Source of the DNA: Lacticaseibacillus absianus
GTDB lineage: Bacteria > Bacillota > Bacilli > Lactobacillales > Lactobacillaceae
DNA length: 64,000 bases
Assembly (NCBI RefSeq): GCF_013407595.1
Contig: NZ_JABEKX010000001.1
Coordinates: forward strand, 948,522 to 1,012,521
Direction: 5' to 3'
Under the pieces are notes generated by a model. The model ran no database searches. It was not told the DNA's origin and saw only the letters and a program-made list of their open reading frames with translations. This document shows positions 1-64,000 of this stretch, piece by piece. The translations under genes were made by a program, and so were the position numbers. Each line of letters opens with the position of its first letter. Within the stretch, counting starts at the first letter, position 1.

Positions 1-1
1 C

Positions 2-2932
2 CAGGGCTTTGTGGATAACCTGTTCAACCGCTATCCCATTAATATTGAAAACTTTGCGCAGCTGGTCAACGCGTACATTCAGAAAACCGGGCAGCGGGTT
101 GCTTTCCTGGTCGATGAAGTCGGCCAGTTCGTGGGCGATTCCGTTCAGCGGATGCTGAACCTGCAAACCGTGGTTGAGGAGCTGGGCTCTGCGACCAAAG
201 GCAAGGCGTGGGTGATTGTCACCTCTCAGCAGGCGATTGGGGATGTGACGACGAATCTCAACGGGCAGGATTTCTCCAAGATTCAAGGGCGGTTCAAGAC
301 GCGCATTGCATTGAGCTCGGCCAACGTCGACGAAGTGATTAAGCGGCGTTTGTTGACCAAAACCACCCCGGCGCAAATGGAGTTAGAAGGCCTGTATCAG
401 GGCAACGCCGCCGCCTTGCGCAACGCAATTGATTTTGACGATGGCGTCACCCGCCAGAAGTTCAGCGACCCGGCTGAGTTTGCGCTGAACTACCCGTTCG
501 TGCCGTACCAGTTCAACCTCTTGCAGGACGTGCTGACGGCGGTTCGTAACCACGGTTCGGACGGGAAGCACCTGTCCGAAGGGGAGCGGTCGATGCTTTC
601 CATTTTCCAGGAGTCCGCCATGCGCAAGATGGACGCGGAGGAGGGGCAGCTGGTGCCGTTCTCCCTGTTCTTCGAGGGCCTGGCCCAGTTCCTGGACCAC
701 ACGCATAACATTGTGATTCAGCGAGCCTGGGACAATCCATCACTGAACCCGAATCGGGAGAAGAACCCCTTCACGCTCCAAGTGTTGAAGACGCTGTTCA
801 TGGTCAAGTACCTGGACAGCTTCAAGGCGACGCTGAACAACCTGGTGACGCTGATGATCGACGATGTGAACGTCGATCGGATCGCGTTGACGAAGCAGAC
901 GCAAGAGGCCCTGGCTGCGCTGATCCGCGAAGGCGTCGTCGAGAAACACTTTGACCTGTACATTTTCCTGACCGATGCCGAGCAGGACATCAATGATGGG
1001 ATCGAGCACGAGAACGTCATCGACAGCGCCATTGCGGAGAACTTGCAGCAGTACTTCTTTGGAATTAGCAAAACGATTAGTGATCGCTACACCTATCCGA
1101 AGCTGCACAATCGCTACGTCTTTGCCTTTAACCGTTGGCTTGACGGCAAGCCATACGGGCGCGGCAACCAAGCGCTCACCATTCAGCTGATCACGCCGCA
1201 GAGTGACTACTTTGGCGATGAAAGCACCTACGCGCAGTTGTCGACTGCACCGGATACAATGGTGATTGCGCTGCCAGACGATCGCGACTATATTGACCTG
1301 ACCACTCGCTCTCTGAAGATCAAGCAGTATGTGTTGGGCAACACGAACAACCAGGATCCACGCTTCCGGTTGCTCCTGGACGAACGTCAGGATGAACGGA
1401 CTCGACTAGATCAATCCGCGCAGACGCAGGCATTAGATGCCCTAGAGCGCGCCCAGATTTTCGTTGCCGGCGCACCGATCAGCACGAGCCACGACTTCGC
1501 GGCCCGGCTGGAGGAAGCGGAGAAGGCGCTCATTGACAATAACTACCGCTCGTTAGACTACATCGATGCGGCGAAGTCGGAACAGGCGATCCTTTCATTG
1601 CTCAACGACAATGGGCTCGTCAAGACGGACGAAAATTCACGCGCGGTGGATGCCGTCTTTGACTGGCTTCAGCAGCAGTTGCGGACCAGTCAGCACGTAA
1701 CCTTGAAGTCCGTCCTGAACCGCTTTGCCACCATTCCTTACGGGTACACCGAAGAGGACACCGAGTGGTTGGTGGCCGCGTTGCTCAAAGCTGGGCGAGT
1801 CAAGCTCAGCTACAACGGCGAGCCAGTCAGTCTGATGCAGGACTCCGCGCGTCAGGTGACGGAATACCTGACAAAGAAGCAGTACGCAGAGCGCATTGCC
1901 ATCCAGGTGCGCTACGTCACCCCAGAACGTGACTTGAAGAAGCTGCGCGAAGTGGCGAAGGAAGTGTTCAAGCGGGAAAAGTTCGGTGCCGAAGACCTCG
2001 AAACCGTGACGCATGAGCTGCAGGACAAGGTCGGGGCAGACCTCAAGAACCTGGAGCACTTCGAGGATCAGAATCGCGCCTATCCGGGCCACGATCTGAT
2101 TGAAATGGGGATCAGTTACCTGCGTGAGCTTCAGGCGGCCAAGGACTCGGATGCGTTCGTTGCCACAATTGTGAAACGGTCAGACGATCTGCTTGACTGG
2201 CACGATGAGTACGTCGAAACAGACACGCAGGAGTTTTATCTCAGCGCACAGATGCAAAAAGTCTGGGACGATGGGCTCCAGGACCTGTCGATCTATGATC
2301 GGTCTAAGGACTTCCTGGCCGATGCAAAGTTGACGCAAATTGCGGAATCGTTGCGTGCAGTGCTGAAGTCGAATCGGGCCAAGGGGAACGTTCGGCGGAT
2401 TAAGGAACTGGATGAGCAGTTCGACGAGATATATAGTGCGGCGTTTGACCAAGTGCAGGCCGAGAAGCTGCAAGAGATTGATGAAACCAAGCAAAGTGGC
2501 TTAGACTACCTGCAACGTGCAGCGATCACACCAGACGTGGCGGCGGCTCAGCAGGAAGAGTTCTTGCGGGCGCTTGCGCGCATCCGTCAGGAAGCCGCAG
2601 ATGCGCGGGCATTGGATGAGCTCAACGTGACGACGTCGAAGGCTAAGACCCGGTTCCAGCGGATGACGAGTTACATCGAGAATCTGAAGCCGGTGGTGCC
2701 AGTTCCGCCAGTTGTGCCAGTAGATCCTGTCGATCCAGTGGACCCAATTCGCCCAGTGACACCTGTTAAACCACCAGTGCACCGCATCAAGACGGTTCAA
2801 GTGCGCGATGTCTCCGCGGGCAGTCAGTGGCGCATTAGCAGCGCAGCAGAACTTGATCATCATTTAGCGACCTTGCGTCAACAGTTGCTGGCGCGGCTGA
2901 AGGATGCGGATGAGATCGACTTACATTTCTAA
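2..2932 (+). CDS. brxC: BREX type 1 P-loop ATPase BrxC, 5' end outside window
   Basis: Large ATPase-like core component of BREX phage defence. The reading frame is open from the left edge, so the N-terminal part, expected to hold the Walker A loop, lies outside; 976 residues remain of a family usually near 1200. A Walker B-like stretch (AFLVDEVGQFVGD) lies about 35 residues in, followed by a long helical region. Near the C-terminus a Pro/Val/Asp linker built from VDPVDP-type steps precedes a conserved-looking tail (RDVSAGSQWRISS and an LRQQL helix). The next gene, pglX, starts 24 nt downstream, so both are in one operon. brxA and brxB would be expected upstream, outside the window. Identity is firm because order and neighbours match type 1 BREX. 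Confidence 0.93.
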   Translation, partial: QGFVDNLFNRYPINIENFAQLVNAYIQKTGQRVAFLVDEVGQFVGDSVQRMLNLQTVVEELGSATKGKAWVIVTSQQAIGDVTTNLNGQDFSKIQGRFKTRIALSSANVDEVIKRRLLTKTTPAQMELEGLYQGNAAALRNAIDFDDGVTRQKFSDPAEFALNYPFVPYQFNLLQDVLTAVRNHGSDGKHLSEGERSMLSIFQESAMRKMDAEEGQLVPFSLFFEGLAQFLDHTHNIVIQRAWDNPSLNPNREKNPFTLQVLKTLFMVKYLDSFKATLNNLVTLMIDDVNVDRIALTKQTQEALAALIREGVVEKHFDLYIFLTDAEQDINDGIEHENVIDSAIAENLQQYFFGISKTISDRYTYPKLHNRYVFAFNRWLDGKPYGRGNQALTIQLITPQSDYFGDESTYAQLSTAPDTMVIALPDDRDYIDLTTRSLKIKQYVLGNTNNQDPRFRLLLDERQDERTRLDQSAQTQALDALERAQIFVAGAPISTSHDFAARLEEAEKALIDNNYRSLDYIDAAKSEQAILSLLNDNGLVKTDENSRAVDAVFDWLQQQLRTSQHVTLKSVLNRFATIPYGYTEEDTEWLVAALLKAGRVKLSYNGEPVSLMQDSARQVTEYLTKKQYAERIAIQVRYVTPERDLKKLREVAKEVFKREKFGAEDLETVTHELQDKVGADLKNLEHFEDQNRAYPGHDLIEMGISYLRELQAAKDSDAFVATIVKRSDDLLDWHDEYVETDTQEFYLSAQMQKVWDDGLQDLSIYDRSKDFLADAKLTQIAESLRAVLKSNRAKGNVRRIKELDEQFDEIYSAAFDQVQAEKLQEIDETKQSGLDYLQRAAITPDVAAAQQEEFLRALARIRQEAADARALDELNVTTSKAKTRFQRMTSYIENLKPVVPVPPVVPVDPVDPVDPIRPVTPVKPPVHRIKTVQVRDVSAGSQWRISSAAELDHHLATLRQQLLARLKDADEIDLHF

Positions 2933-2956
2933 CTAACAACGGGATGAGGGAAAAGG

Positions 2957-5900
2957 ATGGACAAACGCGCCATTAACAAGTTTGCAGTTCAAGCACGGCG
3001 TGACCTGATTGAGAGCGTCACGCGCCGGCTAAATGCATTGGGCATCACCGATCATGGGATTGAAGCAAAGGAAACGCGCTCTACCGCTCTGGCGGAATAT
3101 TACGCCGGCAGTACCCAGCCGCTTGAAGGAAAGGATATTCAGCGGCGGGCAGCGCTGGTGACGCGGCTGAATGAAATGGCTGCTAAGACTGACGCCCAGG
3201 CTGCGTTTACGGACTTGGTCGAGGAGGTCGCATACACGTGGTTCAACCGGATCATTGCGATTCGTTTCATGGAAGTCAACGACTACCTTCCTTCTGGTAC
3301 CCGAGTGCTCTCTTCTGCCGAGCAGCGAAATGAGCCGGATATCATGCGTGAAGCCCTGGATCTTGAAGACGAACTGGGCGGTTTTGCCCCAGACGAGTTG
3401 GCATTAATTCGTACTGCTCAAGACTCACAGCGGCCGCTGGACTTGGATGCGATGTATCAGATGCTGTTCATCAAACAGGTCAACAAGCTGAACGAGAGTC
3501 TGCCAAAATTGTTCGAGAAGACCGACGATTTCATGCAACTTTTGTTCACTCCCAGCTATAACCGCGGCGTGATTCGTGATCTTGTGGAGCAGATTCCTGA
3601 GGCCGACTTTGACATTGAGTCCGAGGGCAGTCAGGGGCAGGTTGAGATTATTGGGTGGCTGTATCAGTACTACAACACGGATTCAAAAGATGCCGCGATC
3701 AGTTCACCCAAGGCGCACAAGTTCCGCGGTAAGGAGATTGCATCTGCAACTCAGATCTTCACCCCAGACTGGATCGTTAAGTATATGGTTGAAAATTCAG
3801 TCGGAAAGACTTGGATTAAGCACTTAATGACGACCCACCCTGAAGTGTCTGAGGAAGATTTGGCACATCAGTTTAATTGGCAATACTACATGCCCGAAGC
3901 GTCTCAGGATACCGAAACACAAGAAGCAGAACGGCTCGTTGACCAAAAGTTGGTGGACTTAACCCCGCAACAGTTGACAACTTTGGACCCTTCGATGGGA
4001 TCTGGTCACATTCTAGTCTATGCCTTTGATCTCCTGATTCAGATCTACCGAAGTGAAGGCTATTCAGATCGAGAAGCTTCAACAGAGATTGTTACTTCCA
4101 ATTTATTTGGCTTAGACATCGATCGACGCGCTTATCAGTTAGCTTACTTTTCAGTGATGATGAAATACCGTCACTATAACCGGCGTGCGTTGAGAACGGC
4201 CGCAGTCCCGCACCTTGCAACAGTTGAAAGTTCAAAAGATTTGCATAGCGAGGACATTCAAGCAGCATTTCCACTGCTAGGGCAGAAGGAATTACAGTAT
4301 CTTAGCGACCTTCGGCAAACGTTTAAAGAAGCCGATTTGACCGGATCACTCACAGATACCCAGCAAGTTGACCTGACCGCGATTCGCCAAGCATTGGACG
4401 ATGTTCAGAATGTTCAGACCATCCTTTCCGACACAGTGCGCCAAGAATTGAACGATCTCTTTGATACCGCAAAAATCTTGGCCGCACAATACCAGAATAT
4501 TGTAACCAATCCTCCCTACATGGGTTCTGCACGGATGAACAAGTACCTAGCCGATTTCTCGAAGAAATTCTACCCTGAGTCAAAAGCGGATCTGTTCGCG
4601 ATGTTTTTGGAGCACTTTAACAAGGTTGTGTTACCTGGCGGATATGTCTCAATGGTAACAATGCAGTCCTGGATGTTTCTATCTAGCTTTGAACAACTTC
4701 GTATCCATCTATTGAACACCCGAACAATCTCAAATTTGATGCACATGGAAAATAACGTCATGGGGATTGCTTTCGGCACCGCTGTTACAATCACACGCAA
4801 TGTTCGATTGCCAAGGTTCACTGGTACGTATCATCAGATAAAGACCGGCGATGTTGCTGAAGGAAAGTTTCCAACCGCCTTGCCAGTGCCCGGGAATCGA
4901 TTCAATCGTGCTAACCAAGCGAATTTTAGTACCCTTCCTGGAAATATTCTCGGATATTGGGTGAGCACAAAAATGCTTAATGTTTTTCGAAAAAACAAGT
5001 CAATAAATGATTTTTTTGAAATTAAGGTCGGTATCCAAACTGGAGATAACCCCAGGTTTTATAGGCAGTGGACGGAAATTAGACAATTTGATACTGATTG
5101 GGTGAAAACAAATAAGAACGGCGAATACCGAAAGTGGTTTGGCAATCTAACTACAGTAATTTTATGGAAGGACAACGGAGCCGCTGTCAAGCAATGTGCA
5201 GATGAGAAGGGACGTATAAAATCTCGCCCACAAAACGAATCCTTTTACTTCCTACCAGGAATTTCGTTCTCAAATATAACCTCATCTGGCAACTTATCAG
5301 CCAGATTTGCCCCGGAGGGAATGATATTTGACCAAACTGTACCCACTGTTTTTACTAAATCAAATGAATCACTCGAAAATATAATGGCTTATCTAAATAG
5401 TAAGGTTGCTTTACATATCGGATCTATCGTTAGCCCAACGATGCATTTTAATGCTGGTGAGGTTTCAAAATATCCATATATTCCAACAGAAAATAATGAA
5501 TCAATTTTTTACCTCAGTACACAGAATGTTGAAAAAGCAAAAAAGGATTGGGATAGCTATGAGATTTCTTGGAGCTTTTCTACAATGCCATTTATTAAGC
5601 AAATTGCTGATCATAATCGAAACTGGACAGTTGAATCAGCTTACAATCAGTGGGCTAAGGAGGCTGAGGAGCGCTTTAATCAGCTGAAAGCAAATGAAGA
5701 GGAGCTCAACCGAATTTTCATCGACCTGTATGGCCTTCAGGATGAGCTGACGCCTGAGGTGGCGGATAAGGATGTTTCGGTCCGGAAAGCTGATTTGCCT
5801 CGTGATATCAAGGCGTTTCTCTCGTACTTCATCGGGGTTGTTTTTGGCCGCTATTCGCTGGATGTTCCAGGACTCGCCTTTGCTGGCGGTGAGTGGGACA

Positions 5901-6529
5901 ACTCAAAATATCAAACTTTCCAGCCGAATGCTGATGACATCATTGTTCTGACAGATGCGGATTACTTTGGTGATCAGCGTGATATTATCAACCGGCTCAA
6001 AGAATTCCTGACGGTGACCTTTGGCGCAGAGCACCTCGATGAGAACTTACGCTTCATCGCCGAAGCGCTTGGCAAGAAGGGGGCAACTGCGGAGCAACAG
6101 ATTCGCAACTACTTCCTTGACGATTTCTACAAGAAAGATCACCTGTCGACTTACCAGAAGCGGCCGATTTATTGGCAGCTGGATTCAGGGAAGCAAAGTG
6201 GGTTCCGTGCGTTGATGTACCTTCACCGCTACGATGAGAATACGCTCGCGATGGTGCGCACTTCTTACCTGCATCCGCTGCAGGAGGCTTATGCCAATCA
6301 GTTATCATCGCTGACGAAGATGATTGAGGTTGAGGTCAATTCCAAGCCACGCAATGAAATGACTAAGCAGATCGCCAAGTTGCAGAAACAACTGGAAGAA
6401 GTTGCGAAGTACGATGGCGCACTGCAGCACGTTGCGAATATGCACATCGCCCTTGACTTGGACGATGGTGTGCTGGTTAACCACGAGAAGGCTCAGGGTG
6501 GACAGAAATTATTGAGCCCATTGAAATAA
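2957..6529 (+). CDS. pglX: BREX type 1 adenine-specific DNA methyltransferase PglX, expressed copy
   Basis: N6-adenine methyltransferase that marks host DNA at the BREX site and is needed for defence. At 1190 aa it is full length for the family. The SAM-binding motif LDPSMGSGH is near residue 343 and the catalytic NPPY motif near residue 518; the second half should contain target recognition and a C-terminal helical domain. The ATG at 2957 follows an AGGGAAAAGG Shine-Dalgarno sequence. Codons 197-240 lie in a 133-bp segment repeated perfectly in inverted orientation at 9790-9922, so everything after about residue 240 can be exchanged by inversion. The region about 4950-5650 is much richer in A+T than the flanks, suggesting imported recognition-domain DNA. 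A hairpin terminator follows the stop. Confidence 0.95.
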   Translation: MDKRAINKFAVQARRDLIESVTRRLNALGITDHGIEAKETRSTALAEYYAGSTQPLEGKDIQRRAALVTRLNEMAAKTDAQAAFTDLVEEVAYTWFNRIIAIRFMEVNDYLPSGTRVLSSAEQRNEPDIMREALDLEDELGGFAPDELALIRTAQDSQRPLDLDAMYQMLFIKQVNKLNESLPKLFEKTDDFMQLLFTPSYNRGVIRDLVEQIPEADFDIESEGSQGQVEIIGWLYQYYNTDSKDAAISSPKAHKFRGKEIASATQIFTPDWIVKYMVENSVGKTWIKHLMTTHPEVSEEDLAHQFNWQYYMPEASQDTETQEAERLVDQKLVDLTPQQLTTLDPSMGSGHILVYAFDLLIQIYRSEGYSDREASTEIVTSNLFGLDIDRRAYQLAYFSVMMKYRHYNRRALRTAAVPHLATVESSKDLHSEDIQAAFPLLGQKELQYLSDLRQTFKEADLTGSLTDTQQVDLTAIRQALDDVQNVQTILSDTVRQELNDLFDTAKILAAQYQNIVTNPPYMGSARMNKYLADFSKKFYPESKADLFAMFLEHFNKVVLPGGYVSMVTMQSWMFLSSFEQLRIHLLNTRTISNLMHMENNVMGIAFGTAVTITRNVRLPRFTGTYHQIKTGDVAEGKFPTALPVPGNRFNRANQANFSTLPGNILGYWVSTKMLNVFRKNKSINDFFEIKVGIQTGDNPRFYRQWTEIRQFDTDWVKTNKNGEYRKWFGNLTTVILWKDNGAAVKQCADEKGRIKSRPQNESFYFLPGISFSNITSSGNLSARFAPEGMIFDQTVPTVFTKSNESLENIMAYLNSKVALHIGSIVSPTMHFNAGEVSKYPYIPTENNESIFYLSTQNVEKAKKDWDSYEISWSFSTMPFIKQIADHNRNWTVESAYNQWAKEAEERFNQLKANEEELNRIFIDLYGLQDELTPEVADKDVSVRKADLPRDIKAFLSYFIGVVFGRYSLDVPGLAFAGGEWDNSKYQTFQPNADDIIVLTDADYFGDQRDIINRLKEFLTVTFGAEHLDENLRFIAEALGKKGATAEQQIRNYFLDDFYKKDHLSTYQKRPIYWQLDSGKQSGFRALMYLHRYDENTLAMVRTSYLHPLQEAYANQLSSLTKMIEVEVNSKPRNEMTKQIAKLQKQLEEVAKYDGALQHVANMHIALDLDDGVLVNHEKAQGGQKLLSPLK
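3544..3676 (+). repeat. 133-bp inverted repeat, left copy (inside pglX)
   Basis: This segment of pglX is identical base for base to the reverse complement of 9790-9922. Identity stops sharply at both ends: T before GTTCACT here against C in the other copy, and ACGG after TACTACAAC against CAGG. The two copies diverge strongly outside it while still encoding homologous protein. This is the expected crossover region for inversion of the 6.4-kb interval by the adjacent recombinase or by homologous recombination. Confidence 0.97.
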
Positions 6530-6573
6530 GCAAAATTCCGTTCGCTGGATGAAATCCGTGAGCGGGATTTTGC
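6530..6573. terminator. Hairpin terminator after pglX
   Basis: GCAAAATTCCG at 6530-6540 can pair with CGGGATTTTGC at 6563-6573, leaving a short loop. The stem is A/T-rich on its outer side, so it can act in both directions, between the pglX stop codon and the end of the convergent recombinase gene. Confidence 0.6.
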
Positions 6574-6587
6574 TGTCTTATGAGGCG

Positions 6588-6610
6588 TTTGTGCCAACGA
6601 TTGTGCCAAG
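6588..6610 (+). repeat. Tandem TTGTGCCAA motif pair at the recombinase 3' end
   Basis: Two TTGTGCCAA nonamers in direct orientation, 3 nt apart, end one base before the recombinase stop codon. The same pair, 2 nt apart, occurs in inverted orientation at 7727-7748 just upstream of the recombinase start, so the gene is bracketed by them. They resemble arm-type binding sites of tyrosine recombinases; that role is inferred. Confidence 0.6.
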
Positions 6611-7690
6611 TTACGAAAGCGAGATTATTTGGATGATTTTATCCGTATCCTGTTCCTCGAGCTCCTTGATCACATGGAGGTAAGTTGATTGGGTCGTTGT
6701 GATATTCGCATGACCTAGACGCTTGGACACTGAGAGTACGTTGATCCCTTGGTAGAGGAGAATGGAGGCGTGTGTGTGGCGAAGACCGTGAAAGGTGATC
6801 CGCGGCAGGCGCAGTGACCGCAGCGTTTCTGTGAGTGATTTGTTGATCTCCGCACTGACAGGGACACGGTTATTTTCCAGAAATATTGGTTGCTCAGAAT
6901 TGATGTGGTGGCAAGCGCTATAATCTCGTATCGCTGAGGCGGTACTCAAGTTGATTGAAATCTTTCGAACGGAGCTGGGCGTCTTGGTCGGCTTGAAGCC
7001 AGTATGGTATTTGTAATCCCATGTCTTGTTCACGAGTAATAGATTGGAAGTGACGTCTAGGTCCACGGGTGTGAGACCAACAATCTCGGCGTAGCGCATA
7101 CCGGTGACTGCGGCGATGTAGATAATTAGATCGGATTTATCTGTTAGATCCAGGTGGGTTACTAGCCGTTGCCATTCGTTATAGTCGAGCGCCTTCTTTG
7201 GATGTTCAATGCGATGGCCACTGATCACCGCTTTGCGTGTGGGGTCGATAGGGATGATCTTTTCGTCAAGCGCATCCAAGATGGCGGCACGGATTTGCTT
7301 GTGGAAAGTTGCGACGGTGCGAGGCGCGTGATCAGCGGCGAACTCATTGAGCTTTTCTTGGTAAAGCGAGCGGGTCAGATCCTTTAGTGGCGTTCTACCA
7401 AACAGTCGCCGAATGTGTTGCAGCGTATTCTGGTACTTGATGAGCGTGATGGCGGTGACTGAGTTGGCCTTGTATAGGGCCACCCACCGACTAAAATAAT
7501 CAGCGAGCGGAATGTCTCCTGCCTTATAATGACGCGCGCTGATGTAGTTAGATTTGATCTCACTAGCCGCGATTTCTGCTTCGCTTTTAAGCTGAAAGCC
7601 TGATTTGCGTAGTTTCCTGTACTTGCCGTCTGGATCTTTGTATGAGATTTCGTACTGCCAGACATTTCCTCTTTTTCGATAACTGACCAT
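6611..7690 (-). CDS. Tyrosine recombinase (phage-integrase family), probable pglX invertase
   Basis: Site-specific recombinase of 359 aa. The N-terminal part resembles the AP2-like/arm-binding region of phage integrases (NVWQYEISYKDPDGKYR), followed by a SAM-like core-binding domain. The catalytic domain shows the Arg in TGMRYAEIVGL, the HGLRHTHAS box and the LGHANITTT...Y segment carrying the nucleophilic Tyr. The ATG at 7690 is chosen because AAAGGAG precedes it; an in-frame start 25 codons upstream would translate the TTGTGCCAA motifs and looks less likely. The gene lies between two oppositely oriented pglX copies, the arrangement expected of a local invertase, and its 5' part overlaps the out-of-frame tail of the silent pglX copy. 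Confidence 0.9.
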   Translation of the reverse strand: MVSYRKRGNVWQYEISYKDPDGKYRKLRKSGFQLKSEAEIAASEIKSNYISARHYKAGDIPLADYFSRWVALYKANSVTAITLIKYQNTLQHIRRLFGRTPLKDLTRSLYQEKLNEFAADHAPRTVATFHKQIRAAILDALDEKIIPIDPTRKAVISGHRIEHPKKALDYNEWQRLVTHLDLTDKSDLIIYIAAVTGMRYAEIVGLTPVDLDVTSNLLLVNKTWDYKYHTGFKPTKTPSSVRKISINLSTASAIRDYSACHHINSEQPIFLENNRVPVSAEINKSLTETLRSLRLPRITFHGLRHTHASILLYQGINVLSVSKRLGHANITTTQSTYLHVIKELEEQDTDKIIQIISLS

Positions 7691-9897
7691 GGTCTTGAAA
7701 CACTCCTTTGCGTAGTATGTGGATACCTTGGCACAAAATTGGCACAAAGGGGTGGTGAACGCCACTCATTTAGGAAGGCTGCGAGTTTATGATCAGCGAT
7801 GTGGTCGAGTAACGGGCTAGAACGAAATGACCAGGAGTCTTCGGATGCTATAATAAAACCCCTAACGGATGTAATAGATTGATCAACTAAATTATTAATG
7901 GTAGGTGTGGGGGTACTCGGGGTTGGAATACGTCTGAGATCTCCGTTTGTAAAAGACATACTAGGATTTAGTCCCTGTAGCAAGTGGAAGGTAACTTTTG
8001 AATTAAGTATACCCATCACTAACTCGGTGACATCGCTATTCTTAGGAAACATAGTTCGACTAGTATCGTCAAAGATATATCCAGGTGGTGCAAACTTAAC
8101 TCCGAACTTTGAGGAGCTAAGCTTTGTCCAAGATATGCCAGGTTTGAAATAATACTCAGTGTTACGTGCTGCACCCGCGATATTGCCTTTACCATTACGA
8201 TGTGTACGAATTCTCTCGCCGTTGTGCTGCCAATCCACTACCACTTCATTTTTTGAGTACCAGCGAATAAAATCACCTCCGGTTCGGCAGGGGTACCATC
8301 GCTTGTCGAGATGTTTTGTATCATTCACTTCTTCTGTATCAAAAGAGATCTGTGTTAAGTTAACTTCCGACCAGCGTCGCTGAAATAAAATGTTGTCTCC
8401 AGTTGATAAGCCAGCCTTTAAATCAACAATGCTATCGAGGCTCGGCAGAGTATCAAAAAGCCGAAAGAGTTTCTCTGTGAACCAATAGGCAATAGGACTC
8501 TCCGAAATTTGCTGGAATTTCGCTTGGTTAGCGCAATAGATATACTTCAGTTTCGGGTTCTCGACAGCCCGAAGATAGGCTTGCTCTTTCTTATTCTGTG
8601 AATCAAAATCAACCAGTCGCTCATAGGTGCCGATGAACCCTTCGGTGTTTTGTTTCTGCATCACAAATGCTACGGACTGGACAACTTCCCCGCCGATCTC
8701 TTCAAATGCCCGTGTGCCAAGATGCGCGAGATTGATTATGGTCTGCTGATTCAGTGTCTTTCTCAGCGCCTCAAAACTCGAGAGAAACATCCACTGATGC
8801 TGGGTGATCATGGCGTAGTAGCCCTGATCGACCGTTAGCTCGCGCAATCGCTCCATGAATACCCCAAATAAATCGGATTTACTGTTTGGATAGTGCTTTT
8901 TAACAAAAGAAGCGAGAAACGATGGCATTTTACCCGAACCCATGTAAGGCGGATTGGTCACACTAACCTGGTATTCACGGGTCAATAGTTCTAAGACCGC
9001 CAGCACTTGCGCCAGTTCTTGTCGTATTTGGTTTAACTGGATACTCTGCAGGGACAATTGCCCAACGTTGTCTTTAGCGGCTACGATGGCATGCAAGCTA
9101 CTGAGAACATCTGGGTCAAAATGGGCGCTGATCAGTGAGCCCAGTTCATCCCCATGGCCAAATAACGAGGCGAGCGTCTTCAACGCATCCAATACCTTAG
9201 GCTCTTTAGTCAGCTGCGCCAAGTCGTTCTGGTTCCAGTGAATATCTGGCACATCGAAGACTTGCGGCGTTACCTCCGCGCGCAACAGGCGGCGATCGTA
9301 CTGGCGACCCTTCATCATCATCGCAAAGTAGGTGAGCTGAAAGGCTCGCGTATCAATGTCTGCGCCAAACAAGTTGTGGCTCAGAATCATTCGGGAGGCT
9401 TCTCGCTGCGAATAACCGACGCTGGTGTAGAGTTGCACCAACAAGTCGAAGGCATAAATCAGAATGTGCCCGGAGCCCATCGACGGGTCGATAATTCTGA
9501 TGTTTTCCGGCTTTAGGTCGCTCAGAGATTGGTTATTACGTTGAGCAAGCACGGCAACGGCATCGGATTGCTCTGCATCCGGCATGAAGTAGTGCCAGCC
9601 AAACTCATGTGCCAAATCTTGAGCGGTTCGCGTATCGCCAGCCGCCTGCAAGTGATTGATCCACAGGCGGCCGACCGAGTTTTCCACCAGATACTTGACA
9701 ATCCAGTCAGGCGTGAACAACTGTGTCACAGCCGGGATGTCTGCTTGTGTGTAGTTGCGCTTCTTGAAGGCCTTGTCTTTGGGTTCCTGGTTGTAGTACT
9801 GATACAGCCACCCAATAATCTCAACCTGCCCCTGACTGCCCTCGGACTCAATGTCAAAGTCGGCCTCAGGAATCTGCTCCACAAGATCACGAATCAC
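7384..9897 (-). CDS. pglX: Silent second pglX copy (truncated at both ends), alternative methyltransferase cassette
   Basis: An 837-codon frame homologous to residues about 205-890 of the complete PglX. It keeps the SAM motif (IIDPSMGSGH) and NPPY, but target-recognition sequences differ throughout. It has no N-terminal 200 residues and no obvious start signal: the first codon is simply an internal GTG in the shared 133-bp repeat. Homology ends near IADH at about 7790; the last roughly 130 codons read out of frame through the recombinase start region and are probably not functional protein. After inversion at the repeat this cassette would be joined in frame to the N-terminal 204 codons, giving about 1041 aa. 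In the orientation seen here it is most likely unexpressed. Confidence 0.85.
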   Translation of the reverse strand: MIRDLVEQIPEADFDIESEGSQGQVEIIGWLYQYYNQEPKDKAFKKRNYTQADIPAVTQLFTPDWIVKYLVENSVGRLWINHLQAAGDTRTAQDLAHEFGWHYFMPDAEQSDAVAVLAQRNNQSLSDLKPENIRIIDPSMGSGHILIYAFDLLVQLYTSVGYSQREASRMILSHNLFGADIDTRAFQLTYFAMMMKGRQYDRRLLRAEVTPQVFDVPDIHWNQNDLAQLTKEPKVLDALKTLASLFGHGDELGSLISAHFDPDVLSSLHAIVAAKDNVGQLSLQSIQLNQIRQELAQVLAVLELLTREYQVSVTNPPYMGSGKMPSFLASFVKKHYPNSKSDLFGVFMERLRELTVDQGYYAMITQHQWMFLSSFEALRKTLNQQTIINLAHLGTRAFEEIGGEVVQSVAFVMQKQNTEGFIGTYERLVDFDSQNKKEQAYLRAVENPKLKYIYCANQAKFQQISESPIAYWFTEKLFRLFDTLPSLDSIVDLKAGLSTGDNILFQRRWSEVNLTQISFDTEEVNDTKHLDKRWYPCRTGGDFIRWYSKNEVVVDWQHNGERIRTHRNGKGNIAGAARNTEYYFKPGISWTKLSSSKFGVKFAPPGYIFDDTSRTMFPKNSDVTELVMGILNSKVTFHLLQGLNPSMSFTNGDLRRIPTPSTPTPTINNLVDQSITSVRGFIIASEDSWSFRSSPLLDHIADHKLAAFLNEWRSPPLCANFVPRYPHTTQRSVSRPWSVIEKEEMSGSTKSHTKIQTASTGNYANQAFSLKAKQKSRLVRSNLTTSARVIIRQETFRSLIILVGGWPYTRPTQSPPSRSSSTRIRCNTFGDCLVERH
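7727..7748 (-). repeat. Tandem TTGTGCCAA motif pair upstream of the recombinase
   Basis: Read on the minus strand this is two TTGTGCCAA motifs 2 nt apart. It is the inverted counterpart of 6588-6610 and lies 37 bp upstream of the recombinase ATG, where it could also serve as an autoregulatory site. Confidence 0.6.
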
Positions 9898-9922
9898 GCC
9901 GCGGTTATAGCTGGGAGTGAAC
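9790..9922 (-). repeat. 133-bp inverted repeat, right copy (start of silent pglX)
   Basis: Reverse complement is identical over 133 bp to 3544-3676. It ends about 100 bp before pglZ, so an inversion would leave pglZ and brxL in place. Confidence 0.97.
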
Positions 9923-9943
9923 GATATCTGGTGTAGATGCTAG

Positions 9944-9969
9944 TTATCAATTCGTCTGTTGGTTATACT
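9944..9969 (+). promoter_or_regulatory. Possible promoter for pglZ-brxL
   Basis: TATACT at 9964-9969 resembles a -10 box, with a TTATCA 14 bp upstream as a poor -35. pglZ lies beyond the invertible segment and behind a long convergent region, so an own promoter is functionally needed; the boxes themselves are weak. Confidence 0.3.
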
Positions 9970-10020
9970 TAAGAGTTAGAAAGCATCGATTGCGACGAGA
10001 GAGAATGGGGTAAGCAGATT

Positions 10021-12549
10021 ATGGCTGAGTTGGAGTTGGATCAGGTTGTTCAGGGGATTGAGGCACGTTTCACTGACGACAATCACTTTGTTTTTTGGTA
10101 TGACGAAGCGGCCGATTTTAAGGACAACATTCCGGCAATTCGGGCTCGGCTTGCCCAACCGGTGATCGAGCTGCAGCCGCGCGAGCAGTTTCGCACGAAG
10201 TTGCAGCTGACCGAGATGCAGCGCCGGGGTGAGTCCGCGTTGGTGTACTCACCGGCGCCGATGCCAGCCTTGCACCTGAATCTGATGGCAGACATGCTGC
10301 GCTACTCGAGGACGTATGCCGCGGATGCGCTGACGATGCTGCAAGAAGAGTTGGGGCTCGCGCAAGGCGATCGCCAGTTCCTGCGCAACCACGCGACGTT
10401 CTTTGCCAGCAAGGAGCGCAAGCAGCGGTTCGTGAGCCTGAACTATAACCGTCAGCCGCTGGAGATGGTGCTGCTGGCGGCACTGGCCAAGGCCCAGGGG
10501 CCGGCGCTCAGTGCGGTGCTCCAGAGCGTGATTCAAGGCGGGCTCGAGGATGACAATCTCGTGTTGGCTCAGTTTGAAAAATTCGGCGCGCTGGATGCCT
10601 TCTGGCGCTTCGTGGAACAGGCGTATGGCTTCAGCGGCGAGCACCAGACGCTGCGCCACCTGTTCACCGCTATGTTCTTGAACATGGCATACGATCAGGC
10701 GGGCAAAGCACTGCCGAGCACCCTGAAGGCCTACGCGCTGAGCGGCGCCAACAACGCGATTACGTTTATTCAAAACAGTCGGAACCTGCTGACCTGTCGT
10801 GACGCGATTCAACAGGTGGCAACAGAGGTGTGGACGTTCGTGAAGGGGGCGCGGCTGTTCGGCGCGATGGAGCTGCGCGACCTGGCGCAGATCGATGCGT
10901 TTCCGCAGATTGACCACCTGATCATTCAGTGGGTGACGGGGCGCCTTCTGGCCGATGATTTTGGCGTACGCATTGGGCGCCAGACGCTGGCCGGACTGAT
11001 TGAAGACCGATTGAACCGCCCTTATGGTGAGCAGATGGTCTCAGCTTACCAGATTCAACAAGACGCGCTGACGATGCTGACAACGCAGGCGAGTGACGCC
11101 CCGACGGATCTGCTGGCCGTGATCACCGCTTACGTTGACCACGACTATGTGTTGGACACGAGTTATCGCCACTTCACGGCCGCGTGTGCCGCGGTGGCGC
11201 CTGATCTGGAGGACCTGACCGAAGGCATTCAGGCGAAGGTCGAAAATACTTACCTCAACGGCTTCTTGAGCCACTCGATTCGGCAGTGGAACGCGGTTTA
11301 TGCGCCTGACGCCGTACCGCGTGATCGCCAGCAGCGCAACTTCTACCGCCAGTTCGTGTCAATCGACGAGGGGCGCACCGTGGTGATCATTTCGGATGCC
11401 TTTCGTTTTGAGGCCGCACAGGAACTTAAGGCGCAACTGGATGCGCGCGATGTGATGCAGACGGAGATGCAGTACTTGGTGACGGGCTTACCTTCCGTGA
11501 CTTACTTTGGCATGCCGGCCCTGCTGCCGAACCGCAGTTTGCGCTTCAATGGCAAGGATGGCGTGCTGGTCGATGATCAGGTGGTGAACTCAACGCAAAA
11601 GCGCGAGGCGGTGTTGCAGGCGACGAATCCTGCCAGTGCCGCTGAGCTCGTCAAGAACTTCAACGCCATGAGCAGTCAGGCGCGTAAGACCTTCCTGGCG
11701 GGCCAAAAAGTGGTGTATCTGTACGATAACCAAATCGACACCACCGGGGAGAAATCCGTCACCGAGCAGGAGGTGTTCAGCGCCACCGCGCGCGCCATCG
11801 AGAACCTGGCGCGCACCATTGAGCTTTTGCGTAATGTGTCAGTAAGGCACATTATTGTGACCGCGGATCACGGGTTCATCTACCGTCAGTCACCGCTCGA
11901 TAGCGCCAACAAGATCCCAGTATCGGATCAGATGTGGCAGGATGTCGGCGGGTTGCGCAAGGAGCAGCGCTACGCCATCACGGAGCAGCCACTGACTGTC
12001 ACGGGCACCGCACACCAGCAACTCGGGGCCTTGATGGGCAATGATGACACGCGCTGGGTGAACTACCCCACGAGCTTCAACATCTTCGTTGCGCCGGGCC
12101 CGAGTCAAAATTATGTGCACGGAGGCTCTTCCGCCCAAGAAATGATTGTGCCAGTGCTGGATATTCGCACCAGTACCGGGCGCTCCTTGGCCGAGCCGGC
12201 AAAGCTCAAGGATGTGACGGCCTCACCGCGCATTACATCGCGCGATGTGAACATCCAGCTGATGCAGGAGTTGCCATTGAGTGACCTGGTGACGGCCGCC
12301 AGCTACCTGATCTACTTTGAGGATGCGCAAGGGGACAAAATCTCCGGCGTGCGCGAAGTGGTGGCGGACAGCCGCGAGGAAACCCCAACCGCGCGGATTC
12401 AGCGCGTGCGCCTGACCCTGAAGGACGCGAAGTACAGCAACGGGCGCAAGTACACGCTGGTGATTCACAACACGGAAACTGATGAAGAAGTCCACACGGA
12501 ATATACGATGGACATGGTGATCGGGGGAGGGTTCGGCTTTGACATCTGA
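10021..12549 (+). CDS. pglZ: BREX type 1 alkaline-phosphatase-like protein PglZ
   Basis: Core BREX protein of 842 aa with an alkaline-phosphatase-superfamily metal-binding fold. Two diagnostic stretches are visible: VIISDAFRFEAAQEL near residue 455, with the metal-binding Asp, and IIVTADHGFIYR near residue 612, with the Asp-His pair. Length and position match PglZ of type 1 BREX. The ATG at 10021 follows a G-rich stretch (GGGG, about 10 nt upstream), a modest ribosome-binding site. The stop overlaps the brxL start, implying coupled translation. Codon use and GC content return to the high level of brxC, in contrast to the pglX cassettes. What PglZ hydrolyses in defence is not known from the family. 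Confidence 0.95.
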   Translation: MAELELDQVVQGIEARFTDDNHFVFWYDEAADFKDNIPAIRARLAQPVIELQPREQFRTKLQLTEMQRRGESALVYSPAPMPALHLNLMADMLRYSRTYAADALTMLQEELGLAQGDRQFLRNHATFFASKERKQRFVSLNYNRQPLEMVLLAALAKAQGPALSAVLQSVIQGGLEDDNLVLAQFEKFGALDAFWRFVEQAYGFSGEHQTLRHLFTAMFLNMAYDQAGKALPSTLKAYALSGANNAITFIQNSRNLLTCRDAIQQVATEVWTFVKGARLFGAMELRDLAQIDAFPQIDHLIIQWVTGRLLADDFGVRIGRQTLAGLIEDRLNRPYGEQMVSAYQIQQDALTMLTTQASDAPTDLLAVITAYVDHDYVLDTSYRHFTAACAAVAPDLEDLTEGIQAKVENTYLNGFLSHSIRQWNAVYAPDAVPRDRQQRNFYRQFVSIDEGRTVVIISDAFRFEAAQELKAQLDARDVMQTEMQYLVTGLPSVTYFGMPALLPNRSLRFNGKDGVLVDDQVVNSTQKREAVLQATNPASAAELVKNFNAMSSQARKTFLAGQKVVYLYDNQIDTTGEKSVTEQEVFSATARAIENLARTIELLRNVSVRHIIVTADHGFIYRQSPLDSANKIPVSDQMWQDVGGLRKEQRYAITEQPLTVTGTAHQQLGALMGNDDTRWVNYPTSFNIFVAPGPSQNYVHGGSSAQEMIVPVLDIRTSTGRSLAEPAKLKDVTASPRITSRDVNIQLMQELPLSDLVTAASYLIYFEDAQGDKISGVREVVADSREETPTARIQRVRLTLKDAKYSNGRKYTLVIHNTETDEEVHTEYTMDMVIGGGFGFDI

Positions 12550-14584
12550 GGAACGGCAGTTGCGGCGTACCACGATTTTGAACAAGCTGGAACAGTATTT
12601 TTCGGGGCGGTACGTGCGTAAGGACCTGACCCAGCGGATCAAGGAAGGCGCGAATGTGCCCACCTACGTGCTGGAGTTTTTGCTCGGGCAGTACGCGAAC
12701 GGTTCGGATCCGCAGGCGATTGAGCGCGGCGTGGAGAACGTGAAGCGGACGCTGGCGAATAACTACGTGCGGCCGGATGAGGCGGAGAAGATTAAGTCTA
12801 AGATCCGCGAAAATGGCGCGTATACTGTCATTGATAAGCTGACGGTGTACTTGAATACCAGCGAGGATCGCTACGAGGCGCGCTTTGGCAATCTTGGTAT
12901 TGATGGTGTTCCGGTCGACGAACGGTACCCACAAGATTACGAGCGGCTGCTGATCGGTGGAATTTGGTCGATTGTGCGCCTGAGCTACGATCACGAGGAT
13001 GAGGACCACTTTCGGATTGAAGAGTTGACCCCGGTTCAGGTGCCATTCGTGGATATGGAAGAGGTTTACGCTGGACGGCGGGCATTCAGCACCGATGAGT
13101 GGATTGATCTGCTGCTGCGTTCCATGGGCATGGAGCCAGATGAGTTCGATGACCGCATGAAGTGGTTGCTAATTGCGCGGCTGATCCCACTGGTTGAGAA
13201 CAACTACAACTTGGTGGAACTTGGGCCCCGCGGGACCGGGAAGTCTCACGTGTACAAAGAACTCTCCCCAAACACCATTCTGGTTTCGGGAGGCCAGACC
13301 ACGGTGGCTAACCTGTTTTACAACATGACTCGCCGCGAAGTAGGGTTGGTGGGCATGTGGGATACGGTTGCCTTCGATGAGGTGGCCGGCATTAGCTTCA
13401 AGGATCAGGATGGCGTCCAGATCATGAAGGATTACATGGCGTCGGGATCCTTTGCACGCGGCCGGGCGGAGATTCAGGCCAGCGCAGGGATGGTGTTTGT
13501 CGGTAATATCAATCAGAGTGTGGATGTGCTCTTTCGGACGTCCAACCTGTTCGAACCGTTCCCAGAGGCGATGGGCACAGACACCGCGTTCCTCGATCGC
13601 ATTCACAACTATCTTCCCGGCTGGGAAATTCTCAAGTACAAGCCGAGCTTTTTCACCTCAGACTTTGGGTTCATCACGGACTACCTGGCCGAGGTGATGC
13701 GCGAGCTGCGGAAAATTTCATATGGGGACGCGTTCGATGATGATTTTGCCCTGGGCGCGCAGCTGAATCAACGCGACACGATTGCGGTGCGCAAAACGGT
13801 GTCGGGCATGATCAAGCTGATCTTCCCGAATGGCGAATACGAAAAGGCGGATGTGGAAAAGATTCTTACCTTTGCCCTTGAAATGCGGCGCCGCGTGAAG
13901 GAACAGCTGAAGCGCATCGGGGGCATGGAATTCTACGATGTAAACTTCTCCTACATCGATCGCGAGACGCAGCAGGAAACCTTTGTGGGGGTTCCTGAGC
14001 AAGGCTCAACAACGCTTATCCCTGGGGGCACTGAAAAACCCGGCTTCGTCTACACCATCCAACGCGATGCCAGCGAGCGGCTGGGCTTGTTCAAGCTGGA
14101 AAGTCAGGTTATGGCCGGATCGGGTAGACTGGAGAAAACGGGGATTGGAGGCAATCGCCAAGCGCGTGAAGCTATGGACACGGCCATGCGTCTGTTGCAA
14201 TCCAGTTACGCCACGATTGATCAGCGCCTGTCGCCCAACCACCACGACTTTGTGTTGCATGTCGCAAATCTGAATGGGCTGGAAATGACCGGCCAGCTCG
14301 CCCTGACCAGTTACATTGCACTGGTTTCGATTGGGGCAGGCCGCGCGACGCTTGACAGCCTTGTGGTTCTAGGGGATGTGACGATTGGCGGCACTGCGGC
14401 TAAGCTGGATGGCTTGGCGGATCAATTGCAGATTGCCAGCGACAGCGGGGCGAAAAACGTCTTGATTCCGGTCAGCGCAGTGGAGCAGTTGCCAAGTGTT
14501 CCGGCCGATCTTGTTGCCAAGTTTAACTTGATCTTTTACTCGATGGCGCAGGAGGCTGTGTTTAAGGCGCTGGGCGTGAACTAA
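12539..14584 (+). CDS. brxL: BREX type 1 AAA+ protein BrxL (Lon-like)
   Basis: Protein of 681 aa with a central AAA+ module: Walker A in GPRGTGKSHVYKE near residue 230 and Walker B in TVAFDEVAG near residue 277. The C-terminal part has a Lon-protease-like fold signature including the segment SGAKNVLIP, although a clear catalytic Ser motif is not obvious. The start is taken as TTG at 12539 because GGGGGAGGG lies 7 nt upstream and no ATG occurs nearby; this overlaps the last codons of pglZ by 11 nt. BrxL closes the conserved type 1 BREX gene set (brxABC, pglX, pglZ, brxL). Confidence 0.94.
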   Translation: MTSEERQLRRTTILNKLEQYFSGRYVRKDLTQRIKEGANVPTYVLEFLLGQYANGSDPQAIERGVENVKRTLANNYVRPDEAEKIKSKIRENGAYTVIDKLTVYLNTSEDRYEARFGNLGIDGVPVDERYPQDYERLLIGGIWSIVRLSYDHEDEDHFRIEELTPVQVPFVDMEEVYAGRRAFSTDEWIDLLLRSMGMEPDEFDDRMKWLLIARLIPLVENNYNLVELGPRGTGKSHVYKELSPNTILVSGGQTTVANLFYNMTRREVGLVGMWDTVAFDEVAGISFKDQDGVQIMKDYMASGSFARGRAEIQASAGMVFVGNINQSVDVLFRTSNLFEPFPEAMGTDTAFLDRIHNYLPGWEILKYKPSFFTSDFGFITDYLAEVMRELRKISYGDAFDDDFALGAQLNQRDTIAVRKTVSGMIKLIFPNGEYEKADVEKILTFALEMRRRVKEQLKRIGGMEFYDVNFSYIDRETQQETFVGVPEQGSTTLIPGGTEKPGFVYTIQRDASERLGLFKLESQVMAGSGRLEKTGIGGNRQAREAMDTAMRLLQSSYATIDQRLSPNHHDFVLHVANLNGLEMTGQLALTSYIALVSIGAGRATLDSLVVLGDVTIGGTAAKLDGLADQLQIASDSGAKNVLIPVSAVEQLPSVPADLVAKFNLIFYSMAQEAVFKALGVN

Positions 14585-14609
14585 TCCGCGTACTTGAGAG
14601 GAATACGAG

Positions 14610-15560
14610 ATGACATTTAACTACAAGGACTTAAAAATAGGCAAGCATGGGATTCCGACTTGGGACGGAATGATTCCTGTGATTATGTTTTTTGCCGCCC
14701 AGCAGAAGACGTGGCAGGGGAGTGATTTGACCGATGCAGTGGTCGATGAAATTGAGTTGCCGCTTGCATTGCGTGAAAAAGGTTACGACAATTATCCAAA
14801 GGAAAAAATTGTCAACAATAGGATCCACTGGGCACTGTCGGATCTTGCACTTTCGGGCCTGTTACGGCGGCCCAAGCGTGGTGTCTATGAAATCACCCCC
14901 CTGGGGCACCAGCTGAATGACCAATACGGACGTGACCTGGCAGCCAAAATCATCCATGCTCAGCCGGCTTATCTTGCACATCAGGAAGAGTTGGCGAAGC
15001 ATCAAACTAGTCCTGAAGGGGCGTTGGACGAAGGCGAAGACGACACAACAATTGCCAAAATTGATCGCATTCAGGCCCAAATTGAAGCATATAACGCTGA
15101 GATCGCGACCGATTTACTTGACCGAATCCGAGAAGCAGAGCCAACCTTTTTTGAGAATCTCGTGGCGGATTTGCTGAGGAAGATGGGTTACCAAGGACCA
15201 AATGGCGATGCGACCGTCACAAGTGCTTCTCACGACGGCGGCATCGACGGGATCATCAATCAAGACCCGTTAGGAACTAGCACTGTTTATTATCAAGCTA
15301 AGCGGTATCAGGCAGACAATGTCGTTCAGCGGCCAGCCATCCAAGGATTCTATGGTGCCTTATCCAATGTTCATGCGGACCGTGGCGTGTTTATCACCAC
15401 TTCGAGTTTTACTCAGGGCGCCAAAGATCAGGCGAAAAGTTTTGCGATCGTGCTCATTGATGGAACTCGGCTCACTGAACTACTGTTGCATTACCACGTT
15501 GGGGTGCAGGCCAAGAAGAATTATGATCTGTTTCAGATCGATGAAGATTACTTTGAGTGA
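14610..15560 (+). CDS. mrr: Mrr-type restriction endonuclease
   Basis: Type IV-like restriction enzyme of 316 aa, a family that cuts modified DNA. The N-terminal 90 residues form a winged-helix recognition domain of the Mrr_N type (NNRIHWALSDLALSGLL...GVYEITPLG). The C-terminal nuclease domain has the PD-(D/E)xK-like pattern: Glu in FFENLVADLL near residue 175, Asp in SHDGGIDGI near 210 and QAK in YYQAKRY near 227. The start is 25 nt after brxL with GAGAGGA upstream, so it is probably co-transcribed with BREX. Coexistence with PglX requires that BREX methylation is not its target. Confidence 0.9.
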   Translation: MTFNYKDLKIGKHGIPTWDGMIPVIMFFAAQQKTWQGSDLTDAVVDEIELPLALREKGYDNYPKEKIVNNRIHWALSDLALSGLLRRPKRGVYEITPLGHQLNDQYGRDLAAKIIHAQPAYLAHQEELAKHQTSPEGALDEGEDDTTIAKIDRIQAQIEAYNAEIATDLLDRIREAEPTFFENLVADLLRKMGYQGPNGDATVTSASHDGGIDGIINQDPLGTSTVYYQAKRYQADNVVQRPAIQGFYGALSNVHADRGVFITTSSFTQGAKDQAKSFAIVLIDGTRLTELLLHYHVGVQAKKNYDLFQIDEDYFE

Positions 15561-15671
15561 TCCCTCCGAGGTGAATCTTGTGAACTTACCCAAAAGCTCG
15601 GGAGTGAGAGCAGTCGTGCCGGTTTGATTAAAGATGATCAGATTGTTCCGAATCTGAACACGAAATAGAGG

Positions 15672-18170
15672 ATGAGTAATTTGACGGTACAATGGCAGTT
15701 CGAAGCCGTATCTGAGGACACGTTCGGGTTACAGGTTGGGAGTGTTGCTGACATCAATCTCGGTGGTCAGCGGATCTTGATTAAGGTCACGGACAGCTCG
15801 CACCGTTGGCTGACATATGAGACCAAAGCCTGGGGTGAGTTTGGGGTGCGCGGACAAATACTTTTGGGAAGCCAACTCCAATTAAGTTACTCGAGTGAGT
15901 ACCAGACTGATACGATGACCTGGCCGTACCGTAACTATTACGCCAATGATCCGAGTGAGTGGACCGCGCATTTAACCGATTACCGAGCTGTCATGCACAG
16001 CCGGTATTCAAGTGTTGCCGAGCTGATGCGTGTGCTGATCCCAATCTTCGAGCAGCTTGGGAATGGTATTTATGTTGTCTCGTTTCGTGATATGGTGCCA
16101 AGTGACGGATCTAATTCGCTGGACGCAATGCCACAACGAGGAGTCTCGACAGATAACCCGGCAACGCGCAATGTAGTTTTCTCAGGACTCGATACACGAA
16201 GCATCGTGGTTGATGATGCTTTCCCACTGTATTTGATTCCAACCGAAGCGCCTGAGCGAATTAATTGGGCCGAGGTGGCGGCGCTAACCCAGTCTGAGGA
16301 CTTGGGTTTTGGTGTTGCGTATGAGTTTGAAGGGTACACTACACTTTTGTTGGATGGACATCACCGTGCATTAGCGGCTCAGCGGCGAGGTGAGCTGCTC
16401 CCATGTGTTGTCATTACCGCCAGCTCAAACGCGTCAGTGGTGCCTTCTGAACATTGGCAAGAGATGTCAGAGTGTTCCGATTCGAGTCATGTGACGCCTT
16501 CGCGGGTGCATGGTATGCGGTTCTTGGACTTACCCGACCTTGAGCTGATGGCGCGGCTGAGTGAGTATGCAAGCGAGAGTGCCAGTCTATCAATGCGTGA
16601 GCTACCGTTGATGCCACAGGTCGAGGCTAAGCATGCGTTGCAGGCAAATGAGTTACTGGATGTCGTCTTAGGGCTGTTCTTCTTTGGTTTCGAGAACGAA
16701 TTTCTATCGTTAGCCCCCCTGATTCGTCAGAATTATCCGAGTGCAAAACTGAACCGCCGCTATTATGAACTGATGACGAATTGGCTACCTATGCCAACCG
16801 TCGCAAATCACCTTTATCAGTTTTTGAGTGATGACCTTAGCCGAGATGAGTCACTCAATACCTTTGTGGCGATTCGATTGGCCGCGTATGAGCAGACACC
16901 ACAGGCCGCGCCTATGACGATGACGCTGGTGGTGAATGGACAGTCGGTTCCGGTCACCTGTGTCCAAGAAAAACCTAGGCTTGTGGCGGGGACTATGCTG
17001 CCAGAGATTTTTCGCTACCAAATTGCTCAGAAGATGTTAAAGGTGGGAGATCGAACCGTTCTAACGGTGAGCCCGACGCAGCCGGGCTACGTTGCGGAAT
17101 ACGAACTAGAAGATTTTGTGTTAAGACTGACCTTTTGGTGGGAGAGCCCGGACCATGAGGAGCTGGTGAATACGACAGAACTGCAGATAGCAATCGAGTA
17201 CGATTGCGAAGAAGAGAACCTAGATATTCGCGAAACGGAAGCAGGGTTGGTGATTTCGTTAGCCCAGGCCCCAGACGGATTGGCTTCCGCTTTTACAAAC
17301 GGTGTGTATGCGGTGCGCAAAAAAATGGTGAACACGCCGTTTCGGACAGTACAACACATTGACTACCTGATGTCTACAACGATTGATCACCTGGCCATGG
17401 GTCTGGATGATCGAGTTGATTGGACTAAGCCAGTCGCTGTCCAGCTGGCGACAACCGCTCGGGTTGTTCCTTTGACTTGGCAACCGGTGGAAAAGGTCAT
17501 CATTGGAACGCATCAACTCCAGCGCTATCGAGGGATGTGGTCGTGGGGCATGATTCAAATTGGCGATTCGATTACAGTTCGCCTTCTTGATGAAGATCCA
17601 ACGGGGTACGCGCAAACAATGACTCAAGAAGAAAGTACGCTATTCTTGGTTTGGCGGAGTTTACGGCAGCCATTGAACCAGCATGCAATTATGATGGGGC
17701 TTCCCGTTGGCGCTGGTCGCGTGGATATGATTGAGCGGGATGCAACTTCTGTTCAGATTACGCGGCCTAGCGAAGAACTTATCACCGCTTTAGCGGCTGG
17801 TGTCCAAGTGATTGACATTTGGGCCCATGATTTGTCACCAACTGAGTTTGAACACTTACTCGATCAAGCCAAGCGGGCTGTTGAATCTCCTAAAGCCAAT
17901 CAATTTACAAAAGCTGCACCCGAGACCTACTTAAAGGTTCAACCGGTACCATCGGCTGAGACATTTGTAAAAGTTCAGTTTTATCCAGGGGGCCGGTCGT
18001 ATACGTACTTAGGGGGTAGCGCCCGCGTTCTGATTGGGGATCATGTTCTGGTTCCGACTGGGCCCAATAATCTACCGAAAGTTGCGCGTGTTGTCTCGGT
18101 AGCGCAGACCTTGCAGGATAAGTTGCCGTTTCCGAATGATAGGCTGAAGCGGGTGATTGGTAAGGTGTGA
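15672..18170 (+). CDS. Large unknown protein with ParB-like DGHHR motif, downstream of BREX/mrr
   Basis: The 832-aa product was not recognised as a named family. Around residues 226-240 it has LLLDGHHRALAAQRRG, the nucleotide-binding signature of ParB/sulfiredoxin-like folds (compare DGxHR). The C-terminus (YTYLGGSARVLIGDHVLVPTG) looks like a small OB/SH3-like beta barrel. No membrane segment or signal peptide is evident. It starts 111 nt after mrr on the same strand with no terminator between, so it may belong to the defence operon. ATG 15672 abuts GAGG with no spacer; TTG at 15681 has a better spacing and may be the true start. A role as defence accessory is inferred only from position. Confidence 0.7.
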   Translation: MSNLTVQWQFEAVSEDTFGLQVGSVADINLGGQRILIKVTDSSHRWLTYETKAWGEFGVRGQILLGSQLQLSYSSEYQTDTMTWPYRNYYANDPSEWTAHLTDYRAVMHSRYSSVAELMRVLIPIFEQLGNGIYVVSFRDMVPSDGSNSLDAMPQRGVSTDNPATRNVVFSGLDTRSIVVDDAFPLYLIPTEAPERINWAEVAALTQSEDLGFGVAYEFEGYTTLLLDGHHRALAAQRRGELLPCVVITASSNASVVPSEHWQEMSECSDSSHVTPSRVHGMRFLDLPDLELMARLSEYASESASLSMRELPLMPQVEAKHALQANELLDVVLGLFFFGFENEFLSLAPLIRQNYPSAKLNRRYYELMTNWLPMPTVANHLYQFLSDDLSRDESLNTFVAIRLAAYEQTPQAAPMTMTLVVNGQSVPVTCVQEKPRLVAGTMLPEIFRYQIAQKMLKVGDRTVLTVSPTQPGYVAEYELEDFVLRLTFWWESPDHEELVNTTELQIAIEYDCEEENLDIRETEAGLVISLAQAPDGLASAFTNGVYAVRKKMVNTPFRTVQHIDYLMSTTIDHLAMGLDDRVDWTKPVAVQLATTARVVPLTWQPVEKVIIGTHQLQRYRGMWSWGMIQIGDSITVRLLDEDPTGYAQTMTQEESTLFLVWRSLRQPLNQHAIMMGLPVGAGRVDMIERDATSVQITRPSEELITALAAGVQVIDIWAHDLSPTEFEHLLDQAKRAVESPKANQFTKAAPETYLKVQPVPSAETFVKVQFYPGGRSYTYLGGSARVLIGDHVLVPTGPNNLPKVARVVSVAQTLQDKLPFPNDRLKRVIGKV

Positions 18171-18239
18171 GCGGCAGACGGCCAGTTTCGGGATTTACTG
18201 GTATTACAAGAATGACCGCGGCTGAGGGTGGTCCATTGC

Positions 18240-18277
18240 TTAGTCCGGTTGTCGTTATTTAGTCCGGTTGTCGTTAT
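18240..18277 (+). repeat. Two abutting 19-bp direct repeats with a TATAAT box
   Basis: The 19-mer beginning TTAGTCCGG and ending GTCGTTAT occurs twice head to tail (18240-18258, 18259-18277). TATAAT follows at 18275-18280, overlapping the second copy's end. This is about 100 bp upstream of the gene at 18383 and looks like a promoter with a duplicated operator. Confidence 0.6.
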
Positions 18278-18382
18278 AATGATGGTTACCCGTTGTAAAT
18301 CAGGCGTTGCTAAGAACACAACGAAGGAGTTTCCACTTATGACGTAATGGCCGCGTGATTATGTTCTAGCATAGGAGGAAAG

Positions 18383-19045
18383 ATGGTCACGATGATAAGC
18401 CCTAGCGAGTATGAGCACATGTATCTGGTAGACCAATCGCCAGAAGCGGTGTTTGGCCAGATTCGGATGCTTAGACGGCAGATGACCAAGTTGCGCGCTA
18501 CACTGGAACCTGCTGCAGGCGTCACGGCACCGGCAGGACCGGAGATAGAGGAGGTGCAGTTTGATGTGAATCGGCTGTACCTGGAGCGTGCCAAAGCGTA
18601 CTACGCGGCGATGGGCGGTGTGCTCCAGCCGACGCCAGCGGAGCGGCGCGGCCAAGCTTTGGACTCACGCATGGCCGCGATCGAGACCGTTGAGTTCTCG
18701 ATCGGTGGCTACTTTGGCGGGCACGATATCACGACGGTTGACTTGACCACCGGGAGAATTCGGCGAGATCACCTGCCTGAATCGCAGCTCGGTCGCATTC
18801 AATTTCCCCCACGGACGACAACCGTGACCGATTTTATCACGCAACTGACCGCCCTGCACCTCGGTGAGTGGCGGCGGCGGTATGTTGAGCCAGACATTAT
18901 GGATGGGACGCAGTGGGAGCTTATCATCACCTTCTCGGATACGCATTATCGGTTTGAGGCGTGGGGGAGCAACAACTACCCTTACAATTTCGCCAACTTG
19001 GAAGCGTTGATGACCGCGTATGATCGGCTGACACTAGCCGATTAA
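18383..19045 (+). CDS. Hypothetical protein upstream of ADP-ribosylglycohydrolase
   Basis: Protein of 220 aa, not recognised. The first 55 residues are helical and include a short Ala/Pro-rich linker; the C-terminal half contains a pattern common in uncharacterised Firmicute proteins, ending in FEAWGSNNYPYNF, where an alternating hydrophobic strand is followed by GSN-YP. No membrane segment or catalytic motif is evident. AGGAGG lies 4 nt before ATG 18383; a second ATG at 18392 has longer spacing. The next gene starts 57 nt downstream with its own AGGAGG-like site, so the two form a likely two-gene unit behind the 19-bp repeat promoter region. Confidence 0.75.
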   Translation: MVTMISPSEYEHMYLVDQSPEAVFGQIRMLRRQMTKLRATLEPAAGVTAPAGPEIEEVQFDVNRLYLERAKAYYAAMGGVLQPTPAERRGQALDSRMAAIETVEFSIGGYFGGHDITTVDLTTGRIRRDHLPESQLGRIQFPPRTTTVTDFITQLTALHLGEWRRRYVEPDIMDGTQWELIITFSDTHYRFEAWGSNNYPYNFANLEALMTAYDRLTLAD

Positions 19046-19101
19046 CGGTTGCTGGCAGAGAATAGACGATTACCCACTGCTCTTGTTGATGGAGGATACA
19101 A

Positions 19102-20031
19102 ATGACAACCAAGCAGCAGATCCAAAACTTCTTTGAGGCGGGCATGATCGCCGATGCCTTGGGCGTGCCGGTGGAGTTCAGCCGGCGGGACACTTACACC
19201 GTCACGACGATGCAGGGCCACGGCACCTACGATCAGCCGGCCGGCAGCTGGTCGGACGACTCGAGCCTGACGCTGTGCTTGGCGGAGACGCTGACGCAGG
19301 GCGGTGACGCCGAGGCGCTGATGGCCAAGTTCGTGGCGTATCTGGAGCACGGCGCCTACACGCCTGGCGGGGAAGTGTTTGACGTCGGCAATGCGACGCG
19401 TGAGGCGATCCGTAATTTTGTTGGTAAAAACGTTCCGGCCATCGCTGCAGGGGAACGCTCGGCTAGGTCTAACGGTAACGGCGGCTTGATGCGCATTGCC
19501 CCGCTGGCCTTCAGTACGGTGAACTTGCCGCGTGAAGCGCGCCGGCAGCTGACACAGGATTTTACGACCGTGACGCATGGCCACGTGCGCGCAATCATTG
19601 CCGATGACTTGTACGTGGAGTGCCTACGCCAACTGTTGTTGGGGCAGCCCCTGGCGCAAGCGATGGCGGCGGCCTGGCCGGTGATCGCAGCCGCTGGATA
19701 TCCGGCCGAGGAGCTAGCACTTTTTCACCGCGTCCACGACCCGGCGCTGGCCAATGCCGCGCGGGAAGCGATCCGCTCGAGTGGCTATGTGATCGACTCG
19801 TTCGAGGCGGCCATGTGGTGCGCGCTGAATTGCCCAACGCTTGAGTCGGTGATCCTGCAGGCGGCCAACCTGGGCGAGGATACCGATACGATCGCGCAGA
19901 TCGCGGCGTGTCTGTATGCGGCGGGGCACCTGGATGAACGGGCGCCGCGCAATTGGCGGGAGACGCTCATTCGCACGCCGGCCGCGGAGCGGATCATTAG
20001 CGAGTTCGCCGAGCGATTCGGGGCGGACTGA
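19102..20031 (+). CDS. ADP-ribosylglycohydrolase (DraG/ARH family)
   Basis: Predicted to remove ADP-ribose from modified proteins or related conjugates in the cytoplasm, with Mg2+. The 309-aa sequence shows the family pattern: GMIADALGVPVEF at the N-terminus, the metal-binding GSWSDDSSLTLC near residue 50 and LGEDTDTIAQIA near residue 258, whose Asp residues complete the dinuclear metal site. Length fits a single-domain DraG protein. GGAGG lies 6-7 nt before ATG 19102. It follows an unknown 220-aa gene; in defence islands such hydrolases can act as antidotes for ADP-ribosylating toxins, but no transferase motif was seen in the partner, so this is only a suggestion. Confidence 0.92.
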   Translation: MTTKQQIQNFFEAGMIADALGVPVEFSRRDTYTVTTMQGHGTYDQPAGSWSDDSSLTLCLAETLTQGGDAEALMAKFVAYLEHGAYTPGGEVFDVGNATREAIRNFVGKNVPAIAAGERSARSNGNGGLMRIAPLAFSTVNLPREARRQLTQDFTTVTHGHVRAIIADDLYVECLRQLLLGQPLAQAMAAAWPVIAAAGYPAEELALFHRVHDPALANAAREAIRSSGYVIDSFEAAMWCALNCPTLESVILQAANLGEDTDTIAQIAACLYAAGHLDERAPRNWRETLIRTPAAERIISEFAERFGAD

Positions 20032-20410
20032 GCGGTGAGGACGGGGTGAGTTGCGCCTGACGAGCCAGGGCGGCTATGCAGCTGACGGCCAAGCGTGTCA
20101 CTTGCCTGACGCCTGGAAAACCGCACACGACAAATTTTCAAATTGGCGCAAGCACCGGATCAGAAGGTTGCCGCGTCAACGGTCGGGATCGATCTAAATT
20201 TTACGCAAGGCCTCAATGATCCGATCCACGCATTTCGCCAGAATACTGTGACACATATGATCGACTGCACAAATTGACTTATTTGTCGTGTGTCATTTTT
20301 CTTGAGTTGCCAAGTCACACCGTTGGCCGAGGGGGCGGATCGATTCGCAAGGGGATCGCGACTGGATAGCGCCACTGACTCGCCACCCATAAATGATCAG
20401 CACTGCCCTG
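20032..20410. other. Intergenic stretch, no convincing gene
   Basis: The DNA between the hydrolase and the next promoter has no open frame with ribosome-binding site and family resemblance. It contains one terminator-like hairpin (20249-20300) and otherwise mixed-composition sequence that may be decayed coding DNA. Confidence 0.5.
20249..20300 (+). terminator. Compound hairpin followed by T-run
   Basis: Outer stem TGACACA (20249-20255) with TGTGTCA (20289-20295); inner stem ACAAAT (20269-20274) with ATTTGT (20281-20286); then TTTTT. It could end the transcript of the two genes upstream, though it lies 220 bp after the last stop. Confidence 0.5.
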
Positions 20411-20439
20411 TTGACTCTGGCGGTTGATCAGACTATGCT
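20411..20439 (+). promoter_or_regulatory. Promoter for the small-gene pair at 20525
   Basis: TTGACT at 20411-20416, a 17-bp spacer and TATGCT at 20434-20439 give a good sigma-70-type promoter about 85 bp upstream of the next gene. Confidence 0.6.
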
Positions 20440-20524
20440 GAACGTATAAAAATATCGTACATGTATCGAGAGTGTTGGTAGTGGCTATGCACAGTGACCA
20501 ACCGGCAACGTACCGAAAGGCAAC

Positions 20525-20965
20525 GTGCCCCACCATAGACGGATGCGGACTAGCTTCTTCGAGTCGTGCATTTCGGTGTACGACTTTTTAAATACAATGA
20601 TTGGAAGCGATTTTATGTTGCTATTTTTAGAAGGTCACCTCACGCAGGTGGCGGATACGGATGAGGAAAATATCAGGCAGTGGATCGCCTACACGCGGGC
20701 GAGTGTGGCCGTCAACGCAGTGGGCGTTGACCAGTACCTGCTCGCTCGGGCAGGCGCGACCGGTGGGTTGCGTGATGCGGTCGATGCGGTCGTGATGGCC
20801 AAGCTAAGTGCGGTGCACCCGCAGACCAGTGTGCCGAAAACGGCTAATGCTAGGCGCGCGGCACAAATCACGCACAATTGGGTGCGACAATTTGCGGCGG
20901 ATACGCGGGTGCCTGAGTCGGTGCGTAGCCGGGCGGCACAATTATTGGAGGCGTGGGTAGGATGA
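20525..20965 (+). CDS. Hypothetical small helical protein
   Basis: Up to 146 aa, unrecognised. The residues after about 30 are predicted mostly helical and the C-terminal half is basic and alanine-rich, ending RSRAAQLLEAWVG. The start is uncertain: GTG 20525 follows GAAAGG by 4 nt, while ATG 20615 follows GGAAG by about 7 nt and would give 116 aa. The stop overlaps the next gene's ATG (ATGA), a strong sign of a translationally coupled pair. The layout of two overlapping small genes, the second strongly acidic, recalls toxin-antitoxin pairs, but no toxin motif was found. Confidence 0.65.
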   Translation: MPHHRRMRTSFFESCISVYDFLNTMIGSDFMLLFLEGHLTQVADTDEENIRQWIAYTRASVAVNAVGVDQYLLARAGATGGLRDAVDAVVMAKLSAVHPQTSVPKTANARRAAQITHNWVRQFAADTRVPESVRSRAAQLLEAWVG

Positions 20966-21330
20966 GTAAACCTAGAAGCAAGCGTAAGCATCGTGGCCAG
21001 CAGCGGACTGAGGCGCTGACGAAAGCCATCAGTGACGAACTGAATTTGGCGGCGACGCAGGCGATTCAGCGCGGGATCGAAAGGGGGATGCGCGAGGTCT
21101 TCGCCGAACTGGTGCAACAGGAAGTGAGCCGGCAGTTGACCGGGGATGACGACGTTGAGCCTGAGGATTTGATCCCGGATGGTGAAGCGGGGGAGACTGA
21201 TGACAGCTTTAATCCCGATGACGACGAAGAGCAGGATGATTCCGAAGATAACGATGAGTGGATTGAGGATGAGCAGTATGCCTACGGTGATGATTGGGAT
21301 GGAATCGGGTATGACCGGACTGACGAGTAG
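20962..21330 (+). CDS. Hypothetical protein with basic head and acidic tail
   Basis: Protein of 122 aa. The first 13 residues are strongly basic (KPRSKRKHRGQQR), the middle is a long amphipathic helix (residues about 15-60), and the last 60 are extremely rich in Asp and Glu with several aromatic residues (YAYGDDWDGIGY), probably disordered. ATG 20962 overlaps the previous stop and follows GGAGG by about 9 nt. Such charge segregation is typical of proteins binding nucleic acid or masking a basic partner; the function is unknown. Confidence 0.68.
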   Translation: MSKPRSKRKHRGQQRTEALTKAISDELNLAATQAIQRGIERGMREVFAELVQQEVSRQLTGDDDVEPEDLIPDGEAGETDDSFNPDDDEEQDDSEDNDEWIEDEQYAYGDDWDGIGYDRTDE

Positions 21331-21432
21331 GGGGTTGATCGCCTAGATCTTCTGGAGAGGGAGTTCTTCACCGGACACCAACGGGCGAGAATGCTAACAA
21401 TTGACGGGGTGTTGGTTAGTTGCTTAATTCAG

Positions 21433-21438
21433 TATAAT
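21433..21438 (+). promoter_or_regulatory. -10 box of promoter for the SRA-like gene
   Basis: TATAAT in a strongly A+T-rich stretch about 30 bp upstream of the start at 21467. No good -35 is found at 16-18 bp, so activation or a weak -35 (TGTTGG) must be assumed. Confidence 0.45.
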
Positions 21439-21466
21439 AAACATTATAAAATCAAAGGGGCGGGTG

Positions 21467-22192
21467 ATGCTGATGATTGATGCATTAGTGATTCACAACC
21501 AGTACGGACGAGGCCGGGTAACTGCATTTGATGGTCAATTAATTACCGTGGACTTTGCAGACCAGCCGGAGAAAAAGATGCGGCTATCACTGGTGCTTAC
21601 CCGTGGAATTTTGCGATTCGTGGATGAGGACAGACAGACGCAGGCACTACAAAAGTTTGCTGAACCTGAGCCTCCCGAACGGTCGATCAAATTGCCTTCT
21701 CGAGCGGTCACTAAGCGCACTTCGACCAAACACCGACGAACCGGTCGACCGGTTCCAACAGAAACGACAAGCCCAGCAAGGCTTATTGTTGGCGATACTT
21801 ACAGCAACCAAGAGATTATGGCAACTTTTCTTGTGGCCCCTTATGGCGGGATGCGGAGGTCCAATCGTAAAAATGCACTCGTCCTGATCTCACGCCACCA
21901 TGATGACATGGCGCAAAATCCATACGAGGATCGGTGGCAGTCAGATGGCTTCTTCCATTACACCGGCATGGGAAGAATCGGGGATCAGAGTCTGGAGAGC
22001 ACTCAGAATCGGACCCTGAACGAGTCGGGCAGCAATGGCGTGAACGTCTACCTGTTTGAATCCTCAGTAGATAATGAGTATGTGTACCGTGGCGAAGTGC
22101 GCCTTGCAGCGCCACCGTATTCGGTACAGGAGCGGGACTCTGGTGGGCAACTACGCCGGGTCTACAAATTTCCGTTGGCGCTGATTAGGTGA
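21467..22192 (+). CDS. SRA-like / DUF3427-type domain protein, putative modified-DNA reader
   Basis: Protein of 241 aa. The N-terminal 45 residues resemble a KOW/Tudor-like barrel (HNQYGRGRVTAFDGQLITVDF). A Pro/Arg/Lys linker follows, and residues about 105-241 match the pattern I associate with ScoMcrA-type SRA or DUF3427 domains: GDTYSNQEI at the start, then HYTGMGRIGDQ, QNRTL, NGVNVYLFE and a final Y-F-hydrophobic strand. Those domains read modified bases in McrA-like restriction enzymes; here no HNH domain is attached. ATG 21467 is chosen because AAAGGGG lies 6 nt before it (GTG 21464 is too close). It is convergent with a GmrSD-type gene, so a modification-dependent defence role is plausible but inferred. 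Confidence 0.65.
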   Translation: MLMIDALVIHNQYGRGRVTAFDGQLITVDFADQPEKKMRLSLVLTRGILRFVDEDRQTQALQKFAEPEPPERSIKLPSRAVTKRTSTKHRRTGRPVPTETTSPARLIVGDTYSNQEIMATFLVAPYGGMRRSNRKNALVLISRHHDDMAQNPYEDRWQSDGFFHYTGMGRIGDQSLESTQNRTLNESGSNGVNVYLFESSVDNEYVYRGEVRLAAPPYSVQERDSGGQLRRVYKFPLALIR

Positions 22193-22285
22193 AACATTGC
22201 CAACCGGACACGGTTTTAGCCAGGCGAAAGTGCATTGATTGGAACACGGCCTAGGCGTAGGGCGATCTAATGATCGAATGCTCAA

Positions 22286-22338
22286 AAAAGAGGGACAACA
22301 CTTCTGGCTTTACAACCAGATCGTGCAGTCCCTCTTTT
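22286..22338. terminator. Bidirectional terminator between convergent genes
   Basis: AAAAGAGGGAC (22286-22296) pairs with GTCCCTCTTTT (22328-22338), with a smaller TCTGG...CCAGA hairpin inside. Runs of A and T on both outer sides suit both the gene ending at 22192 and the one ending at 22351. Confidence 0.8.
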
Positions 22339-22350
22339 AATTTCGCTTTC

Positions 22351-24111
22351 CTACAGCGATAGAATCGAATCGATCAGTTGCGTCTTACGCACATCGATGG
22401 TGTCACGATTCCATGCATCGAATTGGGTTAGGTCTTGGGTCAAGTGAACCGTGGAGTCTTGGTAGCCATTATTTTTGCCTGGTTCGCCAGCCTTCTTCTT
22501 GCGGAAATCCGCGTTCTTGAGGGTAGAGTTGTCGACACCATACCACAAGGTGAGATTCCCAATGCTCCACAGGTGGCGTTGGCGCTCTTCCTCGTCCCGA
22601 AATGAGCCCCAAGCTTCAAGATTGAGTGGTTTGCGGGGCATGATGTGCTCAAGGTGGATCTCGCTATTGCTCGGCAACACCACCCCACGCTCTTTGCCAT
22701 TGTAGTCATGGTTCTCGACCATTCGAAGCAGAGACTTGGCAAGCCGCTCGTCCTCGCTGAAATCGAATCGCTGCAGTGCATCCTTGATGGTTCCGTCATC
22801 TAGCTTGCCTTCGATGGCTTTCTTCGCTAATTCTCTGTGGATGGTTGCCGGATCCTTGGTTTCGATCAGACGGACGGCCTCGTTGGCCATCAGTTTTTCT
22901 AACCAGTTCGTACCCCCGTTGAGGATCTTGTTGCGAAACAGAATCTGGCGTACTAGCCGCATTATTTTGACACATTCGGCTTCAGCAATATCTAGCTTGA
23001 GTAGCGCAAGGACAAGCGGATAGTAAGCGTGGAAGTTGAGGGCGTTCAGTTCGGTAATGATCGCGATGCTCGTTTTGCCGATCTGATCAGCCAGCTCGGA
23101 TTCGACGGGGTTGATGTCGCTGATCTGGGAAAAGGCCGAGGAGAAAGTCTCAATGTCGTGGGTAAACGCCAAAATGTCATCGATGGCGGTAAACTTGTTG
23201 ATCACTTTGCGGTACAGGTTGCGCTTGGTGGCAAAACTGGCCTGGGAGTTCCACAAGTAGCGGATGTAGTCGGTCAGATCCTCAGTCTGGAGATTGGTTT
23301 GCGCCGTTTGCCAGCAACGCTTCAGCTGCTCGCTTTGCGCGGCAGTCGTGGCGGCGCCGAAGAAGTTGGACTTGATCAGGTCTGCAGAGGTGAGGTCTTT
23401 GCCACGTGCATTCAGGGTCTGGAAGATCTGAAAGGCGTTCTCACTATTGGAGATGGAGATTTCAATGATGAAGAAGTGCGTCAGCAGGGTCGTCATCAGG
23501 TCTTTGGTGATCTGCGAGAGCGCTTTGTCTGAGACTTCGTCACCAACAGTCGCGAGCTCAAGGAGGCGACTGAGCATCTGATTGTAGGCGTGGGCCATGA
23601 CGTTTTGCGCTGGCTTGGTTCCACTCTTTCGCGTGTCACGCTTTTGGCTGACCTCGTCAAGGCCCTTGAAGTTACGTGGGGTTTGAATTTCGGTACGGAA
23701 GAATTTTTCGCCTTGGCCTTTTTGCGTCAGCCGGAGATCGTCTTCGTCGGGACTGCCAATGTAGTCCGTGATGATGCGATTCGCGTTGCGGCCCTCAGAG
23801 TCTGCGATCCCTTGGGAGATCGCGGAAAAAATATCGCGGCAAACCGCCAAAAAGATGGTGATCGTCGTCAGACGCTGCTGGCCATCGATCACCTGCTTCC
23901 GCTCGTCGCCGTCAGAGCTGTCCACGACCACCACGGGGCCGAAGAAGTATTCGGAGCCAGTAGATCGCCGGTTCTCGTCGATCAGGTCGTCCATGAAGTC
24001 CCCGACTTGATCCTGTTCCCAAGAATAACCGCGCTGGTAGTCCGGGATCGTGGCCCGAAGGTCGTCAAGGTAGTTCTTGATACTAAAGCGTTCTGGATGG
24101 AATTTTGCCAT
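22351..24111 (-). CDS. DUF262/DUF1524 protein, GmrSD-type modification-dependent endonuclease
   Basis: Single-chain protein of 586 aa joining a GmrS-like DUF262 domain and a GmrD-like DUF1524 HNH domain. DUF262 hallmarks are IPDYQRGYSWEQDQ near residue 25 and QVIDGQQRLTTI near residue 75, a ParB-like nucleotide-binding loop. The C-terminal nuclease part shows LEHIMPRKP, with His of the HNH site, and IGNLTLW...N. Related GmrSD enzymes cleave glucosylated hydroxymethylcytosine phage DNA. ATG 24111 is preceded by AAGGAG at about 11 nt; the GTG four codons upstream overlaps that site and is unlikely. It adds a type IV-like layer to BREX and Mrr. Confidence 0.9.
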   Translation of the reverse strand: MAKFHPERFSIKNYLDDLRATIPDYQRGYSWEQDQVGDFMDDLIDENRRSTGSEYFFGPVVVVDSSDGDERKQVIDGQQRLTTITIFLAVCRDIFSAISQGIADSEGRNANRIITDYIGSPDEDDLRLTQKGQGEKFFRTEIQTPRNFKGLDEVSQKRDTRKSGTKPAQNVMAHAYNQMLSRLLELATVGDEVSDKALSQITKDLMTTLLTHFFIIEISISNSENAFQIFQTLNARGKDLTSADLIKSNFFGAATTAAQSEQLKRCWQTAQTNLQTEDLTDYIRYLWNSQASFATKRNLYRKVINKFTAIDDILAFTHDIETFSSAFSQISDINPVESELADQIGKTSIAIITELNALNFHAYYPLVLALLKLDIAEAECVKIMRLVRQILFRNKILNGGTNWLEKLMANEAVRLIETKDPATIHRELAKKAIEGKLDDGTIKDALQRFDFSEDERLAKSLLRMVENHDYNGKERGVVLPSNSEIHLEHIMPRKPLNLEAWGSFRDEEERQRHLWSIGNLTLWYGVDNSTLKNADFRKKKAGEPGKNNGYQDSTVHLTQDLTQFDAWNRDTIDVRKTQLIDSILSL

Positions 24112-24619
24112 AGGTACTGCCACTCCTTCAATTGATCTTCATGATCATCATATAGCAAGGCAACAGCATGATCTAGCGTCGCAATAAAAATATTGATTAT
24201 GGGGACGAGAGGCCGGCTGGTTGAAGCTGCCACTAGATTCGATTGGCAAGCGCTATTATTGGTAGGTGCGCACCTCTATGTGCACTCGTGATTTTCGATT
24301 ATGCGATGTGGTGATTTAGATAGTTGTTCGCATGTTCTAAAGTTAAGTCGTTGCAAGGCGTCGTTGACGTGTTGTCGCCTAAGTCGCTATCAATGTATTT
24401 CTTGCGAACTTGCCACAGATTTTCGACCGTTGGGTTTGACTGAGTCTTGGAAACGACTCATTGAGACTGGTTAATTCATCGAGCGATGATTGGTGAGATA
24501 GAGATTCACATGCGGTAACGCTTGTTTCAGTGACTGTTCTGGTGGGGGTTGATTTGGACAAAACTGAAAGTTGAAGATATTGAGTGTTCAGCGTAGCATG
24601 ATGGTAGGATCATCAATCG
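24112..24619. other. Non-coding stretch between GmrSD gene and CRISPR leader
   Basis: A+T-rich DNA, presumably carrying the promoter of the leftward gene and the upstream part of the CRISPR leader. No protein gene is supported. Confidence 0.5.
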
Positions 24620-24681
24620 AAAGTCATTGAAAAGCTCCGTATATTTTTCTTAGAAGCGCGATATTTCAGGGATTGTTTAGT
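24620..24681 (+). promoter_or_regulatory. CRISPR leader, array 1
   Basis: The 62 nt before the first repeat begin with AAAGTCATTGAAA and end with TCAGGGATTGTTTAGT. The leader of array 2 has near-identical blocks at the same distances from its repeat, pointing to Cas1-Cas2 integration and transcription signals. Confidence 0.75.
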
Positions 24682-25502
24682 GTGTTCCCCGCGTAGGCGG
24701 GGGTGATCCCGGGTACGGCCAGTGGTTCCAAGAGGACTTCATGTGTTCCCCGCGTAGGCGGGGGTGATCCTGGTATGTACATGCCCGAACCATCAACTGC
24801 GCAGTGTTCCCCGCGTAGGCGGGGGTGATCCTGATCCCTGACGAACTAGCCCCGCTGAATGGACGTGTTCCCCGCGTAGGCGGGGGTGATCCAAGGTTAT
24901 GTCGTCGTTTGATGCGATGAGTAGCGTGTTCCCCGCGTAGGCGGGGGTGATCCCGACCCCCGGGTGAGAGGGCCGCTCTTTTTTATGTGTTCCCCGCGTA
25001 GGCGGGGGTGATCCCCACGCCCAGCAAGAGGTCTACCTTTACTCTTTGTGTTCCCCGCGTAGGCGGGGGTGATCCCGAGTCGCCGCTCACCTTCTCGATC
25101 AGCCCCAAGTGTTCCCCGCGTAGGCGGGGGTGATCCCGGGATTGCGGCACCGCGTTCTCAGCGTCGCAAGTGTTCCCCGCGTAGGCGGGGGTGATCCCAT
25201 GGCGATGATCGACATGAGTGACAACGCGAAGTGTTCCCCGCGTAGGCGGGGGTGATCCCGCCAGCGCCAGCAGGCAAGACGGTCGCTCAGCGTGTTCCCC
25301 GCGTAGGCGGGGGTGATCCCCTCTCCCTCTCCCCGATTGTGGAAGGCAAGGTGTGTTCCCTGCGTAGGCGGGGATGATTCTCAGGTGGACTATAGATTCT
25401 TCATCGGCTTTAAGTATTCCCCGCGCATGCGGGGATGATCCCCAGTTAAACAGGTTTTGTCCGAAATTCATAATGTATTCCCCGCGTAAGCAGGGATGCC
25501 CA
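24682..25502 (+). CRISPR. CRISPR array 1, type I-E, 14 repeats
   Basis: Repeats of 28 bp start every 61 bp (24682, 24743 ... 25475), giving 13 spacers of 33 nt. The first 11 repeats are identical (start GTGTTCCCCGCG, loop TAGG, end GGTGATCC). Repeat 12 (25353) has several changes, repeat 13 (25414) begins GTATTCCCC with CATGCGGGGATGATCC, and repeat 14 (25475) is further decayed. Decay at the right end and the conserved block before the left end place the leader on the left. The palindromic CCCCGC...GCGGGG core fits Cas6e processing. Spacer targets could not be determined. Confidence 0.98.
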
Positions 25503-26032
25503 CCACGTGATCTACGTTCACTTCGTTGGGATCGGCGCGGATCCTCCCGCAATTGAATGGGCAATGTGCTTGGCTACGGTATGCCCGCACGGTGAGGTTC
25601 TGCTGGACTTGATCAACCTTTGCGCAGAATCTCGCGCGGAAAGTTACTGCGATCGAATGGTTCAGGGCTTGTTCACTCGATAAGACTGTTTTTGCCAAGT
25701 TGGCAAGAGCGAGATACGCATTAATTAATACAATAAATAATCTGAATTTTCACAACTTTATTGATATTGAAAATTATTCGACAAGTTGGAAGATGAGTGA
25801 TAGTTTATTGGTATACTAGGTTAATAGGATGATGGTGGAGAACGGATCGACTTGATATAGATGGTTCCCTACGGAGGCTGTTCAAAACTTACCTACGAAC
25901 AAACTGCAGGACATCTGTGCGCAAACACAATGGCTGACGATGGGTGCTGACTAGATGATCTGGCTCGCGTCCAATCAGGCGGGGTGTGCTCAAGTCGGGT
26001 TAGTCGCACAGTTGAGCTATAGGAGGTGCACA
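25503..26032. other. Region between array 1 and cas3
   Basis: The first part (about 25500-25682) is open in one forward frame for about 60 codons and ends in TAA, reading protein-like (IEWAMCLATVC, then LLDLINLCAES), possibly a gene remnant. The second part is very A+T-rich and carries the cas promoter. Confidence 0.45.
25809..25817 (+). promoter_or_regulatory. Extended -10 promoter of the cas operon
   Basis: TGG followed by TATACT at 25812-25817 makes an extended -10 element in the A+T-rich stretch upstream of cas3. No consensus -35 is present at 17 bp. The resulting leader would be about 210 nt. Confidence 0.45.
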
Positions 26033-28795
26033 ATGGAGATCACCGCACTCGACCCGGCCACACGCGCTTTATGGGCGAAGAAGCGAACGGTGGACGGGCA
26101 ACAGCTTTGGTTGCCGCTAGTCGCGCATTTGCAGGATTGCGCGAATGCGATCAACGCGCTGTATAACCTCTGGCTCAGCGACAGCCAGAAGCGTCGGATG
26201 ATGGCAACGATGACGGACGATGAGCTGCGGCGCCTGCTCAAGTTCATCGCGTTGGCGCACGACCTCGGTAAGGGAATTGCCGCTTTTCAGCGGAAGCCAT
26301 CTTACGGCGGTTCGCAGGCGATCGACCATGTGCTGACCGAGCAACTGATCCGCGCTGGCTTCATGGGACTGGATCAGGCGCGGATCGAGGACCCAGAGCA
26401 GAGTCCGCACGCCTTGGCGGGGGAGGCGCTACTGGAACGCGCAGGTGTCCCGGTTTCTGTGGCGGCGATCATCGGCGGGCACCACGGCCGGATCGCGGAA
26501 TACCCGCCGACCAAGAATATTTGCCAGTTCACCGCGAACTATTGGCAAAGCGACAAGGATGCTGAGCAGCAACGCCCTTGGCGCCGGGTGCAGGAGCAGC
26601 TGATCCGCTGGGCGCTCGAGCAAGCCGGGTATACGTCGGTCAATGAGATCCCCGACGTCGACATTGTGCAGAGCGTGCTGATCGAAGGGTTATTGATCAT
26701 GGCAGACTGGCTCAGCTCAAGCGAGTTCCTAAATGATGATCCGACGCGGCCCTTGTTCCCGCTGATCCCGATCGAGCACCACTTAAGGGACTTGGATCTG
26801 ACGGCGCGCTTTCGCCGGGCGTGGTCGACGTGGCATGTCGATGAGCCTTGGCGCCCAGCGCCCGTTCAGCTGACGCCCGACCCTTACCAGGCGCGGTGGC
26901 AGTTTGCCGCACGGCCGGTGCAGCGGGCGATCACCCAGGCGATCGATGCGACCACCGAGCCGGGGCTGGTATTGATAGAGGCGCCGATGGGTCTAGGCAA
27001 AACTGAAAGCGCTTTAGTTGCGGCGGAACAGTTGGCTAGCAAGACCGGCAGTAGTGGCCTCTTCTTCGGCCTACCCACGCAAGCGACGAGCAATGCGATG
27101 TTTCGTCGGGTCAGCGCCTGGCTGGACGTGCAGGCGACACAGCAAGGTGGGCACTTATCGCTTGAGTTGCTGCATGGCCGAGCCAAATTCAACGAGGCCT
27201 TTCGCGCACTCCCACACGCACAGGCAGTCGCACAAGACGACGATGAACCTGCCGCCGTAGTGGTGAATGAATGGTTCAGTGGCAAAAAATCGATCTTAGA
27301 TACGGTCAGCGTCGGCACGATCGATAACTTGTTGCAGATGGCCCTGAAACAGAAGCACCTGTCGCTGCGTCACCTCGGGTTCTCAGGCAAGGTCGTCTGT
27401 ATCGATGAGGTCCACGCGGTGGATACGTACATGCTGACGTATCTGGATGGGGCCCTGGAGTGGCTGGGGGCGTATCACGTACCTGTCGTGATTTTGTCGG
27501 CAACGTTACCGATTGCGCGCCGCAATGAGCTCTTGGGGGCGTACTACCATGGTCGGTTCAACGCCAAGTTGAGGCTATCGGATGCGCAGCAGGCGTGTGA
27601 AGCTTACCCGCTAGTGACCTTGCTGGACGGACAGCAGGTCCACCAGATCACCGATTTTCCCGGCCCGTCCGATCAGGCGGACTTGACGATCCAGGTCGAG
27701 CGACACGACGACGATCCGGAGGGGCTGGTCGACCGCGTGTGTCGCGCGATCGCAGCCGGAGGCGTGGCTGGCGTGATCGTGAACACGGTGCAGCGGGCAC
27801 AGACGCTTGCGCAGCTGGTCCCGCCGGAGATCCCGACGCTGATCCTCCATTCAAGTTTCTTGGCGCCCGACCGGACGAAGCTCGAGGATCAACTGGAAAC
27901 ACTGATCGGCAAGGCCGGGGTCAAGCGGCCCGACCGACTGATCGTGATCGGTACGCAGGTGCTGGAGCAGTCGCTGGACATTGACTTCGACATTCTGTTC
28001 ACGGATATCGCCCCGATGGACTTGCTGCTGCAGCGCGCCGGTCGGTTGCACCGCCACCAGCGTCAGCGACCGGCTGCGCTGAAGGCACCGAAGATGGTGG
28101 TGATGGGCATTCTTGCGCCGGGGGATTATGGTGAAGCGAACGCAGCGATCTATACGCCGTACTTGTTGATGCGTACGGACGCGGCGCTTCCGTCGGAGAT
28201 CCGGCTCCCTGACGATATTTCACCATTGGTTCAGCGGGTCTACGCCTTCACGGACGAGCCGGCGTTCCCGGGGCTCGAGGCGGCTAAGGCGGCGTTCGAG
28301 ACGCTGATCGAGCAGAAGGAAGCTCGGGCCACAACGTTTCGCCTGGCGCCCCCCAAGAAGCTGAAGCGCGCCACGCTGCACAAGTGGCAGGCCGGCGGCA
28401 CATTGCCTGGAGTGGACCAGTCCGATCAGCGCGGTGTGGCGGCCGTGCGCGATATCGACGAAAGCCTTGAAGTCATCGTGATCAAGCAGACGCGCACTGG
28501 TGCGCAACTGATCGATGGCCGACCACTTGCTCAGTGTGCAGAGGCCACGATCGCGGCGCAGATCATGCGACTGCCGCAGCGTTTCTCACAGAGGTGGAAC
28601 ATCGAGGCCACGATCCGCACGCTTGAGGACCAGACGGCCGCGCACTTGCCGCAGTGGCGATCCAGTAGCTGGTTGCGTGGTGCCTTGGCCCTGATCCTGG
28701 ATGAACAGGCGGAGGCTGAACTGGACGGCTACCGGCTGCATTACTCGCCGCACCTGGGGCTGATGTATACGAAAGAGGAAGGTAATCATGGATAA
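26033..28795 (+). CDS. cas3: CRISPR-associated helicase/nuclease Cas3
   Basis: Effector nuclease-helicase of type I-E interference, 920 aa. The N-terminal HD nuclease shows ALAHDLGKGIAAFQ near residue 75 and GGHHGRI further on. The superfamily 2 helicase has Walker A APMGLGKTES near residue 317, the DEVH box CIDEVHAVD near 457, SATLP after it, and the motif VI-like QRAGRLHRH. The ATG at 26033 has AGGAGG six bases upstream; the frame extends 26 codons further without a good ribosome-binding site. It is the first gene of the cas operon and overlaps casA by 8 nt. Confidence 0.97.
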   Translation: MEITALDPATRALWAKKRTVDGQQLWLPLVAHLQDCANAINALYNLWLSDSQKRRMMATMTDDELRRLLKFIALAHDLGKGIAAFQRKPSYGGSQAIDHVLTEQLIRAGFMGLDQARIEDPEQSPHALAGEALLERAGVPVSVAAIIGGHHGRIAEYPPTKNICQFTANYWQSDKDAEQQRPWRRVQEQLIRWALEQAGYTSVNEIPDVDIVQSVLIEGLLIMADWLSSSEFLNDDPTRPLFPLIPIEHHLRDLDLTARFRRAWSTWHVDEPWRPAPVQLTPDPYQARWQFAARPVQRAITQAIDATTEPGLVLIEAPMGLGKTESALVAAEQLASKTGSSGLFFGLPTQATSNAMFRRVSAWLDVQATQQGGHLSLELLHGRAKFNEAFRALPHAQAVAQDDDEPAAVVVNEWFSGKKSILDTVSVGTIDNLLQMALKQKHLSLRHLGFSGKVVCIDEVHAVDTYMLTYLDGALEWLGAYHVPVVILSATLPIARRNELLGAYYHGRFNAKLRLSDAQQACEAYPLVTLLDGQQVHQITDFPGPSDQADLTIQVERHDDDPEGLVDRVCRAIAAGGVAGVIVNTVQRAQTLAQLVPPEIPTLILHSSFLAPDRTKLEDQLETLIGKAGVKRPDRLIVIGTQVLEQSLDIDFDILFTDIAPMDLLLQRAGRLHRHQRQRPAALKAPKMVVMGILAPGDYGEANAAIYTPYLLMRTDAALPSEIRLPDDISPLVQRVYAFTDEPAFPGLEAAKAAFETLIEQKEARATTFRLAPPKKLKRATLHKWQAGGTLPGVDQSDQRGVAAVRDIDESLEVIVIKQTRTGAQLIDGRPLAQCAEATIAAQIMRLPQRFSQRWNIEATIRTLEDQTAAHLPQWRSSSWLRGALALILDEQAEAELDGYRLHYSPHLGLMYTKEEGNHG

Positions 28796-30515
28796 TCTGC
28801 AGTTTAACTTGGTCACCGATCCGTGGATCAAGGTGATCACCAAGGCAGGCGATACGGTCGAGACGGTGTCGATCCTGACCCTATTTACGCACGTCGGGGC
28901 GTATCGCCGCCTGGCGGGCGAGATGCGTGCGCAGGACCTGGCGATCTTGCGACTGTTGCTGGCCATCGTACAGACGGTCTACTCGCGTTATGATGAGGCT
29001 GACCAGCCCTATGAGTGGTTGCAGGTCGACGCGGAGACGATGCAGCCGCTGGCGGTCGCTCAAGACGACTATGACGAAGACGACCTGATGGCGACTTGGC
29101 AGGCGCTCAAGGATAATGGTGAGTTCACGGACCGCATTGTGCAGTACCTGCGCCGCTACCAGGACCGGTTCGACTTCTTCGGGCCGCAACCCTTTTATCA
29201 GGTCACGGCCGCGCAGTACGATCAGCTCGTGCCGGCAGACAAGCAGATCAGCATGGGCAAGGGGACCGTCGACGTCAAGCAGATCGACCGGCGGATCTCG
29301 GAGAGTGGCAATTCACGCGCGGTTTTTGCCGCCAAAACCGAGGCATACAAGCAGGTCTTGGCGCTGGATGAGTTGGTGCGGTGGCTGATCACCTACCACC
29401 AGTTCACCGGGGTGACGGATAAGACGAAGATCAAGACGGCCGAGAAGTTCTCGGTGTCGATGGGCTGGACGTATCGCCTGAACCCGGTGTTCATCAGCGG
29501 TCGTGACTTGTTCGAGACGCTCATGCTGAACTTGGTGCTCGTGCCTGCGGAAACGACGGCGTACCATATTCAGCGGCCGCAGTGGGAATTCCCCGACCAA
29601 GTCGCGTATGTCGACTGGATCAAAAAGCAACTGTTGCCTGATAACGTCGCCGCGCTATACACGATGTGGTCGCGGATTTTGCACATCGAATGGTCAGACG
29701 CTGGGACCCCAATGATCTTCAGCGGTGGGTTGCCCGGCGTGGACGCGACGAACGCCTTCGTTGAACCGATGACGGTCTGGAAGTGGGCGGACAAGGATAA
29801 GCCGCCGGTGTTCAAGCCGGCAAGAAAAAGCGTCGCCAGCCTGAATAAGGCGATGTGGCGGAACTTCGGGCAGTACGTGGCGGTGCAGGGTGAGCAGACA
29901 GACCAAAAAGTGCACGAACCCGGTGTCGTCAGCTGGTTGCACAAGCTGGTGAATGAAGACCGCCTGACGGCCCAGAATGCGGTCCACCTCACGGGGATCA
30001 CCCTGATCAGCGACGGGAATGCGACGTCTCAGGCCCCAGTCGCCGAAGTGGCGGATGAGATGACGATCCAAGCGGCGGTCTTGTTCGATCCTGACGGTGG
30101 TGCCGATTACTGGCCGGCGCGGATCGAACGGGCGATCGATCGCACACAGCAGGTCGGCACGGATTACTATCATTTTGTCAAAGAGGTGGCGACGATCCGG
30201 GGGATCGACGGGACCGAGTTCGCGAACCGGCAAAGCGCGCGCTTCTACGCGCAGCTCAACGCACCGTTCAAGCAGTGGCTGGCGGGGTTGTCCAACCAAG
30301 ATGACCGAGACGAGAAGTTGGCGCTGTGGAAGGCCGAGCTGAGGCGCGTCGTGAACGCCGCCTTGGCAGAAGTGATGCAGCAGACGTCTTCGAGAGACAT
30401 TCGCGGGATCACGGTCGGTCAGGATCAAGGTAAAGCACGGTACACGAACATCGTCTTGGCGGAGCGCCGAGTGAGGGCAAGTGTCAAGCGGCATTTGGCA
30501 GAGAGTGGAAGGTGA
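28788..30515 (+). CDS. casA: Cascade large subunit Cas8e (Cse1/CasA)
   Basis: Large subunit of the type I-E Cascade complex, responsible for PAM recognition and Cas3 recruitment; 575 aa, normal for the family. The N-terminus (FNLVTDPWIKVI) is the typical Cse1 opening, and the four-helix C-terminal part follows RQSARFYAQLN. The start at 28788 lies in the end of cas3 with AGGAAGG 4-5 nt before it, and the end touches casB, so translation is coupled. Overall similarity is recognised by pattern and by operon position between cas3 and casB. Confidence 0.95.
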   Translation: MDNLQFNLVTDPWIKVITKAGDTVETVSILTLFTHVGAYRRLAGEMRAQDLAILRLLLAIVQTVYSRYDEADQPYEWLQVDAETMQPLAVAQDDYDEDDLMATWQALKDNGEFTDRIVQYLRRYQDRFDFFGPQPFYQVTAAQYDQLVPADKQISMGKGTVDVKQIDRRISESGNSRAVFAAKTEAYKQVLALDELVRWLITYHQFTGVTDKTKIKTAEKFSVSMGWTYRLNPVFISGRDLFETLMLNLVLVPAETTAYHIQRPQWEFPDQVAYVDWIKKQLLPDNVAALYTMWSRILHIEWSDAGTPMIFSGGLPGVDATNAFVEPMTVWKWADKDKPPVFKPARKSVASLNKAMWRNFGQYVAVQGEQTDQKVHEPGVVSWLHKLVNEDRLTAQNAVHLTGITLISDGNATSQAPVAEVADEMTIQAAVLFDPDGGADYWPARIERAIDRTQQVGTDYYHFVKEVATIRGIDGTEFANRQSARFYAQLNAPFKQWLAGLSNQDDRDEKLALWKAELRRVVNAALAEVMQQTSSRDIRGITVGQDQGKARYTNIVLAERRVRASVKRHLAESGR

Positions 30516-30517
30516 GG

Positions 30518-31132
30518 ATGAGCATGGAACGAACGATCGAATCAGTCACAGTGAGCATCACCAAGACACTGTATGCGAACGGTGACCCGGATAAAGCGAT
30601 ACTCGCTAGTCTACGCGGGGCGGCGTCATTCAGCAGCCCCAAGGCGCAGAAGTTCTGGCCGCTGGTGATGCAGCGCCTGCCTGAGAAGCTGCTCAGCCGC
30701 GACGGGACCCCGACGCCGGCAGAAAACGCGGTGTACGCTGCGGTCCGGCTCTACGCGCTACACCAGCAGAGCAATACGGCGTGTGTGTACGCACCGGCGT
30801 CACGAGGGACGACTGATGCCGACGCCACGGGCGTCCCGTTCTTCACGGCGGTCGCCCGGTTGAAGCGCGACCCTAAGCGCGTCGTTGCCGTTGACCGCCG
30901 AACACAACAGGCGCTGGCGATGACCCAGTTTGGCGCCGTGATGAACGCCCTGACCCACTTGGTGGGGATGGTGCGGGCCAACCAGCCGGGTGTGCAGATC
31001 GACTATGGTCGACTGGGCCAAGACCTGTATTGGTTCCAACGAGGGTACCGCGAAGCCGCCCAGGTCCGCTTGATCTGGGGGCAGGATTTTTACTTCGAGT
31101 CAACACAGTCAACTGAAGGGACGGAAGCCTAA
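30518..31132 (+). CDS. casB: Cascade small subunit Cse2 (CasB)
   Basis: Small helical subunit of type I-E Cascade that lines the R-loop, present as a dimer in the complex. About 204 aa, mostly alpha helical, with the family-like segments LASLRGAASFSSPKAQKFWP and AVYAAVRLYALHQ. Three in-frame starts are close together (GTG 30512, ATG 30518, ATG 30524); ATG 30518 is chosen because GGAAGG lies 5 nt before it, but 30524 is equally possible. It ends with TAATG, overlapping cas7e by one base. Confidence 0.93.
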   Translation: MSMERTIESVTVSITKTLYANGDPDKAILASLRGAASFSSPKAQKFWPLVMQRLPEKLLSRDGTPTPAENAVYAAVRLYALHQQSNTACVYAPASRGTTDADATGVPFFTAVARLKRDPKRVVAVDRRTQQALAMTQFGAVMNALTHLVGMVRANQPGVQIDYGRLGQDLYWFQRGYREAAQVRLIWGQDFYFESTQSTEGTEA

Positions 31133-32217
31133 TGACTAATAACTTATATCTCGATATCAACGTGTTACAGACCGTGCCATCGTCTAACCTCAACCGCGAC
31201 GACGCCGGTTCGCCTAAGACGGCGATCTACGGCGGGGTCACCCGCGCCCGTGTGTCCTCTCAGAGCTGGAAGCGTGCGATCCGCCTGGCATTCAACGCGG
31301 ATGATCACAGCGATACGCCGGCCGGGATCCGGACCAAGGACGCGGTGAAGTTGCTGACGGAAGAGATCCAGCGTCAGGATGCAGGCATTGCAGACGACGT
31401 GGCCGCGGCCAAGGCACGTGACTTGATCAATGCGGCTGGGATCAAGACGGACAAGAGCGATCAGACAGGCGCCTTGCTCTTGATCAGCCGCGGTCAGGTC
31501 GAGAAGCTGGCGCAATATGCGTTGGCCCACGACCAGTACGAGGACAAAAAGGCATTGAAGGCCGCCTTGAAGGCAGACCAATCGCTGGATACCGCCTTGT
31601 TCGGCCGCATGGTCGCAGACGACCCTGAGCTCAATGTGGATGCTTCGGCGCAAGTCGCACACGCGGTCTCGACGCATGAGATCGTGCCCGAATTCGACTA
31701 CTTCACCGCCCTGGATGACTTGCAGCCAGAAGATAGCAGTGGTGCGGCGATGCTCGGGACGATCGAGTACAACTCCTCGACGCTGTACCGGTACGCGAAC
31801 CTGAACTTACACGAATTGCGCCACAACATCGGGGATGCGGCGACGATCCAAGGGGCCCTGCGCTTCATCAAGAGCTTCCTGTTGTCGATGCCGACGGGGA
31901 AGCAGAACACATTCGCCAACAAGACGCTGCCGAACTACGTCATGATCGCACTGCGGCGCGACACACCGGTGAACCTGGTCTCGGCGTTCGAAGAACCGGT
32001 CCACGCTGGGACGGAAGGGTACGTGAAGGGCTCGATCAAGCGGCTCAAGCAGGCAGCACAGGATGCTCTGCAGTACGTTGAGGCACCGCTGTTGGCGGTC
32101 ACGATGACGGCGTATGCATCTGAGGCGACGGATCGAGTCGCCAACCTGACGGACCTGTTGGCGCAAGTCGAAGCAGCACTGGAGAAGGTGGCCCAAGATG
32201 AAAACGCTGGCGATTAG
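31132..32217 (+). CDS. cas7e: Cascade backbone Cas7e (Cse4/CasC)
   Basis: RAMP-fold protein of 361 aa that forms the hexameric crRNA-binding backbone of Cascade. The N-terminus (LDINVLQTVPSSNLNRDD followed by GVTRARVSSQSWKRA) is the diagnostic Cas7e motif, and the C-terminal strand region contains the typical thumb sequence before YVKGSIKRL. Start overlaps the casB stop by one nt and the end overlaps cas5e by 20 nt. Confidence 0.97.
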   Translation: MTNNLYLDINVLQTVPSSNLNRDDAGSPKTAIYGGVTRARVSSQSWKRAIRLAFNADDHSDTPAGIRTKDAVKLLTEEIQRQDAGIADDVAAAKARDLINAAGIKTDKSDQTGALLLISRGQVEKLAQYALAHDQYEDKKALKAALKADQSLDTALFGRMVADDPELNVDASAQVAHAVSTHEIVPEFDYFTALDDLQPEDSSGAAMLGTIEYNSSTLYRYANLNLHELRHNIGDAATIQGALRFIKSFLLSMPTGKQNTFANKTLPNYVMIALRRDTPVNLVSAFEEPVHAGTEGYVKGSIKRLKQAAQDALQYVEAPLLAVTMTAYASEATDRVANLTDLLAQVEAALEKVAQDENAGD

Positions 32218-32905
32218 GCTCACCGGGCCCCTGCAGGCTTACGGGAACGAAGCGACCTTTACGCGCCGGACCAGTGATGACCACCCTTCCAAAAGCGCGA
32301 TCATCGGTCTGCTGGGGGCAGCGCTCGGTTATCGGCGGGAGGACCCCCGGTTGTTGACGCTCAACCAGCTTGCCTTCGCGGTGCGGATCGATCAGCCCGG
32401 GGAGATGATGACCGAGTTCCAGACGGTCGAATGGAAACCGGGCCGTGCGTCCAAGCTGAGCTATCGGGACCTGATCCAAGACGCCGTGTTTGTCGTTGCG
32501 ATCGGCAGTGACGATGAGGCTCTGATCGCCCGGCTCGCCGATGCGTTGCGGCACCCGAAATTCGCGCTGTTTCTCGGCCGCCGTGCGAACGTGCCGGCCG
32601 GCGTGCTGGATGTCCAGCTGATCGATGCGCAAGACCCGGTGGCGGTGTTGACGACTTGGCCATGGCAAGCGTCGCTGTGGTACCAAAAGCGTAAGCGCGC
32701 CGACGAGACGATCGAGCTTGAGCTGTACGCAGACGCGCAGTTGCTCGAAAAAGGGCCGACGCACCTCGTGAAGGATCAAGTCGAGTCGTTCGACCAGCGT
32801 GATCGCCGGTCGAGTTTTCGCAGTGTACGCACCCTGAGTGTCCCGGTGACTAACCCGGTGCATCCGCTGCCGGAGACGATCCACGACATCTGGTCACGCG
32901 TCTGA
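32198..32905 (+). CDS. cas5e: Cascade Cas5e (CasD)
   Basis: RAMP-fold subunit of 235 aa that binds the 5' handle of the crRNA. The opening KTLAIRLTGPLQAYGNE and the following HPSKSAIIGLLGAALG are characteristic of Cas5e. The start overlaps the end of cas7e by 20 nt and is preceded by GGAG; cas6e follows after 12 nt. Confidence 0.96.
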   Translation: MKTLAIRLTGPLQAYGNEATFTRRTSDDHPSKSAIIGLLGAALGYRREDPRLLTLNQLAFAVRIDQPGEMMTEFQTVEWKPGRASKLSYRDLIQDAVFVVAIGSDDEALIARLADALRHPKFALFLGRRANVPAGVLDVQLIDAQDPVAVLTTWPWQASLWYQKRKRADETIELELYADAQLLEKGPTHLVKDQVESFDQRDRRSSFRSVRTLSVPVTNPVHPLPETIHDIWSRV

Positions 32906-32917
32906 AAGGAGGTCGCT

Positions 32918-34882
<1,965 letters not shown>

Positions 34883-35422
34883 GTCGAGCCAGAGCACGCG
34901 GCTGCACCTGCACTGGTCGCGCTCGATCTAGAAACGACCGGACTGGATCCAGCCCATGATCAGATCATTGCGATCGGGGCGGTCAAGCGCGATGCAGACG
35001 GGCGAGAAAGCCGTTTCGATCAGCTTGTCAGTGATGTTGCGGCGATCCCATCAGCCGTGACGACGTTGACCGGTTTGTCACACGATCAGTTGGTCAAAAG
35101 CGGGCGCCCCCTGGCGGCGGTCCTCGCTGAGCTGAGTGACTTTGTTGGCCTGCTGCCCGTCATCGGGTACAACCTGCGTTTCGATGAGGCATTCTTGTTG
35201 AACGCCTTGCAGCGGGTCGGGCAGGCACGCTGGCCGAATAAGATGATCGATGTGAAGCCAAACGTGATGAAGGCCGAGCCATTCCTGGACAACTTTAAAC
35301 TGAGCACGGTCTTAAAGCAGTATGGAGGAGTCAACGAGCAGCCACATCAGGCGCTGAGCGATGCGCGAGCGACGCTGCGATTGGCGGACAAGCTGATCGA
35401 GGGTGGCGCACTGAAACTTTAG
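34883..35422 (+). pseudogene. DEDDh (DnaQ-like) exonuclease domain, detached part of a Cas2-exonuclease fusion
   Basis: About 179 codons in frame with cas2, directly after its stop. ExoI motif ALDLETTGLDP, ExoII NLRFDEAFLL and ExoIII HQALSDARATL are all intact, so the domain itself is not decayed. No ATG, GTG or TTG occurs in frame before the ExoI motif; the first usable GTG (35057) would delete it. Cas2 plus this part is 297 codons, matching fused Cas2-DEDDh proteins that trim prespacers. Expression would need readthrough of TAA, a CTG start, or correction of a sequencing error. Confidence 0.8.
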
Positions 35423-35506
35423 TCTGCGATGACGCGGATGAGTAAGTGGTGACGAGGGGTCCCTCGAGAGGGGCTCTTCGGTTTCTAACCGATCAATCGG
35501 TCGCGC

Positions 35507-35568
35507 AAAGTGATTGAAACTCGGGGTGTGTGAGTTTGCAAAGTGCGGTAGCTCAGGGATCGTTTAGT
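35507..35568 (+). promoter_or_regulatory. CRISPR leader, array 2
   Basis: Starts with AAAGTGATTGAAA and ends with TCAGGGATCGTTTAGT immediately before the first repeat; both blocks match the array 1 leader at identical distances (62 and 16 nt from the repeat). Confidence 0.75.
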
Positions 35569-36696
35569 GTATTCCCCGCGGATGCGGGGATGATCCTCTG
35601 ACTGCCATCTAGTCAGGCCTCCGGTGCGCGTATTCCCCGCGGATGCGGGGATGATCCTTTCTCGCCGGCCGCGCTGCCAAGATGAAGCTCGTATTCCCCG
35701 CGGATGCGGGGATGATCCTCAGGCCGCCAGCCTTTGCGGCCCGTACAGCCTGTATTCCCCGCGGATGCGGGGATGATCCATCACCACGAGGTTGGCCCAG
35801 GGGTACTTTAGCGTATTCCCCGCGGATGCGGGGATGATCCCTAGTCGCAGACAACGTGGCATCCTTTACCGAGGTATTCCCCGCGGATGCGGGGATGATC
35901 CCGACGTGATCGTTTTATCCAACTCCAAAGAGCAGTATTCCCCGCGGATGCGGGGATGATCCCTTTCACCCCGATTTTGAGCCGGGACATGACGCGTATT
36001 CCCCGCGGATGCGGGGATGATCCTACGCCGCGGCGCTGGATGGTTGACCTCGCCAAGTATTCCCCGCGGATGCGGGGATGATCCCCCGAGCAACTCGACG
36101 CTGTCAGCGGGTGATGTGTATTCCCCGCGGATGCGGGGATGATCCCCCGCGAAAACCCTCCCCAGGGCAACGCAGAGTGTATTCCCCGCGGATGCGGGGA
36201 TGATCCTTGATTCTGAGGCCTGCTCGCCACCACGCTTGAGTATTCCCCGCGGATGCGGGGATGATCCCGTTGCGATGTTGCTTGTTCAAACGCTGAATAC
36301 GTATTCCCCGCGGATGCGGGGATGATCCTGAAGAGGTCGCTCAGACTTTCAACTCTCCGACGTATTCCCCGCGGATGCGGGGATGATCCCAGTTTAGTGC
36401 GACTAGTGTATATACGGCTTGCGTATTCCCCGCGGATGCGGGGATGATCCCAGCCCATCGGCGTGCTTTTCAGCGGTTCCGGTGTATTCCCCGCGGATGC
36501 GGGGATGATCCAAACGAGCAAGCGGCACAAGCCAAGAGGCCGAAGTATTCCCCGCGGATGCGGGGATGATCCAAAGTACGGGGTGCCGATCACGCTCGAC
36601 GACAGGTATTCCCCGCGGATGCGGTGGTGATCCTCCGTTTGGTGCGGAGATTTCAGTTGCGGTGTCTGTTTTTCCAGCGGATACGGGGGATGATCG
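35569..36696 (+). CRISPR. CRISPR array 2, type I-E, 18 repeats plus one degenerate
   Basis: Repeats of 28 bp begin every 61 bp from 35569 to 36606, giving 33-nt spacers. The repeat starts GTATTCCCCGCG, has loop GATG and ends GGATGATCC. The first 17 are identical; the one at 36606 has GGTGG in place of GGGGA, and a strongly decayed copy lies at about 36668-36696. Decay on the right and the leader block on the left give the same orientation as the cas operon. The repeat differs from that of array 1 at four positions. Confidence 0.98.
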
Positions 36697-37250
36697 CCGA
36701 TATGCTAAAGTCGGCGTTTCCCTAGGATGCAACTATTAACTCTCTAGACGCTACGGAACGTGTTGACCTAGATCAACGTCAGGAGCAGGATCAACTCACA
36801 GCGAAAGCAGGCTTTGCCGGTCAGTGGTCTATGTCTTTAGATCGAGCGGGATAATATTTGGATACTAGGCCAGTTCGTTGGGCAGGAGCAACTGATCACT
36901 GAATACGAAATGTGATCAATGCCTGGTCGTCAGGTCCATGAGATACCTGATGTTCAGCGTTGCATCGCGATTGCTAACTGACTAGACAAGCGCCATGCTC
37001 CCCAACCTGTCGCCCAGCCAGCCGCTCACTATAGGCGCGACCAAAGACACGTGCCCGCAGTCGATCACCTAGTGACCGACCGTGGGCACGCCTTTTTGGT
37101 GTCATTGACCACGTGCAGGCGCGAACGCAAAAGCGCGGACGGGTAGTCGGGCTTGTAACGCGGGTCGGACCGGCATTTTAGTCGGTGAATTTCCCGAAAA
37201 TTTATATAATCATTCGTAAATACAAAAAATGCAAAGGTTTCTTACAAATA
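36697..37250. other. Intergenic region between array 2 and surface protein
   Basis: No complete gene found. About 36750-36850 reads as a short open, protein-like stretch (LDATERVDLDQRQEQDQL, then QWSMSLDRAG and TAA), possibly a remnant. A strong terminator lies at 37050-37097. Confidence 0.5.
37050..37097 (+). terminator. Strong rho-independent terminator
   Basis: CGTGCCCGC with following GTCG.TCAC pairs with GTGAC.CGAC.GTGGGCACG across a very short loop near 37068, followed by CCTTTTTGG. No intact gene lies upstream except the CRISPR array, so it may end the array 2 transcript or be left over from a lost gene. Confidence 0.75.
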
Positions 37251-37279
37251 TTGACTCAGTTGAGGAAACGCCTAATGAT
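37251..37279 (+). promoter_or_regulatory. Putative promoter of the 2152-aa surface protein gene
   Basis: TTGACT at 37251-37256 with AATGAT 17 bp downstream, in the A+T-rich stretch before the gene; the -10 is only a 4-of-6 match. Confidence 0.4.
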
Positions 37280-37335
37280 ACACTGAGCTTAATTTAATCG
37301 TTAGCTCAAACTGAAGTCGGTAGGAGGAACCCCCG

Positions 37336-40300
37336 ATGCGAAATAAACCTTATCGTCAACTTTCACAAGATCTGATGGATGAAAAGCGTCATTACCGGAT
37401 GTATAAATCAGGCAAGTCCTGGGCAGTTGCTGGTGCAAGTCTGCTGTTTGCGGGCATGCTGATGGTGCAACGGCAAAGTGTTGTGCAGGCAGATGACACC
37501 GATGAGATGACGGTCAGCGCCGCGGCGACGAGCACGCCCGCCGTGGCGCAGGCCACGGCGATGCGCACCGGTACGGCAGCGACTGTCGCGGCGCAGACCA
37601 TCACGAGCGCAACGGCACTCGATCAGTTGGTGATGCCGGTGACGCTGCAGGATCTGACTGCCCCAGACTGGACGGCGGCAGATTTCGATTATAGCCAAGT
37701 CCAGATCGATCAGCCGGGGACATATCCGGTGACGCTCAGCACGCAGGGGCTGGCGGCGCTGCAGGCAGCCAATCCGACGGTGCAACTATCGGCAGCGAAC
37801 GTTGCGGCGGGAACGCTGACCGTTCAGGCGGCCACTCAAGCGGATCAAGGTACGACGACTGCGGCGCCAGTCGCGACAGGCACGACGTCGGCGACCACGG
37901 ACGAGACACCTGCAGTGCAGGCGCAGACGGTCGCCCAGCCGAGCGTGACGGGCCAGACCCCGGCCGCCACGGCACAAGCGACGCCTGCGCCAGCTCCCGC
38001 GCCGAGCACAGCGCGGGCGTCGGTGACGACGTCCACGGACACGATCGGGTATAACAGTGGGGCCAACAGCTTAGAGATCACCTATGCGATGCAGGCGACA
38101 GCGGGAGATTCCTTCAGCATCACAGTCCCGGCCAGCACGGCTGTTTTGGGTGAAACGGAAGACGTCGCGGTCACGAAGCTCGCGCCGCAGCAGGGGACCA
38201 CCACGGTCAGCCCGAATGCGGATGGGTCACTCACAGTCACGAATGTGTTCACCGCCGGCGGGAGCTACCAGCAGACGATCACGGTCCCGATGAAGGGCAA
38301 CGGACGGGCACAGGTCACGCCGCTCGATGAGGTCGGGACGACGACGCTCAGTGGCACATACGCACTCAACGGTGAGCAGATCGGGACCTATCAGATCACT
38401 CAGGTCGTGGCCCCACAGGCTGACTTGGCGACGCCTACTCGGGTGAACCCGTCGGTGGCCACTGTGGCCGGGATCCTGCCAGACACGACATATGTCTATG
38501 AGTTTGACGTCAACGAGACGACCGGGGTGGGCAATGAGGCGAATTCTGCGCTGTTAGTCAACTCGGCGGTCAACTACGGCACGACGGTGACGATCCCGGT
38601 CCCAACGGGGTTCGTGTTGGATCAGGCCCTGACGGATAAGCTGAATGGCTTCACTGACGGCACGACGATCGTACAAGACGGCGGCGCGGGGCATGATCTG
38701 GTGATCACGGTCCCCAAAGGCGCTGGGGGTCAAAACTTTGACAACAAGCGCGGATACTTGATCGCCGGGGCTTATGCCGTGGCACAGGCTGACACCGCGA
38801 CGCCGCTGACTGCCAGTGGCGTCGCAACGATGGTCCAACAGATCAGCGATGACCCGACTGACACGCTGACGTTCACCACCGGTGCGGCATGGACTGATAA
38901 CCTGTTGCCGACCGGCGATGCGGGCGCCGTGAATGTGGAGGTCGCGCTCAAGGGAAACAGCTCGGCCGCATCGAGCCAACTATTGCTGGACGGCGACTTG
39001 ACCAACGATCCCGAAGCGTTGGAGACCTTCACGGTCAACTACAACGCTGCTGCGGCAACGTCGGCGCTGACGATCACGATCACGGTCCCGGATGGCTACA
39101 ATGCCGACCGGCTCGCTGTGCCCGCCGCGGACGCTTCGACGAGTGCATACCTGCCGCAGACGATGAGCTATCAGTACACGCTGACACTGGCGGATGGGAC
39201 GACAGAGACCGGGACCGTGGCGGCTGGCGGCGTGATCACGCGCACTGGCACGGCGGCGATCCGTCAGGCGGTCCTGACGCCGGATCTCGTGGACGCCGGG
39301 GCGGCCAGTGGCAAGTTTACCCTCTACGGGCACCTCAGCGCTGCTTACGATGACGGGACGGCGGTCGAGTTAGACGACCAGCTGACCACAACGGTCACGC
39401 TGGCCGGAATCGACGACCAGCTGCACGCTTTTTCACACACCCAGACGGTCACGGCGGCAAGCGCTCGGGCGACCGCTTATGTCTATCACGGGGATAAGTC
39501 TGCTGGCGCAGCCGGCGGCTATGTGACGATGATGGGCTCCGGGAACTACACGCTGACGACGGAAGAGGTGTTCGAGCCGATCCTCTACTTCGTTCTGCCG
39601 AAGGACACGGGGATCACCTCGATCCAAGCGACGCTCAGCTCTGAGCACGATGGACAGCCGCGAGTCGCCGGCCACCCAACGATCACTCAGTTCCAGGCGG
39701 ATGACGGACGCACGGTGGTCAAGGTGGACTACACGGGCACCGGCGAATCGATCAACACGCGCACGACTGGCGCTGGGGCAAGTATTTCACTAGAAAACCT
39801 TGCAGATGCACTCGCGGGCACGTCACAGTTTGCGCTGTACATGACGTCGCCAGTCACGCAGATCGTTGCAGCGAGCTACGGTACAAGCGTGTCGCAGCCG
39901 AACGTGACCGATCTGTCACTGACAGGCGGAGACGCCAATGCGATCCTGCTGGGGACCGCTGACTGGGCGATCACTACGGTGCCAGGGGTCTATGGGGCTT
40001 CCTCAGCGCAAGCAGATGAGCCGAACCCGGTGACGAACGCACAAAGCGATAAGGCGAGCACCAACCCACTGACGTTCTATACCTCGCTGACGAACAACAC
40101 GGGCGAGGTGATCAGTGGGACCGTGGCCACGGTGGTCAACCTGCCGGAGACGGGTCAAAACGGCTCAACGTTCACCTTCCAGATGACCGGTCCAGTGTCA
40201 CTTCCGGCCGGGATCACCGGCACGGTCTACTACGCGACGACGCAAGCCGTGCTGGCGAAGGATCAGACTAGCTTCGACACCACTGGCTACGTGACGGCTG

Positions 40301-43300
40301 ATCAGGTGACCGACTGGACAGCGATCCGCTCGCTGTATATCCAAGTGGACGGACTGGCGGCGAACACGACCACCGGCCGGCTGGCGATCCAAGGCCAGAC
40401 CAGCGTGCCAGAAGCCTCTCTGGTGGGCACGATCGGCTACTTGCAGACAGGCTTTTTCGCCCCGTCGTTGGTCGTGAGCACGGATGACCGCGCGGCGTCG
40501 ATCGCGATCACTGGGCACTCAACGCTCAACGCGCGCTTCCACTACGTTGATGCGGCGGGCGCTGACCAGTACGTCGACTTGACAGACCTGAGTCGGACGC
40601 TAGCGGAACAGGTCGATCCGGTTTTTGCCGACTATCCGACGACGCAGGATGCGCTGTCAGCGGTAGACCAGACGCTGATCCCGGCCGGCTACCAGCTGAG
40701 CGGTGAGCCGTTGAAGTTGGTCGCTGGTGGGACCAACCAGATCTTAGCGGACGCAGCGACGGCGGGCGACCTCGTGATGCGTGGCGACTTCGATGGCGCG
40801 TACATTCAGTATGAACTGGCGCCACTGACCGACGTGCTGACGGTCACCTATGTCGATGTCCTCACTGGCGAGACGCTCCAGACTGATGAAGTGGCGGGGC
40901 GGCTTGGCGAAACGGGGACCTACACTGTCGAAGCGGTGCCGCAGTATGAGCTGGCGGCTGGTCAAGCGGGTGAGCTGACCTACACGATCGCGACCGGGAA
41001 TACCGACGACCTGACGGTGCGGTTGACCCACCAGCTGACCCGCGGCACGGCCGAGACGACCCGGACGATCACATACAAGATCGCCGGGGGTGATCAGACC
41101 AAGGCACCAGCGACCGAAGTCCAGACGCTTCGTTGGGACACGGTGACCGATGAGGTGACCGGGACCACCGTGGCGACGGCCCAAGGCGGCTACGCGGCGG
41201 TTGACAGCCCGACGCTCGCCGGGTACACGCCGGATAAAGATCAAGTGGCGGCGCAGTGGCCAGCGGCGGTGGTCGGCACCCCGCAGAATGCGGCGGCTAC
41301 GGTGACGTACACGGCGGCGCCTGCGACCTTGGCGATCGATTACGTCGATGATGTCACGGGTGCGGTGCTCAAGCTCGAGACGCACACCGGGGTCACCGAT
41401 CAGACGCTCAGTTACACCGCTGACCTGACCGATCTGGCCGACGGGTACGTTTTGGCCAAAAACCAGGCCGAAACGGGTGCGGTCATCCTAGGCCCATCAA
41501 CGACCAGTGTGACGATCCACCTGACCCACCAGCTGACCCGCGGCACGGCCGAGACGACGCGGACGATCACATACAAGATCGCCGGGTCCGATCAGACCAA
41601 GGCGCCAGCGGCCGAAGTCCAGACACTTCGCTGGGACACGGTGACCGATGAGGTGACCGGGACCACCGTGGCGACGGCCCAAGGCGGCTACGCGGCGGTC
41701 GCCAGCCCGACGCTCGCCGGCTACACGCCAGATAAAGATCAAGTAGCAGCGCAGTGGCCAGCGGCGGTGGTCGGCACCCCGCAGAATGCGGCGGCTACGG
41801 TGACGTACACGGCGGCGCCTGCGACCTTGGCGATCGATTACGTCGATGATGTCACGGGTGCGGTGCTCAAGCTCGAGACGCACACCGGGGTCACCGATCA
41901 GACGCTCAGTTACACCGCTGACCTGACCGATCTGGCCGACGGGTACGTTTTGGCCAAAAACCAGGCCGAAACGGGTGCGGTCATCCTAGGCCCATCAACG
42001 ACCAGTGTGACGATCCACCTGACCCACCAGTTGACCCGCGGCACGGCGGAGACGACCCGGACGATCACATACAAGATCGCCGGGGGCGATCAGACCAAGG
42101 CGCCAGCGGCCGAAGTCCAGACGCTTCGCTGGGACACGGTGACCGATGAGGTGACCGGGACCACCGTGGCGACGGCCCAAGGCGGCTACGCGGCGGTCGC
42201 CAGCCCGACGCTCGCCGGCTACACGCCGGATGAAGCTCAAGTGGCGGCGCAGTGGCCGGCGGCAGTGGTCGGCACCCCGCAGAATGCGGCGGCTACGGTG
42301 ACGTACACGCCAGCCCGCGCCAGCGTGACGCTCAACTATGTCGACCAGACTGACGGCCGCATCGTCAAGTTCACGACGCTACCTGGTGTCACCGATCAGA
42401 CGCTCACTTACACGGCGGACCTCTCGGACCTTGCCGGATACGTTCTGGCGTCGGGGCAAGTGGCCGGCGGAACGGTCACCTTGTCGCAGGCCACCGGGAT
42501 CATCGAGATCAAGGTAACGCATCAGCTGACCCATGCGACGCTCGAGACCACCCGGACGATCACCTACAAGATCGACGGGCCGGATCAGACGCTCGCGCCA
42601 GCAGCCAAGCAGCAGACCATCACTTGGGTGACGACGACCGATGAAGTCACCGGCGCAACGGTGGCGACGGCACACGGCGTCTATGGTGCTGTCGATAGTC
42701 CATCGGTCCCAGGCTACACGCCGGATCGCAAGCAGGTGGCCGAGCTGGTGCCCGCACCGAGCGTGACGCGGCCGACGGATTCAGAAGAAGTGGTCACCTA
42801 CAAGAAAAATGCGACTGGTCAAGTCGGCGATGGTGATGTTCAAGTGAAGACGCAGGTGCCAGAGGGCGTGAGTGTGACACAAGAAGACTACTACAACAAC
42901 CTGACCCCAGGTGGGGTTGACGGTGGTGTTCAAGTGAAAACGCAAGTGCCAGAGGGCGTGAGCGTGACGCAAGAAGACTACTACAACAACCTGACCCCAG
43001 GTGGGGTCGACGGTGGTGTTCAAGTGAAGACGCAAGTGCCAGAGGGCGTGAGCGTGGCGCAAGAAGACTACTACAACAACCTGACCCCAGGTGGGGTCGA
43101 CGGTGGTGTTCAAGTGAAGACGCAAGTGCCAGACGGCGTGAGTGTGACACAAGAAGACTACTACAACAACCTGACCCCAGGAGAAGTTGATGGTGGTGTT
43201 CAAGTGAAAACGCAAGTGCCAGACGGCGTGAGTGTGACACAAGAAGACTACTACAACAACCTGACCCCAGGAGAAGTTGATGGTGGTGTTCAAGTGAAGA

Positions 43301-43794
43301 CGCAAGTGCCAGAGGGCGTGAGTGTGACACAAGAAGACTACTATAACAACCTGACCCCAGGTGAAGTCGACGGTGGTGTTCAAGTGAAGACGCAGATCCC
43401 AGACGGTGTGAGCGTGACGCAAGAAGACTACTACAACAACCTGACCCCAGGTGAAGTCGACGGTGGTGTTCAAGTGAAAACGCAAGTGCCAGCCGGTGTG
43501 AGCGTGACACAAGAAGACTACTACAACAACCTGACCCCAGGTGAAGTCGACGGTGGTGTTCAAGTGAAGACGCAAGTGCCAGAGGGTGTGAGCGTGACAC
43601 AGGTGAATGATGATGCGCACCGCACACCAGCCCACGGCGCGGCGACCCGCACAACGGGTGACCGGCAAGCGCGGCAGCTCCCGCAAACAGGGGAAGCGCA
43701 CAATCTGGCGCTGACGCTGAGTGGGTTGACCGTCCTTGGCCTCCTGCTGGGGCTGGATGGGTTCCGCAAGCGACGGAAGGCAGATCGATCCTGA
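37336..43794 (+). CDS. Giant MucBP-type, LPQTG-anchored surface adhesin
   Basis: Protein of 2152 aa for export and sortase anchoring. Residues 15-55 form a KxYKxGKxW-type signal (HYRMYKSGKSW, hydrophobic core, then VVQAD). A Thr/Ala-rich stretch to about residue 235 is followed by a roughly 900-residue beta-rich region without recognised domains. From about 1165 to 1815 come MucBP-like repeats of 166 residues (TLAIDYVDDVTGAVL; TRTITYKIAG) followed by about eight 30-residue repeats (VQVKTQVPEGVSVTQEDYYN). LPQTG is at about 2115-2119, then a hydrophobic helix and RKRRK. TAGGAGGA precedes the ATG. Likely role: adhesion to mucus, food matrix or other cells. Confidence 0.93.
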   Translation: MRNKPYRQLSQDLMDEKRHYRMYKSGKSWAVAGASLLFAGMLMVQRQSVVQADDTDEMTVSAAATSTPAVAQATAMRTGTAATVAAQTITSATALDQLVMPVTLQDLTAPDWTAADFDYSQVQIDQPGTYPVTLSTQGLAALQAANPTVQLSAANVAAGTLTVQAATQADQGTTTAAPVATGTTSATTDETPAVQAQTVAQPSVTGQTPAATAQATPAPAPAPSTARASVTTSTDTIGYNSGANSLEITYAMQATAGDSFSITVPASTAVLGETEDVAVTKLAPQQGTTTVSPNADGSLTVTNVFTAGGSYQQTITVPMKGNGRAQVTPLDEVGTTTLSGTYALNGEQIGTYQITQVVAPQADLATPTRVNPSVATVAGILPDTTYVYEFDVNETTGVGNEANSALLVNSAVNYGTTVTIPVPTGFVLDQALTDKLNGFTDGTTIVQDGGAGHDLVITVPKGAGGQNFDNKRGYLIAGAYAVAQADTATPLTASGVATMVQQISDDPTDTLTFTTGAAWTDNLLPTGDAGAVNVEVALKGNSSAASSQLLLDGDLTNDPEALETFTVNYNAAAATSALTITITVPDGYNADRLAVPAADASTSAYLPQTMSYQYTLTLADGTTETGTVAAGGVITRTGTAAIRQAVLTPDLVDAGAASGKFTLYGHLSAAYDDGTAVELDDQLTTTVTLAGIDDQLHAFSHTQTVTAASARATAYVYHGDKSAGAAGGYVTMMGSGNYTLTTEEVFEPILYFVLPKDTGITSIQATLSSEHDGQPRVAGHPTITQFQADDGRTVVKVDYTGTGESINTRTTGAGASISLENLADALAGTSQFALYMTSPVTQIVAASYGTSVSQPNVTDLSLTGGDANAILLGTADWAITTVPGVYGASSAQADEPNPVTNAQSDKASTNPLTFYTSLTNNTGEVISGTVATVVNLPETGQNGSTFTFQMTGPVSLPAGITGTVYYATTQAVLAKDQTSFDTTGYVTADQVTDWTAIRSLYIQVDGLAANTTTGRLAIQGQTSVPEASLVGTIGYLQTGFFAPSLVVSTDDRAASIAITGHSTLNARFHYVDAAGADQYVDLTDLSRTLAEQVDPVFADYPTTQDALSAVDQTLIPAGYQLSGEPLKLVAGGTNQILADAATAGDLVMRGDFDGAYIQYELAPLTDVLTVTYVDVLTGETLQTDEVAGRLGETGTYTVEAVPQYELAAGQAGELTYTIATGNTDDLTVRLTHQLTRGTAETTRTITYKIAGGDQTKAPATEVQTLRWDTVTDEVTGTTVATAQGGYAAVDSPTLAGYTPDKDQVAAQWPAAVVGTPQNAAATVTYTAAPATLAIDYVDDVTGAVLKLETHTGVTDQTLSYTADLTDLADGYVLAKNQAETGAVILGPSTTSVTIHLTHQLTRGTAETTRTITYKIAGSDQTKAPAAEVQTLRWDTVTDEVTGTTVATAQGGYAAVASPTLAGYTPDKDQVAAQWPAAVVGTPQNAAATVTYTAAPATLAIDYVDDVTGAVLKLETHTGVTDQTLSYTADLTDLADGYVLAKNQAETGAVILGPSTTSVTIHLTHQLTRGTAETTRTITYKIAGGDQTKAPAAEVQTLRWDTVTDEVTGTTVATAQGGYAAVASPTLAGYTPDEAQVAAQWPAAVVGTPQNAAATVTYTPARASVTLNYVDQTDGRIVKFTTLPGVTDQTLTYTADLSDLAGYVLASGQVAGGTVTLSQATGIIEIKVTHQLTHATLETTRTITYKIDGPDQTLAPAAKQQTITWVTTTDEVTGATVATAHGVYGAVDSPSVPGYTPDRKQVAELVPAPSVTRPTDSEEVVTYKKNATGQVGDGDVQVKTQVPEGVSVTQEDYYNNLTPGGVDGGVQVKTQVPEGVSVTQEDYYNNLTPGGVDGGVQVKTQVPEGVSVAQEDYYNNLTPGGVDGGVQVKTQVPDGVSVTQEDYYNNLTPGEVDGGVQVKTQVPDGVSVTQEDYYNNLTPGEVDGGVQVKTQVPEGVSVTQEDYYNNLTPGEVDGGVQVKTQIPDGVSVTQEDYYNNLTPGEVDGGVQVKTQVPAGVSVTQEDYYNNLTPGEVDGGVQVKTQVPEGVSVTQVNDDAHRTPAHGAATRTTGDRQARQLPQTGEAHNLALTLSGLTVLGLLLGLDGFRKRRKADRS
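41024..42312 (+). repeat. 498-bp near-identical tandem repeats in the MucBP region
   Basis: The segment beginning CGCGGCACGG recurs at 41041, 41539 and 42037, exactly 498 bp (166 codons) apart, with only a few differences per unit. The third unit diverges after about 275 bp into a distant homologue. Such similarity means recent duplication and likely copy-number change. Confidence 0.9.
42841..43602 (+). repeat. 90-bp tandem repeats, eight full and one partial
   Basis: Units start at 42841 and then every 90 bp to 43561, each encoding VQVKTQVPEGVSVTQEDYYN plus NLTPGGVDGG with small changes (E or G before VD; E, D or A before GV). The block forms the wall-proximal stalk ahead of LPQTG. Confidence 0.95.
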
Positions 43795-43810
43795 TAGAGG
43801 CAAGTGCTAG

Positions 43811-43849
43811 CGCTCAGCGACAGACGTGCAGTCTGCGCTGGGCGTTTTT
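43811..43849 (+). terminator. Terminator of the giant surface protein gene
   Basis: CGCTCAGCG-CAGAC (43811-43825) pairs with GTCTG-CGCTGGGCG (43831-43844), loop GTGCA, followed by TTTTT, 17 bp after the stop codon. Confidence 0.85.
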
Positions 43850-44064
43850 GTGTCCACTCGGCTAACGATGGGTATAAGTGACTGAAGTGGTGGCAAATAA
43901 TCATTTATTTTATCGAGCGCCCCAACTGGGAAAATGGTCGTAAATCGCGAGCGGGCGGCATCCGAATGCCCTGGGACGCTATTGGTCCGAGTTCCCGCCC
44001 ACTTGTTTTTGCCCCGATCAGCGGGCATGATTAGTGCTAATGATGGAATAAGGAAGTGTATTCA

Positions 44065-45939
44065 ATGACACAGTATGCGACGACCAGCGCGTACCTGGAA
44101 GCGGTGCGGGCCACACATCACATTCGGATCAAAGCCCTTTGCGCGTATGTCGGGTTCTCCCCGCGCACGTATCAGCGGATCGTGCGCGGTGAGGCGAGTC
44201 CTACGGTAGATGAATTTTGCCGGTGGCTCGCGTTTTTGCACGTGATCCCCAGCGAGCGCCTGCATGAGGTGATGATGGGGGAGCTATTCCCGATCACTAC
44301 CGCACAAAACGAGCTCCTGACGCAGCTGCGAGCGCCGGGGGCGGTGGCTGCGCCAGACGCGATGCGTGCGCGGATCGCGGCGTACGCGAAGCAGACCGAG
44401 CAGAGCGACTTTAGCCTGCTGGACCAGCTCCTCGACCTGCGGCTCAGCGCGGATCCGACTCGCCAACAGGCGCTGGCCAAGGCGGTGATCACCGCCTTGC
44501 AGACGCGCGATCACTGGTCGAACTTTGAGATCCAGTGTTTCTTGGTCGTCGAGCCACACCTCAACTGGTCGGTGGTCTCGCACTGCATGGATCGCTACAT
44601 GTGCTTTCCAGACGCGCCGAACAAGGTGACATGGGCACCGAGCGACTACTTTTTGGCCTGGGCGGTGCCGCTACAGGCAGGCTACGTGCAGGCGGCGGCA
44701 CGGACACACATCTGTGAGAACGTCTGCCAGGCCTTGGCGTGGGATCAGGCGATCCGGCGCATGAAGTGGGATCCGGACTACGATCACCAGGCGACCAGTG
44801 CGCTGTGTCAGCGACTGATCACCGTCTTCGAGGCCCCTGAGGTCACGCCCACAGCGATCGAGGCGGTGTTTCAGCCGACGCTGGCCGCGATGGCGGCTTT
44901 GACGGCGACGCAGCCGCTCCAGCTGATGGATCAATTCGAGGCGCTGCGCCAGGCGCTGTTGGCTGCAGGGGACTATCATCATGACCACCGGCCGCGCCAC
45001 CGCGCAACGCCGTTACCGCTGCCGTACACCCCGGCGGCGGGCATCGGGGCGCGGTTCGATCAGCTGCGGCGGGCGCAGGGCGTCAGCATCAAGTCGCTGT
45101 GTCGGCTCGCTGGGTTCTCGCGCGACGTCTACCGGCACTTTCAGGACGGCAGCGGGTCGCTACGGTTGGCGCAGCTCTGCCGGGCGCTGGATTGCATTCA
45201 CGTGGCCTTCGATGAGCTGGTGACGACGCGTGATCTCCCGTTTTGGTCGACGCTCGTGGCCTCACTGGCGCAGGCGCTGCCGGTGTACGCCCAAAAAGGC
45301 GAGCTGCCGCCCGACTTTGCCGCTAAAAGTAAGGCGCTGCATGAGCAGGCGGTGGCGGTCGACAATCCGCTGTTCTTGACCGGGTGGCTGGTCGTGATGA
45401 TGAGCAGTGAGGAGACCCTTGGCCACTACGACGCCGCCGGACCGTACGCCAGGCAGCTGCTGACGCTGCTGGCGGGGTACGAGGAATGGGACACCCGGGA
45501 TTACTACACCTTAGCGGACGCAGGGGATCACGCGGACCTGGCGTCTGCGCAGTTGACCATGCGGCGGTTAGTCAACGCAGTCAAAAAACCACAGTCGATG
45601 CTCGGGCAGACCCCAATGGCGATCTGGCCGGCGTATTGGACCGGGTTGTTGACCGTCGGGTATCGGTCGATGGACGCCGGCGCGGTGCGCGCTGTGACGC
45701 GGGTGATTCGGCAGATCGGGGCTCCGGTCCGATACGGGGCGAACACCATTTTGTGGGGGATCATGCAGCACTACGCGGCGTACATCGAGCAGGTCTTGAC
45801 GCAAGGACGTGCGGCCGCCGCCCCGCAGTGGACGGCGTTGTGCGCGCAGATCCAGCAGATCACGCCGGATGAAGGCAACTGGGCCATGCGCCTCTTAGAC
45901 GCGAACCGCAACACGTGGACCGCCCTGTTGCGCCCGTGA
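44065..45939 (+). CDS. Duplicated HTH/helical-repeat regulator (Rgg-like architecture)
   Basis: Cytoplasmic protein of 624 aa made of two similar halves. Each begins with an XRE-like helix-turn-helix: residues about 12-60 (AVRATHHIRIKALCAYVGFS, RTYQRIVRGE) and about 330-380 (QLRRAQGVSIKSLCRLAGFS, DVYRHFQDG); each is followed by about 240 helical residues like the peptide-binding repeats of Rgg/MutR regulators. Rgg proteins are about 290 aa, so this looks like a tandem duplication and fusion. ATG 44065 is chosen because AGGAAG lies 8 nt upstream; GTG 44056 overlaps that site. It lies between two LPQTG surface-protein genes and may control them; the target is inferred. Confidence 0.72.
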   Translation: MTQYATTSAYLEAVRATHHIRIKALCAYVGFSPRTYQRIVRGEASPTVDEFCRWLAFLHVIPSERLHEVMMGELFPITTAQNELLTQLRAPGAVAAPDAMRARIAAYAKQTEQSDFSLLDQLLDLRLSADPTRQQALAKAVITALQTRDHWSNFEIQCFLVVEPHLNWSVVSHCMDRYMCFPDAPNKVTWAPSDYFLAWAVPLQAGYVQAAARTHICENVCQALAWDQAIRRMKWDPDYDHQATSALCQRLITVFEAPEVTPTAIEAVFQPTLAAMAALTATQPLQLMDQFEALRQALLAAGDYHHDHRPRHRATPLPLPYTPAAGIGARFDQLRRAQGVSIKSLCRLAGFSRDVYRHFQDGSGSLRLAQLCRALDCIHVAFDELVTTRDLPFWSTLVASLAQALPVYAQKGELPPDFAAKSKALHEQAVAVDNPLFLTGWLVVMMSSEETLGHYDAAGPYARQLLTLLAGYEEWDTRDYYTLADAGDHADLASAQLTMRRLVNAVKKPQSMLGQTPMAIWPAYWTGLLTVGYRSMDAGAVRAVTRVIRQIGAPVRYGANTILWGIMQHYAAYIEQVLTQGRAAAAPQWTALCAQIQQITPDEGNWAMRLLDANRNTWTALLRP

Positions 45940-45986
45940 GCAGCACCAAGACTTGGCTTCTCGACCATGTGACTGAATCGCGCAAG

Positions 45987-46011
45987 ACGGCGACTTGATC
46001 GCCGTTTTTTT
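45987..46011 (+). terminator. Terminator of the HTH gene
   Basis: ACGGCGA, loop CTTGA, TCGCCGT and a run of seven T, 48 bp after the stop. Confidence 0.88.
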
Positions 46012-46145
46012 GCGCACGCTGACATAAAACTGCCAAAATTGGGTCTTTTTGACCGTTTGAGCGCCGCCGAGCGTTTCTGCGTTTAAGATATTAGTTAATC
46101 ACTGATTACAAATTTTTTATTGAAAAACTGGAATTGGCGACTAGC

Positions 46146-46303
46146 AAAGGAGGCGGGTGTCGCAGGCAGGCAATTGCTTGCGTGATCAGATCCAGCGGCC
46201 GGCGTGGCCCCAGACGGGCACGCTCAGCCGCCGCGGCGCGAGGAGCGACGCAGGAGTTTTGGGGGAGCTTTATCCGGAGTGTATGACCTGGAGGACACTA
46301 TGA
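46146..46303 (+). other. Possible leader ORF coupled to the second surface protein
   Basis: AAAGGAGG at 46146-46153 is a full ribosome-binding site, but the surface-protein frame has a stop at 46183, so it cannot serve that gene. In another frame GTG 46157 opens 48 codons that end in TGA at 46301-46303, overlapping the surface protein's ATG at 46300. The 3-nt spacing to GTG is short, so translation is uncertain. Confidence 0.35.
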
Positions 46304-49300
46304 AAGCAAGTAAACTTGACCAACGCGTCGCGCCTCGCGAGGTGAAGGCGCACTTCAAGCTGTATAAATCTGGCAAACTGTGGGTCACCGCCGGCATCTT
46401 GGCGACGGCGATCGGCACGTACGCGGTGACCGGGACCCCGGTCCAAGCCGCGACCACAACGACCGATGCCGATACGAGCACCGCTGATATGATCGCCAAG
46501 AGTCACGCCGCGATCTTGCGCTCGTCACAAACGGCGGCACCGACGAAGGCCGATCAGGCGGCCAAGGCCGCTGAAGACCAGCCGGCGACTGACACCGCCA
46601 CTCAGGGCGCAGGGACCGCTGAGGCCGCCTCGACCAGTGCGACCACGACTGCCAGTGCGCCGACGACGCAGACGCCGGCTGCAACGCGCAAGACGTCGAC
46701 ACCGACGCAAGCCGCCGCGACCAACCAGGCGACGGCGCAGACCAACGGCAGCACAGCGACTACCGGACAGGCCACCGATGAGGACGTGACGACTGCGACG
46801 TACCATAACGTCAACACCAAAGGCGAGCAGATCGCCCCTGATCAGACGCAGACGATCACCAAGACCAATGGTGGGGTGGTGCCAAGTGCGCCAACCGTTG
46901 AGGGTTACACGTTGGCCAAGGAGGTCGTGAATTCGCCGGGGGCCGTGGATCATGATCAGTCGGTCAACTCCATCGTCATCGACTACGCTCAGCAGACGCT
47001 GACCACGTATACCGGGGCGAACGGGACTGGTAGCGTGGTCAAATCCCTGCAGGTCTCGTCACTGTCCGACAAGGATAAGGTCGCCCTGGCGTACAACGGA
47101 TTCAACTTCGACCCAAGAACGGCCTTTGACATTGAGGCGGACAAGATCGGGCAATTCGTCAGCGAAACCGCCAAGCATATTCTCGTCAAGGATTGGTGGG
47201 ATCAGTTCGTTAAGCTCGGTGGGGACCACTCCTACGTGTACATGACCGAGGAGGAGCTGAAGGCGGCCCCGACCGCGGACGGGACGCTGACCGCAGTCTT
47301 CCATGCGGCCGACAGCCAAGGGGCGCAGATCGCGCCGGATCAGACGATGACAATCACGAAGACCGGCGCTGGCGTGGTCCCAAGCGCACCTACCGTGGCT
47401 GGCTATACGGTCAGCCAGGAGGTCGTCAGCAACCTGCCGGAATGGCAAGACGCCGGGCGTCAGATCGGCTCGTTCGTCATGGATTACACGACGCAGACGC
47501 TCAAGGTATACGCCGGCAAGGATGGCCAGGGTGAGCTATATCGGACCCTCACGTTCAGCGAGCTGACGACTGCGGAAAAGGTCGGCCTCGCGTACTTCGG
47601 CCTTAACTTTGACCCGAGTGAGCCCTTCGACATGGCGGCAGATCAGATCGCCAAGTTCGACAGCCCCGAAGCCAAGAATGACTTCGTCTACGACTGGTGG
47701 CGACAGGTCATCGCGGCCGGCGGCGAGTTCACCTATGTCTATCAGCCGGCAGCCGACGGGACGACCCCGCCGGCCAGTGATGGGAGCGTGCGGGCGGACT
47801 TCACTTATGTGGACGAGGCGGGCAACACAGTGGCGCCGACCAAGACGTTCACTGCAAGTGCGACACACATCGACATCGTGCCAAGCGCGGTGCAAGTGGC
47901 CGGTCGCACGCTGGAAAAAGAGGTGATCAACGGCCAGTTTGAGGGGTTCGATGACAGTGTCATCGGCTCGATCATCGTTGACTACACGCGGCAGACGCTG
48001 ACTACCTACACTGGCGCTAACAGCACGGGCACGCTGCTCAAGGCGATCGCGTTCTCCGAAATGACAGTCAACGATAAGGTCGGCTTTGCCTATAACGGGA
48101 TCTTGATCGATCCGGATCAGCCGTTCGACATTATGGCCGATACGGTCGCGAACATCGGCAGTGAGGCGGTCAAAGTCGACCGCACCATTGACTGGTGGCA
48201 GGAATTCAACGCGGTAGGGGGGACGCATGCCTTCGTCTACACGGCGGTCGGTGAGGCGCCAACGACGGACCTGGTCAGCGAGGACAAAGTCCGGGCGGCG
48301 TTCACCTATGTCGACGAGGCCGGTCAGACGATTGCACCGAGTCAGACGCTGACCACGACGACGTGGCAGGCCGGGGTCATCCCGGGGGCTGTGACGGTCA
48401 CCGGATACACCTTGCAAAAAGAGGTGGTCAACACGCCGCAGCTCAACGACGGTGCTAACGTTCAGGGCGCCGTGGCCAACTCCTACGTGGTCGACTACGG
48501 CCAGCAGACCCTGACCGTCTACCGCGGGCTGAATGGGACTGGCGCGATCATCAAGTCGATCGCGTTCGGCGCGATCGATCTCAATGACCGCATTGCCTTA
48601 GCCTATAACGGGATCATGATCGATCCAACGCAGCCGTCATTCGATATGGCGGCCGATACGATCGGCCACTTCGTTAGCCCAGAGGCGAAGTTGATCCTGA
48701 GCTTCAACTGGTGGCGCAATTTCGTGCTCCAAAAAGGGACGCACACCTTCGTCTACACCAAGGACCCGGAGACGGTGACCCACGGGACGACGACCAGCAC
48801 CCGCACGATCGTATTTGTCGATGAAGCCGGTAATTCGCTGGCAGACCCGATTACGCAGACGGTGACCTACCGCACGAGCACGAATGGGGAAGGTGAGACG
48901 GTCTATACCGCCCAAGGCGTCTACAGTCCGGAAGCCGCGCCGACGATCGCCGGCTACACGCCGGATCAGTCGCTGATCGCCGCAGATTACCCGGGGACGG
49001 GGATCGGCACGCCGCAGGATACGGTCGTGACCGTGACCTACACGAAGACCCAGTTTGTGACCGGTGAAGTCAGCGATGGCCCGATCAAGCAGACGATGAT
49101 CCCAGAGGGCCTGAGCGTGACGGCGGCAGATTACTATAACAACCTGACGCCGGGCGAAGTGGCCGGCGGGGTGCAAGTGAAGACGCAGAGCCCAGACGCC
49201 TTGAGTGTGACGCCTGAGGATTACTACGACTACTTGCCTGCGACACCGGTCGGTCAACTGAGCGATGGCCTGATCACCAAGATGCAGATCCCAGCAGGCG

Positions 49301-49809
49301 TAAGCGTCACGGCAGCGGATTACTATAACAACCTGACACCGGGTGAAGTGGCCGGCGGCGTGCAAGTGAAGACGCAGATCCCGGCAGGGGTGAGCGTGAC
49401 GGCGGCGGATTACTACAACAACCTGACGCCAGGCGAAGTGGCTGGTGGCGTCGTCGTTCAGACGATGATCCCAGCGGGCCTGAGCGTGACGGCGACGGAC
49501 TATTACGACCACCGGACACCAACGACCGATCGCGGTGAGACCAAGACGCCGGGGCAGCCGAGTCGCTTAGGTGGCGACCAGACGACCAGCACGCAGACAC
49601 CGACGCAGCCGAAGCTCGCGGTGACGGTCAGCGAAGGTGAGACCAGCACGCCTCAGGCGGGCGCGACGACGCAAGCCAGTGCGGCCACTGCGCACTTGCC
49701 GCAGACCGGTGACGCCATGAACGCTGCGCTGGCCCTGAGTGGGCTGGGCGTGATGGCGCTGATGGGCCTGGCCGGGGCGACCCGGCGCAAGCATGACGAA
49801 GCGAAGTGA
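46300..49809 (+). CDS. LPQTG-anchored surface protein with four repeated domains
   Basis: Protein of 1169 aa. Residues 18-50 carry a KxYKxGKxW-type signal (HFKLYKSGKLW, hydrophobic stretch, PVQA). A Thr/Ala/Gln-rich linker runs to about 160. Four copies of a roughly 160-residue domain follow (163-821), each with a YVDEAG-like start, VVDYxQQTL, LAYNGxxxDP and a Trp pair in DWW. A MucBP-like domain (about 830-915) precedes five short repeats with YYNNLTPGEVAGGVQVKTQ, the same module as in the 2152-aa protein. LPQTG is at 1133-1137 with a membrane helix and RRK after it. ATG 46300 follows GGAGG; earlier starts lack a site. Probably a wall-bound adhesin. Confidence 0.9.
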   Translation: MKASKLDQRVAPREVKAHFKLYKSGKLWVTAGILATAIGTYAVTGTPVQAATTTTDADTSTADMIAKSHAAILRSSQTAAPTKADQAAKAAEDQPATDTATQGAGTAEAASTSATTTASAPTTQTPAATRKTSTPTQAAATNQATAQTNGSTATTGQATDEDVTTATYHNVNTKGEQIAPDQTQTITKTNGGVVPSAPTVEGYTLAKEVVNSPGAVDHDQSVNSIVIDYAQQTLTTYTGANGTGSVVKSLQVSSLSDKDKVALAYNGFNFDPRTAFDIEADKIGQFVSETAKHILVKDWWDQFVKLGGDHSYVYMTEEELKAAPTADGTLTAVFHAADSQGAQIAPDQTMTITKTGAGVVPSAPTVAGYTVSQEVVSNLPEWQDAGRQIGSFVMDYTTQTLKVYAGKDGQGELYRTLTFSELTTAEKVGLAYFGLNFDPSEPFDMAADQIAKFDSPEAKNDFVYDWWRQVIAAGGEFTYVYQPAADGTTPPASDGSVRADFTYVDEAGNTVAPTKTFTASATHIDIVPSAVQVAGRTLEKEVINGQFEGFDDSVIGSIIVDYTRQTLTTYTGANSTGTLLKAIAFSEMTVNDKVGFAYNGILIDPDQPFDIMADTVANIGSEAVKVDRTIDWWQEFNAVGGTHAFVYTAVGEAPTTDLVSEDKVRAAFTYVDEAGQTIAPSQTLTTTTWQAGVIPGAVTVTGYTLQKEVVNTPQLNDGANVQGAVANSYVVDYGQQTLTVYRGLNGTGAIIKSIAFGAIDLNDRIALAYNGIMIDPTQPSFDMAADTIGHFVSPEAKLILSFNWWRNFVLQKGTHTFVYTKDPETVTHGTTTSTRTIVFVDEAGNSLADPITQTVTYRTSTNGEGETVYTAQGVYSPEAAPTIAGYTPDQSLIAADYPGTGIGTPQDTVVTVTYTKTQFVTGEVSDGPIKQTMIPEGLSVTAADYYNNLTPGEVAGGVQVKTQSPDALSVTPEDYYDYLPATPVGQLSDGLITKMQIPAGVSVTAADYYNNLTPGEVAGGVQVKTQIPAGVSVTAADYYNNLTPGEVAGGVVVQTMIPAGLSVTATDYYDHRTPTTDRGETKTPGQPSRLGGDQTTSTQTPTQPKLAVTVSEGETSTPQAGATTQASAATAHLPQTGDAMNAALALSGLGVMALMGLAGATRRKHDEAK

Positions 49810-49853
49810 GCGCGATCACGCGCTGACGGCTGCTGATGACTGAACTTTTTTGG

Positions 49854-49885
49854 GGGGGAACGGCTGGGTGCAGCCGTCCCCCTTT
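49854..49885 (+). terminator. Terminator of the second surface protein gene
   Basis: GGGGG-AA-CGGCTG pairs with CAGCCG-T-CCCCC over a GGTG loop, with one bulged base, followed by TTTATT. It lies 45 bp after the stop. Confidence 0.7.
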
Positions 49886-49959
49886 ATTGTGGACCTTGTT
49901 GGCGAGGTCCACTGAAGCCCAGCCGCATGAAGCGGCGGGGGGTGAAAGGACCGAAGAGA

Positions 49960-50508
49960 ATGAACAATCGCAAACAACTGATCGACTTGACTGGCCAGCG
50001 GTTCGGCCGGCTGACGGTGCTGGGGCGGGCCAAGCAACGCTCGGCCAACCGCAACGCCCGCTGGGAGTGCCTGTGTGACTGCGGGAAGCACAAGGTTGTG
50101 GAAGGGTACCACCTGCGCCACGGGCTGGTGGCCAGCTGCGGGTGCCTGCGGGTCGAAACGTCGCGCAAAATGGCCGCCCAGGCGCTACTGCCGTATGCGG
50201 ACCACGACGGCTCGGCGTTCAAGAATGAGGCGGGAGTCTATTACAGCTCGCTGATCCGCTCGAAGCGTAACCGATCGGGCACCATCGGCGTGTCGTATGA
50301 TCACCAAAAAGAACGCTGGGTCGCCCGCTTACGGTTTCACGGGGAATACGTCTTGAACAAGACGACCAAAACGCGTGAGCAGGCGATCGCCCTGCGACAG
50401 CAAGCACTGAGCGCGAGGCGACTGGCAGGACAAAAGCACCAGTCGCTCGAATGTGTGAATCTAGCGCGTCGCTCGGGGGATGACGCTAGGCATGGCGCGG
50501 TGTTGTAG
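49960..50508 (+). CDS. AP2-domain DNA-binding protein with Cys-rich module
   Basis: Protein of 182 aa. After an N-terminal DLTGQRFGRLTVLGRA motif comes a four-cysteine module (CLCDCGKHK... CGCLR), probably zinc-binding, of the kind seen in phage and mobile HNH/AP2 proteins. Residues about 105-155 form an AP2-like domain (GTIGVSYDHQKERWVARLRF, TREQAIALR). No HNH nuclease motif is present, so it is more likely a DNA-binding relic or regulator than an active homing endonuclease. ATG 49960 is chosen because GAAAGGA is 9 nt upstream; an ATG 11 codons earlier lacks a site. Confidence 0.8.
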   Translation: MNNRKQLIDLTGQRFGRLTVLGRAKQRSANRNARWECLCDCGKHKVVEGYHLRHGLVASCGCLRVETSRKMAAQALLPYADHDGSAFKNEAGVYYSSLIRSKRNRSGTIGVSYDHQKERWVARLRFHGEYVLNKTTKTREQAIALRQQALSARRLAGQKHQSLECVNLARRSGDDARHGAVL

Positions 50509-50775
50509 GCGGCACCCCGGCTGGTAAGACCAAGTCGCGCGAGTTTGGTCGACTTTATGAGTCGCAACTCGACACCGCCAGCGCGATGATGAGGCGCTTC
50601 GGCGACACGCGCTTGCATGAGGCAACCCGTGACTTGTGGCAGTGGTCGTCTGCATTATTGCGCCGCATAACGGCACGCACCTGGTCGCGTTGGCTGACGC
50701 CACGTGAACGGGCGGGTGCCGTTTTGGGCGTGATGCGGTTAGGACCATTGGGGCGGCGAGCGGGGCGCTCTAGGG

Positions 50776-50804
50776 TTGACACGGCACTCCCTTAATGGTT
50801 TAAT
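50776..50804 (+). promoter_or_regulatory. Consensus promoter of the DJ-1/PfpI gene
   Basis: TTGACA (50776-50781), 17-bp spacer, TTTAAT (50799-50804). It lies 290 bp before the start codon, creating a long untranslated leader. Confidence 0.75.
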
Positions 50805-50810
50805 GGTTCG

Positions 50811-51093
50811 AAAGAAAGAACGGATGAATGAAGACGCCGGGCGCCACTTGGGCCAGCCGATGACGGCCCACACGTGTCGTGGTGTGCGCGACGGCGCACT
50901 GACTGAGGCCGTTCACCTTTCACGCCGGTGGGCGCGCCCGCCTCAAGGGCTGCCGGGCTGCGGGACCGGGCGATCACCGGCGTGAAGGGACGAAACACGA
51001 CGATTATCTGTCTGATACACGGATCCGGTCGTGACCGCACCGCTTCGCGAGAGGCTGGACGATCACGACCGCCAGGACGAAAGGGTGAGTGCA
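50811..51093 (+). promoter_or_regulatory. Long structured 5' leader of the DJ-1/PfpI gene
   Basis: About 280 nt without a supported gene but with three stem-loops: TGGGCC/GGCCCA (50849-50870); CCTTTCACGCCGGTG with CACCGGCGTGAAGG (50916-50988, one bulge); GGTCGTGA with TCACGACC (51027-51070). The last two share CGATCAC in their 3' arms and are each followed by GGACGAAA. It may be a riboswitch-like or attenuator leader, or a small RNA; no known class was recognised. Confidence 0.5.
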
Positions 51094-51774
51094 ATGCGCA
51101 AAGTATTGATCGTTGAGACGAATGTGACACGGTACCAAGGCACTAAGGAGCCGACCGGCTTGTGGCTGGGCGAGGCGGCGGAGTTCGTCGCGGAGATGAA
51201 GCGCGCCGGCATCGCGGTGGATTACGTCAGCCCTAAAGGCGGTTTCGTGCCGCTGGACCCCCGGAGCATGAAATACACCGATGAGGCGATCATGCAGGTG
51301 TACGAAGATCCGGACTTCGTGGAACGGGCGCTGGTCCACACCCTGCGGCCGGACCAAGTTGACCCAGCGGATTACCAGGCGATCTACTACACCGGTGGGC
51401 ACGGGGTGATGTGGGACTTTCCCGATGATCCGGGCCTCCAGCAGCTCGCCTTGGCGATCTATGCCCAAGGCGGCTACATCAGCAGCGTCTGCCACGGCAT
51501 CGCCGGGCTCTTGAACCTCAAGGATGCCAGCGGCCAGTACCTGATCGCCGGGCGCACTGTCACCGGCTTCACCACTGCCGAGGAGATCATCGCCGGCAAG
51601 AAGGCGGTCGTGCCGTTCTTGAACCAGACGGTCGCCACAGCCCACGGGGCACACTTCAAGAAGAAGCGCTTCTACAGTGAGTACGCGGTGGCAGACGGCC
51701 GTCTGCTGACGGGGCAAAACCCGTTCTCCGTCCGCGCAGTCGCCAAGCTCGTGGTCAACGCGCTCGAAGCGTGA
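51094..51774 (+). CDS. DJ-1/PfpI family protein (type 1 glutamine amidotransferase-like, Hsp31-like)
   Basis: Cytoplasmic protein of 226 aa. The fold is marked by KVLIVETNVTRY at the start, AIYYTGGHGVMWDF near residue 95 and the nucleophilic-elbow cysteine in ISSVCHGIAGLL near residue 132, followed by VTGFTTAEE. The spacing fits the Hsp31/YhbO-like group, linked to glyoxalase III, deglycase or chaperone activity under carbonyl and oxidative stress; the exact activity is not shown. ATG 51094 has GAAAGGG 8 nt upstream. A strong terminator follows, so it is monocistronic. Confidence 0.9.
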   Translation: MRKVLIVETNVTRYQGTKEPTGLWLGEAAEFVAEMKRAGIAVDYVSPKGGFVPLDPRSMKYTDEAIMQVYEDPDFVERALVHTLRPDQVDPADYQAIYYTGGHGVMWDFPDDPGLQQLALAIYAQGGYISSVCHGIAGLLNLKDASGQYLIAGRTVTGFTTAEEIIAGKKAVVPFLNQTVATAHGAHFKKKRFYSEYAVADGRLLTGQNPFSVRAVAKLVVNALEA

Positions 51775-51808
51775 CACGCGGATTAGGGTGACACGATCGA
51801 CCGAACAC

Positions 51809-51838
51809 AGAGGCCTGCGTGATGCGGCCTCTTTTTTG
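51809..51838 (+). terminator. Terminator of the DJ-1/PfpI gene
   Basis: AGAGGCC (51809-51815) pairs with GGCCTCT (51826-51832) and is followed by T residues. Confidence 0.9.
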
Positions 51839-51977
51839 TCGGCGCGAGGCGACCCCAAAAACCAGGCGCGCGGGCCTGGTCGCCGTCTCGCCGTCAGCGG
51901 TGGACAAAGGCGATGCTGTTAGCCAGTATGCAACACATCAGCCCCCCGACCGGTCACCAAGCTGCTGTCGGCGGGCG

Positions 51978-53009
51978 TCAGGGTTGTACCGCATCGGCAT
52001 CGGTCATCTTCAAGATGATCTTGCCGGTCGCGTGGCCGGCTTGCGCGTATGCGAGCGCGTCTTGGATCTGATCGAATGGCACGATGCGGTCGATCACCGG
52101 CTTGAGCACGTCGGCTTCGATCAGCTCGCGCAGGTGGTCGAGCTGCGGGCCGCTGGGCTGCATGAAGAGGAAGGTGTAGTGTGCGTGGGTCGCGCGGGCA
52201 CGCTTGGTCACGTCACGGGTGACGAACCCGAAGGCTAGGCGCTTCCACAGTGGCACGCCGTACGCCCGCCCGAAGCGGGCAGTGGGGCGTCCGGCGATCG
52301 AGACCACATGACCGCCTGGCCGGATGATCTTGAAGGCGTCGATCAACGTCTTGCCCCCGCGCGTGTCGAGGACCGCGTCGTAGTCGTGCAGCACAGTTGA
52401 AAAGTCGGTGGTGCGATAGTCGATCAGTTCATCGGCGCCCAGCGTACGGGCCAAGGCGAAGTGATCAGTGGTCGTGGTGGTCGCGACAGATGCGCCGAGG
52501 TGTTTGGCGATCTGGATCGCCAGGCTGCCGATGCCACCGGTGCCGCCTTGGATCAGCACTTTTTGGCCCGGTCGCAGGTGCATGATGTCGTGCAGCGCTT
52601 GGTAGCTGGTCAGCCCGACCAAGGGGATCGACGCGGCTTCCTCAAAGCTTAGGTTGGCCGGCTTCGGCGCGATGTCACCTTGGTCGACCGCGATAAACTC
52701 GGCGAATGTGCCGATCCGGTCTTTTTGTAAGCGGCCGTACACGGCGTCGCCAATATCGGTGGCGTGAACTTGCGCGCCGACCGCGGTGACGATGCCGGCA
52801 AAATCGCTGCCCATGATCAGCGGCAGCTTGTAGGGGAGCAACGGCCTCAAGCCGCCGTCTTTGGTCTTGATGTCGATCGGGTTGATACTGGCCGCGACGA
52901 CTCGGACCAGCACGTCGTTGGGGCGCAGGGGCGGGATGGGCACTTGCTTGAGCGTGGGCATTGGTTGCTTGTAAGCCTCGATGACCGCGGCCTTCATCTG
53001 GTTTGGCAT
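51978..53009 (-). CDS. NADP-dependent zinc-independent alcohol dehydrogenase/quinone oxidoreductase
   Basis: Medium-chain dehydrogenase/reductase of 343 aa. The N-terminal GroES-like domain shows VVAASINPIDIKTKDG and GSDFAGIVTAVG; the Rossmann domain shows the nucleotide motif IQGGTGGIGSLAIQIAKHLGA near residue 155. The catalytic-zinc Cys and His are absent, placing it in the quinone oxidoreductase-like group that reduces quinones or reactive aldehydes with NADPH. GGAGG lies 8 nt before its ATG. It is divergent from an ArsR-type regulator with back-to-back consensus promoters and shared dyad elements, so repression by that regulator is likely. Confidence 0.92.
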   Translation of the reverse strand: MPNQMKAAVIEAYKQPMPTLKQVPIPPLRPNDVLVRVVAASINPIDIKTKDGGLRPLLPYKLPLIMGSDFAGIVTAVGAQVHATDIGDAVYGRLQKDRIGTFAEFIAVDQGDIAPKPANLSFEEAASIPLVGLTSYQALHDIMHLRPGQKVLIQGGTGGIGSLAIQIAKHLGASVATTTTTDHFALARTLGADELIDYRTTDFSTVLHDYDAVLDTRGGKTLIDAFKIIRPGGHVVSIAGRPTARFGRAYGVPLWKRLAFGFVTRDVTKRARATHAHYTFLFMQPSGPQLDHLRELIEADVLKPVIDRIVPFDQIQDALAYAQAGHATGKIILKMTDADAVQP

Positions 53010-53047
53010 TTAACGATCCTCCGTTTAGGTTCTTTAGTTTAATTTAG

Positions 53048-53081
53048 CGAACGAATAGCTCGTTTGAGTTTAGTTCGTTTG
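53048..53081. promoter_or_regulatory. Putative ArsR-type operator sites
   Basis: CGAACGA, 5 nt, TCGTTTG (53048-53066) is a near-perfect dyad just downstream of the leftward -10 box; a third half site, TTCGTTTG, lies at 53074-53081 inside the leftward spacer. Position suits repression of the oxidoreductase. Confidence 0.5.
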
Positions 53082-53095
53082 TTTAAAAATGTCAA
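53067..53095 (-). promoter_or_regulatory. Promoter of the oxidoreductase gene
   Basis: On the minus strand TTGACA (53095-53090), 17-bp spacer, TAAACT (53072-53067). Confidence 0.75.
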
Positions 53096-53103
53096 CCAAT
53101 TTC

Positions 53104-53132
53104 TTGACACGGGTCGGCTTTTAGCGTTAAAT
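53104..53132 (+). promoter_or_regulatory. Promoter of the ArsR-family gene
   Basis: TTGACA (53104-53109), 17-bp spacer, TTAAAT (53127-53132). An imperfect dyad AGTTCAAACGTTAAACT follows at 53141-53157 and may be an autoregulatory operator. Confidence 0.75.
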
Positions 53133-53196
53133 GGTTGATAAGTTCAAACGTTAAACTGGGGGAACGTGGCGCGTGGCGCCAGAAAGGAGTGAGCGC

Positions 53197-53511
53197 ATGG
53201 CAGAAGAGACCCTTGAGATCTTCAAGGCGGGGATCCCCGTTTTCAGTGTGCTGCAAGACGAGAACCGCCAGCAGATCCTAGTGATGCTGTGTCGGACTGA
53301 CCGGATGACGGTCAACCAGATCACCGAGCGCCTGACGTTGTCGCGCCCGGCGGTGTCACACCACCTGAAGCTGATGCTCGACGCCGGCCTACTGGCGGTC
53401 GATCACGTCGGCACGGCGCGTTACTATCACACTAGCATGGATGAGACCCTGGCGCTGTTAAAGGCGCTGACCGCCTCACTTGAAGCCGACATCGCGCGTA
53501 AGCCCGCGTGA
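53197..53511 (+). CDS. ArsR-family winged-helix repressor
   Basis: Protein of 104 aa, typical length. The winged helix-turn-helix is clear: RQQILVMLCRTDRMTVNQI, then LTLSRPAVSHHLKLMLDAGLL with the recognition helix, and the wing VDHVGTARYYHT. No CxC metal site is seen, so the signal is more likely thiol/redox or small-molecule than arsenite. The ATG at 53197 has AAAGGAG 7 nt upstream. Divergent from the oxidoreductase gene, which it probably represses. Confidence 0.92.
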   Translation: MAEETLEIFKAGIPVFSVLQDENRQQILVMLCRTDRMTVNQITERLTLSRPAVSHHLKLMLDAGLLAVDHVGTARYYHTSMDETLALLKALTASLEADIARKPA

Positions 53512-53512
53512 G

Positions 53513-53569
53513 TCGGCTTTTTTGCTGCGACGACCTGCGCGCGTTGCGGTTTGGGCTTAAAAAAGCCGA
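53513..53569. terminator. Possible bidirectional terminator after arsR-like gene
   Basis: TCGGCTTTTTT (53513-53523) is an inverted repeat of AAAAAAGCCGA (53559-53569), with a 35-nt loop; it starts 2 bp after the stop. Confidence 0.45.
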
Positions 53570-54000
53570 GCCCACTGGGGGTCCGGCTAGTGAGATCAAG
53601 GTGACGGCGCTGGCCTTGCGTGGGGGATAAACCTGATCTCGCATAATGCGGCAGTTGAACACCCTGCCCCCACGACTGCGTTCTCGAGTGAAAGGCCGCG
53701 GTCGTTTCTGAATCGGCGGAAAAACTGACCGACAGTTGTCATCACCATCAATCCCCCCTACTTAGTCGTCTGTGTCCCATTACGGATCGACACCACTTGA
53801 GTGTACGATTGCGTACTCGCGGCGCGAAATCAACCCGGAAAATTACATAAATGCAAGATCTCACCTAAAAGTGGCGCGATCACGGTCGGCGTGATTGCGC
53901 CATCGTCAGTTTGTCCATATGATGAAGACTATGGGCCACTGGGCAGTGGCCCGAAGACGGCGCTGGCGCGTCGTACTGGCACACATAGGAGGAAGTTAGA
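53570..54000. other. Non-coding region with two hairpins
   Basis: No supported gene. Two stems are notable: GGCGCGATCAC with GTGATTGCGCC (53873-53901) and GGGCCACT/AGTGGCCC with a 4-nt loop (53933-53952), the second 49 bp before the next start codon. They may form the leader of the gene at 54001. Confidence 0.5.
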
Positions 54001-54363
54001 ATGGACCTAAGTAAACTGAACAAGAACTGGCTGATCGGTGGCGTCGTCGCGCTGATCGTGGTGATCGGGGCCGTCGTCATGATGATGCCGAAGCACCTCG
54101 ATGGCGCGTACAGCGGCGAAGTCTCGTTCCTGTTCATCAAAAACACCGACACGCTGACGTTCAAGGGCGGCGAAGTCACGGAGCACGCGGACGGCGACAA
54201 GACGCGCAAGGGCACGTATACGCTCAAGGGCGACCAGCTGGAGATCAAGCTCGGCATCGAGACGATGAAAGCGACGTTGACCAGCGATAAGAAGGCGTTC
54301 ACTATCGATGCGGCCAGCGGTGATTTTGCGCTGGCTAAGGGCGTCACGTACACCAAGAAGTAA
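54001..54363 (+). CDS. Small membrane-anchored extracytoplasmic protein
   Basis: Protein of 120 aa, not assigned. Residues 11-29 form one transmembrane helix (WLIGGVVALIVVIGAVVMM) after a short Lys-containing N-terminus; the remaining 90 residues are beta-rich with repeated short strands (GTYTLKGDQLEIKLG, TLTSDKKAFTI), like the small lipocalin-like domains common in Firmicute secreted proteins. There is no lipobox cysteine, so it is a membrane-tethered rather than lipid-anchored protein. AGGAGGA precedes the ATG. Function unknown. Confidence 0.82.
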   Translation: MDLSKLNKNWLIGGVVALIVVIGAVVMMMPKHLDGAYSGEVSFLFIKNTDTLTFKGGEVTEHADGDKTRKGTYTLKGDQLEIKLGIETMKATLTSDKKAFTIDAASGDFALAKGVTYTKK

Positions 54364-54379
54364 CCGGACGTATAACGGG

Positions 54380-54403
54380 GGCGTCTGGGCGTCTGGGCGT
54401 CTG
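54380..54403 (+). repeat. Three tandem copies of GGCGTCTG
   Basis: An 8-bp unit, GGCGTCTG, repeated three times without gaps, followed by GGCGACC, shortly after the stop of the preceding gene. Confidence 0.85.
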
Positions 54404-54468
54404 GGCGACCGGCGTCGACTGTCGAGCGGATGGTCACAGGCGGAATGCGCGCTTGACGCAATCGATGA

Positions 54469-54633
54469 TCCGGACGATCCAGCCCCGGTCAGACGATCTG
54501 GTACTTCGGCCCATACATCTATGCGAATAGCACCCAGGGGGATGACCCGGATGGGGTGGCGCTATGCGAGCCTGGCAGCAAGCCGTGGCTCGCTTCGGGC
54601 CAGAAGGCGTACAAGCTGTACCCGCTGGACTAA
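54469..54633 (+). pseudogene. Possible C-terminal gene remnant
   Basis: About 54 codons open in one frame between stops, reading QTIWYFGPYIYANSTQGDD and ending KAYKLYPLD before TAA. Composition looks protein-like, but there is no start codon or ribosome-binding site. Family not recognised. Confidence 0.3.
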
Positions 54634-54692
54634 GCAACGGGCGGTCAGTGTTGACGTCAGGGCGTCAGATTGACCTTGTTAATTATAGGAAG

Positions 54693-54752
54693 GTCGCACT
54701 CAAAAAAAAACCTGAGTCAACGCTGACGTTGGCTCAGGTTTTTTGAGTGCGA
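54693..54752. terminator. Strong bidirectional terminator
   Basis: GTCGCACTCAAAAAA continues into AACCTGAG, which pairs with CTCAGGTT TTTTGAGTGCGAC; loop around 54722. The A and T tracts on both sides suit the gene ending at 54754 on the minus strand. Confidence 0.85.
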
Positions 54753-54753
54753 C

Positions 54754-55704
54754 TTACGGGCAGACGACCACCTTGCCGAAACTGGCGTGGCTGTCAAGGA
54801 ACGCCTGGGCGTCTGCAGTCTCCGCCAGAGTGAAAACGCGCGTTGGCGTGACGTCGAGGCGGTGGGCCGTGATCAGGTCCAGCATGGCCTGGAACTTGGC
54901 CTCCGTCACGCTGCCGGATGAAAACGCGGTGAGGTAAGCGTCCGGTGGGAGTGCGGTGATCGGGTCGAAGTCAGCGGACCACACGCCGCCCAGCTCGCCG
55001 GTGACACAGGCGATGCCGCCGGGCTTGAGGACGCGCAGGGAGTCGGTCATTGTCAGCGGGCCGACGAGCTCGAGCACCTTGTCCGCCGTGGCTGGCGGCA
55101 CCTGCAACACACCGTCACGCTCCTCGACGACGCGGTCGAACCCAACCGCCTGGAGCTGCGGGGTCTTGGCTAAGTTGCGGGTGCTGCCGATCAGCTGGTG
55201 GACGCCCATCGCCTGGGCGAGTTTGGCGGCGGCGACCCCGACGCCGCTGGTCGCACCGCGGATCAACAGGGTGTCGTCAGTCGTCAGCTGGAGGTTGCGC
55301 AGCGACCCATAAGCGGTGAAGTAGGTCTCGGGCACCGCAGCCAGTTCGGGCCAGCTCAGGTCGGTGGTGACCGGGTACAGCTGAACGTTAGGCACGAGCA
55401 CGTATTCCGCGTAGCCGCCGTCGAAGTCGCGACCCAGACCGCCCATCAGGGTCACCGCGCGCTGGCCGACAGGCAGGCGCGCGGGGTCGGTGGTATCTGC
55501 GATCACGCCGACCGCTTCGATTCCGAGGATCCGCGGTAACGTGACGCTCGGCGACCAGCCGTTGCGGGTGAAGATCTCAGAGCGGTTGATGCCAAACCCC
55601 TTGACTTGTAGCAGAGACCACCCGGGCCGGACCGTGGGGGTCGGGACGGTCTCCAGTTGCAGGACGTGCGCGTCCCCCGGTGTGTGTAACACGATCGCTT
55701 GCAT
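54754..55704 (-). CDS. Zinc-independent alcohol dehydrogenase-like oxidoreductase
   Basis: Medium-chain dehydrogenase/reductase of 316 aa, quinone-oxidoreductase type. Features are the N-terminal MQAIVLHTPGDAHVLQLE, GFGINRSEIFTRNG and GIEAVGVI in the GroES-like domain, then LLIRGATSGVGVAAAKLAQAMG as the NAD(P)-binding loop. No zinc ligands are seen. ATG 55704 is chosen because GAAAGGAAG lies about 8 nt upstream; the frame extends 20 codons further without a site. Only distantly similar to the oxidoreductase at 51978, so not a recent duplicate. Substrate unknown. Confidence 0.9.
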   Translation of the reverse strand: MQAIVLHTPGDAHVLQLETVPTPTVRPGWSLLQVKGFGINRSEIFTRNGWSPSVTLPRILGIEAVGVIADTTDPARLPVGQRAVTLMGGLGRDFDGGYAEYVLVPNVQLYPVTTDLSWPELAAVPETYFTAYGSLRNLQLTTDDTLLIRGATSGVGVAAAKLAQAMGVHQLIGSTRNLAKTPQLQAVGFDRVVEERDGVLQVPPATADKVLELVGPLTMTDSLRVLKPGGIACVTGELGGVWSADFDPITALPPDAYLTAFSSGSVTEAKFQAMLDLITAHRLDVTPTRVFTLAETADAQAFLDSHASFGKVVVCP

Positions 55705-55735
55705 CTGATCGCTTCCTTTCACTTCGTCTGGTCTC

Positions 55736-55764
55736 AGTCTAGGCGCCACCGCGCGGTTTGGCAA
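55736..55764 (-). promoter_or_regulatory. Promoter of the oxidoreductase at 54754
   Basis: Minus-strand TTGCCA (55764-55759), 17-bp spacer, TAGACT (55741-55736). Confidence 0.6.
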
Positions 55765-55777
55765 GAGCTGTTGGTTG

Positions 55778-55814
55778 AACTAGAATTTTGACATCGAATG
55801 CGTTAAACTAGAAT
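55778..55814 (+). promoter_or_regulatory. Promoter region of fetAB-like operon with AACTAGAAT direct repeat
   Basis: AACTAGAAT occurs at 55778-55786 and 55806-55814, flanking TTGACA at 55788-55793. The second copy contains the -10 candidate TAGAAT with a short 15-bp spacer; the repeat may be an operator. Confidence 0.5.
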
Positions 55815-55838
55815 GAAACTAATCAAGGAGATGAGCAC

Positions 55839-56489
55839 ATGACGGCGCTTTTTACCCTCGACCATGTCGATTACGCCCCGGGCGGCAAGGCGATCCTGCG
55901 TGACTTGACGCTGACAGTCCCGGAACATGCGGCGATCACCATTGTCGGCCCGTCTGGAGCGGGCAAAAGCACCTTGCTGCGGCTGCTCGCGACGCTGCTG
56001 ACGCCGTCGCACGGCACGATCCTGTATCGCGGCCAGCCGCAGACGACTTGGCCACACCCGCAGTACCGGCAACAGGTCTCGTACTGTTTTCAGCAGCCGA
56101 CCTTGTTCGGGGAGACGGTGCAGGATAACCTGAGCTTTCCCTTCGCGATCCGCGGGCAGGCCTTCGATGCGGTGAAGGCCGAAGCCGCGCTGGCGGCGGT
56201 GGACCTGCCTGAGTCGATGCTGAAGACGGCGATCACTGAATTGTCCGGTGGGGAGAAGCAGCGTGTGGCGCTGATCCGCAACCTACTGTTTCCGCCGCAG
56301 GTCCTGTTGCTGGACGAGGTGACGACCGGGCTGGATGCGGTCACTAAGGCCACAGTGCGCCGGTTGATCGATCAGTGGCACGCGGACGGTGTGGCGCTGC
56401 TGAGTGTCACGCATGACGAGACGGAGATCGCAGCGGCCACGACGCGGTGGACGCTACGGGCCGGTCGATTGGAGGGGCAAGATGACTGA
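55839..56489 (+). CDS. fetA: ABC transporter ATPase, FetA/YbbL-like
   Basis: ATP-binding subunit of 216 aa. All ABC motifs are present: Walker A VGPSGAGKST near residue 38, Q-loop in CFQQPTLFGE, signature LSGGEKQR near 135, Walker B VLLLDEVTTGLD and the switch His in SVTHDE. It overlaps by 8 nt a permease of the FetB/UPF0014 family, so the pair probably forms the exporter linked in Escherichia coli to iron homeostasis and oxidative-stress resistance. AAGGAG precedes the ATG. Confidence 0.9.
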   Translation: MTALFTLDHVDYAPGGKAILRDLTLTVPEHAAITIVGPSGAGKSTLLRLLATLLTPSHGTILYRGQPQTTWPHPQYRQQVSYCFQQPTLFGETVQDNLSFPFAIRGQAFDAVKAEAALAAVDLPESMLKTAITELSGGEKQRVALIRNLLFPPQVLLLDEVTTGLDAVTKATVRRLIDQWHADGVALLSVTHDETEIAAATTRWTLRAGRLEGQDD

Positions 56490-57240
56490 TCTGATCGTGA
56501 GTCCCACCGCCTTAGGGTTTGCGGTGGTGTTGGTGCTGGTCGCGCTGGGGGTGAACCTGCGCGAGAAGATCGGGCTCGAGCGCGATCTGGTGGTCGGGGT
56601 CTTGCGCGCCGTGGTGCAGCTGACGGTGGTCGGCTACGTCTTGACGTATATAATCCGCGTCGACCGACTGTGGCTGACGGCGCTGATGGTGGCGATCATC
56701 TTGTTCAATGCCGCGTTGAACGCGCGCAAACGGGCCAACGGGATCCCGCACGCGTTTGCGATCAGCCTGCTGGCGATCGGCACGGCGACGGTGACGACGA
56801 TCACCCTGCTGGTGGTCGCCAGAGCGGTCCGCTTCACGCCGAGCCAGATCGTGCCGATCTCCGGAATGATCAGCTCCAACGCGATGGTCGCCATCGGCCT
56901 GGCCTACCGCAGCATGAACGCAAGTTTCCACGATCAGCGCCAGGGGGTGATGGAACGGCTGGCCTTGGGGGCCGACCTCAAGCAGGCGTCGCGCCACATT
57001 GTGCAGGCGGCGATCCGCACGGGGATGGCGCCGACGATCGACTCAGCCAAGACGGTGGGGATCGTCAGCCTGCCGGGGATGATGTCCGGCTTGATCTTCG
57101 CGGGGGTCGATCCGACCAAGGCGATCATGTACCAGATCATGGTCACCTTCATGCTGATGGCAGCGACGAGCATCGGCAGCGTGATCGCCTGCTACCTGGC
57201 GTATCCGGGCTACTATAACGATGACATGCAGTTGAAGTGA
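56482..57240 (+). CDS. fetB: ABC transporter permease, FetB/YbbM-like
   Basis: Integral membrane protein of 252 aa with about six to seven hydrophobic segments. The conserved block IVPISGMISSNAMVAIGLAY, then AIRTGMAPTIDSAKTVGIVSLPGMM, is diagnostic of the UPF0014/FetB family. ATG 56482 follows GGAGGGG by 4 nt and overlaps the ATPase gene. Together they are expected to export iron or an iron-linked substrate; a terminator follows directly. Confidence 0.92.
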   Translation: MTDLIVSPTALGFAVVLVLVALGVNLREKIGLERDLVVGVLRAVVQLTVVGYVLTYIIRVDRLWLTALMVAIILFNAALNARKRANGIPHAFAISLLAIGTATVTTITLLVVARAVRFTPSQIVPISGMISSNAMVAIGLAYRSMNASFHDQRQGVMERLALGADLKQASRHIVQAAIRTGMAPTIDSAKTVGIVSLPGMMSGLIFAGVDPTKAIMYQIMVTFMLMAATSIGSVIACYLAYPGYYNDDMQLK

Positions 57241-57245
57241 GACCG

Positions 57246-57268
57246 ACGGCGGGTGCCGCCGGTTTTTT
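57246..57268 (+). terminator. Terminator of fetAB-like operon
   Basis: CGGCGG, loop GTG, CCGCCG and then a run of six T, just after the stop. Confidence 0.85.
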
Positions 57269-57350
57269 ATGTGAAAAAAGGTCACAATTCGCGGTGGCGG
57301 ATCCTCGGAATCGAACGCGCTTACCGGCGTGACATTGTTTTAGTTTTCAC

Positions 57351-57380
57351 TTGCAATCTACCTGAGGCAGGCGCTTAATA
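57351..57380 (+). promoter_or_regulatory. Promoter of the flavodoxin operon
   Basis: TTGCAA (57351-57356), 18-bp spacer, TTAATA (57375-57380), immediately followed by the palindrome at 57381. Confidence 0.6.
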
Positions 57381-57394
57381 AGTGAGTACTCACT
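57381..57394. promoter_or_regulatory. 14-bp perfect palindromic operator
   Basis: AGTGAGTACTCACT directly abuts the -10 box of the flavodoxin promoter, a position suited to repression. The sequence is like operators of TetR-family regulators (TGAGTACTCA core). No TetR gene lies in the window. Confidence 0.7.
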
Positions 57395-57419
57395 GTCTTA
57401 ATTGCAAGGAGGAACTCAG

Positions 57420-57866
57420 ATGACCAAAGTGAAGATCGTATACGCCAGCCTGACCGGGAACAATGAGGCGATCGCGGATTACGTGGCGTCGGGGCTGACG
57501 GCGCGCGGCCTGGATGTGGATGTGGAAGAGATGAGTCAGGCACTGGCCGACGACTTGGCCGACGTGGATGTCGCGGTGGTCGCCTCGTACACCTACTCTG
57601 GGGTGACGGATGGCGAACTGCCGGATGAGGCGATCGATTTTTATGAAGACTTGCAGGAGCTGACGTTACCGGCCCTCCGCTTCGCCGTGTGCGGAAGCGG
57701 GGACTCGACCTACGAGCAGTTCTGCACGGCGGTCGACCAGTTCCAGGCGGCGTTCCTGCAGGCGGGGGCGACGCCTTGTGCGGAGCCAGTCAAAGTGGAC
57801 CTCGCGCCTGAAGCCGCCGATTGGGCCCACCTCGACGCCGTCGTTGCGGCGATCGCGGCGCTGTGA
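57420..57866 (+). CDS. Flavodoxin
   Basis: Small FMN electron carrier of 148 aa. The N-terminal phosphate loop KIVYASLTGNNEAIADYV matches the flavodoxin signature (T/S-x-T-G-N), and FAVCGSGDSTYEQFC with the preceding ASYTYSGVTDGELP forms the FMN-binding loops. The protein is acidic, as expected. ATG 57420 follows AAGGAGG by 6 nt. It is 14 nt upstream of the dehydratase-activator gene, which suggests that it delivers electrons to that enzyme system. Confidence 0.92.
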   Translation: MTKVKIVYASLTGNNEAIADYVASGLTARGLDVDVEEMSQALADDLADVDVAVVASYTYSGVTDGELPDEAIDFYEDLQELTLPALRFAVCGSGDSTYEQFCTAVDQFQAAFLQAGATPCAEPVKVDLAPEAADWAHLDAVVAAIAAL

Positions 57867-57880
57867 ACGGAGGGGTGCGG

Positions 57881-60800
57881 ATGAATCAGCCTTATCTCGG
57901 CGGCATTGACGTCGGCTCGACCACGGTCAAGCTCGTGATCCTCGATGCTCACAACCAGACCGTCTTCGCCCGCTACGAGCGGCACTACTCAGATGTCAAG
58001 GCAGCCAGCGAGCGGGTGCTGCGCGAGGCGATGGCCGCGCTTGGTCCCGACCTCGCACTGCGGTGCATGATCACCGGCTCTGGCGGGATCGGCCTCGCGC
58101 ACTTGCTGGGCCTCGAGTTCGTCCAAGAGGTGATCGCCTGCACGAAGACGGTCGAAACGCTGATCCCGCAGACAGATGTCGCGATCGAGCTGGGCGGAGA
58201 GGACGCGAAGATCACGTTCTTCGGCGCCAGCTTAGAGCAGCGAATGAACGGGTCTTGCGCCGGGGGCACCGGCGCGTTCATCGACCAGATGGCGACGCTG
58301 CTCAAGACGGACGCCGATGGGCTGAACGCATTCGCCAAAGACGCCCAGAAGCTCTATCCGATCGCGAGCCGCTGCGGGGTGTTCGCCAAGACGGACGTGC
58401 AGCCGCTGATCAACGATGGGGTGGCGAAGGCCGACATCGCGGCCAGTATTTTTCAGGCGGTGGTCAACCAGACGATCTCGGGCTTGGCGGCGGGACACAA
58501 GATCCGCGGCCATGTCGCCTTCCTCGGCGGGCCGCTGTATTTCATGGACCAGCTGCGCGCCCGCTTCATCGAGACACTGGGTTTGACGCCCGAGCAGGTG
58601 GTGTTCCCTGCCGATCCGCAGCTGTTCGTTGCCAAGGGGGCGGCGTTTTATGCCAGCGACACCGCGCCGACCACGCTGACGGCGCTGTTGGGCCAGTTGC
58701 TGCACGGTGATGACTCGGCGATGAAGCCGGCACACGCGCTGGCGCCGCTGTTCGAAGACCAGACAGCCCTGGATGCCTTTCGCGCGCGCCACGCGCAGGC
58801 GCAAGTCGATTCGCGCGACCTGGCGAGTTACCGCGGCGTCGCCTTCCTTGGGATCGATGCGGGATCGACGACGACCAAGGTCGCACTGATCGCCGAGGAT
58901 GACAAGCTCCTGTACACGTACTACGATTCCAACGACGGCGATCCACTGGAGAAGACCAAGGCGATCCTGCGCGACTTGCACGCGAAGTTGCCGGCTGGCG
59001 TGACCATTGGGAAGGCGGCGGTGACGGGGTACGGTGAGCACCTGATCCAAAACGCGCTGAATGTCGATATCGGTGAAGTCGAGACCGTTGCGCACTACAA
59101 GGCGGCCCGCTACTTCCAGCCGGATGTCGACTTCATCCTCGACATCGGCGGCCAGGACATGAAGGCGATGACCGTTAGCCACGACGCGCTGTCGACCATC
59201 AAGCTGAACGAGGCGTGCTCCAGCGGCTGTGGTTCGTTTTTGGAGACCTTCGCCACCAGTCTGAATTATGACATCCGAGACTTTGCGCAAGCGGCGCTGC
59301 TGGCGGCACACCCCTGTGACCTCGGCTCGCGCTGCACGGTGTTCATGAATTCCAAAGTCAAGCAGGTGCAAAAAGAAGGGGCGACGATCGGCGACATCGC
59401 CGCCGGGCTGAGCCTGTCGATCATCAAAAACGCGCTGTTCAAAGTGATCAAGATGCGCCGCCCAGAGGACATGGGTCAGCACATCGTCTGCCAAGGTGGC
59501 ACCTTCTACAACGAGGCCGTGCTGCGGGCGTTCGAGCAGATCGCCGGCGTGGAGGTGATCCGCCCGAACATCGCGGGGCTGATGGGGGCGTACGGCGCGG
59601 CGCTGATCGCGCAGTCGCACTACCAAACAGGCGAGCAGACCGGGATGCTGAGCCTGGACCAGATGGCGTCGCTCAGCTTCGCCAAGGAATACATGCACTG
59701 CGGTGGCTGCGAGAATAACTGTGCGCTGACGATCACCGTGTTCAACGATGGGCGCCGCTTCGTCACCGGCAATCGCTGTGAGCGCGGCGAGGCGCGCGGA
59801 CTGCGTCTCCGCGCGCCCAAGACCAACGGGAAGGTCAACCTGGTGCAGGAAAAATACCAGCGCTTGTTCGCGTACCGTCCGTTGCGCCGCAAGCTGGCGA
59901 CGCGGGGGACGCTGGGGATGCCCCGCGTCCTGAACATGTACGAGAACTATCCGCTGTGGCAGACCTTCTTCACGAAGCTGGGCATCCGCGCCGAGCTGTC
60001 GCCCAAGGGTAGCCAGGCCCAGTATGACAAGGGCATGGAGACGATCCCGAGCGACACGGTGTGTTATCCAGCCAAGCAGGTCCACGGGCACATTCAGGCG
60101 CTGATCGACCGCGGGTGCACCCGGATCTTTTACCCCGCCGTGGTCTACGAGGTGAAGGAGCAGGCCCAGGCGCCGAACCACTTCAACTGCCCGATCGTGC
60201 AGAGCTACCCGGCGGTGATCGGCAACAATGTCGACGAGATCATCAGCGGGGCGGTAGACTACCGGGCGCCGTATCTGAACCTGGCCGACCACACCGGCAC
60301 CGCAGCTAACCTCTACGACTGTTTCAAGGACCTCGGTGTGACCCGCGCCGAGGTGACCGATGCGCTCGAGGCGGGGTACGCCGAGCTGGCGCACTTCAAG
60401 CAGGGCATCCGCGATCGCGGTGAGGACACCCTGCGGATGCTGCAAGACACGGGGGAGCACGCGATCGTGCTGGCCGGGCGACCGTATCATCTGGACCCTG
60501 AGATCAACCACGGGATCGCGCAGCTGATGACGGCGGAAGGCTTCCACGTGCTGACGGAAGACGCGATCGCCCACCTCGGCGATGTCGCCGGCCTGCGCGT
60601 GGTCAACCAGTGGGTCTACCACTCCCGCCTGTACGCGGCGGCCCGTGTGGCGGCCAAGTTCCCGCAGCTGGAGTTCGTGCAGCTCAATTCGTTCGGGTGT
60701 GGGATCGACGCGATCGACAGCGACCAGATTGAGGAAATCATGGCCCAGCACAACCGCTTGTACACTTGCTTGAAGATCGACGAAGGCACGAACATGGGTG

Positions 60801-62137
60801 CGATCCGCATCCGCCTGCGCTCACTTAAGGCAGCGGTGCAGGAGCGGGAGGCGCGGCGCATTCGGCCGCAGGTGCTGAGCGACACGCCGGCGCCGGTCAA
60901 TTTTACCCGCGAGATGAAAAACACTGGCTACACCCTGCTGCTCCCGATGATGTCGCCGATCCACCAGCACGGCTTGGTCGACGTCGCCTTGCGCGCGTCG
61001 GGTTACAATGTCGTCAACCTACCAATGGATGACCGTGCGGCTGTCGATGTCGGTCAGCGCTTCGTGAACAACGACGCCTGCTACCCGGCGATCATCTCGA
61101 TCGGGCAGATGCTTGAAGCGCTCCAGAGTGGTCAGTACGACCTGAACCACACCGCGGTGATGATGACCCAGACCGGTGGTGGCTGCCGGGCGACCAACTA
61201 CATCCCGCTGATCCGTAAAGCCCTACGCGACGCCGGCTTTCCGCAGGTGCCGGTGGTCTCGCTGTCGCTGGGCAACCAGGGGGTCGAGGACACGCCTGGC
61301 TTCACCTTCACGCTGCCACTGCTGCGGCGCGTGGCGCTGGCCTTCCTGTATGGTGACTTGTTCGAACGAGTGGTCTACCGGACGCGCCCATACGAGCGCG
61401 AGGCTGGGGCGGTCGACCGGTTGCATGCCGACTGGCTCAAGCTGGTGCGGCCGTCCATCGAGGCGGGGAGCTTCCGCGCCTTCAAGCGCAACGTCGCGCA
61501 GATCGTGCAGGATTTTGGCACCATTCCGTTGAATGAGACGGTCAAGCCGCGCGTCGGCGTTGTCGGTGAGATCTTGGTCAAGTACTCGCCGATCGCTAAC
61601 AACGACGTCGTGCGCCTATTGGAGGCGGAAGGGGCCGAAGTGGTCGTGCCGGACATCGTGGGGTTCATGAACTACTCGCTGTACAACCAGCGCTTCCGCT
61701 ACGAACACCTCGGCGCCAGCGCCAAGGCCAAGTGGATCGCCCAGTTCGCGCTGCAGGTGATCGACTGGTGCGAGCGCCCGATGCAGACCGCGTTGACCGC
61801 CTCGCGCCGCTTCGACGGGATCGCCGCGATCGACGCGATCGCCACCGATGCGAGCCAGGTGCTGAGCCTGGGCAATCAGACGGGGGAAGGGTGGTTCCTG
61901 ACTGGTGAGATGATCGAGCTGCTCAAACACGGCACGCCGAACATCATCTGCATGCAACCCTTCGGCTGCCTGCCGAACCACGTGGTCGGCAAGGGCATGA
62001 TCAAGGCGCTGCGTCAGCGCTACCCTGGCGCCAACATCGCCCCGATCGACTACGACCCCGGCACCAGCGTCGTCAACCAACTCAACCGCATCCGCCTGAT
62101 GCTTGCGACGGCCAAAAAGCAGCTGATCGCGCAGTAG
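57881..62137 (+). CDS. 2-hydroxyacyl-CoA dehydratase activator-like fused protein
   Basis: Giant cytoplasmic protein of 1418 aa. It has two ASKHA-type ATPase (BcrA/BadF/HgdC) domains: phosphate loops GGIDVGSTTVKL near residue 8 and LGIDAGSTTTKV near 323, with the cluster-ligand Cys segments NGSCAGGTGAF and EACSSGCGSF. Near residue 607 lies CGGCENNCAL with GNRCERG, possibly a further iron-sulfur site. The remainder matches the DUF2229/HgdB-like part (YPAKQVHGH, NNDACYPAI, TGGGCRATNY). Such fusions are widespread in anaerobic Firmicutes with unproven substrate; a radical dehydration or reduction step is likely. GGAGGGG precedes ATG 57881. Confidence 0.88.
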   Translation: MNQPYLGGIDVGSTTVKLVILDAHNQTVFARYERHYSDVKAASERVLREAMAALGPDLALRCMITGSGGIGLAHLLGLEFVQEVIACTKTVETLIPQTDVAIELGGEDAKITFFGASLEQRMNGSCAGGTGAFIDQMATLLKTDADGLNAFAKDAQKLYPIASRCGVFAKTDVQPLINDGVAKADIAASIFQAVVNQTISGLAAGHKIRGHVAFLGGPLYFMDQLRARFIETLGLTPEQVVFPADPQLFVAKGAAFYASDTAPTTLTALLGQLLHGDDSAMKPAHALAPLFEDQTALDAFRARHAQAQVDSRDLASYRGVAFLGIDAGSTTTKVALIAEDDKLLYTYYDSNDGDPLEKTKAILRDLHAKLPAGVTIGKAAVTGYGEHLIQNALNVDIGEVETVAHYKAARYFQPDVDFILDIGGQDMKAMTVSHDALSTIKLNEACSSGCGSFLETFATSLNYDIRDFAQAALLAAHPCDLGSRCTVFMNSKVKQVQKEGATIGDIAAGLSLSIIKNALFKVIKMRRPEDMGQHIVCQGGTFYNEAVLRAFEQIAGVEVIRPNIAGLMGAYGAALIAQSHYQTGEQTGMLSLDQMASLSFAKEYMHCGGCENNCALTITVFNDGRRFVTGNRCERGEARGLRLRAPKTNGKVNLVQEKYQRLFAYRPLRRKLATRGTLGMPRVLNMYENYPLWQTFFTKLGIRAELSPKGSQAQYDKGMETIPSDTVCYPAKQVHGHIQALIDRGCTRIFYPAVVYEVKEQAQAPNHFNCPIVQSYPAVIGNNVDEIISGAVDYRAPYLNLADHTGTAANLYDCFKDLGVTRAEVTDALEAGYAELAHFKQGIRDRGEDTLRMLQDTGEHAIVLAGRPYHLDPEINHGIAQLMTAEGFHVLTEDAIAHLGDVAGLRVVNQWVYHSRLYAAARVAAKFPQLEFVQLNSFGCGIDAIDSDQIEEIMAQHNRLYTCLKIDEGTNMGAIRIRLRSLKAAVQEREARRIRPQVLSDTPAPVNFTREMKNTGYTLLLPMMSPIHQHGLVDVALRASGYNVVNLPMDDRAAVDVGQRFVNNDACYPAIISIGQMLEALQSGQYDLNHTAVMMTQTGGGCRATNYIPLIRKALRDAGFPQVPVVSLSLGNQGVEDTPGFTFTLPLLRRVALAFLYGDLFERVVYRTRPYEREAGAVDRLHADWLKLVRPSIEAGSFRAFKRNVAQIVQDFGTIPLNETVKPRVGVVGEILVKYSPIANNDVVRLLEAEGAEVVVPDIVGFMNYSLYNQRFRYEHLGASAKAKWIAQFALQVIDWCERPMQTALTASRRFDGIAAIDAIATDASQVLSLGNQTGEGWFLTGEMIELLKHGTPNIICMQPFGCLPNHVVGKGMIKALRQRYPGANIAPIDYDPGTSVVNQLNRIRLMLATAKKQLIAQ

Positions 62138-62187
62138 ATCAGGCCGCATGGGGCTGAGACAAGCAGTCGCTATCGCCCAGACAATCG

Positions 62188-62235
62188 GCGGGCGACACTG
62201 ACAGACCCGCACTTCGGGTGGCCAGTGTCGCCCGC
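62188..62235 (+). terminator. Terminator-like hairpin after the activator gene
   Basis: GCGGGCGACACTG (62188-62200) pairs with CAGTGTCGCCCGC (62223-62235) and encloses a small ACCCG/CGGGT hairpin. The T-tract is weak (TTATT). Confidence 0.65.
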
Positions 62236-62280
62236 TTATTCGGCTTGTGTCGCCCGGTCGAACACCGTGAGCGCCGGACA

Positions 62281-62389
62281 GGTCTGCGTTCGATTTTTTG
62301 AACGCGGACCAGTCGCGGGCTTTGGGGCCATCAATGAGGGCGCACCCCTGCGTTTTTAATGACGCCGCAGGGTGCCAAGCGCCCCCTCA
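62281..62389 (+). promoter_or_regulatory. Two further hairpins before the pRiA4b-like gene
   Basis: GGTCTGCGTTC pairs with GAACGCGGACC (62281-62310, one G-U), and TGAGGGCGC with GCGCCCCCTCA (62335-62389), which encloses ACCCCTGCG/CGCAGGGT. An extended -10-like TGG-CATAAT follows at 62393-62401. Confidence 0.5.
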
Positions 62390-62430
62390 GCATGGCATAA
62401 TGGAAGCAGACACATTCGAAGGAGGACGTT

Positions 62431-64000
62431 ATGCCACAGGCAATGATTCTCAAGGTCACCTTGGCGCACCGGCAGCCCGTGACCTGGCGACAGTTGGCCG
62501 TTGCGCCGAGCATCACCTATGATCAGCTGCACCGCGTGCTGCAGGTCGCGTTCGGCTGGACCGATACCCACCCGTACACCTTTGGGCCGGCAGACGACCG
62601 GGCGTCAATTGATGTGACGCGCGCGTCAATGACCGAAGGGGTGCGTGCAGTCCTCACGCGCGGGCCGCTTCTCTACATCTACGACGCCAGTGTCTCGTGG
62701 CACCATGAGATCCAGCTGATCGAACAGCGCGACGTGACTGGGCCGCTGCCGCAGTGCCTGGCCGTGCGCGGGAATGGCTTCTCGGAGGATGGTCGGGGCA
62801 TTGTCTCGCGTCCGGTGACCCTCGAGGCACTCAACGCACAACTGCGGGCCTTGCGGATTGAGCGACCGGCCCGCACCGCGGCGGACGAGTCGCTCGGGGT
62901 GGCCGACGCGCCGTCCGCTGAGATGCTGAGCGAGCTGCTGGACCATCTACCGGTGGCGGGGCTGCGGGCCCTCCTGCCGCTGTTTGAGGCGTCTGAGGCG
63001 CGTCGCGAGCTGGCCGCTCTGCCCACCGACCTGCTCCAGCTGATCGTGACGCGATTCCTTATCGAAACCGTGTTGCACAGTGGTAAGGCGCCGCGCGCAT
63101 GGACGCCGGCGGATTGGACCGCGGCGCTGGTGACGCTACTTGAGCAAGACGCGGATCACGTTGAGGATCAGCGTCTGACCCTGCTTGTGATCGGCACGTT
63201 CATGCAGGTGCTCAGCGATGCCGGGGAGCTCGCACTGACGCCGGCACAGCTCGATGCGACACTTGAGGAATTGGCGCAAACATTGGCACCCGAGCCGGGT
63301 GCGGGTCTGTCTGAGGCTGACGGGGAAGCGATCACCGCGCAGATCGACCTGTATTTGACCAGCCGCGCGTGGGCGCATCGCGACGTGCGCATCACGGCCA
63401 CTCAAGCGGGCAACCTCCTATTCTCCTTTGCCGTGTGCATGGCAGAGTTTGGCAGCCCAGTGCCCACTGAATGGCTGCCAGACGACGTCGTTGAGGTGCT
63501 CGGTGCGTTCATCCCGGCGACGGTCACCCTGAATCCGGGGGACGAGCGGGTGCTTGCCCCGCTGCTGCGGGGGCTGATCGCCGCACTCAAGGCGCGGGGA
63601 CAACTGACCGCTCAGGCAGCCATGGCGCTGACAACCGCGATCAGCCGTGGTGACGCGCAACTGCAACGCACACTCGCCCAGTCTGAGTCAAAGGGGTACG
63701 TCCCACCGATCCAGCCCGGTCGAGGTGAGGCCCGCGGCCAGCTGTCGCTGATGGGGGATGACCAGGCGGTGACGCGCACCAGTCCAGCTTCACGCCCACA
63801 TGTGTTGACGGCTAACGGCAAGCATTGGCACCAGTCGACGGCCACTCGCGTGCAAAATGACGCCGCTGCACTGGGAACGCTTGCGCAGCAGCGCTTCGGT
63901 GCCGGCGAGGCGGCAGGGTTGTTCGTGGGGGTTGTCACTGAATTTGTCGCCGGCATCTACGCGGCGACGCTGCTGACGCCACTGCATTGGACGCCTGCGG
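62431..64000 (+). CDS. Plasmid pRiA4b ORF-3-like domain protein, 3' end outside window
   Basis: Open from ATG 62431 to the right edge (523 codons, no stop). Residues about 5-110 match the pRiA4b ORF-3 family (ILKVTLAHRQPVTWRQLAV, then YDQLHRVLQVAFGWTDTHPY), a domain of unknown function common on mobile elements and chromosomes of lactobacilli. The rest is helical and low in recognisable motifs up to a segment near residue 430 (GQLSLMGDDQ), after which SRPHVLTANGKHW and a membrane-like stretch GLFVGVVTEFVAGIYAAT occur. GAAGGAGG precedes the ATG. Confidence 0.8.
   Translation, partial: MPQAMILKVTLAHRQPVTWRQLAVAPSITYDQLHRVLQVAFGWTDTHPYTFGPADDRASIDVTRASMTEGVRAVLTRGPLLYIYDASVSWHHEIQLIEQRDVTGPLPQCLAVRGNGFSEDGRGIVSRPVTLEALNAQLRALRIERPARTAADESLGVADAPSAEMLSELLDHLPVAGLRALLPLFEASEARRELAALPTDLLQLIVTRFLIETVLHSGKAPRAWTPADWTAALVTLLEQDADHVEDQRLTLLVIGTFMQVLSDAGELALTPAQLDATLEELAQTLAPEPGAGLSEADGEAITAQIDLYLTSRAWAHRDVRITATQAGNLLFSFAVCMAEFGSPVPTEWLPDDVVEVLGAFIPATVTLNPGDERVLAPLLRGLIAALKARGQLTAQAAMALTTAISRGDAQLQRTLAQSESKGYVPPIQPGRGEARGQLSLMGDDQAVTRTSPASRPHVLTANGKHWHQSTATRVQNDAAALGTLAQQRFGAGEAAGLFVGVVTEFVAGIYAATLLTPLHWTPA

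What the first reader, a model, noticed from the sequence alone, without database searches (positions are those of the whole stretch)
3544..9922. Invertible 6.4-kb BREX segment: two pglX cassettes around a tyrosine recombinase
A perfect 133-bp inverted repeat lies in complete pglX (3544-3676) and at the start of an opposite-strand partial pglX (9790-9922), with a tyrosine recombinase between. Inversion would join the first 204 PglX codons in frame to the second cassette, changing methyltransferase core and recognition domain. Phase-variable pglX with an adjacent recombinase is already described in BREX loci of lactobacilli, so the principle is known; this allele pair is what is new.
Basis: partly seen in the sequence, partly recalled or inferred. 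Interest (0 to 1): 0.75.

Follow-up and report, generated by a model that had tools for sequence, protein, structure and literature searches.

The report
Three-site shuffling switch in BREX methyltransferase
A lactic-acid bacterium carries a phage-defence methyltransferase gene beside a silent spare copy and a recombinase, with three pairs of swap sites near the protein's domain borders, so flips could mix its methylating and DNA-reading parts or cut off its tail.

Summary
In detail: a perfect 133-bp inverted repeat (3544-3676 / 9790-9922) links pglX to an opposite-strand partial pglX, with an intact tyrosine recombinase between, in a complete type 1 BREX locus, probably of a Lacticaseibacillus. 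The reading is incomplete. The second cassette also lacks the ~300-aa C-terminal domain (CTD), so the proposed single inversion gives a CTD-less 1041-aa PglX. Loci from 52 genomes of the family point to two more swap sites, in the methyltransferase/TRD hinge and near the TRD/CTD border. All three are the strongest peaks of synonymous-codon constraint in the gene, fit one register (YATYG-N8-AANCNAW), and are present, two of them short, in this window. In silico all eight arrangements stay in frame: even flip numbers give four full-length MTD x TRD combinations, odd numbers CTD-less PglX. Relatives show cassettes, MTDs or TRDs in switched positions; silent cassettes are under purifying selection. 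The octamer TGTGCCAA flanks the recombinase and is absent beside armless relatives. Inverting pglX in lactobacilli was already known; the three-site parity rule, arm sites and a split-CTD sister form I did not find in eight paper searches. Switching in this strain is inferred, not seen.

The parts
1..2932 (+). brxC (3' part; full gene starts upstream, L033:7852)
   Evidence: PADLOC BrxC E=3e-270; full-length with brxA and brxB upstream
2957..6529 (+). pglX (brxX), active full-length copy, 1190 aa
   Evidence: PADLOC PglX E=0 over 1-1181; solved relatives 8c45, 8zek, 9ewz E<=2.2e-171
2957..3568 (+). fixed N-terminal domain (codons 1-204), present only once
3540..3559 (+). swap site IR1, active copy (TTTTG-TTCACTCC-CAGCTAT), outer edge of the 133-bp repeat 3544-3676
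   Evidence: codon-constraint peak residues 194-202
3544..3676 (+). 133-bp perfect inverted repeat, arm 1
3569..4903 (+). methyltransferase domain A (MTD, beta clade)
   Evidence: Eco57I/MmeI-type Pfam hits; tree
4904..4923 (+). swap site IRm, active copy (AATCG-TGCTAACC-AAGCGAA)
   Evidence: 14-bp core GCTAACCAAGCGAA found only at the two sites in the genome
4924..5601 (+). target recognition domain A (TRD)
   Evidence: alignment to solved PglX/BrxX
5602..5621 (+). swap site IR3, active copy (AATTG-CTGATCAT-AATCGAA)
   Evidence: ATYGCTGATCATAA found only at the two sites in the genome
5622..6529 (+). C-terminal domain (CTD), present only once
6590..6609 (+). two TGTGCCAA octamers (6590, 6602), putative recombinase arm-type sites
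6611..7690 (-). tyrosine recombinase, 359 aa, Arm-DNA-bind_4 + SAM-like + catalytic domain; R199, H301, R304, H327, Y337 invariant in the 17 sequences aligned
   Evidence: Pfam, alignment
7728..7746 (-). two TGTGCCAA octamers (7728, 7739), putative arm-type sites
7782..7801 (-). swap site IR3, silent copy (CATCG-CTGATCAT-AAACTCG)
7802..8518 (-). TRD B (silent)
8519..8538 (-). swap site IRm, silent copy (TATTG-CGCTAACC-AAGCGAA)
8539..9906 (-). MTD B (silent, gamma clade)
   Evidence: PADLOC PglX E=1.6e-227 for the whole partial cassette; tree
9790..9922 (-). 133-bp perfect inverted repeat, arm 2
9907..9926 (-). swap site IR1, silent copy (TATCG-TTCACTCC-CAGCTAT)
10021..12549 (+). pglZ (brxZ)
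   Evidence: PADLOC PglZ E=2e-242
12539..14584 (+). brxL
   Evidence: PADLOC BrxL E=0
14610..15560 (+). Mrr-like type IV restriction enzyme
   Evidence: PADLOC mREase_IV E=1e-61

Best explanation
This is a modular DNA-inversion switch of the BREX methyltransferase PglX. One integrase-like tyrosine recombinase recombines three pairs of inverted sites, near the NTD|MTD border (IR1), in the MTD|TRD hinge (IRm) and near the TRD|CTD border (IR3). Each inversion exchanges everything downstream of its site between the active gene and the silent opposite-strand cassette. NTD and promoter stay fixed, and there is only one CTD. So an odd number of flips leaves the active gene without its CTD (predicted loss or change of BREX activity), and an even number restores full length with one of four MTD x TRD combinations (predicted change of methylation and defence motif). 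The three sites share half-sites (YATYG ... AANCNAW) but differ in the 7-8 bp between them. This would let one enzyme use all three without crossing between site types. TGTGCCAA repeats beside the recombinase gene are probably its arm-binding sites. Shown: gene content, repeats, DNA-level conservation of three sites, in-frame products in silico, switched positions among relatives, purifying selection on silent cassettes, association of octamer with arm domain. Inferred: catalysis by this recombinase, current switching in this strain, functional state of CTD-less PglX, changes of motif.
For: Conserved layout: of 33 fetched loci with NTD, CTD and recombinase all present, 27 have the CTD beside the active cassette on its strand, 2 have the CTD-recombinase segment flipped (L065, L072), 4 are of the split type (the 27 include L055, a near-copy of L054, and L070, a broken locus). 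Exact inverted matches of >=15 bp fall at up to three places per locus. A scan of synonymous codon bias along PglX (63 copies) puts every 5-codon window >=0.53 bits in residues 194-202, 649-657 and 882-887 (77 copies). The 11 pglX loci with no recombinase in the stretch fetched use other codons or other residues at IR1 and IR3. One register for the three sites: offsets -5, -5 and -10 agree. All eight flip states in frame: 1190, 1198, 1211, 1203 aa with CTD; 1041, 1033, 1020, 1028 aa without. Moved modules between sibling species: whole cassette (L059/L060), TRD alone (L052/L064), MTD alone (L038/L061). dN/dS 0.035-0.115 in seven comparisons that include a silent copy. The active/silent label on the MTD tree needs 16 changes in the 51 rows with a sure label, against a mean of 17.1 in 200 shuffles (17 in all 56 rows, at least 10 forced by starred branches). 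25 of 25 loci hold two different MTD clades, against 3 of 200,000 permutations. Of the 80 best recombinase relatives in genome contigs, the 26 at >=56% identity all lie beside pglX cassettes (many are named records of loci also fetched unnamed). Octamer flanks. In published L. rhamnosus GG data, reciprocal synonymous changes lie in the two pglX copies at matching codons inside IR1, and one change in each copy lies near IRm (PMC6256098; my reading).
Against: No reads or second strain of this species were available, so no inversion was observed here. In this window IRm and IR3 are short (14 bp exact; 14 bp with one mismatch) and lie where the proteins are similar, so they could be worn out here even if active in relatives. 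Exchanges between siblings are not clean reciprocal swaps: the partner modules do not match. Registers are not unique winners: IR1-IR3 at -10 scores 4.91 against 4.95 for a reversed alignment, and IRm-IR3 at -5 scores 4.56 against 4.31 for a reversed one. At IRm the contrast with recombinase-less loci is weaker: L073 encodes the same ANQANF with only three base differences. Codon shuffles are not a fair null: many windows exceed them because of relatedness. The 25 loci are related, so the permutation overstates certainty. IR1 and long repeats at IRm could also recombine by RecA. Some silent cassettes are broken or partial (L035, L040, L045, L053, L061, L074). 8 of 14 arm-bearing non-BREX relatives lack the octamer.
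Confidence: 0.72

Rival explanations
1. A simple two-state switch: only the 133-bp IR1 pair inverts in this species, toggling between full-length PglX (A) and a CTD-less 1041-aa PglX (B), i.e. an ON/OFF or restriction-off switch rather than a specificity switch.
For: Only IR1 is long and perfect here; the product is fixed by sequence.
Against: IRm and IR3 cores are present, found only at these sites in the genome, and agree between the copies in 7 or 8 of the 8 middle bases. MTD B and TRD B remain open, and silent cassettes in relatives are under purifying selection that an OFF state alone would not need.
Confidence: 0.15
2. RecA-dependent homologous recombination or gene conversion keeps IR1 and IRm identical and exchanges modules over evolutionary time; the recombinase is not the main agent.
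For: IR1 (133 bp here) and repeats at or just after IRm in some relatives (up to 251 bp, L034) are long enough; sibling comparisons show replaced partners. In pneumococcus some hsdS inversions do not need PsrA (PMC7096588 passages).
Against: IR3 is 15-32 bp in 20 of the 22 loci that I listed for it (77 and 59 bp in the other two) and 11 bp exact here, short for RecA. Codon-level conservation of three short motifs, octamers beside the gene, and the 26 of 26 association point to a site-specific enzyme.
Confidence: 0.12
3. The partial pglX is a separate expressed subunit or regulator ('second methyltransferase') rather than a silent donor.
For: In L. paracasei Zhang a second methyltransferase gene was proposed to be regulatory (PMC10164179 passage).
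Against: It lacks NTD and CTD, and I see no clear ribosome-binding site before it here (by eye, sequence printed). In the same passage inactivation of pglX, not of the second gene, removed 6mA. The label swaps between copies across species.
Confidence: 0.06
4. Relic: an integrase-bearing element inserted next to a decaying duplicate of pglX.
For: The recombinase is integrase-like with arm domain, and the partial cassette is truncated at both ends.
Against: Similar borders in several genera, dN/dS 0.035-0.115, 25 of 25 loci with two different MTD clades, no other mobile gene between the cassettes in the window.
Confidence: 0.02

Closest known systems
Inverting pglX of Lactobacillus type 1 BREX (L. 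rhamnosus GG; Goldfarb et al. 2015, paper not held, recalled; L. rhamnosus arrangement seen in a passage of PMC7513527)
   Same: [quoted passage not shown] Phase variation of pglX is cited in several papers (passages).
   Different: I found no description of three site pairs near the domain borders, the single-CTD parity rule, shared half-sites with different middles, arm-type octamers, or the split-CTD sister form. Goldfarb's own text could not be checked.
Pneumococcal cod/ivr locus: PsrA (CreX) inverting hsdS genes of a type I R-M system
   Same: One tyrosine recombinase, three inverted-repeat pairs (15, 298, 85 bp), IR1-like sequence needed in IR2 and IR3, one expressed and silent gene copies (PMC7096588 passages). 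Recombinases at 43-48% identity to ours lie near HsdS genes in four of nine loci checked (L118, L127, L128, L159).
   Different: Target is one-protein PglX (methyltransferase and TRD together), so MTD and TRD both shuffle. Here a single fixed CTD makes odd flips truncating. The BREX recombinase has an arm-binding domain and flanking octamers, which 42 of 42 armless relatives checked lack. PsrA itself was not compared.
Phage/ICE-type tyrosine integrases with arm-type and core-type sites
   Same: Arm-DNA-bind_4 + SAM + catalytic domains; a prophage integrase is the best solved relative (3lys); the same octamer pair, 11 bp apart, follows 5 of 14 arm-bearing non-BREX relatives checked.
   Different: No element to excise is seen; it would work on inverted core sites inside a defence gene.

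Membership tests
Type 1 BREX | brxA, brxB, brxC, pglX, pglZ, brxL in one cluster | tested here: met
   PADLOC hits for all six
Inverting pglX of lactobacilli (Goldfarb type) | full-length pglX plus opposite-strand partial pglX with a recombinase gene between | tested here: met
Inverting pglX of lactobacilli (Goldfarb type) | inverted repeat joining the two copies in frame | tested here: met
   133 bp perfect, in-frame joins
Inverting pglX of lactobacilli (Goldfarb type) | both orientations present in a culture | not testable with these tools
   no reads or second strain; only cross-species positions
PsrA/CreX-type hsdS inverting systems | target is an HsdS specificity subunit of a type I R-M system | tested here: not met
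   target is PglX in BREX
PsrA/CreX-type hsdS inverting systems | several inverted-repeat pairs served by one locus-encoded tyrosine recombinase | tested here: inconclusive
   three site pairs and one recombinase present; catalysis not tested
Tyrosine recombinase family | catalytic R-H-R-H-Y set | tested here: met
   R199, H301, R304, H327, Y337 invariant in 17 aligned sequences; Pfam PF00589; which residues are catalytic is recalled
Integrative mobile element | element with att ends and mobility genes around the integrase | tested here: not met
   pglX pieces and BREX genes surround it; att ends were not searched for as such

The most novel reading that the evidence does not exclude
A single arm-site integrase drives an eight-state, parity-gated shuffle of one defence enzyme: one flip disables PglX by removing its only CTD, a second flip at another site restores it with a different MTD or TRD. 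The cell would thus pass through a CTD-less (perhaps restriction-off) state whenever it changes its methylation motif. A sister lineage escaped this coupling by splitting the CTD into a separate gene, and its recombinase has neither arm domain nor arm sites.
Probability: 0.5. Interest if true: 0.78.

Novelty: new variant of a known kind. Interest (0 to 1): 0.62.

Why it matters
BREX self/non-self recognition rests on PglX, and how a system changes its motif without restricting its own unmodified chromosome is an open problem. A switch in which each single inversion removes the CTD and each pair of inversions installs a new MTD x TRD combination suggests a built-in safe passage: off, then on with a new motif. 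It is directly testable in a food-grade genus. It also suggests natural rules for swapping PglX domains (three junctions near the domain borders, all combinations in frame), a candidate multi-site recombinase with site types distinguished by their middle base pairs, and natural evidence that the PglX CTD may work as a separate protein.

Tried and rejected
Considered and rejected: the single-inversion model as a full specificity switch (product lacks CTD); a relic reading (conservation, dN/dS); a second independent methyltransferase. A shuffle null for the codon scan was tried and found too permissive because the rows are related, so I rely on rank and position of the peaks. The IR1-IR3 register alone is ambiguous; I rely on the agreement of the three pairwise offsets. 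A recombinase search in the order at E<=1e-75 gave 7 of 295 genomes and added little. A family-wide exact search for one 24-mer IRm consensus matched 12 of 397 genomes, and not the window's own, whose site differs. Goldfarb 2015 is not held. Ten paper searches were allowed and eight used; in their listings I saw no paper that describes three-site pglX shuffling, but preprints and subscription papers are outside the library and I read only passages or single sections of the papers opened.

Rows dropped or relabelled: near-duplicate loci L055 and L070 and the split-type loci L036, L037, L039, L066 were left out (INT+ set); L043 (truncated recombinase) fell out by its length filter. In one search copies without a visible NTD were labelled silent by default, which is unsure for L062, L069 and L074; one search repeats the count without these loci (16 changes, shuffles 17.1). 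Of the 52 genomes, 4 (G320, G179, G243, G193) have contigs cut near the recombinase position and were not classed as having or lacking it. The first octamer check used 19 armless non-BREX loci; one search repeats it on all 54 lower-ranked loci plus the four split loci.
Full report
OBSERVATION. The inverted repeat is real: 3544-3676 and 9790-9922 are exactly reverse-complementary over 133 bp, are the only two matches in the genome held, and have no comparable rival in the first 20 kb. The surrounding locus is a complete type 1 BREX: brxA, brxB and brxC just upstream, then pglX, recombinase, partial pglX, pglZ, brxL and an Mrr-like enzyme. The recombinase has an arm-binding, a SAM-like and a catalytic domain. 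Its R199, H301, R304, H327 and Y337 are invariant in an alignment of 17. The closest named recombinase found is from Lacticaseibacillus kribbianus, 81% identical; records of the window's own genome may be left out of that search, so the genus is probable, not proven.

The partial pglX lacks two ends, not one. BLASTP aligns it to PglX residues 205-899 only; beyond that its frame runs through the recombinase start region. Joining codon 204 to it by one IR1 inversion gives 1041 aa ending in unrelated sequence, without the ~300-residue CTD. In solved BrxX/PglX the CTD is a conserved domain that contributes DNA contacts (passages of PMC11842806 and PMC11341690).

THE FAMILY. 52 of 397 genomes of the family have a pglX match at E<=1e-60. 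I read the loci of all 52 (the window itself). By my tally carry the recombinase, 11 show pglX with no recombinase in the stretch fetched, and 4 are cut by contig ends. The common layout is NTD-cassette-CTD forward, recombinase and second cassette backward, then pglZ. Of 33 loci with NTD, CTD and recombinase present, 27 have the CTD beside the active cassette, 2 (L065 from G089, L072 from G047) have CTD and recombinase flipped together, and 4 have a stand-alone CTD (position and strand only, frames not required to be intact; L055 and L070 near-repeat other rows). L065 and L072 look like IR3 inversions caught in an assembly.

THREE SITES. Exact inverted matches of 15 bp or more fall at up to three places per locus; in the window only IR1 reaches that length. 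A scan of synonymous codon use over the whole gene, which did not use the repeats, ranks the same three places first: residues 194-202, 649-657 and 882-887 hold every 5-codon window of 0.53 bits or more (63 copies; smoothed mean 0.16 and s.d. 0.12 in the 77-copy version). By alignment to a solved 1205-aa relative (8zek) and the borders given for E. coli BrxX, IR1 lies some 20-27 residues before the NTD/MTD border, IRm in the hinge, and IR3 about 30 residues inside the CTD. Of the 11 loci without recombinase, four (L056, L073, L087, L088) encode LFTPNY at IR1 with other codons; at IR3 ten lack the IAD/IAE motif and L073 has VAEH with other codons. So these residues look like the footprint of a DNA site. 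At IRm the contrast is weaker, since L073 has ANQANF with only three bases different.

ONE REGISTER. The three sites align without gaps as YATYG-N8-AANCNAW. The best offset is -5 for IR1-IRm (5.86, s.d. 1.08) and -5 for IRm-IR3 (4.56, s.d. 0.92; best reversed alignment 4.31). IR1-IR3 at the implied -10 scores 4.91, just behind a reversed alignment at 4.95. Half-sites are shared and the middles differ between site types, as expected if one enzyme serves all three while matching middles decide partners (inference). In this window the middles agree between the two copies: TTCACTCC for IR1, 7 of 8 (GCTAACC) for IRm, CTGATCAT for IR3. The IRm and IR3 cores occur exactly once in each orientation in the genome.

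PRODUCTS. Inverting the window in silico at every combination of sites keeps pglX open in all eight states. Zero or two flips: 1190 (A/A), 1198 (B/A), 1211 (B/B), 1203 (A/B) aa, all with CTD (MTD/TRD named in that order). One or three flips: 1041, 1033, 1020, 1028 aa, none with CTD. This parity rule follows from geometry, given one CTD and nested sites.

EVIDENCE OF USE. Between sibling species, L059/L060 have the same cassette active in one and silent in the other (MTD 95.7%, TRD 99.2% DNA identity). L052/L064 keep MTDs in place (93.1%, 92.5%) but the TRD silent in L052 is active in L064 (94.5%). L038/L061 show the MTD in switched position (97.3%) with the TRD not switched (85.8% over 134 codons). 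The partner modules do not match at 80%, so these are not clean reciprocal swaps. dN/dS is 0.035-0.115 for the seven comparisons that include a silent copy (0.053, 0.059, 0.115 for the three silent-silent ones) and 0.039-0.211 for the three active-active ones. On the MTD tree the active/silent label needs 16 changes in the 51 rows with a sure label, shuffled mean 17.1, 75 of 200 shuffles as low; with all 56 rows it needs 17, at least 10 of them forced by starred branches. So the label is about as scattered as chance. In 25 of 25 loci with both MTDs placed, the two belong to different MTD clades (3 of 200,000 permutations; related loci, so not independent).

PUBLISHED HINT, MY READING. In L. 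rhamnosus GG KCTC 5033 against ATCC 53103, Table 1 of PMC6256098 (section 14 read) lists C>T and G>A in the partial pglX at positions that I compute as codons 24 and 25. In the full pglX it lists changes that in gene sense are T>C and A>G at codons 219 and 220. With an offset of 195 these are the same codons exchanged between the copies, inside IR1; a third change in the partial copy has no listed counterpart. Table 2 (passage seen) lists one change in each copy, at codons I compute as 459 (=654) and 636 if it uses the same coordinates, which I could not check. In the passages seen the authors do not link these to inversion; mapping artefacts of a mixed population would look similar.

RECOMBINASE AND ARM SITES. 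The genome-contig scan returned the best 80 of 359 confirmed relatives. The 26 at >=56% identity all lie beside pglX cassettes; of the other 54, 4 more lie in BREX loci (L115, L116, L117, L122) and 50 show no pglX or BREX match within the DNA held. HsdS-type proteins lie near four of nine further loci checked (L118, L127, L128, L159; 10 proteins). The octamer TGTGCCAA is the commonest k-mer beside the gene: upstream in 31 of 31 loci, on both sides in 27 of 31, 79 copies in 9,920 bp of flank against 159 in all 515,406 bp. It is absent from the flanks of 8 of 8 armless BREX recombinases (7 distinct loci; two have little DNA on one side) and 34 of 34 armless non-BREX ones, absent in 2 of 2 unsure ones, and present beside 6 of 14 arm-bearing non-BREX ones. 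I read it as the arm-type site of the PF14657 domain (inference).

SPLIT-CTD SISTER FORM. In L036, L037, L039 and L066 the CTD is a separate short gene with GGAGG or GGGGG ahead of it, while NTD-cassette frames of 891-921 aa stop without CTD. There a flip need not cost the CTD. This supports, but does not prove, that the fused form pays for odd states.

KNOWN OR NEW. Inverting pglX with a recombinase is known from L. rhamnosus (arrangement in PMC7513527, passage; Goldfarb 2015 recalled, not held). The mode of work is closest to PsrA and the pneumococcal hsdS genes (PMC7096588 passages). What I did not find in the listings of eight searches is the three-site structure near domain borders, the parity rule, the common register, the arm octamers or the split form. 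I therefore file it as a new variant of a known kind.

Noticed in passing
L036 10677-11540, L037 11180-12043, L039 3486-4349, L066 13424-14287 (layout also in L115, L116, L117, L122): A split form of the switch: the PglX CTD is a stand-alone gene with a G-rich ribosome-binding-site-like sequence, three of the four unnamed loci hold an extra TRD piece, and the recombinase lacks the arm domain.
   Followed up: partly
L033 1728-5760 (upstream of brxA in the same genome): JetC- and JetD-like proteins (PADLOC E=6e-21 and 3e-14), so a Wadjet-like system may sit next to BREX.
   Followed up: no
window 14610-15560: Mrr-like type IV restriction gene directly after brxL; a methyl-dependent nuclease beside a motif-switching methylase is a possible conflict or safeguard.
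   Followed up: no
window 15672-18170 and 19102-20031: Large protein with a ParB-like stretch and a protein resembling ADP-ribosylglycohydrolases (both by eye, recalled motifs) next to the BREX cluster.
   Followed up: no
L069 and L070 (both ends of one contig of G260): Near-identical, frameshifted copies of the whole pglX switch at both ends of one contig; assembly overlap or two decayed copies.
   Followed up: no
L119, L123, L125, L126, L165: Arm-bearing integrase relatives outside BREX carry the same TGTGCCAA pair 11 bp apart just after the gene, a hint at the ancestry of the BREX recombinase.
   Followed up: partly
25 family loci: Each locus holds two MTDs from different old clades, never the same clade twice; reason unknown (avoidance of homologous recombination, or different base contacts).
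   Followed up: partly
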